Of a stretch of DNA of 64,000 nucleotides, positions 1 to 64,000 are shown one piece after another (the first letter of the stretch is position 1; each line of letters starts with the position of its first letter). A program made the position numbers and the translations under genes. Below the pieces are notes generated by a model. It had not been told where the DNA came from, made no database searches, and saw nothing but the letters and a program-made list of their open reading frames with translations. This DNA comes from Prevotella sp. HUN102 (GTDB lineage: Bacteria; Bacteroidota; Bacteroidia; Bacteroidales; Bacteroidaceae). The stretch spans positions 1-64,000 of the forward strand of contig NZ_JIAF01000001.1 of the NCBI RefSeq assembly GCF_000688375.1, given 5' to 3'.

Positions 1-1260
<1,260 letters not shown>

Positions 1261-1509
1261 AAAATATGTGTACCGGCGGAATCCTACCGAAGTGAAAACA
1301 ACGGAAGGATGCGCCGAGCTGTCTCTGTTCCAGAATGCCTATCCTATAATGAAAGTATCAAGTCCAAAAGTACCTGTTCGATATGTTCGGTGTGATGTGT
1401 AATGGGAAATGGGAAATGTGTGATGGGAAATATGAAATTTCGCAAGGACACAGAACCACAAGACCACAGGGCACACACACCGGAATTGATAAGGTTCGTT
1501 TCTTATACC

Positions 1510-1530
1510 CGTCCGCTAAAAAAGCGGACG
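1510..1530 (-). other. Hairpin in the rRNA leader
   Basis: A perfect 8-bp inverted repeat, CGTCCGCT / AGCGGACG with a 5-nt loop, lies in the transcribed leader between the rRNA promoter and the 16S gene. It lacks a following T-run on the minus strand, so it is more likely a processing or antitermination structure than a terminator. The rest of 1261-1650 contains only short direct repeats (GGGAAAT at about 1403-1435) and no credible gene. Confidence 0.4.
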
Positions 1531-1654
1531 CTTCTTGTACTACTACTCTGTATTATGTAAATCTATTCAAAGAACTCTTTCTTAATCGGCGCAAACTCTT
1601 TTCCGAGTTTCGCCCGGCTCATCGTTTAAAACAAAGTTATTGTGTTATCGGAAA

Positions 1655-1700
1655 AGCGAGTGCAAAGGTAAGGCATTTTCGGTACACTCCAAACTTTTCC
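1655..1700 (-). promoter_or_regulatory. rRNA operon promoter (Bacteroidetes type)
   Basis: On the minus strand, TTTG at 1693-1690 is followed after 19 bp by TACCTTTGC at 1670-1662. This matches the Bacteroidetes -33/-7 consensus (TTTG, 19-20 bp, TAnnTTTG). An A/T-rich block upstream (1700-1750) could act as an UP-like element. The predicted start near 1655 gives a leader of about 400 nt before the 16S gene, which is plausible for rRNA. Confidence 0.75.
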
Positions 1701-1853
1701 AAATATTTTTTTATAAAAAGTTTCATTTTTCCCCAAAACACGACATTCTGAAGCGGAAAACCGACTATTTGGAGGTTTTATCAAGTTCAGGACAAAGCAG
1801 AATGCAGAGAGGCAGACCCGACTGAACCAAGCTATAAATATAGAGAAAAACTG

Positions 1854-2300
1854 TTATGAACGTCTTGCTTCGTAAATTTTCTTTGTATAATAAGCGCAAA
1901 TAATTAAGATAATCATCAAGAGGATGTAAATTATCATATTATATAATGGCAATATCTGGGAATCTGCGGCTACGACATACAAGAAAGCAAGCGTTATAAA
2001 AAACGTTACCCAAGCTATCAGATTCTTAATTAATGAACGGGTTGCAGAAATATTCACAATTCGGAACGGCATATTGATAATTGCATTCCTTTGACAATAG
2101 ACCATCAACGCATAGACGAAAAGGGAAATCCCTGACAAAAGCAACACCAGCCAAGTATGGCTATATCTCTCCATTTCGCCGATAGAATTCCAATGCAAGG
2201 GAACGAAAGAGATTTTCGTTCCGAAATAGAACCACAACGCCACAACAACATTCGCCACCATAAACAATGCTGAACAGGTATTCAATATTTTTCTCATCAT
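1854..2300 (-). CDS. DUF1648-type integral membrane protein
   Basis: 148 aa, with four hydrophobic segments (about residues 8-26, 47-68, 92-112 and 118-137). Between the first two lies a stretch (about 33-46, VPLHWNSIGEMERY) that fits the DUF1648 signature, where a P-x-H-W/F-N-x-x-G-x-x-x-R/K pattern follows the first helix. DUF1648 proteins are related to SdpI-type membrane proteins; no enzymatic role can be assigned here. It stands alone, reading towards the rRNA promoter and divergent from the recombinase gene to its right. The family call is moderately secure, the function unknown. Confidence 0.6.
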   Translation of the reverse strand: MMRKILNTCSALFMVANVVVALWFYFGTKISFVPLHWNSIGEMERYSHTWLVLLLSGISLFVYALMVYCQRNAIINMPFRIVNISATRSLIKNLIAWVTFFITLAFLYVVAADSQILPLYNMIIYILLMIILIICAYYTKKIYEARRS

Positions 2301-2538
2301 CTTTTCAATTTTCCTTCCACCTTAATTATATAACAGTATCGGATTTCCGATATCTTTAATTGCAGGGATAACCCATCCTCTGTTTATATATCAGGGCAGA
2401 ATGCCTTGATTATTTAAAAAATACAAAGATACAAAAAATAATTTAGTGAATATCTCGGAAAAAATATAATCTTTTAATTTCAGGAGAAGATTCCCCGTTC
2501 ATATATGTATTACCTTAACTTTTATAAACAATACAAAT

Positions 2539-3150
2539 ATGATATACGGTTACATTAGAGTGAGTAGCGACAAACAAACAGTAGAAAATCAACGCTTCGA
2601 AATCACAAACTTTTGTGAGAAAGAACGGCTGTCAATAGACGACTGGATCGAAGAAACCATCAGTGGAACTAAAAATTATAGCAAACGTCAGCTAGGTAAA
2701 TTACTAAAAAAAGTGGGCAAAGATGATATTATCATTTGCAGCGAATTGTCCCGACTTGGGCGTAACTTATTTATGATAATGGAAATTCTCAATATATGTA
2801 TGACCAAGGAGTGTCGTGTCTGGACAATCAAGGACAACTACCGTCTGGGCGATGACATTCAGAGCAAAGTCCTTGCCTTTGCTTTTGGCCTGTCTGCTGA
2901 AATTGAACGCAATCTGATCAGTCAACGCACGAAAGAGGCATTAGCACGAAAAAAGGCAGAAGGAATCGTGCTCGGTCGCCCCAAAGGGCGGAGGAGTTCA
3001 CCCGAAAAATACAAATTATTCGGTAAGGAAGTGCTTATATCGGAATTGTTGAAAAGTGGAATCTCCAAACGGAAAATATCAAAAATTTGCAAAGTGGACA
3101 GGAATACCCTTGCACGATTTATTGAACTTAATAAATTGATGGTAAATTAA
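2539..3150 (+). CDS. Mpi-like serine site-specific recombinase (invertase/resolvase family)
   Basis: 203 aa. The N-terminal resolvase domain starts with the YGYIRVSSDKQ motif that carries the catalytic serine (residue 9 or 10). It continues with SELSRLGRNLF (about 72-82), where the conserved arginine sits, and the AEIERNLISQRTKEAL helix (about 119-134). A linker with GRPKG leads to a C-terminal helix-turn-helix (about 170-198). Size and order match the DNA invertase subgroup to which Bacteroides fragilis Mpi belongs; Mpi inverts promoter segments. I saw no obvious pair of inversion sites next to it, so the target is unknown. It sits at the edge of degraded mobile DNA and could belong to that element. 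Confidence 0.85.
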   Translation: MIYGYIRVSSDKQTVENQRFEITNFCEKERLSIDDWIEETISGTKNYSKRQLGKLLKKVGKDDIIICSELSRLGRNLFMIMEILNICMTKECRVWTIKDNYRLGDDIQSKVLAFAFGLSAEIERNLISQRTKEALARKKAEGIVLGRPKGRRSSPEKYKLFGKEVLISELLKSGISKRKISKICKVDRNTLARFIELNKLMVN

Positions 3151-3178
3151 TGAGCGATATTGTGCTACTGCTCGCCCA

Positions 3179-3382
3179 ATGTTGGGTGGAGAAGTTTACC
3201 TTACAGGCGAGGAGGTTTGCAGCCTATTACGGTTGAGCACACGTACACTTCAGGAGAATCGGGACAATGGCACGATTGCATACTGCAAAATCGGGGGCAA
3301 GGTACTCTATAAGCAAAGCGACATTCAAGCCATGCTTGAAAGACACTATTACCCAACACCCAAGAAGCCATGCCGAGCATAG
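3179..3382 (+). CDS. Helix-turn-helix (excisionase-like) protein, probably 5'-truncated
   Basis: 67 aa, with a MerR/excisionase-like winged [21 protein letters not shown] followed by [20 protein letters not shown]. This is the 'helix-turn-helix domain 17' pattern of small regulators in Bacteroides conjugative transposons. Those are usually near 95-100 aa with a coiled N-terminus; here the domain begins almost at the first methionine. The reading frame stays open upstream only to 3146, just after the recombinase stop, so the N-terminus was probably lost. The 3' end overlaps the next ORF by 13 bp in another frame. Confidence 0.55.
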
Positions 3383-4089
3383 ATGAAAAGAGAAGAGCCA
3401 TTTTAGAGCAAGCCATCAAGGATATGGGAAATTATGGCGTTAAACTCCGCAAGCCCGAAGACCATCCTTTTTATGACCAACCCGATGATTATGAAGAAGA
3501 GAAGAAAAAGTTCGAGCCCATTCAAGTGGAGGAAACAGAAGAGAGTGAGAGCCACGAGGAGATTTCCCAAACATCATATCAAGAGACGGATTTGTCTTCA
3601 ATGGACAAATCAGCCTCTGTGGAAGCAACTCATCAGCGAGTGGGAAAATCCAAGGTCAGAAAGCGTTTAGCCGACTTTCAGGGCAAATACCTCCAACCAC
3701 TTCATATTAGCCATCGCAAAGCCGTATATGTTTCAGAAGAAACACAAAAGCGGCTGGGCTATGTCGTGCGGAAAATTGGCGAGCATGGAGCGAGTATTTC
3801 GGGCTATGTGGAGATTTGCGATTTCCGCACGGCAAAGGACATCGGTATCGATCGCCCCGAGAAAAACGAGATACTGCACAACATACCGCCAACGCCGGAG
3901 CAGGAGGAGTTCATCGGCAAGCTGATGGAGTTCGCCAAGACGGGTAATGCCACACTCTTGGGACGTGCGCCGCTCAGCGAGAGCGAGGAAAAGGCAAAGA
4001 TGCTTATCGCCACAGACTATGCCCGGAAAAAAAATCAAGAAATATGTATTTTCCAGATAACCAATAGGATAAGGAAGAATAAAGGATAA
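3370..4089 (+). pseudogene. Chimeric remnant: DUF3408 (conjugative transposon) protein joined to a helicase/methylase fragment
   Basis: 239 aa ORF made of two unrelated pieces. Residues 1-148 look like a DUF3408 protein of Bacteroides conjugative transposons: an acidic, low-complexity middle, then the conserved [19 protein letters not shown] and [13 protein letters not shown] segments. From about residue 149 the sequence changes to a segment resembling the interior of the very large SNF2-type helicase/N-6 methylase of the same element class ([13 protein letters not shown] ... [25 protein letters not shown]). The last ~18 residues are read from flanking DNA. The join looks like an internal deletion that fused two element genes. 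It is unlikely to do the job of either parent. Confidence 0.6.
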
Positions 4090-4366
4090 AAGGGTTACGA
4101 GTTGGAAACGAGCGAGTTTCTTTCCCTTTCTTTATTCTGCAATACCTCAAAGACCACATTGTTCTATGTTGCAAAGATAATGATTCTTTTATGAAAAGCA
4201 GTAGGAATTGGAGAAAAAATACTTGTTGCACTGTGTTTTTACTTTCTCACAACTTCGAACAGATAAAAAGACAGCACAATACCACAAATATAGCACAGAA
4301 TAAGCGATTTAGTGAAATTGAATTGTTATCTTTGCACTTGATAATTGTTAATCAAAGGCTTGGAAG
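4090..4366 (+). promoter_or_regulatory. Intergenic region with probable promoter for the XRE/hsdR pair
   Basis: The -7 element TATCTTTGC lies at 4327-4335, about 30 bp before the XRE start. A clear -33 TTTG at the expected spacing is not visible; ATTTAG near 4307 is the nearest candidate. The rest of the 277-bp gap holds no credible gene. Confidence 0.45.
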
Positions 4367-4564
4367 ATGAGACTGAACAGAATAAAACTCGTGCTTGTGG
4401 AAAAAGAAGTTTCCCAGACGCAATTGGCAAAGGACTTAGGTAAAAGTTTCAGCACAATCAATGCGTATTGTAGCAATCGCAAACAGCCCTCCTTGGACTT
4501 GCTGAATAAAATAGCAGAATATCTATCCGTGAATATCAAGGACTTAATTGTCGATAATAAGTAA
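4367..4564 (+). CDS. XRE-family transcriptional regulator (restriction-linked)
   Basis: 65 aa, one Cro/C1-type helix-turn-helix: the SQTQLAKDLGKSFSTINAYC segment covers helices 2 and 3, followed by the conserved NRKQPSLDLLNKIAEYLSV. It ends 6 bp before the restriction-subunit ORF and is surely co-transcribed with it. It is clearly homologous to the 69-aa protein at 61962-62171 and to the dead copy near 49119. Small XRE proteins in this position usually control expression of the restriction genes; that role is inferred from position. Confidence 0.85.
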   Translation: MRLNRIKLVLVEKEVSQTQLAKDLGKSFSTINAYCSNRKQPSLDLLNKIAEYLSVNIKDLIVDNK

Positions 4565-4570
4565 GCAGGC

Positions 4571-6484
4571 ATGGAAGAAAAAATATCAAAGTCAGCTTTC
4601 TGCGAAGACAGCAGAGTAAAATTTCCAACTCTTATGCACCTTATGGGCATGGGATTCAAGTATGTTTCTCTTAAAGGCCTGAAAACAAAGTATGTCATAG
4701 CTCCTAAGACGGAGTTTGACCCTCTCACGAATATTCTGACAGACTATTTCACGGAAGCCTATAATAAGCTCAATCCAAATGTAGAAAACGAAGCGGCAGG
4801 AAAGCTACTTGCAAAGATACAGTCTTCACTAATGAATGACGATTTGGGACGACAATTCTATAATGAAATCCTGCTTAATACAGGCGAGAGAATCATAGAT
4901 TTGTCCTCACCTGCAAATTTCTACAAGAACAATACTTTCCAAGTAACTACTGAAATGACATGTGGCGATAAGGATAATGACAACTATCGCCCAGACATTA
5001 CGCTTTTTGTTAATGGGTTACCTTTGGCTTTTATCGAAGTAAAGAAAGAAAACAATCACAAAGGAATACTGGCGGAAACCGACCGTATGAAACAACGCTT
5101 CGTAAATCCCAAATACAGGCGTTTTCTTAACCTTACCCAAATTATGGTATTCAGCAACGATATGGAATACGACAACAACGAGGTAACTCCAACTATCGGT
5201 GCTTTTTATGCCACAATCGGTAAGAAAAACACCAAATACAACTGTTTCCGTGAGGAAGGACAGGATAGTTTCCCCATAGAACGGCATATTCGGCAAGTGA
5301 CCCTGCAAGAGGAGGAAATCCTGTTGCGTGATAGCAATGTGCCTCAATACAAGAACAGCAGTGAGTACAAAACAAATTGCCTTGCCAATACCCCAACCAA
5401 GCGTATGTGCGACAGTCTGTTCTCTTTCAATCGTTTCCACTTTCTGTTGAAATACGGCATTGCCTATGTGGATTACACAAATGGACTCCAAAAGCATATC
5501 ATGCGCTATCCGCAACTGTTTGCGACCAAAGCCATTGAACGCCATTTGGAGGCTGGAAAGACAAAGGGCATTATTTGGCACACGCAAGGAAGCGGCAAGA
5601 CAGCCTTGTCTTTTTACAACGTAAAGTATCTGACGGACTATTATTCCTCGAAAGGGATTGTTCCCCAATTCTTTTTCATTGTTGACCGTTTGGATTTGAT
5701 GATACAAGCCCAAAGAGAGTTCTCGTATAGAGGATTGAAAGTCAATTCGGTGCAGACAAAAGATGATTTTGCAAAGATTATCAGCAGTGGACTGACCACA
5801 CAGAACAGAGAGGGCAAGCCTGAGATAACCGTTGTGAACATACAGAAGTTTTCCAATGACTCAAAGGCTTTGCCAAAGAACGCCTATAATGTACCTGTGC
5901 AGCGCATCTACTTTATTGATGAAGCACACCGAAATTACAGTCCAGATGGCTGTTTCTTGAAAAATCTTATTTCCAGCGACAGCAATGCTGTGAAAATAGC
6001 TTTGACGGGTACGCCCATTATCAGCAAGGAATACAACACGAAGAACATTTTCGGAGATTATATACACACTTATTTTTACAATGCTTCCATCGCAGACGGA
6101 TACACACGTCGCCTGATACGAGAAGATATTGGCTCCAATTACAAAATCAGGTTGCAGGAGGCTTTGAACAGCATTCGCGTAAAGGCTCATAGCGTTAAGG
6201 AAAGCGATGTATATGCACACAGAACATACGTCCAGCCACTCCTTGACTATGTGATAAATGACTTGCAGCAGTTTCGTATCAAAAACGAAGACAACACTTT
6301 GGGCGGCATGGTGGTATGCAACAGCAAGGAGCAGGCACAAATGATGTACAGGCTTTTCCTTGAAAAGTATGCCGATGAAACCGAACTTGACAATGAAAGA
6401 GACGAGGATGGAGCAACGGTATATCGCAGTATTACCGCAGGAGAAATGGAAGTCAAGAAGAAACCTTACGCCAGTTCGGGATAA
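4571..6484 (+). pseudogene. hsdR: Type I restriction enzyme R subunit (HsdR), 3' half lost
   Basis: 637 aa of a protein that is normally around 1,000 aa. Visible parts are the N-terminal nuclease domain (D142, then E156-V-K158 in LAFIEVKKE), Walker A TQGSGKT at 338-344, DEAH at 450-453 and motif III TGTP at 479-482. The ORF then runs into the inverted repeat of the IS982-family element, which supplies the last few codons (ASSG, stop). Helicase motifs IV-VI and the C-terminal domain are absent, and the sequence beyond the element does not resume the gene, so the 3' portion is deleted. DNA translocation and cleavage should be lost. No matching hsdM/hsdS lie nearby; the methylase and specificity genes at 55-60 kb are a different type. 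Confidence 0.85.
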
Positions 6485-7514
6485 GAAAGTTGTTGAAAAT
6501 GTTGGTAATCTCGCTTATTTTTTGTAACTTTACAGTTGAACATCAATTAATTACAAACAATATAAGCGATGATTACCGAAGACAAAGTTATAGAAATTTT
6601 CTGTGTTATTGATGAGTTTTGCAAGAGTTTAGGCGCAGAATTGAATAAAAACCTTCAAATAGCTCCCACAGACGAAGGCTACAAGCATGTCAGACACCGT
6701 AAGGGGCGTATGTGTGAAAGTGAGATTATGACCATTTTGCTATGCTGCCATTTTGGGACTTTCCGAAACTTCAAACATTATTATCTGTTCTTTGTGAAAG
6801 TTCATCTTGCCCAATGTTTTCCCACCGCAGTATCCTACAATCGCTTTGTGGAACTTATGCCTCGGGAGTTCTTTACAATGCTTACTTTTATGAAACTTTA
6901 CGCCTTTGGCAAATGCACGGGAATCAGCTTTGTCGATAGTACTATGATACCTGTATGCCATAATGTAAGAAGATATTTCAATAGGTTTTTTGAGGGCTTT
7001 GCCAAGAGCGGAAAGGGTACAATGGGATGGTGCCATGGCTTCAAACTGCATCTGCTTTGCAATGACACAGGAGAGATCATAACATTCTGTCTTACACCTG
7101 CCAACGTGGCCGACAGAGATCAAAGGGTATGGTCTGTTTTCACAAAAGTGCTCTATGGAAAAGTATTCGCAGACAGGGGATATATCAAGCGGGAACTCTT
7201 TGAGGGACTCTTTGAGCAGGGAATACATCTTGTACACGGACTGAAAGCAAAGATGAAAAACAAACTTATGCCTGTGTATGATAAAATCATGCTACGAAAG
7301 AGATATATAATAGAGTGTATAAATGAGTTATTGAAAAACAAGGCAAACCTTGTACATTCAAGACACAGGTCGATACATAATTTCATCATGAACTTATGCT
7401 CGGCATTGGCGGCGTATTGTTTCTTTGAAAATAAACCGGATGGGCTGTCAGTATATTTGGAAGATAAAAGACAACTGGAACTTTTTTAAGATTTATTATC
7501 CCGAACTGGCGTAA
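6466..7514 (+). mobile_element. IS982-family insertion sequence
   Basis: Bounded by perfect 19-bp terminal inverted repeats, TTACGCCAGTTCGGGATAA, at 6466-6484 and, inverted, at 7496-7514. It encodes one intact transposase. The flanks (left AAACC, right ATAATG) show no target duplication, and the interrupted hsdR does not continue on the right. This indicates a deletion next to the element after insertion. Confidence 0.85.
6569..7489 (+). CDS. IS982-family transposase (DDE)
   Basis: 306 aa, full length for the family. The DDE catalytic region is visible: FVDSTMIPVCHNVR (first D, about residue 128), GWCHGFKLHLLCND (about 152-166), VFADRGYIKREL (second D, about 206-217) and the C-terminal E region with RYIIECINELLKNK and RHRSIHNF. 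An -OH end and inverted repeats are present on both sides, so the element may still be mobile. The start follows a ~85-nt IS leader. Confidence 0.92.
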   Translation: MITEDKVIEIFCVIDEFCKSLGAELNKNLQIAPTDEGYKHVRHRKGRMCESEIMTILLCCHFGTFRNFKHYYLFFVKVHLAQCFPTAVSYNRFVELMPREFFTMLTFMKLYAFGKCTGISFVDSTMIPVCHNVRRYFNRFFEGFAKSGKGTMGWCHGFKLHLLCNDTGEIITFCLTPANVADRDQRVWSVFTKVLYGKVFADRGYIKRELFEGLFEQGIHLVHGLKAKMKNKLMPVYDKIMLRKRYIIECINELLKNKANLVHSRHRSIHNFIMNLCSALAAYCFFENKPDGLSVYLEDKRQLELF

Positions 7515-7778
7515 ATAATGATTATATGGAATAAAATAGCACTTTATTTTTTATAAAACACCAATAAAAAAGAGCAGATTCCCTGCCCTCACTATTTCCC
7601 TCATTGGTCTATGTAAGCCTTCTGTAAACCAATGTAAACCTCTCGTAAATCCTATGAGCCTCAACAAGCCCCAGATGTAAACCGAAATTAAACCAATGTA
7701 AACGTTTCGTTTTACAGGCGCATATTCTATCTATACGCATAACTCTTTGAAACATAAAGCAATAAGCCGTTTTTGTCC
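7515..7778. repeat. Gene-free junction with TGTAAAC direct repeats
   Basis: Between the IS982 end and the truncated C39 gene no coding sequence is seen. TGTAAACC occurs at 7623, 7633 and 7676, and CCAATGTAAAC at 7629-7639 and again at 7693-7703. The repeats may mark an element end or a protein-binding site; neither can be shown. This stretch joins the mobile remnants to the peptide locus, so a rearrangement breakpoint lies in it. Confidence 0.4.
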
Positions 7779-8393
7779 TCAACTCATTTTATACGCTTCG
7801 TTCTGTGCCCCATAGAAGGGCAGTATGAGTTGCAACAGACTTCCTACAAGCAGTCCCAAAACTATTTGCCCGAAATACTTGTGGTACTTCCTTATGTATC
7901 TGAACAGGAACTTGAATGAACGCCCATCTCTTGTGTCATCTTCGGCAATGTTGTTAGTATAGAACTCCGGTGTGGGTTCGAGAAACATTGCTATGCCTTT
8001 TTCTTCTCCATTGTTTTTCGTGCTTATCCAGTGCTTCTTGAATTCCTCAAAATCGTATTTCACGAGTCCCTTTCCAGGGTCGGCGATGTAGAACGTCTTT
8101 CCCTTCTTTACCTTATAGAGTACTACGAAATGGTTTTGGTTCCAATGAAGAATACAGGGGACGTTTTCACGATTTAATTCTTCAACTTCTGCTAATCCAC
8201 ATTTATTATTTAGTCCTATTTTAGTTGCTGATTTACTGATTGCCGCAAGTGAAACCCCTTCTTTACTCTCAGGGCACAATGATGATAGAAAGACGGTGGA
8301 GTATTTCTTGCCGTGGTGTTTGCATATCATTTGCAGACACGCAATTCCACATTGCATAGCATCATGCTGTTTTGTCAGAGGAAACTTTCTCAT
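7779..8393 (-). pseudogene. C39 peptidase domain of a peptide exporter, truncated after the first membrane helix
   Basis: 204 aa. It keeps a complete C39 (bacteriocin-processing) peptidase domain: catalytic C15 in HDAMQCGIACL, H88 in LHWNQNHF and D105 in ADPGKG. It then enters the linker and the first transmembrane helix (about 174-193) and ends in an unrelated tail (YGAQNEAYKMS). From about 7815 to 8150 it is almost identical in DNA to the full exporter gene (19063-19400), but its first ~80 residues differ strongly. It lies 8 bp after the barrel gene, as the last gene of the GG-peptide operon. It is a broken transporter, but the peptidase residues are all present, so a stand-alone membrane-tethered protease is possible. 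Confidence 0.75.
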
Positions 8394-8401
8394 ACTTGAA
8401 T

Positions 8402-11014
8402 TTAGAAATGAAAGAACACAGATGCCCAGATGTTTCTTGGTCGCAGTTCGTATTCCTGTCTCATTTGCATAAGGTCTGTGTAATGGGTGTAGGAATAGGT
8501 TTTTTGGTTGAAGAGATTGCGCACGTTAAGGCTCAGTTCTACACCGTTTGCAAAGGTGTAAGCTGTGGAAATATCGGCAAGGAAGAGTTTTCTTCGGGTA
8601 TCATCGGACAACTGATTGCTGTAATGTTCCCCAGAGAGTTTGAGCATCCACGCTTTTGTGATGTTGAAATTGCAGACAATACGCTGAGAAAGGCTGTTGG
8701 ATGAGGATTTCACGTTTGCATCTTTCAGTTTCATTGCCTCGTTGGTGGAAGTCAGCTCATAGTTGATGCCGAGCCATTCAAAGGGGTGGATGTTGAATTT
8801 TGCCGTGATATTCCAGAGATAGGATTGATAATGGGACAGTCCGGCGTTCTGCACCAATGCGCCGTTGATGCCCATATAGTCGGTGGAAAGGCTTGCCATA
8901 CCCCGGAGAAGGTCAATACCTTTGCTCACTCTCGCACCTGCCATCCAACTGTTTGAATGGTTTTTCCGTGCGAGATAGGAGTTGAGAATGTAATCGCCTG
9001 CAAATCTTCGGGATTTGGTCAGCGCATTCTCGTTCCACGAACGCGTTATGTAGGCATTGGCAAAGAGCGTGTTCAAGGGCTGCTTGTAATAGAAAGACAA
9101 TGAGAGCGACTTGCGGTGCTCATTGTCATAGTTCACGAATCCCGTGTTCAGATTCCGATAATCGCCGAGTATCAGACCATTATAGAAGTTCTGCTCATTG
9201 AGGTCGTTCTGGGCGAAACTTCCCGAAAGCGACATTTTTATTTTGGAGGAGAACTGATACTGCACATAGATGTTGGGCGAAACCATTATCCGGTGATGAT
9301 TGTCGGAAGTCTGGGAAAGCCTGTCCTTGAAGAAGTAGGGCGTATAGTTTACCGGCAAAGCCAGTTTTATTTCCCATCCTCCACTGCTGAATTCGGCTTC
9401 AGGTGAGACATAGGCACGGAGATAAGTCATACCTATACTGTTTTCCATCACACCCAATGAATCAGGAACACCCTCAAGTCTGCTCTTCATACTGCGGCTC
9501 AATGCAACCAGTCCCAACTTCATCGACACCATAAAGGGTTTGAGGTAATATCCCAGCGAAGTGGTATTGTTGCTGAAAAAGGCATTGGAGCGCACGCTCT
9601 GATGCTGCGTTCCGTCAGGGCGTTCCACCTGTAAGGTGTGAGGACTGGACAGATACGCATTATAGGAATTGAATGTAAAGGTATGCCTGCCGTTTCTCCT
9701 TAGCAACTCGAACTTGTCGTGAACCTTGTACGCGGGCTGATTGGCAGTCTGAACATTAGGATAAGTTCCTTTCATATTTATATGGGTATCATTCCATTGC
9801 AAGTCGGTAGAGAGGGTATTGGAAAGATAAAGTTTGTTGCTGTTCGTGGTCAGCACGATGCTTGCTGAAAGTTTGTTTTGCTTGGTCTTGGCCGCTTGGC
9901 TGTCGTCCGTGGCAATGATACTGTCGTTGAGGAAGTATGAAGTCTGCGAATGCGAGGCCGACACCAGTCTGTCGCGGGAATAAATCAGTTGCGTGGAAAG
10001 GTCGGTGTTCTTTCCCACTCCCCAGAGATTGTTCATCGAGACAGTATGCGTCTGATTCCTGCGCACACGATTCTCACTGATTTCCATCAGTCTGTCGGGT
10101 GTCGCATCGATATAGTTTTTTAATGAATAGTTGTGGCTCAGGAAACCACTCCCGATATCATCTATCAGCACCGTGTTGTCTTTTGTAACGTCTGTTCCTA
10201 TGTTGTTGCTCTTCAGTGTGTTCAGCAGTTGTGCCTTCTTGGAGAACCGCATCAGCGTTGTTTCGCCTTCCCATACGTTCGGACGGAATCCGCCCCCTGC
10301 CTTTACAGTTCCCACGAGCCGGCTCTTGGCAGCCTCTTTGAGTTTGATGTTGATAGCCGGACTTTCCGAAAATGAAATGTCGTCAAGGGCTTTGACAGGC
10401 TGATGGTTCTGCAAAACTTCCACCGATGCCACGTCTGTCTGATGAATATTGGTCGTGGCGAGATTGTAGCGGCCTCCGAGCATATCGCGGCCTTCGATAT
10501 AGAATTTGTTGAGAGTCTTGCCGTTGTGTTTTATCTCTCCACTTTCAGACACTTCTATGCCCGGCATCTTCTTCAGTACGTCTGCCAGCGACTTGTCATT
10601 GCCATCGGCAAAACTTGCCACGTTGTAGGTCAGCGTGTCGCCACGCTGACGGATGCTCGGGGCTTTTACTATGACTTCTTTCAGTTCGGTGGGCTTCTCC
10701 GTCATCGTCTTGTCGTATTGTGTCTGTCCTTCCGAAAGAGAGACTGTTTCCGTGGCATATCCCATCAGGGAGAATTGCAGTTCGTAGCCTTTCAGGGGCG
10801 AGGATACCTGTATTTTGTAGCTGCCGTCTGCCTGTGTCTGTGCGAACTTCAAGATACGATTATTATCCTTTTGCTTCAACTTTACCATAACCCCTGCCAA
10901 TGGTTGCCCTGTTTTCTGTAAACGCACAGTTCCTGTGAGCATTGTTTGTGCGTGTGAATGCAACGCAATCATACTCAATAGTGCAAATGTGATGTATCGT
11001 AAAAGTGCTTTCAT
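8402..11014 (-). CDS. Outer-membrane beta-barrel protein with carboxypeptidase-like regulatory domain (TonB-receptor type)
   Basis: 870 aa. Signal peptide (about 1-22, ending ALHSHAQ), a CarboxypepD_reg-like beta-sandwich (about 25-110), a plug-like region (LKEVIVKAPSIRQRGDTL ... LADVLKKMPGIEVSESGEI, about 115-165) and a long C-terminal barrel ending in an aromatic residue (ASVFFHF), typical for BAM-inserted proteins. It belongs to the SusC-like/outer-membrane-beta-barrel families without a paired SusD. It follows the GLPGLI genes (38 bp gap) and precedes the C39 gene (8 bp), so it likely serves the same peptide system, as exit channel or receptor. That function is inference. Confidence 0.85.
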   Translation of the reverse strand: MKALLRYITFALLSMIALHSHAQTMLTGTVRLQKTGQPLAGVMVKLKQKDNNRILKFAQTQADGSYKIQVSSPLKGYELQFSLMGYATETVSLSEGQTQYDKTMTEKPTELKEVIVKAPSIRQRGDTLTYNVASFADGNDKSLADVLKKMPGIEVSESGEIKHNGKTLNKFYIEGRDMLGGRYNLATTNIHQTDVASVEVLQNHQPVKALDDISFSESPAINIKLKEAAKSRLVGTVKAGGGFRPNVWEGETTLMRFSKKAQLLNTLKSNNIGTDVTKDNTVLIDDIGSGFLSHNYSLKNYIDATPDRLMEISENRVRRNQTHTVSMNNLWGVGKNTDLSTQLIYSRDRLVSASHSQTSYFLNDSIIATDDSQAAKTKQNKLSASIVLTTNSNKLYLSNTLSTDLQWNDTHINMKGTYPNVQTANQPAYKVHDKFELLRRNGRHTFTFNSYNAYLSSPHTLQVERPDGTQHQSVRSNAFFSNNTTSLGYYLKPFMVSMKLGLVALSRSMKSRLEGVPDSLGVMENSIGMTYLRAYVSPEAEFSSGGWEIKLALPVNYTPYFFKDRLSQTSDNHHRIMVSPNIYVQYQFSSKIKMSLSGSFAQNDLNEQNFYNGLILGDYRNLNTGFVNYDNEHRKSLSLSFYYKQPLNTLFANAYITRSWNENALTKSRRFAGDYILNSYLARKNHSNSWMAGARVSKGIDLLRGMASLSTDYMGINGALVQNAGLSHYQSYLWNITAKFNIHPFEWLGINYELTSTNEAMKLKDANVKSSSNSLSQRIVCNFNITKAWMLKLSGEHYSNQLSDDTRRKLFLADISTAYTFANGVELSLNVRNLFNQKTYSYTHYTDLMQMRQEYELRPRNIWASVFFHF

Positions 11015-11052
11015 ATTGTGTGTTCCTGTTATCTTTTATTATTATGGTGGAA

Positions 11053-11868
11053 TCATTCCGTTTCCAGAGGTTGAAAGGTCAAAACCTTGCGAGAGGAATT
11101 TGGGTCGAGGTCTATACCCGTTTCGAGTTTAATCATTCCTGTCATATTTTCAAGATACTGCCTTTGCATCTTGAGAAAACTTTTGCGGTTTGTCTTTTCA
11201 AATTTCTTAGTGCCTACATACGCCTTGCTCATCACGATGGGCATATCCTTTACCTTTCGTATTCCCACGAGCGTGAAGTGATGATAGGCCTTTGTATCGT
11301 ATGCCTCCATAATGATTCCCGGCAGTCCGTGCAGTTTCCAAGGTCCGTCGCTGACGGGCACGTCGGGAGCGAACCACGCCGTCCAGTAATGTCCGCGATA
11401 GTTGCACGTGGCCATCTGCACGGTATAGTTCAGTATAGTTTTGGTGGAGTCGCTGATCGTCCAGTCAATATTGTTCAGCGAGTCGGTGTAGATATAGTCC
11501 TGCATCGTCAAACCGTCAGTAACAGTCATTTTCCCTTCAGGAAGATTTTTATAGACATAGGCTTTCATACGCTTATGCCGTGGCTGTACGCCTGTCCTTA
11601 GGAGTTCTTTAAATTCTGCATCAAAAATTTCGCGACGCTTAGGATTCTCTTGTAAAGAATCAACCTGAATGCTATGGTAACTGGCACATTTTGACAGTTT
11701 CGGTCCTACCAGCAGTATGAGTCTGTCGTCCTCTCCCATTATTTTCTTCAGACTATCCTTTACATATATATATTGATACTGACACTCCAAATTGGCATTA
11801 TCAAGTTTCTTCTGTGCTGAGACATTGCAGCATGCACATAGGAGTAATAGCATTAAAATCTGTTTCAT
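11053..11868 (-). CDS. GLPGLI-family protein, type a (module 1)
   Basis: 271 aa with a signal peptide (MKQILMLLLL ... NVSAQ, about 1-19). The family hallmark is at 181-186 (LHGLPGII), preceded by YRGHYWTAWFAPDVPVSDGPW. The GLPGLI family (TIGR01200) is periplasmic or surface in Bacteroidetes and has no known activity. The C-terminal half is almost identical to four neighbours, while residues about 25-110 vary. This 'a' type has the KFEKTNRKSFLKMQRQYLEN tail and the KQILMLLLL leader. It follows the b-type paralogue by 37 bp and precedes the barrel gene. Confidence 0.85.
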   Translation of the reverse strand: MKQILMLLLLCACCNVSAQKKLDNANLECQYQYIYVKDSLKKIMGEDDRLILLVGPKLSKCASYHSIQVDSLQENPKRREIFDAEFKELLRTGVQPRHKRMKAYVYKNLPEGKMTVTDGLTMQDYIYTDSLNNIDWTISDSTKTILNYTVQMATCNYRGHYWTAWFAPDVPVSDGPWKLHGLPGIIMEAYDTKAYHHFTLVGIRKVKDMPIVMSKAYVGTKKFEKTNRKSFLKMQRQYLENMTGMIKLETGIDLDPNSSRKVLTFQPLETE

Positions 11869-11905
11869 AGATATTTGGTTATATTTATCTGCTAAAATGG
11901 TGTTC

Positions 11906-12721
11906 TTATTCCGTTTCCAGAGGTTGGAAAGTCAATATCTTTGGGGAGGAATTGGGGGCAAGGTCAATGCCCGTTTCGAGCCTGATTATTCCGGTCGTAT
12001 CTTCATAATACTGTCTTTCCATCTTGATGAATTTCTGTCTGCTTACCTTTTCATACTTCTTGGTGCCTACATAGGTTTTGCTCATCACGATGGGCATATC
12101 CTTTACCTTTCGTATTCCCACGAGTGTGAAGTGATGATAAGCCTTTGTGTCGTATGCCTCCATTATGAGTCCTGGCAGTCCGTGCAGTTTCCAAGGTCCG
12201 TCGCTGACGGGCACGTCAGGGGCAAACCACGCCGTCCAGTGGTGTCCCCGATAGTCGCACGTAGCCATCTGCACGGTGTAGTTCAGTATCGTTTTGGTGG
12301 AATCGCTGATCGTCCAGTCAATATTATTCAGCGAGTCGGTGTAGATATAATCCTGTAAGAGCATTCCGTCAGTAACGGTCATTTTCCCTTCAGGAAGATT
12401 TTTATAGATGTATGCCTTCATACGCTTATGTGGTGGCAGTACACCTGTTTTTAAAAATTCTTTAAATCTTGCATCAAAAATTTCACGGTGTTTGGGATTT
12501 TCTTGTAAAGAATCAATCTGAAGGCTATAATAACTATAACATTTTGACAGCTTTGATCCTACCAGCAGCACGAGTCTGTCGTCCTCTCCCATTATTTTTT
12601 TCAGAGTATCCTCTACATATATATATTGATACTGACACTCCAGATTGGCAGCGTCAAGTTTCTTCTGTGCAGTTACAACAGATGATATTAATACAAAAAA
12701 AATGGTCCAAATGTATTTCAT
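11906..12721 (-). CDS. GLPGLI-family protein, type b (module 1)
   Basis: 271 aa. Signal peptide of the b type (MKYIWTIFFVLISSVVTAQ); GLPGLI at about 181-186. The tail is of b type (KKYEKVSRQKFIKMERQYYED), distinct from the a-type tail. It starts 101 bp after the stop of the module-1 GG peptide, with a hairpin region in between. It is followed by the a-type gene. One sequence oddity is DLAPNSS near the end, where the other copies have DLDPNSS. Confidence 0.85.
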   Translation of the reverse strand: MKYIWTIFFVLISSVVTAQKKLDAANLECQYQYIYVEDTLKKIMGEDDRLVLLVGSKLSKCYSYYSLQIDSLQENPKHREIFDARFKEFLKTGVLPPHKRMKAYIYKNLPEGKMTVTDGMLLQDYIYTDSLNNIDWTISDSTKTILNYTVQMATCDYRGHHWTAWFAPDVPVSDGPWKLHGLPGLIMEAYDTKAYHHFTLVGIRKVKDMPIVMSKTYVGTKKYEKVSRQKFIKMERQYYEDTTGIIRLETGIDLAPNSSPKILTFQPLETE

Positions 12722-12754
12722 ATATGAATTAAAGATAATTATGTACTTCCAAAT

Positions 12755-12815
12755 AAAAAAGACTAAACGTATTGAAGCGTTTTACAGGTGGATACTTTTT
12801 GCAAATATCCACCCA
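12755..12815 (-). terminator. Hairpins between GG peptide 1 and GLPGLI genes (possible attenuator)
   Basis: In minus-strand sense the peptide stop is followed by GGTGGATA ... TATCCACC (8-bp stem, 12806-12813 with 12787-12794). Next comes AAACG ... CGTTT (12765-12782) and a T-rich run. Partial termination here would make more peptide than downstream protein. The arrangement recurs after the other two peptides. Confidence 0.5.
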
Positions 12816-12822
12816 TAATAGT

Positions 12823-12990
12823 TTAGTGATTTACACAGTGAGTGTTGTAACCAACAGTCCAACCTGCCAGTTCATTTTCTTTCATTTTCCCTTTCTTGCT
12901 TTCCATAATTTGGCGAAGGCTTTCGCAATACTCTTCTCTGGAAACACCTCCGAAGATGTTTTCCAATTCTTCAATTTTTAATTTTTCCAT
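12823..12990 (-). CDS. Double-glycine leader peptide 1 (candidate secreted peptide precursor)
   Basis: 55 aa, below usual ORF-calling limits. The leader MEKLKIEELENIFGG ends in a GG processing site preceded by the hydrophobic positions (L4, L9, I12) expected by C39 peptidases. The predicted mature part is 40 aa, begins VSREEYCESL and ends AGWTVGYNTHCVNH, with two cysteines (7 and 37 of the mature part). Two further copies lie upstream at 14990 and 16301, with an identical leader and closely similar ends. The start follows a purine-rich CCAAGGAC stretch. Being in the same operon as GLPGLI genes, a barrel and a C39 domain supports export with cleavage after GG. Confidence 0.85.
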   Translation of the reverse strand: MEKLKIEELENIFGGVSREEYCESLRQIMESKKGKMKENELAGWTVGYNTHCVNH

Positions 12991-13218
12991 GTCCTTGGTT
13001 ATTTATTAATGTTAAAAAATGGCCAACCAATAATACCCTTATCCGCGGTTGGGGCTTTCTTGCGTTTAAAGAGGCAGGCCTTACCTCTCCATAGATAGCA
13101 AATTGGAGGATTGGCAACTTCTTCGCCTTTGACATCTATGTTTTGTTTTTATCTATTACATCGGATATATCAGCTATTTTGTGTTCATATTATAATGTTC
13201 GTATCTTTATTTCTATAT
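12991..13218 (-). promoter_or_regulatory. Conserved leader/upstream region, module 1
   Basis: About 200 bp upstream of the GG peptide, highly similar to 15158-15386 and, less so, to 16463-16680. It holds an outer stem CATAGAT/ATCTATG (13090-13096 with 13134-13140) and a second stem AGAGG/CCTCT. There is no clear -33/-7 promoter in the proximal part. Possible short ORFs differ in frame between copies, so I read it as a structured leader or regulatory DNA, not a gene. Confidence 0.5.
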
Positions 13219-14031
13219 TTACTCCGTTTCCAGAGGTTGGAAGGTTAATATCTTGTGTGAGGAATTTGGGTCGAGGTCAATGCCTGTTTCGAGTTTAATC
13301 ATTCCTGTCATATTTTCAAGATACTGCCTTTGCATCTTGAGGAAACTTTTCCGGTTTGTCTTTTCAAATTTGTTGGTGCCTACATAGGTTTTGCTCATCA
13401 CGATGGGCATATCCTTTACCTTTCGTATTCCCACGAGTGTGAAGTGATGATAAGCCTTTGTGTCGTATGCCTCCATTATGAGTCCCGGCAGTCCGTGCAG
13501 TTTCCAAGGTCCGTCGCTGACGGGCACGTCGAGAGCGAACCACGCCGTCCAGTGGTGTCCCCGATAGTCGCACGTAGCCATCTGCACGGTATAGTTCAGG
13601 ATAGTTTTGGTGGAGTCGCTGATTGTCCATTCAATATTGTTCAGTGAGTCGGTGTAGATATAGTCTTGCTCTGTCAGCCCATCGGTAACTGTCATTTGTT
13701 TTTCGGGATAGTTTTTATATACATACGTTTTCATACGTTTGTGTGGTGGGTCTACATTGCTGGTAAGAGCCTGATTAATGCCTGCACTCACAATTTCAAA
13801 CCAGTTTGGTTTCGAGAAAGTTGTGTCCATCTGCATACTGTAATAGCTGTAACACTTAGAGACCTTTGCTCCGATTAGCAATACCAATCTGTCGTCTTTC
13901 GTGCTTCCTTTTAAAGTATCGTTCTGATAGACATAGTTGTATTGGCACTCCAGCTTGGCATCATCAAGTTTCTTCTGTGCTGCGACATTGCAGCATACGG
14001 ACAGGAGTAACAGCATTAAAATCTGTTTCAT
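13219..14031 (-). CDS. GLPGLI-family protein, type a (module 2)
   Basis: 270 aa, a-type signal peptide (MKQILMLLLLSVCCNVAAQ) and a-type tail. GLPGLI lies near 180-185. The variable segment (about 25-100) is unlike the module-1 a protein: it has QNDTLKGSTKDDRLVLLIGAK and the IVSAGINQALTSNVDPPHKR stretch, part of which it shares with the module-3 protein at 15387. One change in an otherwise fixed block is WFALDVPVSDG, where the other copies have WFAPDVPVSDG. It is the last gene of module 2; the next module's leader begins directly after it. Confidence 0.85.
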   Translation of the reverse strand: MKQILMLLLLSVCCNVAAQKKLDDAKLECQYNYVYQNDTLKGSTKDDRLVLLIGAKVSKCYSYYSMQMDTTFSKPNWFEIVSAGINQALTSNVDPPHKRMKTYVYKNYPEKQMTVTDGLTEQDYIYTDSLNNIEWTISDSTKTILNYTVQMATCDYRGHHWTAWFALDVPVSDGPWKLHGLPGLIMEAYDTKAYHHFTLVGIRKVKDMPIVMSKTYVGTNKFEKTNRKSFLKMQRQYLENMTGMIKLETGIDLDPNSSHKILTFQPLETE

Positions 14032-14072
14032 AGATATTTGGTTATATTTTTTTATCCGCCATAATGGTATTC

Positions 14073-14888
14073 TTATTCCGTTTCCAGAGGTTGGAAGGTC
14101 AAAACCTTACGAGAGGAATTAGGGTCGAGGTCAATGCCCGTTTCGAGCCTGATCATTCCGGTCGTATCTTCATAATACTGTCTTTCCATCTTGATGAATT
14201 TCTGTCTGCTTACCTTTTCATACTTCTTGGTGCCTACATAGGTTTTGCTCATCACGATGGGTATATCCTTTACCTTTCGTATTCCCATGAGTGTGAAGTG
14301 ATGATAGGCCTTAGTGTCGTATGCCTCCATTATGAGTCCTGGCAGTCCGTGCAGTTTCCAAGGTCCGTCGCTGACGGGCACGTCAGGAGCGAACCACGCC
14401 GTCCAGTGGTGTCCCCGGTAGTCGCACGTGGCCATCTGCACGGTGTAGTTCAGTATCGTTTTGGTGGAATCGCTGATCGTCCAGTCAATATTATTCAGCG
14501 AGTCGGTGTAGATATAGTCCTGCAGCGTCATTCCGTCAGTAACGGTCATTTTCCCCTCAGGAAGATTTTTATAGACATAGGTCTTCATACGCTTATGCCG
14601 TGGCCGTACACCTGTTTTTAAAAACTCCATAATTTCTGCCTCATAGATTTCATTGCCCTTGGGATTCTCTTCTAAAGAATCAATCTGAAGACTGTAATAA
14701 CTGGCACATTTTGACAGTTTCGGTCCTACCAGCAGTATGAGTCTGTCGTCCTCTCCCATTATTTTTTTCAGAGTATCCTTTACATATATATATTGATACT
14801 GACACTCCAGATTGGCAGCGTCAAGTTTCTTCTGTGCAGTTACAACAGATGATATTAATACAAAAAAAATGGTCCAAATGTATTTCAT
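14073..14888 (-). CDS. GLPGLI-family protein, type b (module 2)
   Basis: 271 aa, b-type signal peptide identical to the module-1 b protein and b-type tail. GLPGLI at about 181-186. The variable stretch reads SLEENPKGNEIYEAEIMEFL, while the rest is nearly identical in DNA to 11906-12721, which shows recent duplication or ongoing gene conversion. It begins 101 bp after GG peptide 2, the same spacing as in module 1, and is followed by the a-type gene after 41 bp. Confidence 0.85.
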   Translation of the reverse strand: MKYIWTIFFVLISSVVTAQKKLDAANLECQYQYIYVKDTLKKIMGEDDRLILLVGPKLSKCASYYSLQIDSLEENPKGNEIYEAEIMEFLKTGVRPRHKRMKTYVYKNLPEGKMTVTDGMTLQDYIYTDSLNNIDWTISDSTKTILNYTVQMATCDYRGHHWTAWFAPDVPVSDGPWKLHGLPGLIMEAYDTKAYHHFTLMGIRKVKDIPIVMSKTYVGTKKYEKVSRQKFIKMERQYYEDTTGMIRLETGIDLDPNSSRKVLTFQPLETE

Positions 14889-14989
14889 ATATGATTTAAA
14901 GATAATTATGTACTTCCAAATAGAAAAGACTAAACGTATTGAAACGTTTTACAGATGGATGCTTTTTGCAAATATCCACCCATAATAGT

Positions 14990-15157
14990 TTAGTGATTTA
15001 CACAGTGAGTGTTGTAACCAACAGTCCAACCTGCAAGTTCGTTTTCTTCCATTTCACCTTTCCTTGATTTCATAATTTGGCGAAGGCTCTCGCAATACTC
15101 TTCTCTGGAAACACCTCCGAAGATGTTTTCCAATTCTTCAATTTTTAATTTTTCCAT
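14990..15157 (-). CDS. Double-glycine leader peptide 2
   Basis: 55 aa. The leader is identical to peptide 1 (MEKLKIEELENIFGG). The mature part differs at four or five positions in the charged middle (IMKSRKGEMEEN against IMESKKGKMKEN) and has the same end, AGWTVGYNTHCVNH. Conservation of leader and C-terminus with drift in the middle suggests selection on the processing signal and on the cysteine-containing tail. It is followed by the same hairpin/T-rich arrangement (14931-14982), though the upper stem has mismatches here and the lower AAACG/CGTTT stem is intact. Confidence 0.85.
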   Translation of the reverse strand: MEKLKIEELENIFGGVSREEYCESLRQIMKSRKGEMEENELAGWTVGYNTHCVNH

Positions 15158-15386
15158 GTCCTTGGTTATTTATTAATGTTTTAAAATAGCCTGCCAATAA
15201 TACCCTTATCCGCGGTTGAGGCTTTCTTGTGTTTAGAGAGGGCAGGCCTTACCTCTTCATAGATAGCAAATTGGAGGATTAGCAACTTCTTCTCCTTTGA
15301 CATCTATGTTTTGTTTTTATCTACTACATCGGATATATCAGCTATTTTGTGTTCATATTATAATGTTCGTATCTTTATTTCTATAT
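15158..15386 (-). promoter_or_regulatory. Conserved leader/upstream region, module 2
   Basis: Second copy of the ~200-bp leader; stem CATAGAT/ATCTATG at 15258-15264 with 15302-15308, and AGAGG/CCTCT just below it. A 39-codon ORF (15184-15303, minus) exists in this copy only. In module 1 a one-base difference shifts its frame, and in module 3 it has no ATG and an early stop, so it is not supported as a gene. Confidence 0.5.
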
Positions 15387-16199
15387 TTACTCCGTTTCCA
15401 GAGGTTGGAAGGTTAACACCCTGCGAGAGGAATTTGGGTCGAGGTCTATACCTGTTTCGAGTTTAATCATTCCTGTCATATTTTCAAGATACTGCCTTTG
15501 CATCTTGAGGAAACTTTTCCGGTTTGTCTTTTCAAATTTGTTGGTGCCTACATAGGTTTTGCTCATCACGATGGGCATATCCTTTACCTTTCGTATTCCC
15601 ACAAGCGTGAAGTGATGATATGCCTTTGTATCGTATGCCTCCATTATGAGTCCCGGCAGTCCGTGCAGTTTCCAAGGTCCGTCGCTGACGGGCACGTCAG
15701 GAGCGAACCACGCCGTCCAGTGGTGTCCCCGATAGTCGCACGTAGCCATCTGCACGGTATAGTTCAGGATAGTTTTAGTAGAATCGCTAACAGACCAGTC
15801 AATATTGTTCAGCGAATCCGTATAGATATAGTCCTGCAGCATCAATCCGTCGGTAACTGTCATTTTTCCCTCGGGATAATTCTTATAGGTGTAGGCTTTC
15901 ATACGCTTATGCCGTGGCCGTACACCTGTTCTTAGAAATTCTTTAACTTCTTGAAGATAAATTTTATTACCATTAGGATTTTCTTCTAACGAATCGATTT
16001 GAAGGCTATGGTAACTATAACATTTAGAAATTTTTGCTCCGATTAGCAATACTAATCTGTCGTCTTTCGTGCTTCCTTTTAAAGTATCGTTCTGATAGAC
16101 ATAGTAGTATTGGCACTCCAGCTTGGCATCATCAAGTTTCTTCTGTGCAGTTGCAACAGATGCTATCAATACAAAAAGTGTAGTCCAAATGTATTTCAT
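15387..16199 (-). CDS. GLPGLI-family protein, b/a hybrid (module 3)
   Basis: 270 aa. It begins with a b-type signal peptide (MKYIWTTLFVLIASVATAQ) and carries the DTLKGSTKDDRLVLLIGAK block otherwise found in the module-2 a protein. Its middle section (SLEENPNGNKIYLQEVKEFL) is b-like, and it ends with the a-type tail (FEKTNRKSFLKMQRQYLEN). Modules 1 and 2 have two GLPGLI genes (b then a); module 3 has this single one. The simplest explanation is a b-a fusion by recombination within the conserved middle. GLPGLI is intact, so it is probably a working protein. Confidence 0.85.
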   Translation of the reverse strand: MKYIWTTLFVLIASVATAQKKLDDAKLECQYYYVYQNDTLKGSTKDDRLVLLIGAKISKCYSYHSLQIDSLEENPNGNKIYLQEVKEFLRTGVRPRHKRMKAYTYKNYPEGKMTVTDGLMLQDYIYTDSLNNIDWSVSDSTKTILNYTVQMATCDYRGHHWTAWFAPDVPVSDGPWKLHGLPGLIMEAYDTKAYHHFTLVGIRKVKDMPIVMSKTYVGTNKFEKTNRKSFLKMQRQYLENMTGMIKLETGIDLDPNSSRRVLTFQPLETE

Positions 16200-16300
16200 A
16201 TATGATTTAAAGATAATTATGTACTTTCAAATAGAAAAGACTAAACATATTGGCACATTTTACAGGTGGATATTCTTTGCAAATATCCACCCATAGTTGT

Positions 16301-16462
16301 TTAAAGGTCTATGCAGTGGGTTTTAAAGCCAATAGACCAACCTTCAAGTGCTTTGCCTGAAAGTTGATTGTCTTTTAAAATTTTGAGGAGCAGTTCGCAA
16401 TACTCTTCTCTGGAAACACCTCCGAAGATGTTTTCCAATTCTTCAATTTTTAATTTTTCCAT
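16301..16462 (-). CDS. Double-glycine leader peptide 3
   Basis: 53 aa. The leader and first ten mature residues match peptides 1 and 2 exactly (MEKLKIEELENIFGG, then VSREEYCE). The middle is different (LLLKILKDNQLSGKALE) and the tail is related: GWSIGFKTHCIDL against GWTVGYNTHCVNH. The pattern GW(T/S)(V/I)G(Y/F)xTHC is thus common to all three and is the likely functional or modified end. This is the promoter-proximal peptide of the whole run. A hairpin GGTGGATA/TATCCACC follows at 16265-16291. Confidence 0.85.
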   Translation of the reverse strand: MEKLKIEELENIFGGVSREEYCELLLKILKDNQLSGKALEGWSIGFKTHCIDL

Positions 16463-16750
16463 GTTTTTGTTGTTTATTAATGTTAAAAAAAGTCTGCCAA
16501 TAACGTCCTTAACCGGTTTGGGGACTTCTTGCCTTTAAAGAGGTTAGACCTTGCCCTTTATATAGATAACAAATTAAAAGGTTAGCTACTTCTTTGTCCT
16601 TGATATCTATTATTTTATTCTCATCTACTATGTTTGATATACATAGGTAATATATCAGCTATTTTACATTCATCGAGCAATTATATAATTGTAGATAAAC
16701 ACAGAAGATTGCTACAAAGGTAAAGAATAATAAATAAAATGCCAAAGAAA
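16463..16750 (-). promoter_or_regulatory. Promoter and leader of module 3
   Basis: On the minus strand TTTG at 16746-16743, a 20-bp spacer and TACCTTTGT at 16722-16714 give a good Bacteroidetes promoter. The predicted start is near 16707, so the leader is about 245 nt. It has the diverged third copy of the structured element (ATAGAT/ATCTAT stem, 16562-16567 with 16605-16610). This promoter could drive the entire leftward run down to 7779, with the module leaders acting as internal control points. Confidence 0.65.
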
Positions 16751-16819
16751 ATGAGAACACTTAGTACACAGCAGTATAAAAAGTTTGTATATCGTTGGTT
16801 ATAATAGGTTTATGGATAA

Positions 16820-16957
16820 CTGTTTACTCAGTACACAGCAGGCTAAATGCTTCTGATACGCTTGTCCAATCCATTTGTTCCCTCGGTGTTGAATAGTTTT
16901 TTATTGAGTGTGCGGCGCAAATTCGTTACGCGCTGCTTGGTTATATTCAGCATATCA
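16820..16957 (-). pseudogene. C-terminal fragment of a TPR-HTH regulator paralogue
   Basis: The minus strand reads IPSDMLNITKQRVTNLR and then RTLNKKLFNTEGTNGLDKR up to a stop at about 16842. This is nearly identical to the last ~40 residues of the regulator at 24337-26055. The similarity also covers the DNA beyond the stop, including a TTTACTCAGTACACAG near-palindrome (16820-16841) and the promoter region to about 16750. On the other side it runs into the last codons of the adaptor gene. It is the scar of a second regulator gene that once stood here. Confidence 0.75.
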
Positions 16958-17437
16958 CTTGGAATAGAATAGTCTCTGCATCATCCTTTCCAACACAGTC
17001 CTGTTGGATATGAGTATGCTTGCCGTGCCTGCCATCCCCTTCTTCATCCTGTACTTCTCTGCTCGGATGGCGATAGTTGCTGTAAAGATGTTTCCATTCT
17101 TTCTCATCTTGGGCGTCGTGTCGGTGCTCACAATCTCCCCTTCTTTGTATCCGAAGTCTTCAGCATTGTATCCCTCGAATGCCACGCTTGCTTTCATCCC
17201 CGGCTTTATGTCGTTCACATACCGGTAGGGGACAGACAGAATCGCCTGATTCTCGTCCAATGCCACGATACTGGCATTGACGGTTTCGGGCCATGACAGG
17301 GTAGAGATTGCCGCAAGCAGCCCTATTACCGTCAGCGCGATGCAGAGGATGCCATATCTCACTACTGTTGGGGGAATCTCTCCTATGATATTCCTTACCT
17401 TTTCACTTCTCAGTTCAATCTTGTCGTTCTTTTCCAT
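16955..17437 (-). CDS. Short HlyD-like membrane-fusion protein (exporter adaptor)
   Basis: 160 aa. N-terminal cytoplasmic stretch, one membrane helix (about 26-47), then directly a beta-barrel-like domain (ILSVPYRYVNDIKPGMKASVAFEGY ... IVSTDTTPKMRKNGNIF) and a C-terminal GMAGTASILI segment typical of HlyD/EmrA proteins. The coiled-coil hairpin and lipoyl halves found in ~400-aa adaptors are absent. It starts 7 bp after the exporter gene, so it should work with it. Its last residues (RLFYSK) are read from sequence resembling the regulator paralogue, so the true C-terminus may have been replaced. Confidence 0.7.
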   Translation of the reverse strand: MEKNDKIELRSEKVRNIIGEIPPTVVRYGILCIALTVIGLLAAISTLSWPETVNASIVALDENQAILSVPYRYVNDIKPGMKASVAFEGYNAEDFGYKEGEIVSTDTTPKMRKNGNIFTATIAIRAEKYRMKKGMAGTASILISNRTVLERMMQRLFYSK

Positions 17438-17444
17438 ATTGCTT

Positions 17445-19661
17445 TTAGTTTCCCAGTTCCAACTGATTCTTCACAAGGGCGTAGTATGTGCCACGCTTTT
17501 TCGTAAGCTCTTCGTGATTCCCGGTTTCTACCACCTTTCCTTTGTCCAGCACCACTATTTGGTCGGCATTCCTGACAGTACTGAGCCTGTGTGCCACGAT
17601 TACGACGGTTTTTCCTTTGTAGAATGCGTCAAGATTCTGCACTATCCTCCTCTCATTGTTGGCATCGAGGGAATTTGTGGCTTCATCGAGGAAGATATAG
17701 GTCGGATTCTTGTAGACGGCTCTGGCAATGAGTATGCGCTGCTTCTGTCCCTGACTTAGCCCCACACCGTCTCTACCGATTTTGGTATTGTACTTCAGGG
17801 GGAGATTCATAACGTATTCATCGATGCAGGCAATCCTCGCAGCCTTGATGAGCCGCTGTTCGTCTATGTTGCCGTCGTCCACGGCAATGTTTCGGGCTAT
17901 TGACTCTGAGAATATCACGCCATCCTGCATTACCACGCCACACTGTTTGCGCCACCATTTCTTGTTGAGCGTGTTGATGTCCGTTTCTCCTATCCTTATC
18001 TCTCCTGTCAGCGTGGGATAATAGCCCAGCAAGAGTTTTATGAGAGTGGTTTTCCCACTTCCCGAAGCTCCTACAATGGCCGTGACCTTTCCCTTGGGAA
18101 TATGTATGCTCACACCGTCGATGATGTTTTTCAGGGTATGAGGGTCGTATTTGAAACCTACGTTCACGAGTTCTATCCCCCTGTCTTTCTCCTTCACTTT
18201 GTTTTCAAGACCTAGCTTTCCATTCTCATCTTCCATGTGATGTATCTCATTGATGCGATCGAGGCTGATTTTCACGTCCTGTATGGAATAGAAGAATCCC
18301 ATCAGCTGCTCTACGGGAGAGTTGAGCTGTCCAATGATGTACTGCACGGCGAGCATCATTCCGAGAGTAAGCTGTCCGTGTATCACTGCTGTCGCCGCCA
18401 CCACTGTTATGACAATGTTCTTCAGTTCGTTGATGAATATTGCTCCGGCTTCCTGTGTCTGCTGTAGCCTGAGCGATTTTATCTGCACGCCGAAGAGGTC
18501 GGCCTGTACGTCCTCCCATTCCCATCGCCTGCGTTGTTCGCAGTCTTGGAGTTTGATTTCCTGCATCGACGTGATGAACTCGTAGGTCTTGTTGTTGTTT
18601 ATGGCCTGTTGCTCGAAGAGTTCATAGTCGAGCACCTTTCTGCGTCTGAGGAAGAGGGCGAGCCAACTGCCATAGAGCAGACTGCCGAGCATAAATATAG
18701 TGAAGACAAGCCAGTCATAGGCCAGCAGCACGATGCTGAAGACAATAAAGGTAAAGAGCGAGAAAACGATGTTCAGCGTCTGCTGTGTGAGGAAACTGTT
18801 CACACGCCCGTGGTCTCCCATTCTTTGCATAAGGTCTCCCATCAGTTTGGTGTCGAAGAAAGCCATCGGCAGTTTGAGCAGCTTAATGAAGAAATCGCTC
18901 ACAAGTGATATGTTTATCCTCATAGATATGTGCAGCAGAAGCCACCGGCGTATGAAGTCTATTGCTGTCCGGCTGACTGTAAGCATCAGTTGTCCCAGAA
19001 GGATGAGCCAGATGAATCCGACGTCCTGATTCCTTATTCCCATGTCTACGATAGACTGTGTGAGGAAGGGCAGTATGAGTTGCAACAGACTTCCTACAAG
19101 CAGTCCCAAAACTATTTGCCCGAAATACTTGTGGTACTTCCTTATGTATCTGAACAGGAACTTGAATGAACGCCCATCTCTTGTGTCATCTTCGGCAATG
19201 TTGTTAGTATAGAACTCCGGTGTGGGTTCGAGAAACATTGCTATGCCTTTTTCTTCTCCATTGTTTTTCGTGCTTATCCAGTGCTTCTTGAATTCCTCAA
19301 AATCGTATTTCACGAGTCCCTTTCCGGGGTCGGCGATGTAGAACGTCTTTCCTTTCTTTACCTTGTAGAGTACTACGAAGTGATTCTGATTCCAATGGAG
19401 GATGCAGGGAGAAAAATTATCTTGTAAAAGCCTTTTTACTCCCAAACACCCAACCACAGTATTAAATCCTATCTTTTTAGCAGCCTTGTCGATTCCAAGT
19501 AAAGAAATTCCATTTTTGCTTGAGGAGCAATATTTTCGTATTTTTTCTATATCAGAATGCCGCTTATAATACGTGGCTATCATTGCTAAACAAGTAGGGC
19601 CACAGTCCATTGCGTCTCTTTGATGGATAGATATGATACTTTTCTTGCTCAATTCCGTCAT
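17445..19661 (-). CDS. Peptidase-containing ABC exporter (C39 bacteriocin/GG-peptide type)
   Basis: 738 aa, full length. C39 peptidase domain with catalytic C20 (RDAMDCGPTCL), H94 (HWNQNHF) and D111 (ADPGKG). A six-helix transmembrane domain spans about 180-470. The ATPase carries Walker A GASGSGKTT (about 530), signature LSQGQKQR and Walker B/D-loop FLDEATNSLD. Proteins of this design cleave a leader after GG and export the rest across the inner membrane. The start overlaps the barrel gene's stop (ATGA, 4 bp) and the adaptor follows 7 bp later. It is the only complete exporter in the region, so it may also handle the three GG peptides at 12.8-16.5 kb. Confidence 0.92.
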   Translation of the reverse strand: MTELSKKSIISIHQRDAMDCGPTCLAMIATYYKRHSDIEKIRKYCSSSKNGISLLGIDKAAKKIGFNTVVGCLGVKRLLQDNFSPCILHWNQNHFVVLYKVKKGKTFYIADPGKGLVKYDFEEFKKHWISTKNNGEEKGIAMFLEPTPEFYTNNIAEDDTRDGRSFKFLFRYIRKYHKYFGQIVLGLLVGSLLQLILPFLTQSIVDMGIRNQDVGFIWLILLGQLMLTVSRTAIDFIRRWLLLHISMRINISLVSDFFIKLLKLPMAFFDTKLMGDLMQRMGDHGRVNSFLTQQTLNIVFSLFTFIVFSIVLLAYDWLVFTIFMLGSLLYGSWLALFLRRRKVLDYELFEQQAINNNKTYEFITSMQEIKLQDCEQRRRWEWEDVQADLFGVQIKSLRLQQTQEAGAIFINELKNIVITVVAATAVIHGQLTLGMMLAVQYIIGQLNSPVEQLMGFFYSIQDVKISLDRINEIHHMEDENGKLGLENKVKEKDRGIELVNVGFKYDPHTLKNIIDGVSIHIPKGKVTAIVGASGSGKTTLIKLLLGYYPTLTGEIRIGETDINTLNKKWWRKQCGVVMQDGVIFSESIARNIAVDDGNIDEQRLIKAARIACIDEYVMNLPLKYNTKIGRDGVGLSQGQKQRILIARAVYKNPTYIFLDEATNSLDANNERRIVQNLDAFYKGKTVVIVAHRLSTVRNADQIVVLDKGKVVETGNHEELTKKRGTYYALVKNQLELGN

Positions 19662-21958
19662 AACGTCGGTGTTTCCCTCGCAGTAGAGTTTACGATGTTG
19701 TTTTTCTGTCGCTTTATCTTATCGCCGGCAGCGAAGTTCCACGACACGGAGAGCTTCAGGCGCGTCAGAGGCGACACATCGATGCGCTTCATTTCTATGC
19801 CGCCGGTCCTGAAGGTCATTTCGTTCTCGCTGTGCAGGATGTTGGCTGCCATAAGACTTATGTTCATCCGATTGTTGAGCAGGGTCATATAGGCACCGAG
19901 GTCTACTCCGTATCTGATGCCGGTTTTGTAGCTCAGCTTCTCCCGTGGCGTTTCCCCATTGAATGAGAGCGTCAGGCCGAGATTCTCCCTGAGCTGCACC
20001 TGCTGGTCGAGACTCCATCCGAAGGAGACCTTTCTCACGTCGAGTTCGGGCATCGACTCATAATCGTGTCTGGCATATACGAGGTTGTTGGTGTTCCAAC
20101 GGCTGAAGAACCTGTTGGTGTAGGAAAGGGAGAGGTAGTTGCCCACCAGTTTCCCCACGTTGTCGGGCTGCGTGTAGACCACTTCGGGATTCTTAGCGTC
20201 CTGATGCGCCATCACGTGGATGATGTCCTTTCCGGTTCTGAGCCGGTAGGTTATCGTCCACCGTGGGTTTACGTACCAGTTCAGCTCCACGGCGTGGAAA
20301 CTCTCCTTCCTCAGCTTCTGGTTTCCTATGCTGTACAGCTTCTCGTTCTGATAGATGGCCAACGGACTGTAATATCCGTAGCTCGGCAGGGAGAAGTCTT
20401 TCTTGTAGGCGAGCGTGAGGAAGGACCTCTTTGCGGGATTGAGCACGTATTGCAGCTGCACGTTGGCAAAGAGACCTCTGGACTCCACCTTGTAGTCGGC
20501 TGCGGGATAGAGTTGGTCCTTGTAGCGGACGTCCGTTGCCAGATAGCTCGCCCCCGCCTGTGCGTAGAGTTTCTTTCCGAACATACGTCCGTATTCTATC
20601 CACGGCGAGTTGTCGCCGCCCGAAATCCTGAAGTCCTGTCTCCTTATTCCGTTGAGCAACGGATTCTCTATTCCGTCAGTCCGGTTGTTGTCCACCGCTC
20701 TTGTGAACCTAAATCCTGCGCTGAGGCTGCTTCCGTCCTTGAAACTAAGCTCCACGCACGGGTCGGCCTTGAGGTAGTCCATCGTCTGGTCGAGCCGTGT
20801 ATTGTCTTCCTTTTCCCTGAAATACGTCTCGTCGGTTCCACTGTTCTGCCTGAAATATTCCACCTTTGCCGAGAAGGACGAACCTTCGCCCACAGGCAGT
20901 CCGAGCTTGTAGTAGAGGCCGGCATTCAGTTCGTTGAACTTCTGCCTGTCGTTCTGTCTGAACGCCAATAGTTTTCCTGTGGTGTTTTCCAAGTTTATCC
21001 TGTCGTTTACCCAGTAAAAACCTCCGTAGAGGCTCAGCGTCTGTGCGGGGCTAATCTTGTAGGTCATCCCGATGTTCTCAATAATGGCTTTCTCCTTCTT
21101 GTCGGTATCGGAATGCCTGTATTCGGTGTATCCGAGATAGGAGTCGGTTCTATCGTATCGTGTCCTGTACGTTCCCCCTCCTCCCTTGAGGTTGTTGTAG
21201 AGCGTGAACTTCCCCTTCTGATACTGTATTGCCGAGGATAGCATCAGGTCCACCAGCCCCATCTTGTCTGTCTGAGCTGCCAGTTCGGCGTTGCCTATCA
21301 TTCCCTGCTGCTCCCTTAACGTAACCTTGACGATGCCTCCCACGGCATCCTTTCCGTAGGCAATGCCGGGATTGGATACGATTTCAACGTTCTTTACCAT
21401 AGATGCCGGTATGGCCTGAAGCTCTGAACTGGAAATGAGCCTGTCGCCGAGGTAGATGAGCGTTCCTTCCTTGCCGTTTACGAGGATGTTGCTGTTCATT
21501 ACCTGCACGCCCTGCACGTATCTGAGAGCCTCCATCGTGTTCTTGCCCTCTGCAATGGGGTTTCCCTGCATCCTTACGGTGAGTGCACCGGAGGGTTTCC
21601 TCGTGGTATAGGAGCCGAGCACCACCACCTCGGAGAGTTCGGTCTGGTTCTCTTCGAGTGCAATCCTCATTTCGGTGTCGTCAGCCTTTGTGCGCTGCGT
21701 TTTGTAGCCCACGCCGCTGAAGACGAGCCAGACCGGCGAGGGAATGCTGTCAAAGACGAATTGCCCTCGCCCGTCGGTAAGTTTTCCGGTTATGAATGTG
21801 GAATCCGAAAGGTTTCTTACGGTTACGTTAATGAACTCCAAAGGTTCGCCTTTCGTGTTCACGACCGTTCCGAAGATTCTCTTCCTGCTCTCCTGTGCGG
21901 AAATGCTTATCTGTCCCAATAGGGAGAGAATAAGAAGTAAGACTGTTTTCAATTTCAT
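19658..21958 (-). CDS. Outer-membrane beta-barrel family protein (TonB-receptor-like) of the RiPP operon
   Basis: 766 aa. Signal peptide (MKLKTVLLLILSLLGQISISAQ), a CarboxypepD_reg-like domain (about 28-105), a plug-like domain (ELSEVVVLGSYTTRKPSGALT ... VNGKEGTLIYLGDRLI, about 110-190) and a C-terminal barrel. Both ends overlap neighbours by 4 bp (ATGA): the radical-SAM gene upstream and the exporter downstream, so translation is probably coupled. It is markedly G+C-richer than the radical-SAM gene. As no TolC-like protein is encoded here, this barrel may pass or re-import the mature peptide; that is inference. Confidence 0.85.
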   Translation of the reverse strand: MKLKTVLLLILSLLGQISISAQESRKRIFGTVVNTKGEPLEFINVTVRNLSDSTFITGKLTDGRGQFVFDSIPSPVWLVFSGVGYKTQRTKADDTEMRIALEENQTELSEVVVLGSYTTRKPSGALTVRMQGNPIAEGKNTMEALRYVQGVQVMNSNILVNGKEGTLIYLGDRLISSSELQAIPASMVKNVEIVSNPGIAYGKDAVGGIVKVTLREQQGMIGNAELAAQTDKMGLVDLMLSSAIQYQKGKFTLYNNLKGGGGTYRTRYDRTDSYLGYTEYRHSDTDKKEKAIIENIGMTYKISPAQTLSLYGGFYWVNDRINLENTTGKLLAFRQNDRQKFNELNAGLYYKLGLPVGEGSSFSAKVEYFRQNSGTDETYFREKEDNTRLDQTMDYLKADPCVELSFKDGSSLSAGFRFTRAVDNNRTDGIENPLLNGIRRQDFRISGGDNSPWIEYGRMFGKKLYAQAGASYLATDVRYKDQLYPAADYKVESRGLFANVQLQYVLNPAKRSFLTLAYKKDFSLPSYGYYSPLAIYQNEKLYSIGNQKLRKESFHAVELNWYVNPRWTITYRLRTGKDIIHVMAHQDAKNPEVVYTQPDNVGKLVGNYLSLSYTNRFFSRWNTNNLVYARHDYESMPELDVRKVSFGWSLDQQVQLRENLGLTLSFNGETPREKLSYKTGIRYGVDLGAYMTLLNNRMNISLMAANILHSENEMTFRTGGIEMKRIDVSPLTRLKLSVSWNFAAGDKIKRQKNNIVNSTARETPTL

Positions 21959-23229
21959 AATGATATTATTTTTTTATTTATAAAACTGCTAATGCTTTCC
22001 GTGATAAGTTCCCTACAGCAGGAATAATTAGACCCTTCTATTTTTTTCTGTAAACAAGATGTGGCAAACATACAACTTGGTAAGATATTGCATTTAAGGC
22101 ATTCCTCATTAATAAAAGGAGCAGTCTCAGTAATATATTTATAATATAATCCATTTGGAAGGAATTTTCCATTAGGGAGAATTTTTCCTATTGAATATTT
22201 TTTATCATAATCTCTTGCAGTACATTTATATACAGACAAATCATAGTTTATGACATATTGGTCTGCATTTTCTGTATAACATGACAAACATCGGTTTCTT
22301 AGTATGTTGTCAGGAACAGAATACCCCTTTATTAGGGCTTCTTGGCAAAAATTTTGAATGCTTTTATTTAAATCCATAATTTTATCTGATTTTTGCCAAA
22401 CAATGTGTGGTGAGATTTGAATCTTGTGTCTAATTTTAAAATCAAAATCATCAAGAATAGAAGATAGTGTATGTATATTTTCAGGGGTGTAATTGATTCT
22501 AAGTTCGATATGTATGTTTTTTACTTTATTGCAAAGCAGATGTATGTTTGAGACAATTGTATCATAGGAATTTGTTAAATTGTTTGAAAATCTTGTCTTG
22601 TTGTGTAATTCTTTACCACCATCTAATGTTATTTGAAATTGCGATAGTCCAATTTCATTGATTTTTACAACATTGTTTTCATTAATAAGACTTCCGTTTG
22701 TTGTTGTCATACAGTACAAAGTTATATTATTTTCTTTGCACCAAGAAATTAACTGTTTTGAAAATGGATAAATTATACTGTTAAAACACAACATAGGTTC
22801 TCCACCAAACCAATCAAGAATAATATTCTTTTTAGATTTTGAGATAGTTTCCTTCTTAATAAACTCTAATATTGAAAATGTCCCTTCTTTGCTAATTCTG
22901 GAAGGTTTATGATTTTCATAGCAATACCAGCATTGGAAATTACAATTCAATGTGGGTAATATCGTGATGCGTATAGAATCAGAATTGTATCTACAACGAA
23001 AATTTGCTGCTTTGACAGCATCACTTTCTTCTATTGATTCATCTATAAGCACAAAAGCGTTTTCGAGACATTGTTTTACATCAGGGGAAAGGATGTCTAA
23101 ATTTGGATTTGTTAATGCAGTGTACAACTCCTCATCAATTTCCAATAAAGTTTTGCTAAGTTGATGATATAAATATAATTTTTCTCCTTGTCGATGAAAT
23201 ATTGTATATTTACTTACTTTTATAGCCAT
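21955..23229 (-). CDS. Radical SAM/SPASM peptide maturase
   Basis: 424 aa. The [4Fe-4S]-SAM motif is C96-x3-C100-x2-C103 within LPTLNCNFQCWYCYENH. It is followed by the GGEPML segment that binds SAM. The C-terminal SPASM region has several cysteines (NRCLSCYTENADQ, YKCTARDYD, CLKCNILPSC, SYSCC-like end) for auxiliary clusters. An N-terminal ~85-residue domain could be the leader-recognition part. Enzymes of this class install thioether or carbon crosslinks in ribosomal peptides; the cysteine-rich precursor 83 bp upstream is the obvious substrate. A/T-rich compared with the next genes. The exact reaction cannot be deduced. Confidence 0.9.
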   Translation of the reverse strand: MAIKVSKYTIFHRQGEKLYLYHQLSKTLLEIDEELYTALTNPNLDILSPDVKQCLENAFVLIDESIEESDAVKAANFRCRYNSDSIRITILPTLNCNFQCWYCYENHKPSRISKEGTFSILEFIKKETISKSKKNIILDWFGGEPMLCFNSIIYPFSKQLISWCKENNITLYCMTTTNGSLINENNVVKINEIGLSQFQITLDGGKELHNKTRFSNNLTNSYDTIVSNIHLLCNKVKNIHIELRINYTPENIHTLSSILDDFDFKIRHKIQISPHIVWQKSDKIMDLNKSIQNFCQEALIKGYSVPDNILRNRCLSCYTENADQYVINYDLSVYKCTARDYDKKYSIGKILPNGKFLPNGLYYKYITETAPFINEECLKCNILPSCMFATSCLQKKIEGSNYSCCRELITESISSFINKKIISL

Positions 23230-23248
23230 ATCATTTTGAATTTTGACA

Positions 23249-23281
23249 GAACGAGTGAAAATTTCAATTTTTCACCCGTTC
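23249..23281 (-). terminator. Hairpin between precursor and radical-SAM genes
   Basis: A long near-perfect inverted repeat, GAACG-x-GTGAAAA ... TTTTCAC-x-CGTTC, lies 31-64 bp past the precursor stop and 20 bp before the maturase start. It is probably a partial terminator or RNA-stabilising stem that raises precursor output relative to the enzymes, as in the GG-peptide modules. Confidence 0.6.
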
Positions 23282-23312
23282 CTGTTAGAGTGCTTTACTA
23301 AACGTAATAATG

Positions 23313-23543
23313 TTATGGTCTTGTTATAGGCTTATCACCACCGTCTCCTGTTGTAGGTTTTAATGGTTTGACTTCGTCGCATGAACAAATAAATCCCTTG
23401 TTGGTATTATCGCCATTTCCATCACAACTGCAAGAAAGAACAGCTTTGTTAGTGTTGGCCATCATATCAGTGCCTCCACACAAATCTACCATCTGTTTTT
23501 CAGAAACTTGTTCTCCCTTTTCAAGAATTTTTAAAATTTTCAT
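23313..23543 (-). CDS. GG-leader, cysteine-containing RiPP precursor
   Basis: 76 aa. The leader MKILKILEKGEQVSEKQMVDLCGG ends in the GG cleavage site (residues 23-24). It fits the Bacteroidales natural-product precursor pattern (TIGR04149-like): K/L-rich start, acidic middle, L-x-GG. The core is about 52 aa with two paired-cysteine patches, LSCSCDG and FICSCDE, then a proline/glycine-rich tail (LKPTTGDGGDKPITRP). The CxC repeats are plausible sites for crosslinking by the neighbouring radical-SAM enzyme. It is followed by hairpin, maturase, barrel, exporter and adaptor, a complete make-and-export set. Confidence 0.88.
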   Translation of the reverse strand: MKILKILEKGEQVSEKQMVDLCGGTDMMANTNKAVLSCSCDGNGDNTNKGFICSCDEVKPLKPTTGDGGDKPITRP

Positions 23544-23599
23544 GTTTTTTGATTTTTAGGTTTTCTATAAAGAATATTCTTATAGATTTTTTTGAAACC

Positions 23600-23640
23600 T
23601 TGGCAAAGTTACCCAAGCTACAGCGACATTAATCGCGAAT
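23600..23640 (-). promoter_or_regulatory. Probable promoter of the RiPP operon
   Basis: -7 element TAACTTTGC at 23611-23603 (minus strand), about 60 bp upstream of the precursor start. The -33 region (near 23631-23634) does not have a clear TTTG, so the promoter may need an activator. The remaining 23650-23814 is A/T-rich without a visible gene. Confidence 0.45.
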
Positions 23641-23814
23641 TATGTCTGTGTAGATATTAAAAGGAACTCGTCCTTTCAAATGTCGAGGCGTTTCTTTCTC
23701 TATATTTATCTTAAGATATATTTATTACTATAAGTTGAATTTATTAATAGACCTTTGCTGATTTTATGATTTTTATATTTGTGGTAAAACTAGGTATGGG
23801 TATACTGTCTATAT

Positions 23815-24183
23815 TTAACTACTTATAAAAACAGAACCTGTATATGCGCATTTTTCAGAACTCAGTTTCAATTTATAGCTTCCTTTAAGATTTGTAGGTA
23901 GCGTGTATTCTGAAATGTTCGGAACTATATGTGCAGTATATACAAGGACATTGTTCTCATCCCACAGTGTTAATATAAATTCTGTGTTGATGGATTGGAA
24001 TGTTAATATATAGTCCTTAAATATTGCTGATACAGACTGTGTAGGCATTCTTCTTATAGGAGTGGCCTCTTTTCCCGGATTGACGTAGGTTGCAGTGAAG
24101 ATAATCTTCTGTTCATTATCGGCATAAATGGATAATGGGCAGATTGTCAGCAGGGCAAGAATGATTGTTATAAGTTTTTTCAT
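23815..24183 (-). CDS. DUF3244-type secreted protein
   Basis: 122 aa with a signal peptide (about 1-21, ending LSIYA). The rest is a small all-beta domain with the pattern of DUF3244: RRMPTQSVSAIFKDYILTFQS near the middle and a conserved GSYKLKLSSEKCAYTGSVFIS end. DUF3244 proteins are small secreted proteins of Prevotella and Bacteroides, sometimes beside proteases; no biochemical role is established to my knowledge. It has its own promoter and stands between the regulator gene and the RiPP operon, so involvement in the peptide system is possible but unproven. Confidence 0.7.
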   Translation of the reverse strand: MKKLITIILALLTICPLSIYADNEQKIIFTATYVNPGKEATPIRRMPTQSVSAIFKDYILTFQSINTEFILTLWDENNVLVYTAHIVPNISEYTLPTNLKGSYKLKLSSEKCAYTGSVFISS

Positions 24184-24206
24184 AACACTTTAGAATATTG
24201 GCTACT

Positions 24207-24239
24207 GCAAAGTTAGGAAACAATAATTAAAATTCCAAA
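24207..24239 (-). promoter_or_regulatory. Promoter of the DUF3244 gene
   Basis: TTTG at 24239-24236, a 20-bp spacer and TAACTTTGC at 24215-24207 on the minus strand match the Bacteroidetes consensus. The whole block is homologous to the promoter at 16714-16746, and the sequence after the start (ATTCTAAAGTGTTATG) is shared with the leader of the gene starting at 28840. Confidence 0.7.
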
Positions 24240-24310
24240 TAAAATGAGTACACTTAGTACACAGTAGTGTGAAAAGTTTGTATTCGATTGTAAACGAGGA
24301 GTTTATGAAT

Positions 24311-24335
24311 GTGCTGTGTACTGAGTACACAGCAC
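24311..24335. promoter_or_regulatory. 25-bp palindrome after the regulator gene
   Basis: GTGCTGTGTACT-g-AGTACACAGCAC is a perfect 12-bp inverted repeat around one base, directly past the regulator stop codon (24337) and about 75 bp upstream of the DUF3244 promoter. A second TTAGTACACAG half lies at about 24254. There is no T-run, so an operator for the adjacent regulator is at least as likely as a terminator. Degenerate versions exist at 16761-16774 and 16820-16841 before the GG-peptide promoter. Confidence 0.55.
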
Positions 24336-24336
24336 G

Positions 24337-26055
24337 CTAAATGCTTCTGATACGCTTGTCAAGGCCATTTGTTCCCTCGGTGTTGAACAGTTTTTTATTG
24401 AGTGTGCCGCGCAAATTCGTTACGCGCTGCTTGGTTACATTCAGCAGAATTGCAATCTCTGATGGAATAAAGTACAGCCTGATCAGGAGGCAGGTTTTTA
24501 TTTCTTTATCTGTCAGCAATAAATCGGCGTTCATAAGCACCTCGTAAAAGTCGGGGATGTTTTGAGCGGTTATTTCAAACAGATCGCTCCATTCACTTTC
24601 AGAAGGCACGGCAATGCGTGAGGAAAGCTCGTGGAATCTTCTTACAGTCTGGTGAGAGAGCAATGCCTCTTCCTGATCCCATTCTCCCACCTTGTATTCA
24701 GTTTCCCTGAAAGCGTTAAGCTGCCGCTGCAATAAGCTGATTTCTTCTTCCTTGTCGTTCTTATAAAGTGCCAAGTCTGTATGCAGCGAAGCCAGTTCGT
24801 CTGTCAGCTCCCGGTGCCTGAAAAGCAAAGACGTATATTCCTTGTTCGTTGCCATCTGCTTCTCCCTCTGTTTTTTCTTTACTTTCTTTACATAGAAATA
24901 TGTTGAAAAGAGAATCAGACCGAAACCTAAACATATACAATATATAATCTTTTGCAGCCGTGCGCTTTCCTCTGCCTTTTCCTTGGCAATGAACTGCTGG
25001 GCGTTATAGTTGTACTGTGCCTTCATACGGACAATTTCTGCCATTGAGTTGTTGAAACTGGCGGAATCGTTCGCGTCGGCAAAAAGTGTAGCATATTTTG
25101 TAACAGAATCAGGAAGGTTTCTGTATTGGTAGTAGTTCATCAACCCACGATAGCCATTCTCCAAATTTGAAATACGATTGGTATTTTCCAATAACTTGTA
25201 GTAATATGATGCTGAAGAATCTCTTTTGCCAATAATTTCGTAATATCTGGCATTGTAATAATTGTGAAAAGAAGTCTTTCTTATGAAATCACCCGATTTA
25301 TAGGTATATTCATCAATATGTTGCTTGACTTTATCCAGTTTTTTAGTATTCAGCTCATAGTCGATAATTAAGGATAATGACGCAGCGGCCCAGTCGCTAT
25401 ATCCAAAATCTTTATATCTTTTGTATGTTTCCTTGCAGATTTCGTATGCTTTTTCTTTTTGTCCCAGCATATAATATGCCCCGGAAGAATGTTCAAGGTA
25501 ATTAATGGCAGAAAGAGTGTCTTTTGCCATTTCAGCATATTTAATGGCTTTTTGCCACATCGGAATCTCCAATGCAGGCACCCTCTGGTCGTCGAATATG
25601 CCTGCCATCTGTGCATAGACTCTGCATAGCTGGAAATAATCGCAGTCGTTTTTTGTGGTGTCGGCTCGGGAAATGGCTCTGTGGTAGTATTCTATTGCCT
25701 GTGGTGCGTCGTTCCTGTCGCGGTACACGCATCCGAGAAGATACAATGCCTTCACTTGCTGCTGCTCGCTGCCCTTGTCCTCGTAGTATTCCGCCACGTC
25801 GGTCATAAAGGTATCGGCTGTCATCGGCACGAAAAACTGGTTGTGCGCATCTGCGAGGAGGAAGTGATAGCGCATATTCTCTCCCCTTGTAAAGTCCTCT
25901 TGGTATGGCGCAAGGCTGTCCAATGCCGTGAGTGCCTTTTCGTCCTGATGGGCGATGAGGCTGTCTATGGCATCGAGTTTTCCGTGATATGTTGAGTTGC
26001 CGCACCCTGTCAGCAAAAGGGCAATCAGTGCGATAATGGCAGTTATATGTCTCAT
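24337..26055 (-). CDS. TPR - transmembrane - HTH regulator
   Basis: 572 aa. N-terminal signal/lipobox (LALLLTGC-like, cysteine at 18), then a tetratricopeptide-type helical region (about 30-345; KALYLLGCVYRDRNDAPQAIEYYHRA is one repeat). One membrane helix lies at about 369-390 (IIYCICLGFGLILFSTYFYV), followed by a basic coiled coil and a C-terminal helix-turn-helix (ILLNVTKQRVTNLRGTLNKKLF). The topology suggests a periplasmic sensing part connected to a cytoplasmic DNA-binding part, a design common in Bacteroidetes. Located beside both peptide systems, and with a paralogue fragment by the GG-peptide promoter, it is the best candidate for their regulator. Confidence 0.75.
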   Translation of the reverse strand: MRHITAIIALIALLLTGCGNSTYHGKLDAIDSLIAHQDEKALTALDSLAPYQEDFTRGENMRYHFLLADAHNQFFVPMTADTFMTDVAEYYEDKGSEQQQVKALYLLGCVYRDRNDAPQAIEYYHRAISRADTTKNDCDYFQLCRVYAQMAGIFDDQRVPALEIPMWQKAIKYAEMAKDTLSAINYLEHSSGAYYMLGQKEKAYEICKETYKRYKDFGYSDWAAASLSLIIDYELNTKKLDKVKQHIDEYTYKSGDFIRKTSFHNYYNARYYEIIGKRDSSASYYYKLLENTNRISNLENGYRGLMNYYQYRNLPDSVTKYATLFADANDSASFNNSMAEIVRMKAQYNYNAQQFIAKEKAEESARLQKIIYCICLGFGLILFSTYFYVKKVKKKQREKQMATNKEYTSLLFRHRELTDELASLHTDLALYKNDKEEEISLLQRQLNAFRETEYKVGEWDQEEALLSHQTVRRFHELSSRIAVPSESEWSDLFEITAQNIPDFYEVLMNADLLLTDKEIKTCLLIRLYFIPSEIAILLNVTKQRVTNLRGTLNKKLFNTEGTNGLDKRIRSI

Positions 26056-26488
26056 TGCGTTTCGTTAGTGTTGCAAAGGTAATGATAATTTCTTGCAAAT
26101 AATGCAGATTTTGCAGATTTTCATAGTCATTCTACCGTAGATTTCTGATTGTTTCCGATAAGATTTTCTGCGTAATCTGCGCCATCTGCGAGAAACGATT
26201 TCAGGCTGATTGCGCAGATTTCAGAGCTTAATCCTTCAAGAACACCAGATTGAGACTCTGCAAAAGCACAATAATTTCAGGTGGATTGAAAGCGTGATTT
26301 TCAACTGACCGAAGAATGCACGGCAATCTTCGCAAGAATGGAATGCAAACGTGCGAAGATTGCGCTGCATTCTTCGCACGTTTGGAAACGGAGTTTAAGA
26401 TGCTTGTTTTCAGCATCTTACAATGTATATTGGTATTGCTGCTCCGTGTAGTAGAGAGAAACGGTTTTAAGGAAAGGAAATCGTTTCA
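26056..26488. repeat. Gene-free region with CTGCG/GCAGATT and TGCGAAGATT repeats
   Basis: No credible gene. The first half contains scattered CAGATTTTGCAG, ATCTGCGCCATCTGCG and GATTGCGCAGATT units; similar ones lie at 28915-29020 on the other side of the next gene. At 26310-26390 AATCTTCGCA and TGCGAAGATT are inverted, and GAATGCAAACGTGCGAAG is answered by CTTCGCACGTTT, so a branched hairpin is possible. Such repeats look like dispersed intergenic elements of the genome. Confidence 0.5.
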
Positions 26489-28840
26489 TTACAATCGACC
26501 TTTTTCATCATTGCCTGCACCGGTGCCTTTATACTTGTTTCTTGTCGTATTGAAATTATACTGGATGCCGATGCTGAAGCAGCGGGTGTCCATATCTTGA
26601 TTGGTTGTAAATATGCTGTTCAGCCCATACATCGTATAGCGTCTCTTTTGGGTATTCAGCAGGTCGCGCACCCAAAGATTGCAAATCAGTTTGTTTTTGA
26701 AGAAACTCTTGTATATGTTCAGGTCAATAGCACCACTCTCCTTATATACGCTGATTGTGTTTGCATACGATGAGAGATAGGAAAGATTTACGCTGACGGT
26801 AAAATCCCGACGGATGGCAAAACGGTTTCTCATACGGAAAGACAGTAACGGACGTCCCAAGGAAACGCCATCGCCAAAAGAATCGTCTTTAAAGAATTGC
26901 TTCAGGACGCTCGCTTCATACACAGGTTGGTAGATTCCGAATTTTGGCGAGGCTGATACAGAGGCATACAGATTTTGAATTCGGTTGATATTGGCATAGG
27001 TCTTGATAAATATATCCTCGTTGTATGGACGAATCACATAAGCCACTAGATCCTTTGTGTTTTTATAGCCTGCCGTGAATGTAAGCCAATTCCGGGTTAC
27101 GGTCAGGTCGATAGAATGTATCTTTGCCGGCTGAAGGAAAGGATTGCCACCTTGATATTCATATCGGTTGTCGTACTGCATCCAACTTGAAAGGTTGCGG
27201 TAAGAAGGTCTTGCCGTCTTTGCATTATATCCTAACTGGGCTTGCCATTTCCCCTTACTCCATAGTATGGAGAGATTGGGAAACCAGTCAGAGTATTTGC
27301 GACTTGGTTCGTTCTGCCATACGCCATTGGAAAAATAATCGGAAACGACACGTTCGTACCGCAAACCTGCCCGGACACGAAAGTCGCCAAATGGTATGCT
27401 GTAATCAAAGAATCCTGCCAAATTCCGTTCCTTTATCTGCGTGTTGGCGTTGTCAAAAATGTGTTGAATGTTGATATTGCTGCCTTCGCTCCGTGCATCG
27501 ATATATTCGGAACCGAAATTCAGTTTGCCTTTCAGGATGGGATAAGTGAGAATGAGTTTTCCTGCCAGCATTTTGTTTACAGTAACATTGTTCACGTCGA
27601 TAATCTGCATTCCTGAAATGCTGCTGTAATCTTCATTGCTTTGTGTCCGTGTCTGCTTGCTGTAAAAGTAGGTGCCATTGAAGTCAATGGAAAGTTTACC
27701 CATCTGTCCTGTGTAGTAGGTGTCAAATTCGTGGTCTGGGGTATGGTAAGAAGTATAGGCAGACTTCATTTGAATTTGTTCTTGCAGAGTTTTGTCGATG
27801 GCGAAATCAAGAAATGATGAGGCATTGACAACATCGTGAAGCGACTTGGCGATGCCGTAGACCATACCGAATGAATGGTTTTTGCTGATGTCGTAATTGA
27901 GTCCTATTTGTCCTCTCAACTGCTTGTCTCCATTATTGAAGATGGTATCCTTGCCAGTCTCCCTGATCAGATGTTTTCCCTGCATAGTCTGTTCAAATTC
28001 AGCGTACTGCCTGTTGTGCAGAGAGTGGATTCTGAAATTGCCGAACAATTCCAGATTATTGTGCCTGTACTTTAGGTTTAGAGACTCCATAGGGCTGAAT
28101 TTTCGGGAAAAGTTGGCAAAACTGTACGATGAGAAACTCCATCCGTCGCCACGTTGTGGTATGGTCTTGATTTTAATGACTGCCTGAACCGTTCCGCCGT
28201 ATTGTGCTCCGGGATTGGTTATCAGTTCCACATTCTTGATATCGGAAGATTTCAGTTGTGAGAGTTCCGAAGCGTTGGTTATTCTACGGTTGTTAATGTA
28301 AATGAGCGGTCTGCCCTTTCCGAACACGTTGAAATTGCCATTGCTTCCCGATACTCTTGGAATCTGCGACAAGACTTCATCGGCAGTGCCGGCTTGGCGC
28401 AACAAGGAGTTCTGTACGCTGACAACCATTCCGTCGTCAGACATTTTGAATTGCGGCCGTTCTGCTTTTACCGTTACACCATTGAGCGTAAATGTTTCGG
28501 GCTGCATCTGAAAAACTCCGATGTCTCCCTGTCGTGCATCTGTATAAATCGTCTTGTAGCCAACGCTTGATATTTTCAGTATGCCTTCTTGCCTGTCTGT
28601 TTCGATGGAGAAAGTTCCGTCGTCATTCGATACTGTTCCTTGAACAAAGGCAGAATCATTCAGGCTTAGCAGTACAATGTTGGCGAATGGTATCGGTTGT
28701 GATAGTTCGTCAATGATGCGTCCGTTGATAGTCTGTGCTTTGGAAGCGACAGGAAGCAGTATTAAGGCTGCAAACAACAATAAAACGGAATACTTTTTCA
28801 TAATCAAGAATGAGTGTAATGAGTTTTTGAGTTTTTCCAT
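26489..28840 (-). CDS. Outer-membrane beta-barrel family protein (TonB-receptor-like)
   Basis: 783 aa from the first ATG; the signal peptide proper starts at residue 14 (MKKYSVLLLFAALILLPVASKAQ, start 28801). I keep 28840 because the upstream block ATTCTAAAGTGTT is the same as before the DUF3244 start. Domains: CarboxypepD_reg-like (about 37-120), plug-like segment (GVTVKAERPQFKMSDDGMV ... GRPLIYINNRRI, about 130-195) and barrel to the end. Similar in design to the 19658 barrel. The -7 element TAATTTTGC lies at about 28866-28874. It stands alone; the ligand is unknown. Confidence 0.82.
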   Translation of the reverse strand: MEKLKNSLHSFLIMKKYSVLLLFAALILLPVASKAQTINGRIIDELSQPIPFANIVLLSLNDSAFVQGTVSNDDGTFSIETDRQEGILKISSVGYKTIYTDARQGDIGVFQMQPETFTLNGVTVKAERPQFKMSDDGMVVSVQNSLLRQAGTADEVLSQIPRVSGSNGNFNVFGKGRPLIYINNRRITNASELSQLKSSDIKNVELITNPGAQYGGTVQAVIKIKTIPQRGDGWSFSSYSFANFSRKFSPMESLNLKYRHNNLELFGNFRIHSLHNRQYAEFEQTMQGKHLIRETGKDTIFNNGDKQLRGQIGLNYDISKNHSFGMVYGIAKSLHDVVNASSFLDFAIDKTLQEQIQMKSAYTSYHTPDHEFDTYYTGQMGKLSIDFNGTYFYSKQTRTQSNEDYSSISGMQIIDVNNVTVNKMLAGKLILTYPILKGKLNFGSEYIDARSEGSNINIQHIFDNANTQIKERNLAGFFDYSIPFGDFRVRAGLRYERVVSDYFSNGVWQNEPSRKYSDWFPNLSILWSKGKWQAQLGYNAKTARPSYRNLSSWMQYDNRYEYQGGNPFLQPAKIHSIDLTVTRNWLTFTAGYKNTKDLVAYVIRPYNEDIFIKTYANINRIQNLYASVSASPKFGIYQPVYEASVLKQFFKDDSFGDGVSLGRPLLSFRMRNRFAIRRDFTVSVNLSYLSSYANTISVYKESGAIDLNIYKSFFKNKLICNLWVRDLLNTQKRRYTMYGLNSIFTTNQDMDTRCFSIGIQYNFNTTRNKYKGTGAGNDEKGRL

Positions 28841-29248
28841 AACACTTTAGAATGTTAGTCGTTGCAAAATTAGTAAATAATAATTTAAATGCAAAAAAAA
28901 GATACAATTTCTCGCTGATAGCGCAGATTCCGCTGATTTTATTTCTTTTTGTCGAGATAATTTGCGGGATTTGCGCAATCTGCGAGAGATTGTTTTACGC
29001 AGATTGCGCAGGTATTCCTTTTCTGTTGCGAAACAAAATCTGTGTTTCCGTGGGATTTAGTGAAGAGGTTAAGCCAAAGGGACTGAATACTTTTCAGCAC
29101 AATCTTATGCTTCTTAGTTCGGGCTTGTCTCGAACCAAGGATAAGATTCTGAAGAAATCTCCTCGTCCCCTTGTTCCCTCGTTCTCTTGTAAACTCTCGT
29201 TTCCTCGTTCTCTTGTCCCCTTCATCACAAACTCTTTCCACTGATTTA
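28841..29248. repeat. Intergenic region with GCAGATT units and inverted-type 8-bp repeats
   Basis: 28915-29020 has GCGCAGATTCCGCTG and ACGCAGATTGCGCAGG units. 29157-29245 carries the inverted form of the 8-bp repeat (unit GTNNMCTY, seen as CTCGTCCCCTTGTTCCCTCG) ending about 50 bp before ftsY. No credible gene. Confidence 0.6.
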
Positions 29249-29281
29249 TTTGTTTTTTTGTCTGATTTATGGTAACTTTGC
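29249..29281 (+). promoter_or_regulatory. ftsY promoter
   Basis: TTTG at 29249-29252, exactly 20 bp, then TAACTTTG at 29273-29280: a near-ideal Bacteroidetes promoter. The expected start near 29288 leaves only about 10 nt of leader before the ftsY ATG at 29298, so translation probably starts on an almost leaderless message. Confidence 0.8.
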
Positions 29282-29297
29282 AACAAATTAGCTAATT

Positions 29298-30257
29298 ATG
29301 GGATTTTTCGGACTGTTTAATAAGAAGAAAAAGGAAGTGCTCGACAAAGGTCTTGAGACTACCAAGCAGAGTGTGTTTTCAAAACTTGCACGTGCTGTGG
29401 CAGGTAAGTCAAAGGTAGACGACGAGGTGCTCGATAATCTTGAAGAGATACTTATCACTTCCGACGTGGGCGTGGAAACCACCGTGAAGGTGATTGAGCG
29501 CATTGAAGAGCGCATTGCCCGCGACAAATATGTTTCTACATCGGAACTCAACGGCGTGCTGAGAGAGGAGATAGCCAATCTTCTTACGGAGAATAATTCG
29601 GAGAATGCCGAAGACTGGGATTTGCCTGCTGACCATACGCCTTACGTTATCCTGATTGTGGGTGTGAACGGAGTGGGCAAGACCACCACTATCGGCAAGC
29701 TCGCCTATCAGTTCAAGAAAGCCGGAAAGAAGGTTTATCTCGGTGCGGCTGACACTTTCAGGGCTGCCGCCGTGGAACAGATTCAGATTTGGGGCGACAG
29801 AGTGGGCGTGCCGGTAATAAAGCAGCAGATGGGCTCCGACCCCGCGAGTGTTGCCTTCGACACGCTTCAGAGTGCAAAGGCGAATGGTGCCGACGTGGTA
29901 ATCATTGATACGGCTGGTCGTCTGCACAACAAGGTGGGCTTGATGAATGAGCTGAAGAAGATAAAGGAAGTGATGAAGAAGGTATTGCCCGAAGCACCCG
30001 ACGAAGTGATGTTGGTGCTTGACGGCAGCACGGGGCAGAACGCCTTTGAACAGGCTAAGCAGTTCGCATCCGTAACGCAGATAACCTCCCTCGCCATCAC
30101 GAAACTGGACGGTACTGCCAAGGGTGGTGTGGTGATCGGAATCAGCGACCAACTCAAAGTGCCGGTAAAATATATCGGACTGGGCGAAGGAATGGAAGAC
30201 TTGCAGCTCTTCAACAAGGAACAATTCGTAGACAGTCTGTTTAAGGGGAGTGAGTAG
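29298..30257 (+). CDS. ftsY: Signal recognition particle receptor FtsY
   Basis: 319 aa. N-terminal four-helix (N) domain (about 20-100), then the SRP-GTPase G domain: GVNGVGKTTTIGKL (P-loop, about 121), DTFRAAAVEQ, IDTAGR and TKLDGTAKGG (G4), and a closing GLGEGMEDLQ motif. FtsY docks ribosome-SRP complexes at the inner membrane for co-translational insertion. It lacks the long acidic A domain of E. coli FtsY, as is usual in Bacteroidetes; a short basic stretch (NKKKKE) at the start could aid membrane binding. Confidence 0.97.
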   Translation: MGFFGLFNKKKKEVLDKGLETTKQSVFSKLARAVAGKSKVDDEVLDNLEEILITSDVGVETTVKVIERIEERIARDKYVSTSELNGVLREEIANLLTENNSENAEDWDLPADHTPYVILIVGVNGVGKTTTIGKLAYQFKKAGKKVYLGAADTFRAAAVEQIQIWGDRVGVPVIKQQMGSDPASVAFDTLQSAKANGADVVIIDTAGRLHNKVGLMNELKKIKEVMKKVLPEAPDEVMLVLDGSTGQNAFEQAKQFASVTQITSLAITKLDGTAKGGVVIGISDQLKVPVKYIGLGEGMEDLQLFNKEQFVDSLFKGSE

Positions 30258-30558
30258 GAGGTAAGGGAACGAGGAAACAAGTGAACAAGGAGACAAGTTT
30301 ACAAGTGGACGAGTGAACAAGTTTATAAGTGAACAAGTAGACGAGTTTACGAGTGGACAAGTAGATTTGTTTGTGAGGAAACGAATGAGAGGACAAACAA
30401 GTTTACGAGTGAGCAGGGAGGCTGACTTACAAAAAGAATAAAACGATAAGAATAACTAAGGATATATTAATTATCCACGTATAAAGAAATCTACTCGTCC
30501 CCTCGTTCCCTTGTCCACTAACGTCCTCGTCCCCTCGTCCTCTTTATTTACATTGACA
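30258..30558. repeat. Mirrored 8-bp tandem repeats between ftsY and rimO
   Basis: 30272-30420 is made of degenerate 8-bp units RAGKNNAC (for example AAGTGAAC AAGGAGAC). More than ten consecutive units keep the period. From 30489 to 30545 the reverse-complement form (GTCCCCTC GTTCCCTT) runs up to the rimO start. Together they make a large imperfect inverted repeat able to fold in the transcript. No gene is present. Confidence 0.7.
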
Positions 30559-31851
30559 ATGAAGAAAAATCAGATAGACATTGTTACATTGGGCTGTTCT
30601 AAGAATCTTGTTGATTCTGAACTGCTTATGAAACAGTTTGAAGTAAACGGCTACGACTGCGTACACGATTCCAAGCGTCCGCAGGGGGAGATTGCCGTAA
30701 TAAATACCTGCGGTTTCATAGAAACGGCAAAGGAAGAAAGTATCAACACGATACTTGAATTTGTAAACAGGAAAAACAACGGGCAGCTCAGCAAGCTCTA
30801 CGTAATGGGTTGTCTTTCGCAGCGATACAAGGAAGAACTCGAAAACGAAATACCCGAAGTAGACAAGTTCTACGGCAAGTTCAATTTCAAGCAGCTACTT
30901 ACGGATCTGGGAAAAGCCGAGATTCCGTCTTGCGACGGCAGACGACGGCTCACAACGCCACGCCATTATGCCTACGTGAAGATTGCCGAAGGCTGCGACC
31001 GTCATTGCGCTTACTGTGCCATACCGTTGATTACGGGCAAGCACCGTTCGCGCCCTATGGAGGATATTCTTGAAGAAGTGAGAGAACTGGCAGCCAACGG
31101 CGTGAAGGAAGTTCAGGTCATAGAACAGGAACTTACCTATTACGGCGTGGATTTAGACGGCAAGCATCACATCACGGAACTCATTTCACGTATGGCTGAC
31201 ATTCCCGGTGTGGAATGGATTCGCCTGCATTATGCCTATCCCAACCAGTTTCCGATGGATTTGCTGGATGTGATTCGCGAAAAACCACAGGTGTGCAAAT
31301 ATCTGGACGTGGCATTGCAGCACATTTCCGATAATATGCTCACACGTATGCGCCGCCACGTTACTAAGGAGGAAACGATGGATTTCATCCGTGCCGTGCG
31401 CGAGAAAGTGCCCGGAATACATCTGCGCACCACGCTGTTGGTGGGATTCCCCGGCGAAACCGAAGAGGATTTCCGTGAGCTGATGGAGTTTGTGCGTTGG
31501 GCACGGTTTGAAAGAATGGGTGCTTTTGCTTATTCCCACGAGGAGGGAACGTACAGTGCAAAGCATTATGAAGACGATGTTCCCGAAGAGGTTAAGCAAA
31601 GACGCCTCGACGAACTGATGGCTCTGCAACAGGAAATTTCGACGGAGATTGAAGCAGAGAAGGTGGGCAAGACACTGAAGGTAATTATCGACCGAAAGGA
31701 AGGGGAATATTATGTGGGACGAAGCGAGTTCTGTTCGCCCGACGTAGATCCGGAAGTGCTCGTGAAAGCCGAGAAACGGCTGCGTGTGGGCAACTTCTAC
31801 AACGTAAATATCACCGATTCAGACGAGTTTGATCTCTACGGTAGCATTTAA
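30559..31851 (+). CDS. rimO: Ribosomal protein S12 methylthiotransferase RimO
   Basis: 430 aa from the ATG at 30559 (MKKNQIDIVTLGCSKNLVDS). The in-frame ATG at 30511 would add 16 residues translated from the 8-bp repeats and is rejected. Domains: N-terminal UPF0004 cluster-binding domain with conserved cysteines (LGCSKN, NTCGFIE, MGCLSQRY), radical-SAM motif CDRHCAYC (about 155-162) and a C-terminal TRAM domain. RimO adds a methylthio group to an aspartate of ribosomal protein S12. GCSKN and GFIETAKEES distinguish RimO from MiaB. Confidence 0.95.
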   Translation: MKKNQIDIVTLGCSKNLVDSELLMKQFEVNGYDCVHDSKRPQGEIAVINTCGFIETAKEESINTILEFVNRKNNGQLSKLYVMGCLSQRYKEELENEIPEVDKFYGKFNFKQLLTDLGKAEIPSCDGRRRLTTPRHYAYVKIAEGCDRHCAYCAIPLITGKHRSRPMEDILEEVRELAANGVKEVQVIEQELTYYGVDLDGKHHITELISRMADIPGVEWIRLHYAYPNQFPMDLLDVIREKPQVCKYLDVALQHISDNMLTRMRRHVTKEETMDFIRAVREKVPGIHLRTTLLVGFPGETEEDFRELMEFVRWARFERMGAFAYSHEEGTYSAKHYEDDVPEEVKQRRLDELMALQQEISTEIEAEKVGKTLKVIIDRKEGEYYVGRSEFCSPDVDPEVLVKAEKRLRVGNFYNVNITDSDEFDLYGSI

Positions 31852-31869
31852 CAACAAGACACCACAAAT

Positions 31870-32157
31870 ATGAATAACAAGGAATTCATTGCCGCATTGG
31901 CTGCAAAGGCGGGATATTCGCAAGAAGACACGCAGAAACTTGTGAAGACAACCCTTGCTGCTATGGCCGACAACTTTGAGGCTGGAGAACCAGTACAAGT
32001 GAGTGGTTTTGGCACTTTTGAAGTGAAGAAACGATTGGAGCGAGTGATGGTAAATCCGTCAACGGGGCTTAGAATGCTGGTACCGCCGAAGTTGGTGCTC
32101 AATTTCAAGCCTACGGCTTCTATCAAGGAAAAGCTGAAGAAAGGAGGAAATGAGTAA
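31870..32157 (+). CDS. HU-family DNA-binding protein
   Basis: 95 aa, a single HU/IHF fold: KEFIAALAAKAGYSQEDTQKLV helices, then the VSGFGTFEVKKR beta-arm start and the basic arm tip region (MVNPSTGLRMLVPPK) with the DNA-intercalating proline. It starts 18 bp after rimO and its stop overlaps the next start (TAATGG; ATG at 32157), so the three genes form an operon. It is likely a nucleoid protein partnering the next, membrane-attached HU protein. Confidence 0.9.
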   Translation: MNNKEFIAALAAKAGYSQEDTQKLVKTTLAAMADNFEAGEPVQVSGFGTFEVKKRLERVMVNPSTGLRMLVPPKLVLNFKPTASIKEKLKKGGNE

Positions 32158-33515
32158 TGGCGAAGACTGCAATGCAACTTATTTCTGAAGCAATCGCAAA
32201 GAAACACAAACTCACGATAAAGGAAGCCGACAAGTTTGTTGCGCTGATATTTCAGGTGGTAAACGAGGGTTTGAAGAACGATAAGCTCGTGAAGATTAAG
32301 GGGCTCGGCACTTTCAAGGTGCAGGCCGTGAAGCCTCGCGAAAGCATCAACGTGAATACGGGCGAGAGGGTACTCATAGAGGGACACGAGAAAGTGAATT
32401 TCACACCTGATGCCTATATAAAGGAACTTGTAAACAAGCCTTTTTCGGAGTTTGAGACGGTGGTTCTGAAAGATGGTGTGGAGTTTGACGATGAGAATCC
32501 TGTGGCAGATGCCGAGAACGATGCGATGGCTGATGCACCAGACGCAGCACGAATGGAGGAAAGCGTAACGCAGACTGCTGAAACTGTTCAGGAGACAGAA
32601 CCTGAAATTGTTCCGATGATAGATGATACTTCCGTGAAAACAGAAGAAACAGAGCTGCAATCTTCTGTAAGAAGTGAAGAAATAGAATTGCAAACTTCCG
32701 TGAAAGAAAAGGTTGAAGAGCCTGAAAAAGAGACGGTTGTGCAAGAAACGGAAACTGAAATTGCAACCAAAGAGACAGAACCGATAGCAGAAAGTCCGGT
32801 CGCAGTTTCTTTGCATTCGGAACTTTCCGAAACTCGGCTCGCAGTATCAGATGAAGAAAATGCAATTGCAGATGTGAAATCCGAAGAACCTGTCTTGGAA
32901 ATAGTACACAAGCCCGAAGCCGTTTCTCTGAAAGAAACGCCTTCAGAGCCGGAAAAGATACTTACGGAAATGGCACAGCCGGTTACGCCTGAAGTAAGAA
33001 CGGTTGAGGCTAAGGCAGCAACTGAACCTTCCGCAGAAGGCGTTTCGGTGCCTAAAAAGCGCAATCTCACGCCTTGGATAACGCTGCTGGTGGCTTGTCT
33101 GTTGGTACTTGTCATTTGGGGCGTCTACACCTTGGGCAAGCATTCCACGGCTGATAAGGATAAGGTGGCGCAGGTTGAAGAAGCAAAGGGTTTGCCAAAG
33201 GAAATAAAAGAGAATGAAAAAGCCGTAACTGCCGCCAATACCGACAGCGTAGCTGCCGAAGCTGCGCCACAGGATGAAGCTGCGCAATACAAAGCCTTGA
33301 GCAGCAATCCAAAGATTAAATATGGTGCTTACGATATTATCGGGGTGGAGAAAGTCGTGGTGCTGAAGAAAGGCGAAACGATGGCATCGTACAGCAAGAA
33401 AACGCTCGGTCCTGATATGGTGGGCTATTTTCAGGTACTGAACGGAGTAGACGCTATGGAAGAGGGCGATACGATGAAAGTCCCGAAAGTGGAATACCGT
33501 CCGGAATATCGGTAG
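32157..33515 (+). CDS. Membrane-anchored HU-domain protein with C-terminal LysM-like domain
   Basis: 452 aa. Residues 1-100 form an HU domain (KIKGLGTFKVQAVKPRESIN, basic arm with NVNTGERVLI). Residues ~100-295 are a glutamate/threonine-rich, repetitive linker (EETELQSSVRSEE-type repeats). One membrane helix lies at about 302-322 (WITLLVACLLVLVIWGVYTL). The last ~65 residues, outside the membrane, resemble a LysM (VVVLKKGETMASYSKKTLG ... MEEGDTMKVP). The design would tie DNA to the inner membrane and, through LysM, to peptidoglycan. Related fusions are seen in Bacteroidetes; the tethering role is inference. Confidence 0.82.
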   Translation: MAKTAMQLISEAIAKKHKLTIKEADKFVALIFQVVNEGLKNDKLVKIKGLGTFKVQAVKPRESINVNTGERVLIEGHEKVNFTPDAYIKELVNKPFSEFETVVLKDGVEFDDENPVADAENDAMADAPDAARMEESVTQTAETVQETEPEIVPMIDDTSVKTEETELQSSVRSEEIELQTSVKEKVEEPEKETVVQETETEIATKETEPIAESPVAVSLHSELSETRLAVSDEENAIADVKSEEPVLEIVHKPEAVSLKETPSEPEKILTEMAQPVTPEVRTVEAKAATEPSAEGVSVPKKRNLTPWITLLVACLLVLVIWGVYTLGKHSTADKDKVAQVEEAKGLPKEIKENEKAVTAANTDSVAAEAAPQDEAAQYKALSSNPKIKYGAYDIIGVEKVVVLKKGETMASYSKKTLGPDMVGYFQVLNGVDAMEEGDTMKVPKVEYRPEYR

Positions 33516-33899
33516 GAGAGGAGAAAACAAGTTTACGAGTGGACAAGTTTACAAGTGGACAAGGAGATGAGTTTATAATTTCCTCCTCATACTCAAACGC
33601 AGAGAAGGCTTTGCTTTCTCTGTGCAGAAAATAGTGTCTGTGATTCCGTGTCATCTGTGAGAGAGTATTGCGACCTTATTTCTTCCGTATATGAAGTAAT
33701 ATGCTTGTCCCCTTGTCCCCTTGTCCCTTGTTCTCTCGTCTCCTTGTCTCCCTCGTCCCAAATAACTGAAAAGTTTCTTAAAATCTAAGTTTTGAGAAAC
33801 TTTTTTAATATAATTTAGTTTGTTCCCTGTGTCTAAATTGCTTTATTTGTCGTACTTTTGCGTAACATATTCAAATGACGATATAAAATAATTTTAGTT
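33516..33899. repeat. Mirrored 8-bp repeats and moxR upstream region
   Basis: 33516-33575 holds direct units (AAGTTTAC GAGTGGAC) right after the HU-LysM stop. 33706-33762 holds the inverted form. A -7-like TACTTTTGC lies at about 33854-33862, 38 bp before the moxR start, without a well-spaced TTTG. No gene. Confidence 0.55.
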
Positions 33900-34895
33900 A
33901 TGGCTGAAGCTATAGATATTCGTGAACTAAACATACTGATTGAACAGAAAAGTTCGTTCGTAACCAACCTTATCACCGGTATGAAACAGGTGATAATCGG
34001 TCAGCAGCATCTTGTAGACTCGCTGCTCATTGGCTTGCTCAGCAATGGTCATATCTTGTTGGAAGGTGTTCCGGGGCTGGCAAAGACCTTGGCGATAAAG
34101 ACGCTTTCTGAACTGATAGACGCCAAATACAACCGCATACAGTTTACGCCCGATCTTTTGCCTGCCGACGTAATCGGTACGCAAATCTATTCGCAGAAAG
34201 ATGAGAGCTTTCACGTGAAAAAAGGCCCTGTGTTTGCCAATTTCGTGTTGGCAGACGAAATAAACCGTGCCCCTGCCAAGGTGCAGAGTGCTCTGCTCGA
34301 AGCAATGCAGGAGCATCAGGTAACAATCGGCGATCAGACGTTTACGCTGCCTTTTCCGTTTATGGTAATGGCTACACAGAACCCTGTGGAACAGGAGGGT
34401 ACGTATATGTTGCCAGAGGCTCAGGTAGACCGCTTTATGCTGAAAGTAATCATTGATTATCCGACATTGGAAGAAGAAAAACTTGTTATCCGTGAGAATC
34501 TGCGCGAGAGTCTGCCGCAGGTTTCTGCCGTAACCACTGCCGATGAGATTCTGAATGCACGCAAGCTGGTAAACGAGGTTTATATCGACGAGAAGATAGA
34601 ACAGTATATTGCCGATATTGTTTTTGCAACCCGTTACCCGGAACGTTACGGTTTGGCAAATCTCAAGCAAATGATAACTTTCGGAGGCAGTCCCCGTGCA
34701 AGTATCAATCTTGCCAAGGCCGGCAGAGCCTATGCGTTTATCAAGCGTCGCGGCTATGTAGTGCCCGAAGACGTGCGCGCCGTTGCGCACGACGTTCTTC
34801 GCCATCGCATCGGTCTTTCCTATGAGGCTGAGGCAAGCAGCGTAACGAGCGAGGAGATTATCAGCGAGATTATCAATAAGGTTGAAGTGCCGTAG
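33900..34895 (+). CDS. moxR: MoxR-family AAA+ ATPase
   Basis: 331 aa. AAA_3 (MoxR) core with Walker A GVPGLAKT (about 59-66), Walker B FVLADEINRAPAKVQSALLEAMQE (about 113-136), sensor MATQNP (about 160) and the C-terminal lid with SPRASINLAKAGRAYAF (sensor 2 arginine). MoxR ATPases act as chaperones for proteins with von Willebrand A domains. It heads the cluster of DUF58 and Bat genes, which fits that role. Its stop is followed by 8-bp repeats. Confidence 0.95.
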   Translation: MAEAIDIRELNILIEQKSSFVTNLITGMKQVIIGQQHLVDSLLIGLLSNGHILLEGVPGLAKTLAIKTLSELIDAKYNRIQFTPDLLPADVIGTQIYSQKDESFHVKKGPVFANFVLADEINRAPAKVQSALLEAMQEHQVTIGDQTFTLPFPFMVMATQNPVEQEGTYMLPEAQVDRFMLKVIIDYPTLEEEKLVIRENLRESLPQVSAVTTADEILNARKLVNEVYIDEKIEQYIADIVFATRYPERYGLANLKQMITFGGSPRASINLAKAGRAYAFIKRRGYVVPEDVRAVAHDVLRHRIGLSYEAEASSVTSEEIISEIINKVEVP

Positions 34896-35088
34896 GAGGC
34901 AGAGGGAGTAAATGGGTTTACAAGTGAACGAGTAGACAAGTTTACAAGTGAACAAGGAGGACAGTTAATAAGGAGACGGATTGACAAGTGAGCAAATTTC
35001 CTTGTTCCCTTACAACTTAACAAATGGGCAAATCTACTCGTCCCCTTGTTTCCTTGTCCTCTCGTCCCCTTACAAACATACAACATCA
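34896..35088. repeat. Mirrored 8-bp repeats between moxR and the DUF58 gene
   Basis: Direct units at 34913-34990 (AAGTGAAC GAGTAGAC AAGTTTAC) and inverted units at 35036-35072 (CTCGTCCCCTTGTTTCCTTG) flank a short non-repetitive centre. The arrangement is as between ftsY and rimO. Confidence 0.65.
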
Positions 35089-35958
35089 ATGAAAACTACG
35101 GAATTATTAAGCAAAGTACGAAAAATAGAGATTAAGACACGGAGTCTTAGTCAGAATATTTTTGCGGGACAGTATCATTCTGCCTTCAAGGGGCGTGGTA
35201 TGGCTTTTTCCGAAGTTAGGGAATATCAGTATGGCGATGATGTCCGCGATATAGACTGGAACGTAACGGCTCGCTTCAATCATCCTTACGTAAAGGTGTT
35301 CGAGGAGGAAAGAGAACTTACCGTGATGCTGTTGGTAGATGTGAGTGGCTCGCTGGATTTCGGTACGACGAAGCAGACAAAGAAAGACCTCGTGGCAGAG
35401 ATTGCGGCAACCATAGCCTTTTCAGCCATTCAGAACAACGACAAGATAGGTGTTGTATTTTTTTCCGACCGTATTGAGAAGTATATCCCACCCAAGAAAG
35501 GCAAGAAGCATATCCTCTACATTATCAGGGAAATGCTGGAGTTCAAGCCCGAAAGCAGACGCACGGATTTGAACAAGGCTGTGGAGTTTCTCACAAAAGT
35601 GATGAAGAGAAGATGCACGGCGTTTGTGCTTAGCGACTTCTACATCCGTTCGTCTTTCCAGAACGAACTCACGATAGCCAACCGCAAGCACGACGTGATA
35701 GCCGTACAGGTGTACGATCAGCGGGCAAAGGAAATGCCGGACGTGGGGCTGATGAAGATAGTGGATGCCGAGACCGGACACGAAATGCTGATAGATACCG
35801 GCAGCAGGAAGCTGCGGGCTGCGCATAATGCCTACTGGACAAGGCAACAGGAGATGCTGAGAGATGTATTCTCGAAAAGCAATGTAGACAACGTGTCGAT
35901 TGCAACGGATGAGGATTTCGTAAAGAAACTAATGATTTTATTTGCTAAAAGAGGATGA
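35089..35958 (+). CDS. DUF58 domain protein of the bat operon
   Basis: 289 aa from MKTTELLSKVRKIEIKTRSL. The upstream in-frame ATG (34981) only adds repeat-encoded residues. The DUF58 core has FKGRGMAFSEVREYQYGDDVRDIDWNV-type sequence (GDDVRDIDW, about 48-56), then a vWA-like region with VDVSGSLDFG (metal-binding DxSxS, about 81) and IGVVFFSDRIEKY. DUF58/vWA proteins are typical MoxR clients. The stop overlaps the next start. Confidence 0.92.
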   Translation: MKTTELLSKVRKIEIKTRSLSQNIFAGQYHSAFKGRGMAFSEVREYQYGDDVRDIDWNVTARFNHPYVKVFEEERELTVMLLVDVSGSLDFGTTKQTKKDLVAEIAATIAFSAIQNNDKIGVVFFSDRIEKYIPPKKGKKHILYIIREMLEFKPESRRTDLNKAVEFLTKVMKRRCTAFVLSDFYIRSSFQNELTIANRKHDVIAVQVYDQRAKEMPDVGLMKIVDAETGHEMLIDTGSRKLRAAHNAYWTRQQEMLRDVFSKSNVDNVSIATDEDFVKKLMILFAKRG

Positions 35959-37022
35959 TGAAACGAATTGCAAACTTATTGATTCTGATTCTTTGTGCAG
36001 CCTTCGCCAACGCACAGGTAAAGGTTGAGGCAAAACTGGATTCTGCCAAAATTCTGATGGGCGAGCAGGCACATCTCACGGTAAATGTGTCGGGTTCAGG
36101 CAATACGAAGATAGAATTTCCCCAATATAAGGATCAGGAGGAAATGGCACAGGGAATAGAGGTGGTTCGTTCCGAGTTGGACACGCTGAAGGAGGGGGAG
36201 AGTCCCACTTATCAGTCTGTCTATACGCTTACCTCGTGGAATCCGAGTTCCTATAAAGTGCCTGCGTTGAAAGTGAAGGTGGGCGGAAAGGAATACACCA
36301 CAAAGGAAATCACGCTGGAGGTAAAGGGAGTGGAGATTGATACCTTGAACAAGGAGAAGATACGCCCTGCCGAAACAATTCAGGAACTGGAGTTCTCGCT
36401 GGACGAATGGATGCCGTATATCGGATTAAGCATTTTAGTGGTACTCCTGTTGTGCGTTGCCGTTTATCTTTATGGTAGATTGAGAAGCAACAAGCCGATA
36501 GTTCTTCGCAAGAAAAAGAGAAAGCTGCTGCCACACGAAAAGGCAATGGAGGCTATTGCAAGAGTGAAGGATGAAAGAAACGTTGATGCAGACCATCAGA
36601 AGGTTTATTATACACAGTTGATTGATATTCTGCGCGAATATCTTGAAGACAGATTCGGTATCAATGCGATGGAAATGACGTCGTCGGAGATATTGGTGAG
36701 CCTGAAATCTGCGGGAAACGATGGCAAGATAGATGAACTGAGGCAGGTGTTTGAAACAGCCGATCTTGTGAAGTTCGCAAAATATTCAACTCCCAATTCT
36801 GAAAAAGACTACTATCTTACGAATGTGGTTCACTTCATAGAAGAGACAAAATTAGAGATTGATCCGAATGCGGAAGAGCTGGAAACTGTGTTAAGCGATT
36901 CCGACAGACAGCTCGTTCGTCAGCGGAAGATGCTGAAGATTGCAATAAGCATTGCAGTTGTTCTCGCCGTTGCCTTGCTGGCATACACGGTTTATAGTGT
37001 CTGGAAGTTGTTGGGTTATTAA
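35955..37022 (+). CDS. Bat-operon membrane protein (BatD-like N-domain, two membrane helices)
   Basis: 355 aa (two adjacent ATGs, 35955 and 35958). Signal peptide (about 1-21, LCAAFANAQ), an extracytoplasmic beta-rich domain, a first membrane helix (about 155-173), a cytoplasmic segment with DILREYLEDRFGINAMEMTSSEIL (as in the C-terminal parts of BatD), and a second helix near the end (about 325-345). It lies between the DUF58 and batA genes with a 4-bp overlap upstream. Its exact partner is unknown; an envelope stress complex with the Bat proteins is probable. Confidence 0.75.
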   Translation: MMKRIANLLILILCAAFANAQVKVEAKLDSAKILMGEQAHLTVNVSGSGNTKIEFPQYKDQEEMAQGIEVVRSELDTLKEGESPTYQSVYTLTSWNPSSYKVPALKVKVGGKEYTTKEITLEVKGVEIDTLNKEKIRPAETIQELEFSLDEWMPYIGLSILVVLLLCVAVYLYGRLRSNKPIVLRKKKRKLLPHEKAMEAIARVKDERNVDADHQKVYYTQLIDILREYLEDRFGINAMEMTSSEILVSLKSAGNDGKIDELRQVFETADLVKFAKYSTPNSEKDYYLTNVVHFIEETKLEIDPNAEELETVLSDSDRQLVRQRKMLKIAISIAVVLAVALLAYTVYSVWKLLGY

Positions 37023-37034
37023 AAAAATGGTGTA

Positions 37035-38006
37035 ATGGAATTTGCAAATAAGGAATATCTGCTTTTACTGCTCCTGTTGATTCCCTATCTTCTATGGTAT
37101 TTCTTCCGTAGGAAAGGCAGCGAACCGACAATGAGGATGGCAGATACCTATGTGTATGAATATGCGCCGAAGAGTTGGAGGATGAGGCTGATTCATCTTC
37201 CGATGCTGCTTCGCTGCCTTACCTATGCGTTGGTGGTAATGGTCTTGGCGCGTCCACAGACTGATACTCCGTCGGGCGCGGACTATTCAAACGGCATCAA
37301 TATAATGCTGGCAATGGACGTTTCCACCAGTATGCTTTCGCAAGATGTTGCTCCGAACAGAATGGAAGTGGCGAAAGATGTTGCCAATGAGTTTATCAGC
37401 GCACGTCCTTCCGACAACATCGGCCTTACGATTTTTGCCGGAGAAGCGTTCACACAGTGTCCGATGACCACCGACCACGCGTCTTTGCTGAACCTTCTCC
37501 AGAATGTTAATACCGATTTGGCGAGCCACGGCTTGATAGAAGACGGAACGGCAATAGGAATGGGACTTGCAAATGCCGTGAACAGACTGAAGGACATAAA
37601 GGCGAAAAGCAAGGTGGTGATTCTGCTGACGGACGGCAGCAACAACAAGATAGAAATATCTCCGATGACAGCTGCCGAGATAGCAAAGAAGTTCGGAATC
37701 AGAGTTTATACCATTGGCTTGGGTACGGATAAGAATCCGAACGTTCCGAATCAGATGGTGGGAGAGATTGATTACAAGACGCTTCAGGACATTGCTCGAA
37801 CCACGAACGGAGAGTTCTATCGGGCACAGAGCCGTCAGGAGTTGTCGCAGATTTATAAGGATATTGACAAGTTGGAGAAGGCCAAAATCAGTGGTGGCAG
37901 CTTTGGCAGGCGTTATGAAGCCTATATGCCTTTCGCACTCCTTGCGCTATTCTCTTTCCTGATGGAAATTGTGTTCAGGATTGCCGTGTTCAAGCGCATT
38001 CCTTAA
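37035..38006 (+). CDS. batA: BatA: vWA-domain membrane protein
   Basis: 323 aa. Two N-terminal membrane helices (about 8-22 and 55-75), then a von Willebrand A domain with the metal-binding site D-x-S-x-S in AMDVSTSMLSQDVAPNRM (about 92-109), SDNIGLTIFAGEAF and LLTDGSNNK, and a C-terminal helix (about 298-316). Bat proteins of Bacteroides fragilis were linked to aerotolerance. The order batA-batB-batC-batD is kept here. Confidence 0.92.
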   Translation: MEFANKEYLLLLLLLIPYLLWYFFRRKGSEPTMRMADTYVYEYAPKSWRMRLIHLPMLLRCLTYALVVMVLARPQTDTPSGADYSNGINIMLAMDVSTSMLSQDVAPNRMEVAKDVANEFISARPSDNIGLTIFAGEAFTQCPMTTDHASLLNLLQNVNTDLASHGLIEDGTAIGMGLANAVNRLKDIKAKSKVVILLTDGSNNKIEISPMTAAEIAKKFGIRVYTIGLGTDKNPNVPNQMVGEIDYKTLQDIARTTNGEFYRAQSRQELSQIYKDIDKLEKAKISGGSFGRRYEAYMPFALLALFSFLMEIVFRIAVFKRIP

Positions 38007-38034
38007 CCAATGTATCGACAAATTTAAATAGAAA

Positions 38035-39057
38035 ATGTTCAGATTTGAAAATCCGATATACCTATGGTTGCTGTTGCTGATACCTTTATTGGCAATGGTG
38101 TATTATGTATTTGAACAGAAGCGGAAGAAACGCTTAAAGAAGTTTGGCGATACGGAAATTGTGAGAACCTTGACTCCAAACTATTCCAAATACCGCCGTG
38201 TAGTGAAGTTTGCGCTGATGGAGCTTGCTCTGGCGTTGCTTATAATGGTATTGGCACGGCCACAAATGGGAACAGGCGTTCCGTCGGATAAACGGGAAGG
38301 CATCGAGGCTATTATTGCAATGGACATCAGCAACTCTATGCTTTCACAGGATGTGGCACCGTCGCGTTTGGATAAAAGCAAGATGATGGTGGAGAATCTG
38401 GTGGATAAGTTCACGGACGATAAAATCGGACTTATCGTATTTGCCGGCGAGGCTTTCGTGCAACTACCGATTACTGCCGATTATGTGTCGGCAAAGATGT
38501 TTCTCGACAATATAGATCCGTCATTGATAGGTTCTCAGGGAACTGATATGAGACAGGCACTCGACCTTGCAATGCACAGTTTCTCGCAAGACGATAAAAT
38601 CGGCAAGGCGATAATCCTGATTACCGATGGCGAGGACCACGAAGGAGGAGCCGAAGAAATGGCGAGAGAAGCCAGTAAATTGGGCATAAAGGTATTCATT
38701 CTCGGTGTGGGTTCAGCGAGTGGTGCTCCGATTCCGTTGGGCAATGGAGAATACCTGACCGACCGATCGGGCAACACGGTAATGACACGGTTGAACGAAG
38801 ATATGTGCAAGAAAGTTGCCGAGGCAGGTAAAGGACTTTATCTGCACGTAGAAAACAATTTCGATGCCGAACGCAGGCTTCAGGCTGAAATAGGAAAGAT
38901 GCAGAAAGGAGAAATGCAGACGGCGGGATATCGCAGTTTCGACGAGCAGTTTCAGGCCGTTGCGCTCCTGATAATCATACTCCTGATTTTGGACACTCTC
39001 ATCTTGGAAGTGAGAAACCGAATTGTGGGAGGTTGGAATATATTTCATAGAAAATAA
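38035..39057 (+). CDS. batB: BatB: vWA-domain membrane protein
   Basis: 340 aa. Same layout as BatA: N-terminal helices, a vWA domain with AMDISNSMLSQDVAPSRL, IGLIVFAGEAFVQLPI and IILITDGEDHEGGAEEMA, and a C-terminal helix (about 309-328). It is a paralogue of the preceding protein and probably pairs with it. Its stop codon overlaps the start of batC by one base (TAATG). Confidence 0.92.
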   Translation: MFRFENPIYLWLLLLIPLLAMVYYVFEQKRKKRLKKFGDTEIVRTLTPNYSKYRRVVKFALMELALALLIMVLARPQMGTGVPSDKREGIEAIIAMDISNSMLSQDVAPSRLDKSKMMVENLVDKFTDDKIGLIVFAGEAFVQLPITADYVSAKMFLDNIDPSLIGSQGTDMRQALDLAMHSFSQDDKIGKAIILITDGEDHEGGAEEMAREASKLGIKVFILGVGSASGAPIPLGNGEYLTDRSGNTVMTRLNEDMCKKVAEAGKGLYLHVENNFDAERRLQAEIGKMQKGEMQTAGYRSFDEQFQAVALLIIILLILDTLILEVRNRIVGGWNIFHRK

Positions 39058-39749
39058 TGAAGCAAACGATACAGATTCTTATATTATTCTTGCTGATGGC
39101 TTTGACGCTGAATGCTCAGACCGACAGGCAGTATATCCGAGAGGGCAATAGGTTCTTTCACGGCAAGGATTATGTTCAGGCCGAAACGAGTTACCGTAAA
39201 GCACTCGGACAGAATGGCGAAAGTGGGGTGGCTGCCTTCAACCTCGGCTGCGCATTGCAGGCACAGAAAAAAGATTCATTGGCAATTCAACAATACAAGT
39301 ATGCTTCCGAAGTTGAGAAAATTCCTTTGCGCCGTGCAAGCTCTTATTATAATCTCGGAACTATTTACCACTCAAAACAGGATTATGGGAATGCGATAGA
39401 AGCCTATAAGAATGCACTTCGCTTGAATCCTCATCACGATGATGCCCGTTATAATTTGGCTGTCTGTATGAAGCAGCAGAATCAGCAGCAAAATCAGCAG
39501 AACCAAAAGAATAACGATCAGAACAAAGACGATAAAGATAAAAATAAGAACAAAGACAAAAACGATAAACAGAATCAGAATCAATCGAATGATAATCAGA
39601 ACAAGCAGCAAAACAAGAATAAAGACTTGAGCAAAGACAACGCAGAACAGATGCTCAATGCTGCAAAGATGGCAGAGCAGGCAACGCAAGAAAAGTTGAA
39701 GCGAGCTATGCAACAGCCTAACAACAAGAATATTGAAAAAAATTGGTAA
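39057..39749 (+). CDS. batC: BatC: TPR protein with Q/N/K-rich tail
   Basis: 230 aa. Signal peptide (about 1-20), tetratricopeptide repeats (about 25-140; YYNLGTIYHSKQDYGNAIEAYKNAL is one unit), then a ~60-residue low-complexity stretch of Q, N, K and D (about 140-200) and a basic-helical end (NAEQMLNAAKMAEQATQEKL). TPRs suggest a scaffold in the periplasm for the vWA proteins. The repetitive tail is typical of BatC homologues in Bacteroidetes. Confidence 0.9.
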   Translation: MKQTIQILILFLLMALTLNAQTDRQYIREGNRFFHGKDYVQAETSYRKALGQNGESGVAAFNLGCALQAQKKDSLAIQQYKYASEVEKIPLRRASSYYNLGTIYHSKQDYGNAIEAYKNALRLNPHHDDARYNLAVCMKQQNQQQNQQNQKNNDQNKDDKDKNKNKDKNDKQNQNQSNDNQNKQQNKNKDLSKDNAEQMLNAAKMAEQATQEKLKRAMQQPNNKNIEKNW

Positions 39750-39755
39750 AGTCTT

Positions 39756-42308
39756 ATGAAGCGATATATCTATTTATTTCTGACTTTTTTCTTGCCCCTC
39801 GTGGCAAGTGCCCAGCACGTTCGCGTTGTTGCGCCAAGCAAGGTTGGCGTAGGCGATGAATTTGCTGTGCAATATTCTATATCTGCCGAAGATGTTGAGA
39901 ATATCAAGTTGGGGAATCCTCCGGCTGGAATCGAGTTTCTCGGAGGGCCTCAAGTGTTTTCACAGTCAAGCTATCAGACCATAAATGGACACACGACAAG
40001 TTCATCTTCCGTATCGTGTACCTATTATTTCGTTGCAACGAGAAAAGGAACTTTTACCATTCCTCCTGCACGAATCATAGTACACGGCCATACCATCGCC
40101 TCAACTCCCGTAAGGATAACTGCCATCGGCAATTCCAATGCCAGTACAGCGTCCAATAATTATGGAAGAGACGACGAACCGATAGAAGTTACACGCCCTC
40201 AAAGCAAGGTTATTGGCAGCAAAGACCTCTTTATGAAAGTTTCGACGAGCAAGACAAAGGTTTACGAACAGGAACCCGTTGTGCTTACCTACAAGGTCTA
40301 TTCCCTTGTAAACCTCGTTGGCTTGAGTGGCAGCGTGCCTAATGTGTCAGGTTTTCACATTCAGGAAGTGAAACTGCCGCAGCAGAAAATCATTAGCAGG
40401 GAGAAACTCAACGGCAGAACTTATAACTGCGCCACGTGGTATCAGTACGTGATGTTCCCACAGGTAACGGGAAAACTGAAAGTTCCTTCCATCACGTTTA
40501 AGGCGGAAGTGCGTCCCGATCCGAACGATTTTGACCCGTTCGCCTTCATTGACGGGCGGATGGATATTGTAAAGGATATTGTTGCACCGGGAATAACCAT
40601 CGACGTGCTTCCCTTGCCTGCAAAGCCCGCCAACTTCTCTGGTGGTGTGGGTAAGTTCAACATTACAGCCCAGTTGGACAAGACAGAAGTGAAAGCCGGC
40701 GACCCGATTAACCTCAGATTGATAGTTAATGGTGTCGGAAACCTGAAGCTGATAAAGCAGCCTGCTGTGAATTTCCCCAATGGATTTGAAACCTATGATG
40801 CCAGGGTCTCCGACAAGACGAGCCTGACAGCCAACGGTGTAGAGGGAAATATGGTCTATGATTATCTGGCCGTACCGAGAACAGAAGGCGAATACACCAT
40901 CCCTTCGGTGCAGTTTGTCTATTTCGATTCCTCTACCAATTCATACAAGACCGTTCAGACTGCCTCTTTCAAGGTTAATGTGCTGAAGGGAGATGGTACG
41001 TCGCAAGACATTGACGAGCTGACACAGGCGGAAAACACAACCATCCGAGGCATTAAAACCGGAAAGGAAACATCATCGAGCACATTCTTCGGCTCGTTCT
41101 TCCATTGGATGCTCTGGGTGTTTATCCTTACAGTCTTCGGAGTTTTATTCTATTTCCTGCGCAAGCGTTCCGTAATGCAGTCCGATTTGGTGTTCATTCG
41201 GGGAAAGAATGCCGAGAAGGTGGCAACTTCAAAGATGTATAATGCGAAGCAACTGATGCTGAAAGGCAGGTCTTCCGACTTCTACGATGAGGTTCTTCAC
41301 GCATTGTGGGGCTACGTCAGCAACAGGCTCAATATGCCGGTTGAGGAACTCTCTCGCGAGAATATCAGCGAAAAGCTGAGAGGAAAGAATGTAGATGAGG
41401 CTACGGTCAATAAGTTTATCGGTGCGCTCGATGAATGCGAGTTTGAACGCTATGCACCGGGTGATGAAAAGGGAAATATGAAGGTTACTTTCGATTCTGC
41501 CATCGACGCCATTACAAGTGTTGAAGAGGCTATGAACGTGAAGAAAGCAGCAGGCAAGCGAGGCGCGGTGCTCTTGCTGATGCTCGTCGGCAGCTTTGTT
41601 CTGTCCACAACGCTGATGGCGCAGGACAAGAGCATCGCCGATGCAGCCTATGCTAAGGGCAATTACGAGCAGGCAATAAGGATTTATGAAGAGATTCTGA
41701 AGAAGAACAAATCTTCCGAAGTCTATTATAATCTCGGCAATGCCTACTATAAAATCAACAACATAACGAAGTCGATTATAGCCTATGAGCGTGCCCTGCG
41801 CCTGTCGCCGAGCGATGAAGACATCATATTCAATCTGAATCTTGCACGCACAAAGACCATAGACAGGTTTACGGCCGAGTCCGAAATGTTCTTTGTTACT
41901 TGGTACAAGCAGTTGGTAAATACGCTTTCAATAGACGGATGGGCCTATGCAGGCATCGTTTTCCTCGTACTCTCGCTTTCTTTCGTAATTGTTTATTTCT
42001 TCTCGAGCAAGTTGAATTTCAGAAAGTTGGGATTTACGTTAGGCATACTGTTCTGCATCTGTTTCGTGCTTTCGCTCGTCTTTGCCCTTCAGCAAGATGC
42101 CAAGCTCGACAATACTAATGCCGCCGTCATCAAGACATCCACGGCACAGATAAAGATAACTCCTGACCTGAAGGCAGGCAATGCCATAGTATTACACGAA
42201 GGAACGAAAATAACCATTACCGACAGAACCATCAAGGACTGGTTTGAAGTGGAAGCTCCCGACGGTTCTAAGGGATGGATAAAAGCAAACTCCGTTGAGG
42301 AGATTTAA
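39756..42308 (+). CDS. batD: BatD-BatE fusion protein
   Basis: 850 aa. N-terminal signal peptide and BatD beta-sandwich domains (about 20-435), membrane helix (about 448-466), cytoplasmic helical segment (FYDEVLHALWGYVSNRLNMPVEELS). A second hydrophobic stretch follows (about 607-622, LLLMLVGSFVLSTTLMAQ), which reads like a BatE signal peptide. The remainder is TPRs (about 628-700), two membrane helices and an SH3-like end (IKDWFEVEAPDGSKGWIKA). BatD and BatE, described as separate proteins in Bacteroides, are in one frame here. It closes the aerotolerance operon. Confidence 0.9.
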   Translation: MKRYIYLFLTFFLPLVASAQHVRVVAPSKVGVGDEFAVQYSISAEDVENIKLGNPPAGIEFLGGPQVFSQSSYQTINGHTTSSSSVSCTYYFVATRKGTFTIPPARIIVHGHTIASTPVRITAIGNSNASTASNNYGRDDEPIEVTRPQSKVIGSKDLFMKVSTSKTKVYEQEPVVLTYKVYSLVNLVGLSGSVPNVSGFHIQEVKLPQQKIISREKLNGRTYNCATWYQYVMFPQVTGKLKVPSITFKAEVRPDPNDFDPFAFIDGRMDIVKDIVAPGITIDVLPLPAKPANFSGGVGKFNITAQLDKTEVKAGDPINLRLIVNGVGNLKLIKQPAVNFPNGFETYDARVSDKTSLTANGVEGNMVYDYLAVPRTEGEYTIPSVQFVYFDSSTNSYKTVQTASFKVNVLKGDGTSQDIDELTQAENTTIRGIKTGKETSSSTFFGSFFHWMLWVFILTVFGVLFYFLRKRSVMQSDLVFIRGKNAEKVATSKMYNAKQLMLKGRSSDFYDEVLHALWGYVSNRLNMPVEELSRENISEKLRGKNVDEATVNKFIGALDECEFERYAPGDEKGNMKVTFDSAIDAITSVEEAMNVKKAAGKRGAVLLLMLVGSFVLSTTLMAQDKSIADAAYAKGNYEQAIRIYEEILKKNKSSEVYYNLGNAYYKINNITKSIIAYERALRLSPSDEDIIFNLNLARTKTIDRFTAESEMFFVTWYKQLVNTLSIDGWAYAGIVFLVLSLSFVIVYFFSSKLNFRKLGFTLGILFCICFVLSLVFALQQDAKLDNTNAAVIKTSTAQIKITPDLKAGNAIVLHEGTKITITDRTIKDWFEVEAPDGSKGWIKANSVEEI

Positions 42309-42320
42309 CCACTCTGATAG

Positions 42321-43028
42321 ATGAATCTTGAAAGTATATTAGAATTAGACAAGGCAGTCTTGCTTTCGCTGAATGGAAGCAATAATATGTTCTTGGACCA
42401 GATGGCATTGATATTGACATCTGGCCCGACTTGGATTCCTCTGTACCTGATTCTCGTTTATCTGATTGTGAAGAACAATGAGAAATGGAGTCAGATATTC
42501 CTCATACTTGCAATGATGGGCTTGTGTATGCTGATTTCAAACGGCTTCAACGGAGGATTTATAAAACCACACATCGCACGCCTGCGTCCGTCTGTGGAGC
42601 CGAGCCTTGTCGGTGTCGTACAGCTCGTGAACGGTTATAAGGCTGAAGGATTCAGCTTTTTTTCCGCCCACGCCTGCAACACATTCTGCATAGCCGTCTT
42701 TGTCAGCCTGCTTGTTAGAAGCAGAATCCTTACGGTCTTATTGGTCTTTTGGGCAATGCTGAATGCTTGGACACGATTGTATCTTGGCGTACACTATCCT
42801 TCCGATATTCTTGTGGGAACTGTGATGGGCATACTGATAGCCACCGTCGTGTATCTGCTTTTCCGATACATCTATTGTAAGATCACACCAAAAATATCCT
42901 ACGTTTCCACACAATACACCAAAACTGGTTACAGTCTGCCCGATATTGATATAGTGCTTACAGTCTTTGTACTGATTTTCATTTATGCAATCCTGAGGGC
43001 ATTGCTGGAATTAGGAACGATTTTTTAA
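42321..43028 (+). CDS. PAP2-family phosphatase (membrane)
   Basis: 235 aa with six membrane helices. The phosphatase signature is split as K-x6-RP (KPHIARLRPS, about 77-86), FFSAHACNTF (SxH variant of PSGH, about 113-122) and R-x5-H-x3-D (RLYLGVHYPSDIL, about 150-162). It is related to undecaprenyl-diphosphate and lipid phosphatases of the envelope; the substrate cannot be told from sequence. SAH instead of SGH is common in the Bacteroidetes members. It lies 12 bp after batD. Confidence 0.88.
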   Translation: MNLESILELDKAVLLSLNGSNNMFLDQMALILTSGPTWIPLYLILVYLIVKNNEKWSQIFLILAMMGLCMLISNGFNGGFIKPHIARLRPSVEPSLVGVVQLVNGYKAEGFSFFSAHACNTFCIAVFVSLLVRSRILTVLLVFWAMLNAWTRLYLGVHYPSDILVGTVMGILIATVVYLLFRYIYCKITPKISYVSTQYTKTGYSLPDIDIVLTVFVLIFIYAILRALLELGTIF

Positions 43029-43043
43029 TATAGAAAGAAGAAA

Positions 43044-44315
43044 ATGTCAGAAGAAACAAAACATATAAAGATTTCGGATTACGATTATCCGCTGCCCGAT
43101 GAGCGTATCGCCAAATTTCCATTGGCCGAGCGCGACAACAGTAAGTTGCTGCTGTATAAGAGTGGCGAAGTTTCAGAGGATGTATTCCATCATCTCTCTT
43201 CCCATCTCCCACAGGGTGCATTGATGGTTTTCAACAATACGAAGGTTATTCAGGCACGAATGCACTTCCGTAAGGAAACCGGTGCATTGATAGAGATTTT
43301 CCTGATGGAACCGGCATCGCCAGCCGATTATGAACTGATGTTTCAGACCAATGGAAAATGCTCTTGGTTCTGTATGATAGGCAACCTGAAGAAGTGGAAG
43401 GAAGGAAAACTGAATCGAGATTTTGAAATCAACGGTCATAAACTAACCTTGTCTGCCTCCGTAGACCGAACCAAAGCCCCTGAAGTGGCAGGTGGTACGA
43501 ACCATTGGATTGATTTTGAATGGAACAACGGCAATGTTTCCTTTGCCGAAATTCTCGAGGCCGTGGGCGAATTGCCCATTCCTCCTTACTTGAATCGCGA
43601 AACACAGGAGAGTGACAAGACCACCTATCAGACCGTTTATTCCAAGATAAAGGGTTCTGTGGCAGCTCCTACGGCAGGCTTGCACTTTACCGACAAGGTA
43701 TTGAAATCGTTGGATGAGGCAGGTGTCGTGAGGGATGAACTCACGCTGCACGTCGGGGCAGGTACGTTCAAGCCCGTGAAGAGCGAGGAAATCGAAGACC
43801 ACAATATGCACACGGAATACATTGTGGTGCATCGCCATACGCTCGAGAATCTCCTGAAGCACGATTGTTCGGCAATCGCCGTGGGAACAACGAGCGTGCG
43901 CACGCTGGAAAGCCTCTATTATATGGGCGTGAAACTGGAAATGAACCCATCGGCACTCGAGACCGAACTGCACGTAAACCAATGGGACCCCTACGATTAT
44001 GCACACAACGACGACGGATTGGTATTGGTTGAGGGCAGGGTAGTAACCGTGGAGAAAGCCATCAGAAACCTGCTTGCCTATCTCGACAAAGACAAGTTGG
44101 AAGCCTTGCATTCAAGTACGCAGATAATCATTGCGCCGGGATTCACATATAAAATCGTGAAGATGCTCGTAACGAATTTCCATCAGCCCCAATCAACTCT
44201 TCTGCTGCTCGTCAGTGCATTCCTGAAAGGCGACTGGCACAAGGTTTATGACTACGCATTGGCTCACGGTTTCCGTTTCCTGAGCTATGGCGACAGCAGT
44301 TTGCTCATTCCATAA
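43044..44315 (+). CDS. queA: S-adenosylmethionine:tRNA ribosyltransferase-isomerase QueA
   Basis: 423 aa, longer than the ~350 aa of the E. coli enzyme. Conserved motifs: DYPLPDERIAKFPL (start), MVFNNTKVIQARM, GELPIPPYLNRE, GSVAAPTAGLHFT, LHVGAGTFKPV and NFHQPQSTLLLLVSAF near the end. QueA transfers and isomerises the ribosyl part of SAM to preQ1 in tRNA, making epoxyqueuosine. It sits 15 bp after the PAP2 gene. Confidence 0.95.
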   Translation: MSEETKHIKISDYDYPLPDERIAKFPLAERDNSKLLLYKSGEVSEDVFHHLSSHLPQGALMVFNNTKVIQARMHFRKETGALIEIFLMEPASPADYELMFQTNGKCSWFCMIGNLKKWKEGKLNRDFEINGHKLTLSASVDRTKAPEVAGGTNHWIDFEWNNGNVSFAEILEAVGELPIPPYLNRETQESDKTTYQTVYSKIKGSVAAPTAGLHFTDKVLKSLDEAGVVRDELTLHVGAGTFKPVKSEEIEDHNMHTEYIVVHRHTLENLLKHDCSAIAVGTTSVRTLESLYYMGVKLEMNPSALETELHVNQWDPYDYAHNDDGLVLVEGRVVTVEKAIRNLLAYLDKDKLEALHSSTQIIIAPGFTYKIVKMLVTNFHQPQSTLLLLVSAFLKGDWHKVYDYALAHGFRFLSYGDSSLLIP

Positions 44316-44338
44316 TTAAAAGAAGAAAGGACGACACA

Positions 44339-45526
44339 ATGAAAATAGGAGATAAAGTAAGATTCCTGAGCGATGTCGGAGGTGGAAAGATTTCCGGCTT
44401 TCAGGGAAAGAATATAGTATTGGTTGAGGATGAAGACGGTTTTGAAATCCCGACACCCATAACCGAAGTGGTGCTTGTCGGCGACGAAAATATGACCGCT
44501 GCCAAAATCAAGACACTTGAAAAGGAAGCGAAGACAGCCGAAGAGGACGGGGCAAAGTCCATCAAGGCGCGTTTGTCGGGCGATTCCGAAATGGAAGACG
44601 ACGACTGGACGAATGTGGAAGAACCTGATTACGACCCTTCCGACAATTTCGTTGCGCCGGTAAAGGAGCGCGAGGGTGGCGACAAGCTCGTTGCCTATTT
44701 GGCTTTCGTTCCTAAATCGTTGAAGGAAATCGGCAACACAGCCTTTGCTTCCTATATGGTCAATGATTCAAACTATTATGTGCATTACGTCTATATGGTC
44801 AAGGACGGCGAACAATGGTCGTTGAAGTCTGTCGGAGAGATTGAACCCAACACAAAACTCTACATCGAAGAGTTTTCATACGGCGACCTGAACAGCTTGC
44901 AGGATGCCAGCATACAGCTCGTTGCCTACAAGTACGACAAGAGTTTTGAACTCAAACCTGCATTGAGCGTAAACATCCGTCTCGATGCAACGAAATTCTA
45001 TAAGCTGAACACTTTCAGGGAAAACGACTTCTTTGAAACGCCGGCTTTGCTTTATCCTGTCAGCGAAAAGGATAAAGTAGCGGAGCAGAAGGTGGAAACG
45101 AAACTGGACCTGCCCAAGAAGTTGCAGGGAAGCACCACCGAATCCATCGACGTTTCCGTTTCCCCGGCTCGTAAACCGTTGGTGCGCAGATACGCCGACA
45201 ATCAGAGCAAGAGCCATCGCACAAAACAGGTGCTGAAGAACGACAAGATTATCGTAGACCTTCATATCGACGAATTACTGGAGTCTACTGCCGGTATGTC
45301 GGCTGGAGACATTCTGGAATATCAGATTAATGCCTTCAGAAACGTATTGGAGCAATATAAGAATAAAAGTGGACAGAAGATTGTCTTCATCCACGGCAAG
45401 GGCGAGGGAGTTCTCCGCCACGCACTGATTCACGAATTGAATTATAAATATAAGAAGTATCAATATCAGGACGCATCTTTCCAAGAATACGGATACGGTG
45501 CAACCCAAGTAACGATCATCGCCTAA
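44339..45526 (+). CDS. DUF2027-Smr domain protein
   Basis: 395 aa. The N-terminal DUF2027 part begins MKIGDKVRFLSDVGGGKISG and includes VLVEDEDGFEIPTP. The central region is beta-rich. The last ~85 residues are a Smr domain: IVDLHIDELLES (DLH, about 304), then IVFIHGKGEGVLRHAL (HGKG, about 356). Smr domains, as in MutS2, can nick or bind DNA or RNA; MutS2 itself is not present. This domain combination is conserved in Bacteroidetes without a settled role. Confidence 0.88.
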   Translation: MKIGDKVRFLSDVGGGKISGFQGKNIVLVEDEDGFEIPTPITEVVLVGDENMTAAKIKTLEKEAKTAEEDGAKSIKARLSGDSEMEDDDWTNVEEPDYDPSDNFVAPVKEREGGDKLVAYLAFVPKSLKEIGNTAFASYMVNDSNYYVHYVYMVKDGEQWSLKSVGEIEPNTKLYIEEFSYGDLNSLQDASIQLVAYKYDKSFELKPALSVNIRLDATKFYKLNTFRENDFFETPALLYPVSEKDKVAEQKVETKLDLPKKLQGSTTESIDVSVSPARKPLVRRYADNQSKSHRTKQVLKNDKIIVDLHIDELLESTAGMSAGDILEYQINAFRNVLEQYKNKSGQKIVFIHGKGEGVLRHALIHELNYKYKKYQYQDASFQEYGYGATQVTIIA

Positions 45527-45539
45527 AAAAGAACTTGTT

Positions 45540-47504
45540 ATGAAGTATGGTTTTATCAAGGTGGCATCAGCCGTACCCGATGTGCGTGTTGCCGACACGA
45601 AATTCAATCTCGAAGCTATTGAGAAGCAGATTGCGATAGCTGAAGGCTTGGGCGTGGAGATTATCTCTTTCCCTGAATTGTCTCTTACCGGCTATTCCTG
45701 TCAGGATCTGTTCCGTCAGCAGCTCTTGCTCGACGATGCCGAACACGCCGTGTTGATGCTCCTTGCCTTCACACGCCAGTTGGACATCATTACCATTGTG
45801 GGTGCTCCGGTGTGTGTGGGTTCGCTGCTGCTCAACTGTGCCATCGTCATTCAGCAGGGCAAAATCCTCGGTATGGTTCCCAAAACTTACTTGCCCAACT
45901 ATGGCGAGTTCTATGAAAAGCGATGGTTTGCATCGGCACAGGACCTGCATCCTACGCAGATTCATTTCGCAGGGCAGAAACTCCGCATCACCCCCGAAAT
46001 GCAGTTGTTCCGTACAGCTTCCGGCGTTAAGTTTGCCGTGGAGGTCTGCGAGGACGTCTGGGCACCCATTCCTCCGAGCAATTTCCTTTCTCTGGCAGGT
46101 GCAGAGGTTATCTTCAACCTTTCGGCAACAGACGAACTGATAGGAAAGCACAACTATCTGAAATCGCTTTTGGCGCAACAGAGCGCACGCACGCTCACAG
46201 GCTACGTGTATAGCAGTTGTGGTTTCGGCGAGAGCACACAGGATGTGGTTTATGGTGGCAATGCACTGATTTACGAAAACGGCTCGCTCCTTTCCGAAGC
46301 CAAGCGTTTCAGTATGGAGGCACAGATGATAGTGTCTGAAATCGATGTGGAGAAACTTCGCGAAGAGCGCAGGGCAAACACCACTTTCGTCAATGCGCAG
46401 CGCACGTTGGGCATTGAAACATTGGGATTGCACGGCACGATAGCCATCAGCGATTTCGTTAAGTGTTCCCCTCTGAACAATCCCGAGAGAGAATTTACGC
46501 TCACACGCACGGTAAATCCATATCCTTTCATTCCTTCAGACGGTGAAATGAAAGACTCTTGCGACGAGATTTTCAATATTCAGATAAATGGCTTGATAAA
46601 ACGCTTGCAGCACATAAAGTGCAAGACCGTGGTATTGGGTATCAGCGGCGGTCTGGATTCCACCCTTGCCTTGCTCGTCTGCGTGATGGCGTTCGACCGA
46701 CTGGGCTACGACCGTAAGGGCATTCTCGGCGTTACGATGCCCGGCTTCGGCACAACCGACCGAACCTATACCAATGCCATCAGGATGATGGCCGAGTTTG
46801 GCATCAGTATGAAGGAAATCAGCATTGCCCCCTCCGTAACGCAGCACTTGAAGGATATTGAACACAGTGCCGATCTTCGGGATGCAACCTATGAGAATGC
46901 GCAGGCCCGCGAGCGCACACAGATTCTGATGGACTTGAGCAACAAGTACAATGGAATAGTTGTGGGCACTGGCGACTTGAGCGAGCTTGCACTCGGATGG
47001 TGTACCTACAATGGCGACCACATGAGTATGTATGCCGTGAATGCAAGCATTCCCAAGACACTGATAAAGCACCTTGTCCGCTATTATGCCGAACAGAGCG
47101 AAAACGAAACCATCGCCCGTTGCCTGCTTGACGTGGTGGACACGCCGATTTCGCCCGAACTGATTCCGACCGACGAAAATGGCGAGACAACGCAGAAGAC
47201 CGAAGACCTCGTTGGACCTTATGATCTCCACGACTTCTTCCTCTATTATTTCCTCCGTTACGGCTTCCGGCCGTCAAAGATATTCTATCTTGCCAAGACG
47301 GCTTTTGAAGGCAAGTTCGATGAGGAAACCATCAAACGTTGGCTTCGCACCTTCGTCTGGCGTTTCTTCTCGCAGCAATTCAAGCGTTCTTGTCTGCCGG
47401 ACGGTCCGAAGGTGGGCACGGTAAGCCTTTCGCCTCGTGGCGACTGGCGTATGCCGTCGGATGCAATGGCTTCCGACTGGATAGCTGACGTAGAGAATTT
47501 ATAA
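45540..47504 (+). CDS. nadE: Glutamine-dependent NAD+ synthetase
   Basis: 654 aa. The N-terminal nitrilase-type glutaminase domain has catalytic E (SFPELSLTGYSCQD, about 45), K (VPKTYLPNYGEFYEKR) and C (VEVCEDVWAP, about 174). The C-terminal synthetase has the ATP P-loop LGISGGLDSTLALLV (about 366-380), GTGDLSELALGWCTY and PPxxEL-like regions. It converts deamido-NAD to NAD with ammonia from glutamine. Two-domain form usual for Bacteroidetes. Confidence 0.96.
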   Translation: MKYGFIKVASAVPDVRVADTKFNLEAIEKQIAIAEGLGVEIISFPELSLTGYSCQDLFRQQLLLDDAEHAVLMLLAFTRQLDIITIVGAPVCVGSLLLNCAIVIQQGKILGMVPKTYLPNYGEFYEKRWFASAQDLHPTQIHFAGQKLRITPEMQLFRTASGVKFAVEVCEDVWAPIPPSNFLSLAGAEVIFNLSATDELIGKHNYLKSLLAQQSARTLTGYVYSSCGFGESTQDVVYGGNALIYENGSLLSEAKRFSMEAQMIVSEIDVEKLREERRANTTFVNAQRTLGIETLGLHGTIAISDFVKCSPLNNPEREFTLTRTVNPYPFIPSDGEMKDSCDEIFNIQINGLIKRLQHIKCKTVVLGISGGLDSTLALLVCVMAFDRLGYDRKGILGVTMPGFGTTDRTYTNAIRMMAEFGISMKEISIAPSVTQHLKDIEHSADLRDATYENAQARERTQILMDLSNKYNGIVVGTGDLSELALGWCTYNGDHMSMYAVNASIPKTLIKHLVRYYAEQSENETIARCLLDVVDTPISPELIPTDENGETTQKTEDLVGPYDLHDFFLYYFLRYGFRPSKIFYLAKTAFEGKFDEETIKRWLRTFVWRFFSQQFKRSCLPDGPKVGTVSLSPRGDWRMPSDAMASDWIADVENL

Positions 47505-47756
47505 ATCAGGGAACGAGAGGACAAGATTACAAGGAGACAAGAGGACGAGTGAACAAGGGGACAAGCGGGCAAGTATATTGCTTGTATGGGTAGAAACACT
47601 TCGTGTATGCTGAAAGACAATGAAAACGTAATGCTGAAATCGTATGATTATGGACAATCTTCCTTGTCCTCTCGTCCCCTTGTCTTTTTGTCCCCTCTTG
47701 TCCCCTTGTTCCCTCGTCTACTCGTTCCCTTGTCCACTTCCTCTCTTCCCAATCCT
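47505..47756. repeat. Mirrored 8-bp repeats between nadE and the next gene
   Basis: Direct units at about 47508-47575 (GGACAAGATTACAAGGAGAC) and inverted units at 47660-47745 (TCTCGTCCCCTTGTCTTTTT) end 11 bp before the start at 47757. A run of spurious codons through the inverted part explains the longer ORF reading from 47586. Confidence 0.65.
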
Positions 47757-48278
47757 ATGAAGCGATACGCTCTCATATTGTTTTTATTGGTAATTGTTGT
47801 TTTCGGCTATGCCCAGAACAACAATTATCCGAATATCCCCGTGGTGGATATTCTCCGCTATCAGGTGCAGAAGAGCAGGAAAGGCGTCCGCACAGCACCT
47901 TTCAAGCGTTATGGTCTGCGCAGAATCAGGGCTTCCAAATTCTTGGCAGACAATGATTCCCGACATATTTGGGGATGGCATTTGCAGGCTGACGAAACCT
48001 TTGATGCCGATAGAGAGGAACTCTATAAGCTCTTCAAGCGTGCCGACCTTTCCAGTATGGGTATTATTGATGTTCAGGATGGTGGGGTAGAGGTTGTGTT
48101 TTGGGATAAGCAATACTATCGCCGATTCTCTCAGGAACTCAAAAAGATAGGTTTTGTGTGTTCAGACAGCAGGCGTGCCACCAATATCCTCGAATTTCGC
48201 AAACCCGAATCAAGTATTCTCGTAGATTTTACCATTTGGCCTAATATATATATAATGTATGTATATAGCGCAAAATAG
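47757..48278 (+). CDS. Small secreted protein of unknown function
   Basis: 173 aa from MKRYALILFLLVIVVFGYAQ, a clear signal peptide (cleavage after about 19). The mature part is mixed charged with no motif I recognise; HIWGWHLQADETFDADREEL and IIDVQDGGVEVVFWDKQYYRRF are the best-conserved looking segments. An in-frame ATG at 47586 is rejected because the 57 extra codons come from the 8-bp repeats. Direct 8-bp repeats follow the stop. Confidence 0.65.
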   Translation: MKRYALILFLLVIVVFGYAQNNNYPNIPVVDILRYQVQKSRKGVRTAPFKRYGLRRIRASKFLADNDSRHIWGWHLQADETFDADREELYKLFKRADLSSMGIIDVQDGGVEVVFWDKQYYRRFSQELKKIGFVCSDSRRATNILEFRKPESSILVDFTIWPNIYIMYVYSAK

Positions 48279-48651
48279 GGAGGATTGCAAGGAAACAAGG
48301 GGACGAGTGAACAAGGAGACAAGTTTATGAGGGTACAAGTGAACAAGTTTACGAGTGAATAAGTTTACGAGTGAACAAGTAGATATTTTTGTGTTCTTAA
48401 TGTATTGATAATAAGTTCATTATCAGTATATCTTTAATAATCCAGATTTGTTCTTATTGTCGTTCTTCGTAAAAACGCCCTAAAACAACCTTTATTTTCC
48501 ACTTTTTTCAAGCTCTTCTTCGCTTATTCACTTTCCATTCTTGCGAAGATGGCAAAACGTTCTTCGTAAGATTGCTTTGCAAACTTCGTTGATTTGTAAA
48601 ACAAACATCATTTTATCGGCTCGCAACCCTTCTTTTCTTCTCATTCCAATC
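48279..48651. repeat. Direct 8-bp repeats then gene-free DNA
   Basis: 48283-48385 has direct RAGKNNAC units (GTGAACAAGTTTACGAGTGA). This is the last block of the series. 48386-48650 is A/T-rich with TTCTTCG/CGAAGAA-like short repeats and no recognisable gene. Confidence 0.5.
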
Positions 48652-48951
48652 CTATTTTGAGATTTTCCGAGTGTGTATTTTTAGTAAATTGATTTTACAA
48701 TGATTCGATTTAGGCTTTTTGCCTTCAGATATTCTTTTGTAAAGCAATATACGTCTTTTTCCAGTTATATCTATTGAAACTATCGCATTTGATATGTCTG
48801 TTATTTGCTTGTTGGGAGTTGATGGATTATTTCTTTTATAAAAAAGTGCATAAGTCCTACTTAATTCTATCCTATCAGTTCCTTCTTTTACTATAGAATC
48901 TATAGAGACACCTTGTTTGATAAGCGAAATTGAAAACTTAGTATTTGGCAT
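48652..48951 (-). CDS. Small hypothetical protein
   Basis: 99 aa, basic (C-terminus KINLLKIHTRKISK). No signal peptide, no membrane helix and no motif that I know. It contains IVSIDITGKRRILLYKRISEGKKPK, which looks like a small beta-hairpin fold. The gene has no close neighbour; 20 bp upstream there is no clear ribosome-binding site or promoter. It might be a remnant of the island boundary. Coding status uncertain. Confidence 0.35.
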   Translation of the reverse strand: MPNTKFSISLIKQGVSIDSIVKEGTDRIELSRTYALFYKRNNPSTPNKQITDISNAIVSIDITGKRRILLYKRISEGKKPKSNHCKINLLKIHTRKISK

Positions 48952-49118
48952 ATTATGTTTTTATATTTTATGGTTTTGCAGCCATTTGCATTTAATCCTC
49001 GTGGATTTTGTACATCTTGGCTGTAATGTTTGGATAATTATCTTGTTCGTCGTCCGTCCATTACTCGCATTGCTTTATGAAGGTTTCCAAAGCATTGACA
49101 GCTTTGTCTGGTGAGCAA

Positions 49119-49235
49119 GGCTTTGCTGATGACGATTGCAAACGTATGAGTTTACTATCGTAAAACTCTTGGTGGGTTTCCCGACAAGCTATATTTGCTT
49201 TATTTTACTTTGGGGGATATTCCCTTTTGTTCCGT
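49119..49235 (-). pseudogene. Dead copy of the XRE regulator
   Basis: The minus strand reads KQI-stop-LVGKPTKSFTIVNSY then VCNRHQQSLA, which matches KQTWLAEKLGKSFTIVNSYV and CNRRQPSLE of the intact gene at 61962-62171. The DNA at 49125-49170 is nearly identical. A TGG-to-TAG change stops the frame at the tryptophan, and the ends are lost. It sits on the opposite side of the accessory island from the intact gene. Other parts of 48952-49375 have no gene. Confidence 0.75.
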
Positions 49236-49375
49236 GAATCGGCCTTCCATAAGAATTGTTTATTACTGTTTGTAAATATACGAATTTTTCTTGTATAAAG
49301 AACGGAAAGGGGGCTTTTTCATCATTTATCCTTGGTGGGGCGTTGGGAATTGCTGATGGGTTATTGAGCTGATGA

Positions 49376-49891
49376 TTACGAGCCTCTGTATTGATGGTAT
49401 ATGTCCCATAAGGCATCCGAGAATCCCCATCCACAGTCCGTTGCATTGAGCATTCGCTCTATTCGTTCATAGTATTTTACAAGCAGGCCGTGAAGGAAGA
49501 TAAACTCCATAGCCTTGGCAAAATTCCTTTCCAAGGTAATGTAATATTGTTCCCACATATCGCCGAAGGTCATTGTATATTCGCATCCCTGTTCTATGTA
49601 ATAGAGCATTAGGTCGGCAACGCACTCGGGTGCCGGCTTCAGTTTCCTGAAGTCAGAGATAGCTTTCCAGCAGGTGGCGAACGACGGATTCTCCGAAAAA
49701 CCACGGGTGGGGAAGAACTCGTTTCGTATTATCTTCTTATATTTCTCCACTTCAGCGTGGCTGTCGGGCGTGAGATAAAACTCCAGATAAGTCTTTGCCT
49801 CTCTGCTTGCATCGTAGAGGCTCATTACCAAGTTTATCACATTCTCCTTTGGCAGGGTCTCCAATTTCTTTCTCAACTTTGCTTTCGACAT
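49376..49891 (-). CDS. DUF6155-type protein
   Basis: 171 aa, helical, soluble. It begins MSKAKLRKKLETLPKENVIN, followed by ASREAKTYLEFYLTPDS. These and the ADLMLYYIEQGCEYTMTFGD segment fit DUF6155, a family of small helical proteins in Bacteroidetes. No catalytic residues can be recognised. It is the left member of a pair with the DUF6078 gene; the two read in the same direction but with 253 bp between them. Confidence 0.65.
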   Translation of the reverse strand: MSKAKLRKKLETLPKENVINLVMSLYDASREAKTYLEFYLTPDSHAEVEKYKKIIRNEFFPTRGFSENPSFATCWKAISDFRKLKPAPECVADLMLYYIEQGCEYTMTFGDMWEQYYITLERNFAKAMEFIFLHGLLVKYYERIERMLNATDCGWGFSDALWDIYHQYRGS

Positions 49892-50005
49892 AATTATATG
49901 TATTTATTCCTTCTTCAAATATACGATGAATATTTCATAGCCCTTGTAGGCATACCATCTCGAAACCTCTTGTTGTGCCGTCATCGGCTGCCGATACGGA
50001 TAATA

Positions 50006-50067
50006 TTATACACGTTTGTATAATAGGTTGTACAAGTTTGTATAAGTGATTGTACAAACGTGTATAA
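50006..50067. promoter_or_regulatory. 15-bp inverted repeat with iterated TGTACAA/TTTGTATAA units
   Basis: TTATACACGTTTGTA (50006-50020) and its exact complement TACAAACGTGTATAA (50053-50067) flank a 32-nt centre that repeats the theme (TTGTACAAGTTTGTATAAG). It lies 115 bp upstream of the DUF6155 start and 78 bp past the DUF6078 stop. There is no T-run in either direction right after the stem. It could be a terminator, an operator or a small mobile relic. Confidence 0.5.
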
Positions 50068-50144
50068 GACAATCCTTATTCTGTACCGACTGAGGCAGTT
50101 GTTGGGGAAGGGGAGAAGAGGTCTTAGGCAGCGAGGGGAGAGGA

Positions 50145-50603
50145 TTATTTGTATCGCTTTATCCGCATCAGCGAGGGATAGCATTCTTCATATCGGTCGA
50201 ACTCGATGGCTGTTCCGTCGTAGCCCAGTTCGGCAAACACTTGCCGGACGGCTTGCTGCTCCTCTTCGGTAATGGCGCGGAGCTGCTCCTTGACATGGTA
50301 GAAGGTGGAAGAGCCGAAGCAGGCCTTCACTCCGTGTTTGGCAGCGCGCAAGTCTGCGGCCCGCACGTTGTCGAATATGTGCGAGATACCCCATGCGTAA
50401 CGCTCGCGTCGGTCGGGGATGAAGAGCGGGCAGGGCTGCCTGCCCGTGATTATTGCAGGATTGACAACCATATAGGTAGGGTTGTGGTTCTTGCCTAGCA
50501 TCCCATAAGCAGTATAACGCAAACATTGGCTTGCCTTTTCGCAATTCGCTCCGGCGCAATGGGCGAAATCGCTGTCAAGTTGGTTGTATTCTTCCTGTGT
50601 CAT
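50145..50603 (-). CDS. DUF6078-type protein
   Basis: 152 aa. It has an N-terminal cysteine cluster (FAHCAGANCEKASQCLRY: Cys at about 16, 20 and 26) and a further CPLF, which suggests a metal or cluster site; then DRRERYAWGISHIFDNV and FGSSTFYHVKEQLR. The pattern agrees with DUF6078, found in Bacteroidetes. Function unknown. Confidence 0.65.
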   Translation of the reverse strand: MTQEEYNQLDSDFAHCAGANCEKASQCLRYTAYGMLGKNHNPTYMVVNPAIITGRQPCPLFIPDRRERYAWGISHIFDNVRAADLRAAKHGVKACFGSSTFYHVKEQLRAITEEEQQAVRQVFAELGYDGTAIEFDRYEECYPSLMRIKRYK

Positions 50604-50635
50604 AAGGCTTTGTTAGGTTACATTTTCTTATTACT

Positions 50636-50666
50636 GCAAAGATAATGATTTCTGATGAATAAACAA
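50636..50666 (-). promoter_or_regulatory. Promoter of the DUF6078 gene
   Basis: On the minus strand TTG at 50666-50664, a 19-bp spacer and TATCTTTGC at 50644-50636, about 33 bp before the start. From 50667 to 51006 the DNA is A/T-rich and holds no gene that I can see. Confidence 0.65.
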
Positions 50667-51006
50667 TTTCATTTTCTTGGCAAATTTTACTTTCAGCTTA
50701 CATCCTGTACTGTACTATAAAGGTATATAATAAACCAATCGCAGCAATCCGGTTGAGACTGCTGCAATGTTGTTATTTCCTTAAATATGACTTGCTGAAA
50801 ATTATGAGGTATTCAAAATTTGATATTGTTATCTATCAGTTTTATTATAGCAATAACAGAAAACCGACCTATACTTTGTTCTAAAATAATCTAATACTCC
50901 TTTGTATTAATCTTATTTGTAAGAACAGATGTTAGTGTTGTATAGAATTAATACCTTTTTCAAATATAAACTATTGTTTTAAATGTAAGGCTTTCTATTA
51001 GTTATT

Positions 51007-51984
51007 TCAGACTTCTTGATATTTGTACTTAATTAAAGTTGCTAAATACTTTGATGTATCAATCAAAAGTCCAATCGCTTCTTCATCTATGCTATCGGGT
51101 GTAAAATGCATTATTTCATTTCTTATTTTTCTGATAGCTTCTAATCTTTCTGTAAGAATCTTTTTGTCAGTATATATTTTCAGCTTATCCCAAAAACCAG
51201 GCGTTTCTATGATACGTTGGTAATGCCCAAATGATAAATCGTCAATCGAATTAATTTCTTTTTCAGCATTATCACAAATTTTCTTTATGTCTTCTAATAA
51301 AAATTCTCCATTAAAAAGAACTCTGATAGATTTCTCTATTTCTTCTAATAAAAGAAAAGGCATTGTGTTTAATAAGAATTCTGAAGCTATATCTGCAGTT
51401 GTAATAATACCTTGCAACGATTTATCCTTACCGATAACAACGGCAAAGTCATGTTCATAAATGACTTTCATGGCATCAAGCAAAGGAGTATCAGGCTCAA
51501 TCACTTGAATTTCTTTTTTTATATAATCCTTAACATTATCACTTTGCACTCCATTAAACCTTGCTTCGCAAATTGTTTCCCAAGATATATATCCAATAAT
51601 ACCTCTTTCTCTATTATTTGTAACAGGTAGTTGAGAGAACTTATTCATCTGCATTATTGTAATAGCCTTTCTTAAGGAATCATCATTATTTACATATTTG
51701 GGAATCTTATTAGCTGCTTCAAGTATTTGAACTCTTTTAATTGGATCTTTAGGTATCTTAGTTTTAGCAATCTCCTTATGTCTAATTTCTATGGGACTAT
51801 CAATCCATACATCTGTATAATTTGGTGAAACCTCTAATTGATTTTCCTCTAAAAAATTATCAATATACGCACAATTACGGGAGGTTCGTTTATAACAATT
51901 TAAACCATTCAAAAGTTCACGTGGAGTAATGGTTTGTGGCTTCTTGTCTTTTTTTATTTGTTCTATTTTCTGTTTAAAATCCAT
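51007..51984 (-). CDS. CBS-domain protein with C-terminal helical domain
   Basis: 325 aa from MDFKQKIEQIKKDKK (the ORF is open to 52014 but that extension overlaps a hairpin and looks untranslated). A CBS pair covers about residues 88-210: SLRKAITIMQMNKFSQLPVTN, then TPLLDAMKVIYEHDFAVVIGK and GIITTADIA. CBS pairs bind adenine nucleotides. The last ~110 residues are helical and charged (KILTERLEAIRKIRNEIMHF), with an RxxxxH-like motif (RNEIMH) as in HEPN domains. It is the last gene of the restriction-like run, separated from it by a hairpin. A regulator or a nucleotide-controlled effector is possible. Confidence 0.7.
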   Translation of the reverse strand: MDFKQKIEQIKKDKKPQTITPRELLNGLNCYKRTSRNCAYIDNFLEENQLEVSPNYTDVWIDSPIEIRHKEIAKTKIPKDPIKRVQILEAANKIPKYVNNDDSLRKAITIMQMNKFSQLPVTNNRERGIIGYISWETICEARFNGVQSDNVKDYIKKEIQVIEPDTPLLDAMKVIYEHDFAVVIGKDKSLQGIITTADIASEFLLNTMPFLLLEEIEKSIRVLFNGEFLLEDIKKICDNAEKEINSIDDLSFGHYQRIIETPGFWDKLKIYTDKKILTERLEAIRKIRNEIMHFTPDSIDEEAIGLLIDTSKYLATLIKYKYQEV

Positions 51985-52006
51985 AATAAATATTGTTTTA
52001 AAATAT

Positions 52007-52042
52007 AAGTTCACATTTCACCATAATGTGAAATGTGAACTT
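52007..52042. terminator. Hairpin upstream of the CBS gene
   Basis: AAGTTCACATTTCAC and GTGAAATGTGAACTT are exact complements around a 6-nt loop. In minus-strand direction the stem comes 145 bp after the 296-aa gene and is followed by TATATTTT, so a terminator or attenuator is likely. The other bases of 52043-52186 hold nothing recognisable. Confidence 0.6.
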
Positions 52043-52186
52043 CATATATAATTTACTTCACCTCCTCGAATATATCCTATGCTGATTATCAATAACTTAC
52101 ATTTGCATGGTACAAAAATGCTTCCTCTATTTGAGTAGTATTGATTAGAAAACATTTTGAATGTTATCACTTTTTCTAATTTCATT

Positions 52187-53077
52187 TTAAAATAGATACT
52201 TTGTTTGCTCTTTTGACATTTTATCTAAAATTTCCTTTGCTTTAGGGAAAGCATTGCAAAAATCTCGTACTATTACTTGCTGAAATTTGCAGATGGAGTT
52301 TAGTATCGTAAATGCCTTTTTTTTATATTCGTCAGAATTGTACATTTGTCCAAATTGTAAAGTTCCTAAGAATGAAGGATGTGATTGATAAGAAAGGTAA
52401 CTATATAAAATAGAAAGGTCTTCCTTGGGGAATATTTCTTTGGGAGATGCACTAAACGATAGTATCTTGAATTCTTTAATCTTTTGCGTTTGCGTATCCT
52501 TAATAAACTTATATCCTTTAATAGATGTATCAGATTTGTTAATTTCTTTATGAAAAGCTTGTTTTGCGTCTTCTGTAATATCAAGTTTCTCTAAAAGACT
52601 TATGGCTCTCTGCCTAAGACCCTTTATTTGTGTCATGTTTGAATTATATATTTTTCTATATTTCTCAGCTTCTTGGGGATTTTGAGGCAATTTCCTATTA
52701 TATAGTCCTCTTATTTCCCAGATACATAAGACAATTTCTTTCTCTATAGTATTTTCTTGTTCGACAAAAAGATTATTAAATATAAAGACTTTTTCATATA
52801 GACTTCTTAATATTGATGTCATAGAAGGTATGTCTATTATTGTCCTGTTTCCCAAATGTGGAATCATTGGAGTCCCCTTAAAAAGTATCAATATAGAATT
52901 AATATGAAGCATTTCCATTTGCAAAAAACATTGAGCTATCTCTGTGTACCGATCTCTCTGCTCTTCTGTTTCTGTCCAATAATTTTGCCAAAAATAAAAT
53001 AAAGCAGCTGCATTTTGTGTTGCTGCTTTTTTCATCATGGCTATCTGTTGGTCAATACTTGTATTATTTTGTGTCAT
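52187..53077 (-). CDS. Helical protein of unknown function (DUF5677-like)
   Basis: 296 aa, all-helical, no signal peptide. IPSMTSILRSLYEKVFIFNNLF (about 85-106) has the pattern of DUF5677-type proteins in which a conserved R-x-x-x-E helix occurs (RSLYEK). A later SYLSYQSHPSFLG segment contains the S-x-H expected in that family. The start is 13 bp after the nuclease gene, so it is co-expressed. No catalytic site is certain. It may be an accessory or effector of the restriction-like system. Confidence 0.5.
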   Translation of the reverse strand: MTQNNTSIDQQIAMMKKAATQNAAALFYFWQNYWTETEEQRDRYTEIAQCFLQMEMLHINSILILFKGTPMIPHLGNRTIIDIPSMTSILRSLYEKVFIFNNLFVEQENTIEKEIVLCIWEIRGLYNRKLPQNPQEAEKYRKIYNSNMTQIKGLRQRAISLLEKLDITEDAKQAFHKEINKSDTSIKGYKFIKDTQTQKIKEFKILSFSASPKEIFPKEDLSILYSYLSYQSHPSFLGTLQFGQMYNSDEYKKKAFTILNSICKFQQVIVRDFCNAFPKAKEILDKMSKEQTKYLF

Positions 53078-53090
53078 TTTTATATTCTGG

Positions 53091-54818
53091 CTATTGGATT
53101 AAATACAAACATACATTATTTGGGATGGCCTTTCCGACTTCAAATCCATATCTACCATTTGATGTCTCGTCTATAACTTGCCTATTTTCTTCTATACTTA
53201 CTATTCTTGTTTTATGCCATCTATCGTTTTGCCTGTAAGCAAAATAATCCCCAACCTTAATGATTAGATTTTTAATTTCTATACAGACAACGGTATTCTT
53301 CTTATAATAATTATAGGGTTCTCCCAGTTCTTGCAAATTAGTTGGAGTGAAGTCAACAAGTCCATGAGCATTAATCAGGCTTTCTCTTGCTTCTTTTTTG
53401 GAAATAAAGCCATTTTCTATATCAAAAAACAGATTAAATAATTGCCAAGTATAAGCTAGTCCACGCTTATCTTTTTGAGCATCTGTAATTTGCACGTCTT
53501 TGAATGGGGGACGTGTTCTTTTTAATGGTTCTATATTGCGTTCATTATTAACGATGTAAAGTGCATGCACGTCAAATGCATTCCTTTCTTCGCATCTTCT
53601 AAATTTAATTTTATGAATTTGAGAGCATTGTGCATCTGTCGATGTACCATTTATTCCTTTTACTTCTATAATAAGCAGCCCAGCTTCTCCTAAATCAACT
53701 TGTACATCCTCCTCGAAAATGTCTCCCTCCTTTTTGGTTGTATCTGCATCTACGATATTAGAAAAGCCTAGCCATTGTAAAAAATCAATTACGGCTTTTA
53801 CAAGGTTGTCCCCAGTTTCTGTTAGAAGGGAATGTAAGAAAGAGTATTGTTTGTTATTTTCTTCTTTCTGCACTTCTATTACTGCTAAATCTTCTTGGTA
53901 TTTATTTGTTAATTGTTTTTCTTTGTCTAAAAGTTCTTGTTGATTTGGAAGAAAATACATTGGTGTATTTTTCCACGCAGCAGCTTCTATGAATGGAAAA
54001 TATTCAGAAAAATAGATATAGAGGAATTCATTAAAGACATTTTTAAGTAGCTCTAATTTATTTTCACTTTGCGGAAGCATAATTGTAATATCATACTCAT
54101 CCATATAAAAATATGAGATAATATCTCCAGCCATAGTTGTTAGCAGAGGTATAAAACGAGTGTCTTCTTTTCGCACACTATTCTCCCATGACATTGGATG
54201 GAGATAAGTTTGTTGATAAGAGTACCCATCCACAGTATTTCCAAATATCTCTTGAGTCAATCTACTATTTTTGCAATGTAGCACATCTCTACCGTAAAGT
54301 GAAGTTTCATTACAATAATTCTGAATATGTTCATAATTTGTAAAACTGCCACCATCAGTTGTATTATGTGTTCCTGCGTTATACTTTTCGTAGGACACCC
54401 TATAAAGTTCTCCTTGAAAGATGATCTTTATTAAAGGCCGTCCTCTATGTTTTTGCAGTTCAATGCTTAGAAGCTTAGAGCTGTAAGGAATTGGATTAAA
54501 TAATGTTTCTGGATATGAACTATATAAGTAAATACTGTCACTGCCAGTTATATGTGTTCTTACATGATTTTTCTCTGAATATGGAATAACTCTCTCATAC
54601 CCCATATCTTGTATTAGAATATCATACTCTTGAATATTTATCGGGAAATCATAATTTAGCAATAGTTTGACATAATCATAACGGTTCTTAATTATTTTAG
54701 CTGTATCTATTTTAGCTCCCATTGTTCCTTCAAAGACTTCAAAATCCTTTTTCAGAAATGATAGAATGTCATCTTCTAAATCTATAGCACATATTTTTGT
54801 CTTCTTTATATCCATCAT
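53091..54818 (-). CDS. PD-(D/E)XK nuclease-domain protein without helicase motifs
   Basis: 575 aa. The N-terminal ~290 residues match nothing I know. A coiled stretch (about 295-325) leads to a restriction-endonuclease-like core: WLGFSNIVDADTTKKEGDIF, with acidic residues E369-D371, then ADLLIIEVKG-type strand with E385-V-K387-G and Q397/Q400 (TDAQCSQIHK). This is the D...E-x-K arrangement of PD-(D/E)XK nucleases. Walker or DEAD motifs are absent. It begins 6 bp after the specificity gene. Probably a DNA-cutting partner of the methylase/specificity pair; alternatively a nuclease effector of its own. Confidence 0.72.
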   Translation of the reverse strand: MMDIKKTKICAIDLEDDILSFLKKDFEVFEGTMGAKIDTAKIIKNRYDYVKLLLNYDFPINIQEYDILIQDMGYERVIPYSEKNHVRTHITGSDSIYLYSSYPETLFNPIPYSSKLLSIELQKHRGRPLIKIIFQGELYRVSYEKYNAGTHNTTDGGSFTNYEHIQNYCNETSLYGRDVLHCKNSRLTQEIFGNTVDGYSYQQTYLHPMSWENSVRKEDTRFIPLLTTMAGDIISYFYMDEYDITIMLPQSENKLELLKNVFNEFLYIYFSEYFPFIEAAAWKNTPMYFLPNQQELLDKEKQLTNKYQEDLAVIEVQKEENNKQYSFLHSLLTETGDNLVKAVIDFLQWLGFSNIVDADTTKKEGDIFEEDVQVDLGEAGLLIIEVKGINGTSTDAQCSQIHKIKFRRCEERNAFDVHALYIVNNERNIEPLKRTRPPFKDVQITDAQKDKRGLAYTWQLFNLFFDIENGFISKKEARESLINAHGLVDFTPTNLQELGEPYNYYKKNTVVCIEIKNLIIKVGDYFAYRQNDRWHKTRIVSIEENRQVIDETSNGRYGFEVGKAIPNNVCLYLIQ

Positions 54819-54824
54819 GATATC

Positions 54825-56333
54825 TTATTTAGAGAATTTTATGGTTACTTCTTTGTCGTTTGCAATATTATCAATTGCTGTATTTAGGATTTCTTTCAGC
54901 ATTTTTGCTGTCTTGTCTAATTCATAGATACCAGCGTCTTCATTATAGGCATTGTCTAATTCTAAAAAGTTGTCCAAAGTAAAATTTTCAGTATTATAAT
55001 TAGATTGTGGATTATGATAAAGTTGTGCAATTTCTTCTTGCTTAGTATGAGAAAACAAAGGAGTTTCTATTAAATGAAAATAAGAGGGAGCACAATGCCC
55101 GCCAGAGCCACCAACTCCGATATAATCTATCATACCCTTTGAACGCCAAAAAGCAAGAAAGCATCGAATGAATATACTTTCTGTTAAATCATTATTGCTA
55201 TTAATTATCCTTATCCCATGATAATTAGTAGCGACATTATAATCGTCATTCAATACGACAAATGTCCTACCTTTCCCAAAACCTTCACCACCAAAAATTA
55301 TATCTCCTTTAGATAGAGTTTTCAAAGTGGTAGGTGTGCCTATAAAGGACGTTTTCTCCACAAATCCATATTGACTTATATAAGTTGGAAGGACTAATTC
55401 ATAGAAGCCTTTGTAATAGGAAGCACTATCTATTCTCGTTCCTATAAATCCCCTTTCCAAAGACGTTCCTCTTGTCCATGTAAAACCTCTTGAAATAAGA
55501 TCAATAGATCCTTGTTTATAATTCTTGACAATAAAGTTCCAGTACTGAAATTTCTCACAATAAAGACTGGTATCAAGTCGTCCAGAATTTACAATGCCTG
55601 TAAATGTTGGCTGCTCAAACCTAAAGCAATTTTTCTTTTGGTTATTCAGAAGTTCCTGTTCTATAGTTAATAAGATTTCACGATGACGTATTTTTATCAG
55701 TTTTTCTTTATTGATGATAGCCTGAGTTAATAATTCTACAAACCTAATAGTATTTTCTACATTTTCATTGGGCATTGGAATTTTACAGTCGAGAAATAAA
55801 GTCTTTGCATGTCTAATGGTAGCACCTTTGGGTACCATAACATCAAGTTGTTCACGAAAAAGCATATGCTTAATGAAAGCCAGCAAATAATATTTCTTAC
55901 TGTGTACAGGCAGTTTATAGAGAGCACCAGAAAGCATTACATTAGGATAATCTTTATCTAAAATTGCAATTTCTCCAATATTACTATCTTTTGAAATAAT
56001 TAAGTCTCCCTCTTTTAAGTTCATTTGAACAAAACTTTGTGGCATTATGGGAAGCATTGTTTCTTTTGTTATTTCAGGCAAGAATGAATGTTCTTGCAAA
56101 GCCTTTGTTCGTAAGAAATAATGTGTAGATTGATTTATATAGTTCAAACTACCAACTTCTATGCCTAAATCTTTCCTTTGAAGTGGTCTGCTAAGGAAAT
56201 CCCTAACAGTAAGAGTATTGGTGTTAAGCATTGACAAATGCTTATACTGCGAGGCTGACAGGGTATAATCAGCTTTGCCAATGTCTTTATAAGAAATAGA
56301 AGAGGGGGTCTTAATATACTTATTACTATCCAT
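54825..56333 (-). CDS. Specificity subunit (HsdS/BcgI-B-like)
   Basis: 502 aa with two target-recognition-like halves. Half 1 (about 40-225) includes LKEGDLIISKDSNIGEIAIL and ends in a helix KIRHREILLTIEQELLN. Half 2 (about 245-480) includes LSKGDIIFGGEGFGKGRTFVV, and the conserved GGSGGHCAPSYFHLIETPL region. Two halves separated by long helices are the hallmark of HsdS-type subunits, which choose the bipartite DNA site. It starts 3 bp after the methylase stop. It appears intact, so the system's target recognition part may still be made. Confidence 0.85.
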   Translation of the reverse strand: MDSNKYIKTPSSISYKDIGKADYTLSASQYKHLSMLNTNTLTVRDFLSRPLQRKDLGIEVGSLNYINQSTHYFLRTKALQEHSFLPEITKETMLPIMPQSFVQMNLKEGDLIISKDSNIGEIAILDKDYPNVMLSGALYKLPVHSKKYYLLAFIKHMLFREQLDVMVPKGATIRHAKTLFLDCKIPMPNENVENTIRFVELLTQAIINKEKLIKIRHREILLTIEQELLNNQKKNCFRFEQPTFTGIVNSGRLDTSLYCEKFQYWNFIVKNYKQGSIDLISRGFTWTRGTSLERGFIGTRIDSASYYKGFYELVLPTYISQYGFVEKTSFIGTPTTLKTLSKGDIIFGGEGFGKGRTFVVLNDDYNVATNYHGIRIINSNNDLTESIFIRCFLAFWRSKGMIDYIGVGGSGGHCAPSYFHLIETPLFSHTKQEEIAQLYHNPQSNYNTENFTLDNFLELDNAYNEDAGIYELDKTAKMLKEILNTAIDNIANDKEVTIKFSK

Positions 56334-57621
56334 TGTTTACTTTGATTTAATAAAAATATCTTGTAATTGCTTTTCTTGTCCCAAACACCACTGCTTAAAA
56401 TCAGCTATTGTTTGGGTAAAATCTTCATCGAGCATAGCTCTGCCATCCTTATCTATTTCAACTTCGAAGTTGTCATAGTTGATTTTATATACTGGGGAAA
56501 AGAATTTCACGCGTTTACTTGTTTTCACTTCATAGCCTATTCTCTGAATTTCTCGTGCAAAAACCTGATAGTTTTGCTCTTTTAATTTCTCCAGCTCACT
56601 CTTCTTTGGTTTATATGCAACGATGATGGATGTGTTAACTCCTGTTTCGGCAAATACATTTGCAGGCAAGTCAAATATAGCAACAATACGCATATTGTCC
56701 ATTAACCACTTGCGAGCAATTCTATGAGAATCAATACTTGCGATTGAGTTAGACAACACAATGCCCATACGTCCATTCTCATTGAGAATACGATATGCAT
56801 TTTCTAAAAAGACAACACCGAGATCAATTTTATTTGCTTGTTTCTTTGTTTTCTTTTCACCCTCACCGTTATTGCTGTATAAATCCCATAATTCATAGCA
56901 TTGTATCATTTCTAAATCTTTATCGTCTTGAGGTACAAAGGCTCTATCTTCTCCAAATGGAGGATTGGTAAGCACGACATCAAATTTTTTGAGTTCATTC
57001 GTGTCCGGTCTATTATCCCAATTACCTTTCTGATTCATTGATGGGATAAGGTCTATAATGTCCCCTTTTGTATCGAACTTAGATAACAATGAGCCATATC
57101 CTGCTTTTGCCTTGATTTTAGCATTACCATCTCCATTGAGCAGCATATTAAGAGTGGCTAGCATAACCATCTGATCGTCAATATCCATACCATAGATATT
57201 ATTATCATCTAATTTGCTATTTGAATTCACATAGGAAACAGACAGGAAGTCTGCTATTCCTACAGTCGGATCTATCACCGTTTCACCATTTCTAGGATTT
57301 ACAATATTTACTAAAAAGTCAATAAGTGGAAGTGGCGTTATAAATTGCGCATTATTATCTTTAGAGAATTGAGGAGCAAATTTATAAAAGACCAACTGGT
57401 AAAGATCTGTTTTGTATGAACGGACAAAAGAATAGTCTTGAAACTGATAGACAACCTCTATCAGTATCTTTATATGATTCTCATTCTTTACATTCAGCGG
57501 GTTATCTTTCAATATTCTATAATACATACCAGATGCATCTGCCCTTAAAGAATTTATTCGTTTTATAAAGTTCTGTAATGGGGAATCTGCGAGTGTTTTA
57601 AAGTTCTTTTCACTATCTGTT

Positions 57622-58933
57622 ATCACTACTGTCCAAAGAAATTTTTCCATAAGGTCTGCTGACCATCATTGGAGTCATTCTGAGGACGTTTTGGTTTAAC
57701 GAATAGTTCGCCTAAGGGTTTCCTCTCAAAGAGAACCTTCCCGATGGCAGCCGATAAAATATAGAGATCCTGTTCAATATGGTACACTTTCTTTGCAACG
57801 GCAAGCAGCAGATAATCGCAGATAGCAATCCAAATCTGCGAGAATACAGCATTCTGGCTCGTTCCGTAGAACGAGTTGATGTGCATTCGCTGCTTTATCC
57901 ATTTGAAGAAGCACTCCACTTGCCAGCGTTCCCTGTAGAGTTCTGCGATTGTCAGGTAGGAATGAGTAAAGTCATTGGTCAAGAATCTGTAGACGTTACC
58001 TGTGGCATAATCTTCGTAAACAACCATGCGCAGTGTGTCTGGATACCACTTGGAGGTTCTTGGTCCTGTAAGTCTGACAATGGTGTCGTTTGTAACTCCT
58101 GTCTGTTTGTCTACAGGACGTTCCTCAACTACCTCATACCTCATGTTATCTTTTGCCCTTGTCACAAAGAAAGCCTGCTGACGATGGAAGTGGTTGAACA
58201 ACTGTCTGAAGTCAACATAACCCTTGTCCATGAGATAGTAGCTTCCTGGTTCTACGGGAATCAGACTCATGGTCTTGGAATCATGAACAGCAGCCTCCGT
58301 CAGATGGATGAAGGTTGGTATGGAGCCACGCAAATCCAGAAGTGTATGCATCTTTACACCCCCTTTGTCATGATGCAGACGAGCCCACGGGCAAAGCTGG
58401 AGGCACAGTTTGATGGTGCTGCTGTCAAAGGCATACACGATGCCATCCACGTCAAGCCGGGACGGTTCGTCCTGGTACAGCTCTCTTGCCCAGGCTATCA
58501 GGCTCTGCCCAAAATCATGGTATATACGCCAATCCTTGGTCTCATTGATATGGGCCAAAGTCGAACGTTGGATATACTTTATTCCACTCGAATAGAGCTT
58601 GGAAGAGAGAGCCACCAGCGTCGCATCAATGCTGCGGAGACTAATCTGGTCGGTGAACTGGGCAAAGCTCATCACCATAAACTGGTCTCTGCATTTGAAG
58701 CCGATGGCATGTCTATTGCCGTTGTATCTCTTTACGCACTTGTCGAACTCATATCTTGGTATGAGCGACATGATTTGAGCGAATACGGTCTTTCCTTGAT
58801 TCATGAGTTCTGCCTCTTGCAATACGATTTGCAAAAGTACAAAACCAAATCTCGAAAAAATAATATTCGCGTAACTCATTGAAAATAATCAATTTGAATT
58901 AGGTTCAAGAATTTTTCTTTGGACAGTAGTGAT
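57622..58933 (-). mobile_element. IS4-family insertion sequence inside the methylase gene
   Basis: 1,312 bp bounded by perfect 20-bp inverted repeats (ATCACTACTGTCCAAAGAAA at 57622-57641, complement at 58914-58933) and flanked by the direct duplication CTGTT at 57617-57621 and 58934-58938. Intact ends, an intact transposase and clean duplication suggest a recent, simple insertion. Confidence 0.93.
57626..58804 (-). CDS. IS4-family transposase (DUF4372-DDE type)
   Basis: 392 aa from MNQGKTVFAQIMSLIPRYEF, the usual start of DUF4372-containing IS4 transposases (the reading frame is open upstream to 58879). The N-terminal DUF4372 is followed by the catalytic core: IVYAFDSSTIKLCL (first D), YYLMDKGYVDFRQLF (second D) and the YREx2-x3-x6-K signature YRERWQVECFFKWIKQ (E). 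The stop lies within the right-hand inverted repeat. All DDE residues are present. Confidence 0.93.
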   Translation of the reverse strand: MNQGKTVFAQIMSLIPRYEFDKCVKRYNGNRHAIGFKCRDQFMVMSFAQFTDQISLRSIDATLVALSSKLYSSGIKYIQRSTLAHINETKDWRIYHDFGQSLIAWARELYQDEPSRLDVDGIVYAFDSSTIKLCLQLCPWARLHHDKGGVKMHTLLDLRGSIPTFIHLTEAAVHDSKTMSLIPVEPGSYYLMDKGYVDFRQLFNHFHRQQAFFVTRAKDNMRYEVVEERPVDKQTGVTNDTIVRLTGPRTSKWYPDTLRMVVYEDYATGNVYRFLTNDFTHSYLTIAELYRERWQVECFFKWIKQRMHINSFYGTSQNAVFSQIWIAICDYLLLAVAKKVYHIEQDLYILSAAIGKVLFERKPLGELFVKPKRPQNDSNDGQQTLWKNFFGQ

Positions 58934-59965
58934 CTGTTATATAAAAGTCAAGAAAACGTTTTGGATTCTTTTCGTTTCTCTTTTCATCAAAGATTTTCAG
59001 AGATAAAATTTGAATCAAGATCTCAAAGCCGATTGGATTCAGCATTCCAACATCGGTCATTCTACGCAGAATACTGCTCATAGCATCGTTTATCTGAGTA
59101 GAATGTACGCCAGAGATTATATCCAAATCTTCTATTTTTCTTTTAGAACGATCAAGAGTTTTCGTAGCAGACCACTCTAACAAGCATTCAAAATTTGGCA
59201 AATTAAAATAAGGATCGGGAAGATGTAATGAAAGTTCTTTGGTCTTGCTATTATCTCCCTTTACATTAAATTCTTCACTATATCTCAAGAACATTCCATT
59301 AGACTTGCGGAATAGATAGAGCCTTTCTGTGTCATACAAAACACCCAAACAAAAGGAACGACGACTCTCATTTAGATATGCCTTTAACTGTTTGTCCCAA
59401 ATATCTGCAATATTTTTGTTATCCTCTTTTTTGAATTCCAAAGCAACTAACAGGTGTTCCCGAAGCCAATCTAAACTTTCATTATTGCCATTGTTATGGT
59501 AATCTTTGTACTTTTCAAACCATGAAACATCATCAAATATTGCAGCATCAAGTCTAATAGGAGCCGATGATTTATTTCCTTTTGGAAACTGAACTTCGGT
59601 TCCAATATAATCCTTAATGAATAATCCAGATTGTACAATAGAATAAAGGAATTGCCATTTATAGTATTGCTCATTATGTTCACCATTTTTCTTTTGAAAA
59701 TAGGTTTTCCTATTCATTGTTAAATGCTCCGGTAGAAAGCAAGTATATTCTTTTATAAACTGATATTTACTATCAAATTCATTTTTAGCTTCTGTAAAAG
59801 TCATTGATACTATTATTTATTTTAAATTAAATATTTGTTATGTCCTCTACTCCTTATAATAAGACTGCTCAAAGTTTTAGATGAATACTTCTTTAGATAC
59901 GAGGGCTGTCTATATGTGTAAACAATGTTTAAAGTTACTCATAAGATTACGTCTCATTTTATTAA

Positions 59966-60859
59966 TCACTCATTTTGCTCATAATAATACGAATAGTCAA
60001 TACCTTTCATAAACATTTCCCTGTCATCAATCTTTGTTGTGAGTGCAGGCTCTACTAAAGCCTTAATGCGTGTACTATCAGACACACTCTCACGCATTGC
60101 TGACAGATACTCGTTCTTATCTATTTGACTCCAATCCACACACCGTTTGAGAGAACGCTTCAGCATGAGGTCAAGCCAAATGCGAGTGCTGCGACCATTG
60201 CCTTCCATAAAAGGATGGGCAACATTCATTTCAACATACTTGTTCATTATCTCATCGAAAGTAGTTTCTGGCATTCGCTCTATCGTTTGCAGTGTAGCAG
60301 GGAAGTGCATACAATTAGCGAAAGTGAAACCTCCCTTTGAAATATTCTTGGTGCGAATTTGTCCAGCGAAGTCGTACAATCCTCCAAAGAGATAAGCATG
60401 AATCTGCTGTAAACATTGTATGCTGCCCGGTTCAAGACTTTTCAGCAAACCACTTTCATATAACTGATATGCTTTCTTTCGACTCTGTCCATCCAATGTA
60501 TTATCGCTGTATGTAAACCAGTCAAGGAACTCATTTGCACGATTGTTGGGATAGTGCTTTGCTAATAAAGCCACTCCTTCACTATCAAGAACATCTGCAA
60601 TACGCATCTTTCCATCCGGTGCTTCAAATTTAAAGCCGTGAGTAGCACTCACAGGTTCAATGCCTTCTTGTTTCAACTTACGTTTTAGCCAGCGCCAATA
60701 GTTACCTGCTTTGGTGTAGTCAGGCTCATCATTAATGGCACGCACAATGTCTGTTGCAGAAAACCACCAACAATTATTTTCTTCATCCCATACGGCACGT
60801 ACTTCACGGTCGTTGAAGAAGCGAATTGATTTCTTATGTTGTTCTTTCTTCTCTTCCAT
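59966..60859 (-). CDS. Fic-domain protein with BRO-N-like N-terminus
   Basis: 297 aa. Residues about 12-115 resemble a BRO-N domain (VRAVWDEENNCWWFSATDIVRAI), followed by a Fic domain: flap region (RTKNISKGGFTFANCMHF), the catalytic motif HPFMEGNGR with H215 and the phosphate-binding loop. The C-terminus ends SYYYEQNE: S290-x3-E294, close to the [S/T]xxxE[G/N] inhibitory motif of class III Fic proteins, with Q instead of G/N. Such enzymes add AMP (or another group) to target proteins and are held off by this helix. The start is 10 bp after the second Fic gene. Confidence 0.87.
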   Translation of the reverse strand: MEEKKEQHKKSIRFFNDREVRAVWDEENNCWWFSATDIVRAINDEPDYTKAGNYWRWLKRKLKQEGIEPVSATHGFKFEAPDGKMRIADVLDSEGVALLAKHYPNNRANEFLDWFTYSDNTLDGQSRKKAYQLYESGLLKSLEPGSIQCLQQIHAYLFGGLYDFAGQIRTKNISKGGFTFANCMHFPATLQTIERMPETTFDEIMNKYVEMNVAHPFMEGNGRSTRIWLDLMLKRSLKRCVDWSQIDKNEYLSAMRESVSDSTRIKALVEPALTTKIDDREMFMKGIDYSYYYEQNE

Positions 60860-60869
60860 AAATGAGAAT

Positions 60870-61940
60870 TTAGTTGTTTATTTGACTGCTTTTTATAACC
60901 CAATAGCCATTACGCCGACCATTTTTGCGTTCAATGATGCCTTGTTCAGATAATTTTACGGTCATCGTCTTTATCGTTCGTTCTGATTTTCCTATATGCG
61001 CTGCTATTTCCTTTTGCGTTGCATTCGGCTTCTCCTTAATGAAGTTGAGCAATGCCAATTCTTCTAAAGTGCAATTCAAAGTGCAAATATTGCACTTTGT
61101 AGCATTTTCTTTTGCACTTTGAGTATCTGCCGAAACATGTAGAAACCTGTTCTTTAACTCATTCTGCTCACCCAATATCAGATTACGGAAAAACGCTTCA
61201 AGGTATTGTGTTGTCGCAAAAATACCTTTAGGTATATTGTTATAGTTGGCTCGAACCAGTGCATTGCGGAAGTACCACGAATAGTTGGCAAAGATTTCGT
61301 TGCTGACGCCAAAGCCAAATGTACGCAGATACTTAATGGTGAAAACTGCTGTGGTACGAGTATTTCCTTCTCCAAATGGATGAATTTGCCAAAGGTCGGA
61401 AACGAATTGCGCAATATGCTTCATGGCTTCCACTGTGTCATGATGCCTATAATCGTATTCCTTTTCACGGGCAAAGTCGTAATCCAAAGTTTCACGAATA
61501 CTGTCTGCACCTGCATACAGTACAGTTTCTCCATTCAGCACCCATTCCTTTTTCGTAATGTTGTAATCTCTTATCTCACCTGCATGATTATAAATGCCTA
61601 CAAACAATCGACGATGAATAGCAATATACTCTAATGGTGAGAACGTAAAACTCTGCTCAGATAGCAATTCAGTGATACGAGCCGAAACTTTATCTGCCTC
61701 TTCGGTCCTGTCCTCTATATCCTTACGGACAGTCTTAGATTCATAGTAGCTATTGACAAGTTGCTTCACCTCCTCAATCGTGATATTGCCCTCAATATGC
61801 TGTCGAGCAGTCTCACGCAGATAGTCGGAAGTTTTCAAACCATCAACAGCCTGCAAGCCAATAGCCGTCTGCCACGCATAACCCTTCTCACGTTTATGCG
61901 GTTCACCCTGTCGTATATATTCTTCAAAGTCAGTTATCAT
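60870..61940 (-). CDS. Fic-domain protein with C-terminal winged helix
   Basis: 356 aa. N-terminal helical part (about 1-75; ITIEEVKQLVNSYYESK may be the inhibitory helix, but the spacing does not fit [S/T]xxxE exactly). The Fic core has HPFGEGNTR (H187; the usual GNGR reads GNTR) preceded by flap residues near NITKKEWVLNG. The C-terminal winged-helix (about 292-350; ATQKEIAAHIGKSERTIKTMTV) points to DNA binding, perhaps autoregulation. It follows the XRE gene by 21 bp. Fic genes occur inside many restriction operons of Bacteroidetes; their role there is unsettled. Confidence 0.87.
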   Translation of the reverse strand: MITDFEEYIRQGEPHKREKGYAWQTAIGLQAVDGLKTSDYLRETARQHIEGNITIEEVKQLVNSYYESKTVRKDIEDRTEEADKVSARITELLSEQSFTFSPLEYIAIHRRLFVGIYNHAGEIRDYNITKKEWVLNGETVLYAGADSIRETLDYDFAREKEYDYRHHDTVEAMKHIAQFVSDLWQIHPFGEGNTRTTAVFTIKYLRTFGFGVSNEIFANYSWYFRNALVRANYNNIPKGIFATTQYLEAFFRNLILGEQNELKNRFLHVSADTQSAKENATKCNICTLNCTLEELALLNFIKEKPNATQKEIAAHIGKSERTIKTMTVKLSEQGIIERKNGRRNGYWVIKSSQINN

Positions 61941-61961
61941 ATGGCTTTATGAAATGATACT

Positions 61962-62171
61962 TTATTTGTCATCTTTTGTATTGATCAAATCCTTAGGATT
62001 GACTTGTAATATCTCTGCTATTTGGAATAGAAGTTCCAAACTTGGCTGACGACGATTGCAAACGTAGGAGTTCACTATCGTAAAACTCTTGCCGAGCTTT
62101 TCTGCAAGCCATGTCTGCTTGATTCCTTTTTCGGTAAGCACCTCTTTTATTCTGTTGGTAGGATTTTTCAT
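61962..62171 (-). CDS. XRE-family regulator heading the Fic/restriction operon
   Basis: 69 aa, one Cro/C1 helix-turn-helix (KQTWLAEKLGKSFTIVNSYV, followed by CNRRQPSLELLFQIAEILQV). It is homologous to the regulator at 4367-4564 and to the dead copy at 49119-49235. It is the first gene of the run XRE-Fic-Fic-methylase-S-nuclease and likely controls it. A -7 element TATATTTGC lies at 62200-62192, about 20 bp upstream; no well-placed TTTG is seen. Confidence 0.88.
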   Translation of the reverse strand: MKNPTNRIKEVLTEKGIKQTWLAEKLGKSFTIVNSYVCNRRQPSLELLFQIAEILQVNPKDLINTKDDK

Positions 62172-62273
62172 AAATATTATAAGATTGTTTGCAAATATAG
62201 TAAATATTATTGTATAAGTAGCTAAAAAGGAGGAGATTTTTTCTCCTCCTTTAAAAGTTTTATATCCATATTT

Positions 62274-62936
62274 CTATTTGCCTTTCCTATTTTGCAGATT
62301 ATTCTGCATTAGGCTATCCGCTTTTGCTTTCAGTTCCCAGTTATAATTATCCGTCTGCTTCTTGATTCTTTTAATCATTGTAGCATCGCGATGAATGTCA
62401 AACACATCATTGAGCCATAAGATTTCCTTTGGGCTGCAACCTCTCCACACTCTGATGATACGGAATTTCAAGGCATCATCTTTGTATTGTTGTTTGCTTT
62501 GCCATAAGGAGTAATTACCAACCAAAGAAATAAGACAAAGGAAAGACACTGCCACTACTGTAGTAAAGACTTTCGATGACTTGATGTCAAAGCTATGCCT
62601 GTGAATCTGTTCTTGCGGTTGTGGATATTCTTTCTGCTCCTGCCACTCGTGCAGCATGGTCAAGACACTTGCCACCAATTTGTCTATGGATTTAGCCTCC
62701 TCGTCCTTGATGCGCTTTTGCACATCAATGTACTTGTTAAGAACGGCTTTTGTACGCAATTCGTACTGATTGAGTAATTCCTGTTCTTGCTGGTCGTCAT
62801 TTTGCACAGGTGTAGATGGAACAGGGAAAGAGACGGAACTGTTCTCTTTTTCTTTCAGCTCCTTCAGTTCCCTGTAAATTGTTTCCAACTTGTTCTTGAT
62901 TTCCTCAAAGAGAACAAATGTATTATTATCTGCCAT
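62274..62936 (-). CDS. Mobilisation accessory protein (coiled coil plus membrane helix)
   Basis: 220 aa. N-terminal coiled coil (about 8-85; FEEIKNKLETIYRELKELKEKE), one membrane helix (about 128-146, VFTTVVAVSFLCLISLVGNY) and a charged C-terminus. It starts 2 bp after the relaxase stop. Proteins of this plan follow relaxase genes on Bacteroides mobilisable elements and may help DNA transfer at the membrane. No enzymatic motif. Confidence 0.65.
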   Translation of the reverse strand: MADNNTFVLFEEIKNKLETIYRELKELKEKENSSVSFPVPSTPVQNDDQQEQELLNQYELRTKAVLNKYIDVQKRIKDEEAKSIDKLVASVLTMLHEWQEQKEYPQPQEQIHRHSFDIKSSKVFTTVVAVSFLCLISLVGNYSLWQSKQQYKDDALKFRIIRVWRGCSPKEILWLNDVFDIHRDATMIKRIKKQTDNYNWELKAKADSLMQNNLQNRKGK

Positions 62937-62938
62937 AG

Positions 62939-63859
62939 TTATAAATGTATTTTACGTTTTTTCTTTTTCTTCTTTTTGTCAAGTGTGTTGTAAACTTCCG
63001 CAGAGACTGTGCCATGAGTCTGAAATAATCCCAATCCTCCTTCTATAAGGTCGTTGGCTATTTCACTCGTAACATCTGCAACATTAGATATAAGATTTAT
63101 CGTTCCTTGCATCTGCTGTTCGTGTTCTCTATCATTCTGTTGCAGGGCAAAGTCAATCTTGGAATAACAGAAACTCCGGTCCACCTTAGAGCCATTGAAA
63201 TGGTAGCCGTTCTTTTCAAAGATGACACCCTGAACTTCCTGCGAGTTGCCTTTATACTTGAAACAGACATCAATACCTTGCTTTTCTAAATGAGCAAGGA
63301 GGGATTGCCAATTCCTACATCGAGTTACTTCTGCTTTCAATGCCTGATAGATTTCATATTTGGTCTTGTCAGGTTCTTTCAGGCGGTGTTCCTTGACATT
63401 CTCCTTGCCACCGGCGAAATACAAACCATACTTGGCGGTCAGTTCCTTGCAAATCTTTTCACTTCTGAATCTGTCGTTACGGTCAGAAATGCTCTTGCCG
63501 TTATTGTCTATCCGATTGAATGCGATATGAATGTGCGGATGTTCTTTGTCGAAATGGCGACCAATGATATACTGCGTATCTTTTATTCCCATCTTCTCCA
63601 TGTACTCATGCGCCACTTTCGCCATCCACTCATTGTTGAGTTTGCGAGAGTCCTGAGCGGGGAAACTAAGGGAAATATGTCCGACAACCTTACTTACTCG
63701 TGGATTCAGTTCCGTCTGGTCAATGAAACTTTGGACAATATGGCTGATACTGTCTGTTCTCACTCCGGAACAGTCTATAAGCTCCGTTCCTTTCTTCGGG
63801 TCAAGGATGTAGTTGATGACACCCTTGAAGCCCGAGCCTTTCATTATCTTGGCTATCAT
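62939..63859 (-). CDS. Relaxase/mobilisation nuclease (MobA/VirD2-like)
   Basis: 306 aa. N-terminal relaxase domain starts MIAKIMKGSGFKGVINYIL with the likely nucleophile Tyr17. The metal-binding motif HxDxxHPHxH is complete: H102, D104, H107, H109 and H111 (HFDKEHPHIH). The C-terminal tail is basic (KKKKKKKRKIHL). It nicks oriT and pilots the strand during conjugative mobilisation. The start overlaps the stop of the upstream mobC-like gene (ATGA). It marks the island as a mobilisable element; its oriT is probably to the right, outside the window. Confidence 0.92.
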   Translation of the reverse strand: MIAKIMKGSGFKGVINYILDPKKGTELIDCSGVRTDSISHIVQSFIDQTELNPRVSKVVGHISLSFPAQDSRKLNNEWMAKVAHEYMEKMGIKDTQYIIGRHFDKEHPHIHIAFNRIDNNGKSISDRNDRFRSEKICKELTAKYGLYFAGGKENVKEHRLKEPDKTKYEIYQALKAEVTRCRNWQSLLAHLEKQGIDVCFKYKGNSQEVQGVIFEKNGYHFNGSKVDRSFCYSKIDFALQQNDREHEQQMQGTINLISNVADVTSEIANDLIEGGLGLFQTHGTVSAEVYNTLDKKKKKKKRKIHL

Positions 63860-64000
63860 CTTCGTATCAGGTTTAGGATTTTGTCAATCTTGCCAATAAT
63901 GATTTTGTGAAAAGGAGCAACGGCATGAAACCCCTCCGCATTGGCACGATGAGCCAACTGGTTGAGATTGTTTGCCATGCCACACAGCTTACGGATAAAG
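63856..64000 (-). CDS. MobC-like relaxosome protein, C-terminal part
   Basis: Partial; the gene continues beyond the right edge. The 47 visible residues read IRKLCGMANNLNQLAHRANA then EGFHAV ... KILNLIRR and a stop. This matches the C-terminal helix of bacterial mobilisation proteins (MobC), which bind oriT together with the relaxase. The stop and relaxase start overlap as ATGA. Confidence 0.75.
   Translation of the reverse strand, partial: FIRKLCGMANNLNQLAHRANAEGFHAVAPFHKIIIGKIDKILNLIRR

Follow-up and report, generated by a model that had tools for sequence, protein, structure and literature searches.

The window, meaning the whole 64,000-nucleotide stretch analysed here, comes from Prevotella sp. 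HUN102 and carries three tandem copies of a tiny peptide gene. These open reading frames (ORFs) of 53-55 codons, which the initial annotation had singled out for their identical GG leader and THC tails, were found on the minus strand, within the following run of genes and features listed from its upstream end.

24337..26055, minus strand: TPR-like protein (all Pfam TPR matches below cut-off; membrane segment and HTH judged by eye)
23815..24183, minus strand: DUF3244-like secreted protein (below Pfam cut-off)
23313..23543, minus strand: Cys-rich precursor, 76 aa (TIGR04149, E 0.0084, below cut-off)
21955..23229, minus strand: radical SAM peptide maturase (profile match)
19658..21958, minus strand: second outer-membrane barrel (OMP_b-brl_3)
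17445..19661, minus strand: complete PCAT, a C39 peptidase-containing ABC exporter (Pfam domains)
16955..17437, minus strand: short HlyD-like protein, 160 aa (NCBIfam type_I_hlyD, E 5e-7, below cut-off)
16715..16746, minus strand: candidate promoter TTTG-N20-TACCTTTG (weak motif match)
16301..16462, minus strand: peptide precursor 3, 53 aa
16261..16295, minus strand: hairpin between precursor 3 and GLPGLI (fold z and alignment)
15387..16199, minus strand: GLPGLI 5, 270 aa (TIGR01200; signal peptide judged by eye)
14990..15157, minus strand: peptide precursor 2, 55 aa
14950..14984, minus strand: hairpin between precursor 2 and GLPGLI (fold z and alignment)
14073..14888, minus strand: GLPGLI 4 (TIGR01200)
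13219..14031, minus strand: GLPGLI 3 (TIGR01200)
12823..12990, minus strand: peptide precursor 1, 55 aa (15-aa GG leader; core of 40 aa whose residues 7 and 37 are Cys)
12783..12817, minus strand: hairpin between precursor 1 and GLPGLI (fold z and alignment)
11906..12721, minus strand: GLPGLI 2 (TIGR01200)
11053..11868, minus strand: GLPGLI 1 (TIGR01200)
8402..11014, minus strand: TonB-receptor-like outer-membrane barrel (CarboxypepD_reg domain, sub-threshold plug)
7779..8393, minus strand: truncated second PCAT, C39 domain only (73% identity to the complete PCAT over 204 residues)

The leader, MEKLKIEELENIFGG, is the same 15 residues with a GG end in all three precursors, whose C-terminal tails read GW(T/S)(V/I)G(Y/F)xTHC. 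In every module 101 bp separate the peptide stop codon from the start of the next GLPGLI gene (at 12721, 14888 and 16199), in agreement with the spacing of about 100 bp annotated earlier. All five GLPGLI proteins belong with family TIGR01200 / PF09697, scoring 188.6-193.5 bits against a curated TIGR01200 cut-off of 50 bits. As annotated, the run closes with a barrel and a C39 domain, the latter now recognised as a truncated PCAT. The barrel carries CarbopepD_reg_2 above and a Plug match below cut-off, and a 13-barrel profile matches SusC N-termini, and ferripyoverdine receptor C-termini at E 0.0035-0.005. The initial annotation did not extend to the complete PCAT, the HlyD-like gene, the second barrel, or the radical SAM gene with its Cys-rich precursor upstream. 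The complete PCAT unites Peptidase_C39 (107.8 bits), ABC_membrane (92.1 bits) and ABC_tran (102.3 bits) in one protein, all above Pfam cut-offs, and the NCBIfam models listed score below theirs on it. Pfam gave no match to the window's HlyD-like protein, while the P. brunnea counterpart reaches HlyD_3; likewise, the P. brunnea counterpart of the TPR-like protein (51% identity) passes TPR_12.

That the three modules are tandem paralogues argues against chance ORFs, as does a precursor homologue in P. brunnea. Homologous small ORFs beside GLPGLI genes, anticipated by the initial annotation, were indeed found in P. brunnea and in two further genomes, G184 and G042. The anticipated coding constraint is also present: compared with P. 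brunnea, core dN/dS is ~0.16 for copy 1, ~0.19 for copy 2 and ~0.44 for copy 3 (Nei-Gojobori, 38-40 codons). The micro-peptides are probably exported. Of the 14 tabulated cores, 12 are neutral or acidic (charges from +2 to -6); each window peptide has two cysteines, the other tabulated sequences two or three. The property table leaves out four of 16 precursor proteins (P0005, P0006, P0009 and P0015), P0005 for its longer start and P0009 and P0015 for divergent C-termini that lack the last Cys; P0006 lacks the first Cys, and therefore the Cys pair is not universal. Two ORFs upstream of the peptides (12971-13135 and 15181-15303) were rejected as a conserved gene; copy 3 has no ATG there.

The nearby radical SAM enzyme might modify the THC peptides, making them sactipeptide-like RiPPs with the cysteines as thioether donors. 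It shares strand and neighbourhood with the peptides in the window and in P. brunnea, and Cys is kept in 11/11 rows of precursor alignment A3. However, a Cys-rich precursor of its own adjoins the enzyme in the window, P. brunnea, P. disiens and P. corporis; in G184 the gene sits after HlyD, again with its own Cys-rich peptide, and none was recognised in the 19-kb G042 stretch, one being located on another G042 contig. The precursor at 23313..23543 is likely the enzyme's own substrate, and because this precursor was found we set aside the enzyme as THC-peptide maturase, a role we regard as very improbable.

A structured leader had been proposed 5' of the peptide genes, but the 140-nt 5' leaders fold like shuffled sequences (z 0.10, 0.80 and 0.31), and the structure instead lies 3', as a 15-bp hairpin in each spacer between peptide and GLPGLI genes (z -5.39, -4.00 and -4.19 in the window; -7.85 in P. 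brunnea). In an alignment of four sequences, 98.3% of cells are paired and two changes are two-sided; covariation alone is weak because 64 of 500 shuffles equal the observed level. A strong hairpin follows the peptide in 6/6 folded spacers of the THC peptide family (the G042 spacer was left out), and three of five TIGR04149 spacers or spacer parts fold at z < -3.5. Since the hairpin lies 3' of the peptide gene, GLPGLI protein would be expected in lower amount than the peptide. An Rfam scan of 7000-27000 returned a single match at E 0.96, far under the gathering score. The candidate promoter motif follows the Bacteroidetes -33/-7 consensus and is weak, with 5 window matches against 2.24 expected from shuffles, 9 of 100 of which reach 5.

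A survey of 199 genomes from the bacterial family found TIGR01200 matches in 91 (E <=0.001), in 84 of them above cut-off and with up to at least 13 per genome. The GLPGLI arrays read gene by gene were picked by hand from this survey, not at random. When the 1.5-kb flanks of 30 GLPGLI loci, the best of each genome, were scanned with a GG-leader regex, only the window locus was positive, and a narrower regex gave the same count; two of the 30 (L050 and L051) lie in arrays with GG ORFs past the flank. We therefore rejected a GG peptide at every GLPGLI. The commoner partner is a barrel, which follows GLPGLI at 25/30 loci. The THC peptide is rare, being present in 4/398 genus genomes. A single-sequence precursor search of the genus matched 5/299 genomes at E <=0.05, of which the own genome and G184 were taken as real; the matches in G189, G040 and G241, partial and within longer frames, were set aside. 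At the level of the order, a precursor profile matched 4/294 genomes including the own one, and the other three matches were rejected as weak, leader-weighted and lacking an adjoining GLPGLI. TIGR04149 precursors of radical-SAM-modified RiPPs resemble the window peptides in having a GG leader, although leader and core both differ and THC precursors 1 and 3 gave no match to the TIGR04149 model at E up to 1. Within the bacterial family these precursors adjoin GLPGLI at 13/30 loci, in 7/17 genomes having them. Outside it, 0/11 loci from 10 further genomes had GLPGLI (5/11 below cut-off), and a class-wide link was rejected. Loci were annotated with in-house BLAST queries and two small HMMs; GLPGLI proteins of G396, G363 and G318, three of the seven positive genomes, are among their sequences. 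A search of plasmids gave no THC peptide, and GLPGLI in 15 records; of three of these records read, two hold two GLPGLI genes and a barrel-sized gene and one a lone gene. The literature collection searched gave no GLPGLI-peptide link, and the family has no assigned role.

The genome holds another such locus, here C3, which is 98.6% identical to the window over 1184 nt with one gap base; in precursor 3 this similarity runs out one base beyond the GG codons, at 16417. The near-identical stretch comprises the PCAT end, HlyD, the 5' leader and the GG codons; PCAT end, short HlyD, 5' leader and 15-aa leader, a putative generic front, are common to both loci. HlyD is 99% and the PCAT end 98% identical, whereas past GG the GLPGLI proteins share 28-30% and the barrels 29%, so that core, GLPGLI and barrel differ jointly. 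The order peptide-GLPGLI-barrel recurs in P. brunnea, G184 and G042 (L018, L031 and L072). The P. brunnea cassette clusters with the window (GLPGLI 70-78%, barrel 78%), and C3, G184 and G042 form a second group (GLPGLI 41-50% for full-length proteins and 43-45% for the C3 fragment, barrel 40-60%). Between the two groups GLPGLI falls to 26-33% and the barrel to 28-31%, against 74-86% for complete PCATs. HlyD (31-46%) and VKOR (27-32%) depart from the generic-front pattern between species. A further locus (L147) has, on one strand, peptide, GLPGLI, radical SAM, barrel, one unassigned ORF, PCAT and HlyD.

The explanation we favour, held tentatively and at somewhat less than an even chance, is a multi-copy GG-peptide system in which leader and exporter are generic and core, GLPGLI and barrel form one specificity cassette, with GLPGLI as periplasmic partner. 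The earlier interpretation of GLPGLI as partner of exported peptides is thus partly supported, just as the earlier observations were partly confirmed: it was a good inference because the arrangement recurs elsewhere and the core changes jointly with GLPGLI and barrel, but GLPGLI is generally untied to such peptides. The GLPGLI-barrel pair also lives without a peptide, since just one of the 30 loci has a regex-detectable one. Peptide and GLPGLI could have been copied jointly by tandem duplication and nothing more, and the rarity of the peptide, the HlyD/VKOR divergence and the TIGR04149 result outside the family also count against the cassette.

Joint exchange of core and GLPGLI would equally suit immunity, with the core as a class II microcin-like toxin against relatives, each GLPGLI neutralising its cognate core in the periplasm or guarding the barrel, and peptide-free arrays as orphan immunity banks. 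Two arrays of diverged GLPGLI genes, nine in one and six in the other, in which no peptide gene was recognised (L085 and L086), and a P. nigrescens GLPGLI pair adjoining an ABC ATPase are in keeping with this. But the barrel co-varies as well, the mostly neutral or acidic cores differ from the basic bacteroidetocins A and B, and bacteroidetocin regions are reported to have no obvious immunity gene (PMC6671954). Overall, we consider immunity rather doubtful.

The receptor-like barrel inherited together with the core, and the acidic cores, also fit signalling or scavenging, in which the peptide would exit, re-enter through its own TonB-receptor-like barrel, be held by GLPGLI and be read by the upstream TPR-like protein. 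A TPR-like gene stands first in the loci of the window, P. brunnea and G184 (in G184 a sub-threshold TPR_12 match), yet it has no direct link to the peptide and also stands 5' of radical SAM peptide units in the window and G184. Moreover, BLAST did not match the G184 protein to that of the window, and in the G042 stretch no TPR gene was seen, a histidine kinase being nearby instead. This reading appears unlikely.

Under the specificity-cassette explanation, the PCAT would cleave after GG and release a 38-40 aa core to the periplasm, as an HlyD of 160 aa seems unable to span the distance to a TolC tunnel. The two core cysteines may form a single long-range disulfide. This step lacks its expected enzyme in the window genome, as VKOR had no match there and no thiol oxidoreductase was recognised in the window run; a C39-VKOR protein adjoins the peptide in P. 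brunnea, G184 and G042. In a P. brunnea pair, the GLPGLI halves show 51% versus 97% identity and dS of 3.0 versus 0.12; the variable N-terminal half would bind the core and the conserved C-terminal half dock onto the TonB-receptor-like barrel, so that GLPGLI and barrel might carry the peptide over the outer membrane. Export as the direction of movement is a first guess, and TonB-like receptors usually import, which counts against it.

The GLPGLI family may aid the handling of GG peptides in the cell envelope. Possibly, though we hold it with some doubt, GLPGLI and its barrel make up a family-wide envelope module for exported peptides, in which GLPGLI, as a periplasmic adaptor specific to one core, serves a dedicated TonB-receptor-like channel. 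Recombination at the GG codons would then exchange core, adaptor and channel as a unit, while leader and exporter stay constant. If true, a large orphan family would gain a role. Because GG-leader peptides and a dedicated barrel are repeatedly linked to GLPGLI, its function can be tested, the switch at the leader-core border indicates which parts recognise the peptide, and cassette exchange suggests a route by which Bacteroidetes peptide systems diversify.

Among known systems, class II microcins such as microcin V combine a 15-aa GG leader, PCAT plus adaptor, a disulfide and a TonB-dependent receptor, and the window, with its predicted disulfide and TonB-receptor-like barrel, resembles them in these general features. 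Their receptor is the target's, whereas the window's receptor-like barrel is encoded within the run itself and passed on together with the core. The system also resembles bacteroidetocins (class IIf) without meeting all their features, compared here as described rather than by sequence. According to PMC6671954, these Bacteroidetes peptides likewise have a 15-16 aa GG leader, a PCAT and a mature peptide of ~40 residues; all 19 contain at least two Cys, and most, not all, of the 19 regions have a thiol oxidoreductase gene beside the peptide. The VKOR-type oxidase of the three related loci is bacteroidetocin-like, unlike the window run. Bacteroidetocins A and B are 42 aa long with four Cys and net charges of +6 and +2, and lie in a four-gene region with a five-TM protein (PMC6671954). 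The window system differs in its two (in some relatives three) Cys and its charge range, and adds GLPGLI, barrel and HlyD.

The whole system is encoded on the minus strand of the window, in a genome of 3.3 Mb. It opens with the gene for a TPR-like protein, followed by one for a DUF3244-like protein; next are the genes for a Cys-rich GG precursor of 76 aa and its neighbouring radical SAM maturase, and then an outer-membrane barrel. After this barrel come a complete PCAT (C39 peptidase-containing ABC exporter), a 160-aa HlyD-like protein and three modules, each with a THC peptide gene (a GG-leader precursor of 53-55 codons) and one or two GLPGLI genes. The run ends with an 870-aa TonB-receptor-like barrel and a C39 fragment that is cut short.

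24208-24239: candidate Bacteroidetes-type promoter before the DUF3244 gene, consensus match
23313-23543, minus strand: Cys-rich 76-aa GG precursor (CSCD...CSCDE)
21955-23229, minus strand: radical SAM maturase
16715-16746: candidate Bacteroidetes-type promoter before module 3, consensus match
7779-8393, minus strand: truncated C39 domain of the second PCAT
6569-7489: DDE transposase adjoining this C39 domain

Both candidate promoters match the Bacteroidetes consensus, of which the window holds 5 matches against 2.24 expected from shuffles (at least 5 in 9 of 100 shuffles). The Cys-rich precursor and radical SAM pair is also kept in P. brunnea, P. disiens and P. corporis, whose radical SAM proteins are 85% identical to the window's; none of the 25 NCBIfam models listed reaches its cut-off.

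A second copy of the exporter end in the same genome suggests which genes travel together. On contig C3 the end of a PCAT gene and an HlyD gene are joined by the peptide precursor P0003, one GLPGLI gene plus one fragment, and a barrel. The contig matches window positions 17599-16417 at 98.6% identity across 1184 nt, with a single gap base (the end at 17599 being fixed by the chosen query, not by sequence). The similarity stops one base past the GG codons, at 16417. Before this border HlyD and the PCAT end are nearly unchanged (99% and 98% identity), whereas past it the core differs and identity falls to 28-30% for GLPGLI and 29% for the barrel. The C3 type groups with genomes G184 and G042, at 41-50% for full-length GLPGLI copies, 43-45% when the C3 fragment is compared and 40-60% for the barrel. 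The window type groups with P. brunnea (GLPGLI 70-78%, barrel 78%); between the two types the figures are 26-33% and 28-31%, respectively. Complete PCATs are 74-86% identical in all six comparisons, the exceptions to this shared-exporter pattern between species being HlyD (31-46%) and the VKOR protein (27-32%). Because core, GLPGLI and barrel all change together at the switch while HlyD and the PCAT end do not, the three would appear to form one specificity unit, the main evidence being the sequences of one switch and five loci. Any mechanism going further than a co-inherited specificity cassette would be conjectural. Contig C2 overlaps both the end of C3 (99.6%, 7.2 kb) and the start of the window (1-2848; 99.5%, 2.9 kb), which probably puts the C3 cassette at a distance of a few kb from the window in the chromosome, with ribosomal RNA, judged by eye, between them.

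GLPGLI proteins themselves diverge unevenly. Between the two P. brunnea copies, identity is 51% in the N-half (dS 3.0) and 97% in the C-half (dS 0.12), and the five window copies average 68% and 90%, respectively, with the half borders placed slightly differently. The plain reading of these sequences is that the C-half may be homogenised by gene conversion and the N-half free to differ. In six of seven further arrays the C-half was the more similar one, with a margin of 3 to 14 points, and L089 showed the opposite, consistent with a general but weak trend. No peptide gene was recognised in arrays L085 and L086, which hold nine and six diverged GLPGLI genes; the signal peptides of L085 share 79%, well above the 47% and 51% of the mature halves.

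The peptides are a small family of known kind, apparently undescribed. A single-sequence search of 5.8 billion proteins returned three clusters, all from the window's genome (window copies in two, P0003 in the third), and with a six-sequence alignment as query, 189 candidates yielded 16 proteins at an E-value of 10 or below. The family is rare, since its profile matched only 4 of 398 genus genomes (the window's own, G184, G042 and G503). Among 14 tabulated precursors the leader has 15 aa in 13 and 23 aa in P0007, owing to an upstream start; cores have 33-40 aa, with the first Cys at core position 5-7, the last at 32-37 and a third in 5 of 14, and their net charge lies between +2 and -6, with two of the 14 positive. 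P0006, outside this table, is without the first Cys. Leader DNA is identical across the three window copies, and core dN/dS against P. brunnea (0.16, 0.19 and 0.44 for copies 1, 2 and 3) indicates constraint, less clearly for copy 3. P. brunnea, G184 and G042 each encode, immediately ahead of the peptide, a C39-VKOR protein of 498-504 aa with both domains above Pfam cut-offs, which suggests a disulfide in the peptides. Neither this protein nor the VKOR model had a match in the window's genome, so an oxidation step in this strain would be hypothetical.

The initial annotation had given each module a structured leader; its observation is real except for that element. All three window copies, and likewise P. 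brunnea, C3 and G184, have a strong stem 3' of the peptide gene (z from -4.0 to -7.85). Three of five spacers or spacer parts of TIGR04149, another GG-leader precursor family, also have one, with z between -3.8 and -5.3, as against 0.27 and -1.45 in the remaining two. As no T run follows the hairpin on the window's coding strand and the terminator scan listed none on its minus strand, the hairpin is likelier a stabiliser or partial block than a full terminator.

When the best GLPGLI locus of each of 30 genomes was taken, a same-strand downstream barrel of the 870-aa type was present at 25, and a GG peptide by regular expression only at the window's own. The TIGR04149 model matched 17 of 199 genomes of the bacterial family at 31 places, 30 of them taken as loci, and a same-strand GLPGLI gene lies within 1.5 kb at 13 of these, spread over 7 of the 17 genomes. 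Assuming a 3.4-Mb genome with 13 GLPGLI genes, about 1.5% of randomly placed stretches of that length would hit one. The loci are not independent: five belong to a single array, and two pairs belong to look-alike arrays of G300 and G363. In a class-wide sample GLPGLI accompanied 0 of 11 new loci (10 genomes), 5 of which score below the model's cut-off, and in a loose control it lay within 1.5 kb of 0 of 13 further radical SAM loci from the genus. Of the six GG ORFs at locus L074, five stand immediately ahead of a GLPGLI gene and the sixth is separated from one by a 167-aa ORF; a barrel ends the array. L147 encodes on one strand a peptide, GLPGLI, radical SAM, barrel, an unassigned ORF, PCAT and HlyD. 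At L116 the peptide is downstream of GLPGLI, and in L073 (5685-6665) and L092 (8181-9161) one open frame joins a GG-leader Cys-rich precursor-like peptide to GLPGLI.

In the portions of the sources used here, bacteroidetocins (PMC6671954), their target BamA (PMC8546649) and Bacteroidales GG precursors with PCATs (PMC10352776) are described; graspetide loci are noted to hold not only barrels and TPR proteins but also an unnamed secreted family, cluster 23, many members of which have a lipoprotein site (PMC8939145), and the corresponding portion of PMC13289728 has nothing further on the subject. Searches found GLPGLI in three papers, none with a title on peptides, no mention of PF09697, TIGR01200 or Porph_ging, nothing, in narrow searches, for GG peptides with TonB-type words and, by title, nothing on such systems for GG leaders with VKOR. 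Relative to the literature searched, the new part is thus the tie of peptides to GLPGLI and barrel.

Related arrangements were seen elsewhere. In G184 (L154, 523-2056) the peptide-GLPGLI-barrel-PCAT-HlyD run is succeeded by a radical SAM gene with a Cys-rich GG peptide, another case of the two peptide kinds at one locus. In G359 (L149), TIGR04149-type precursors alternate with large barrels beside a VKOR-like protein and a PCAT start, with no GLPGLI recognised. Two GG peptides of G637 (L080, L083), which have ISC close to the start of the core and QCT towards the end, each precede a secreted protein of 194-220 aa that is not GLPGLI by HMM. Two Prevotella nigrescens plasmid records (L151, L152) carry an ABC ATPase and a DUF5687 protein, then two GLPGLI genes and a barrel-sized gene; this ATPase is perhaps another ABC partner for the GLPGLI-barrel module.
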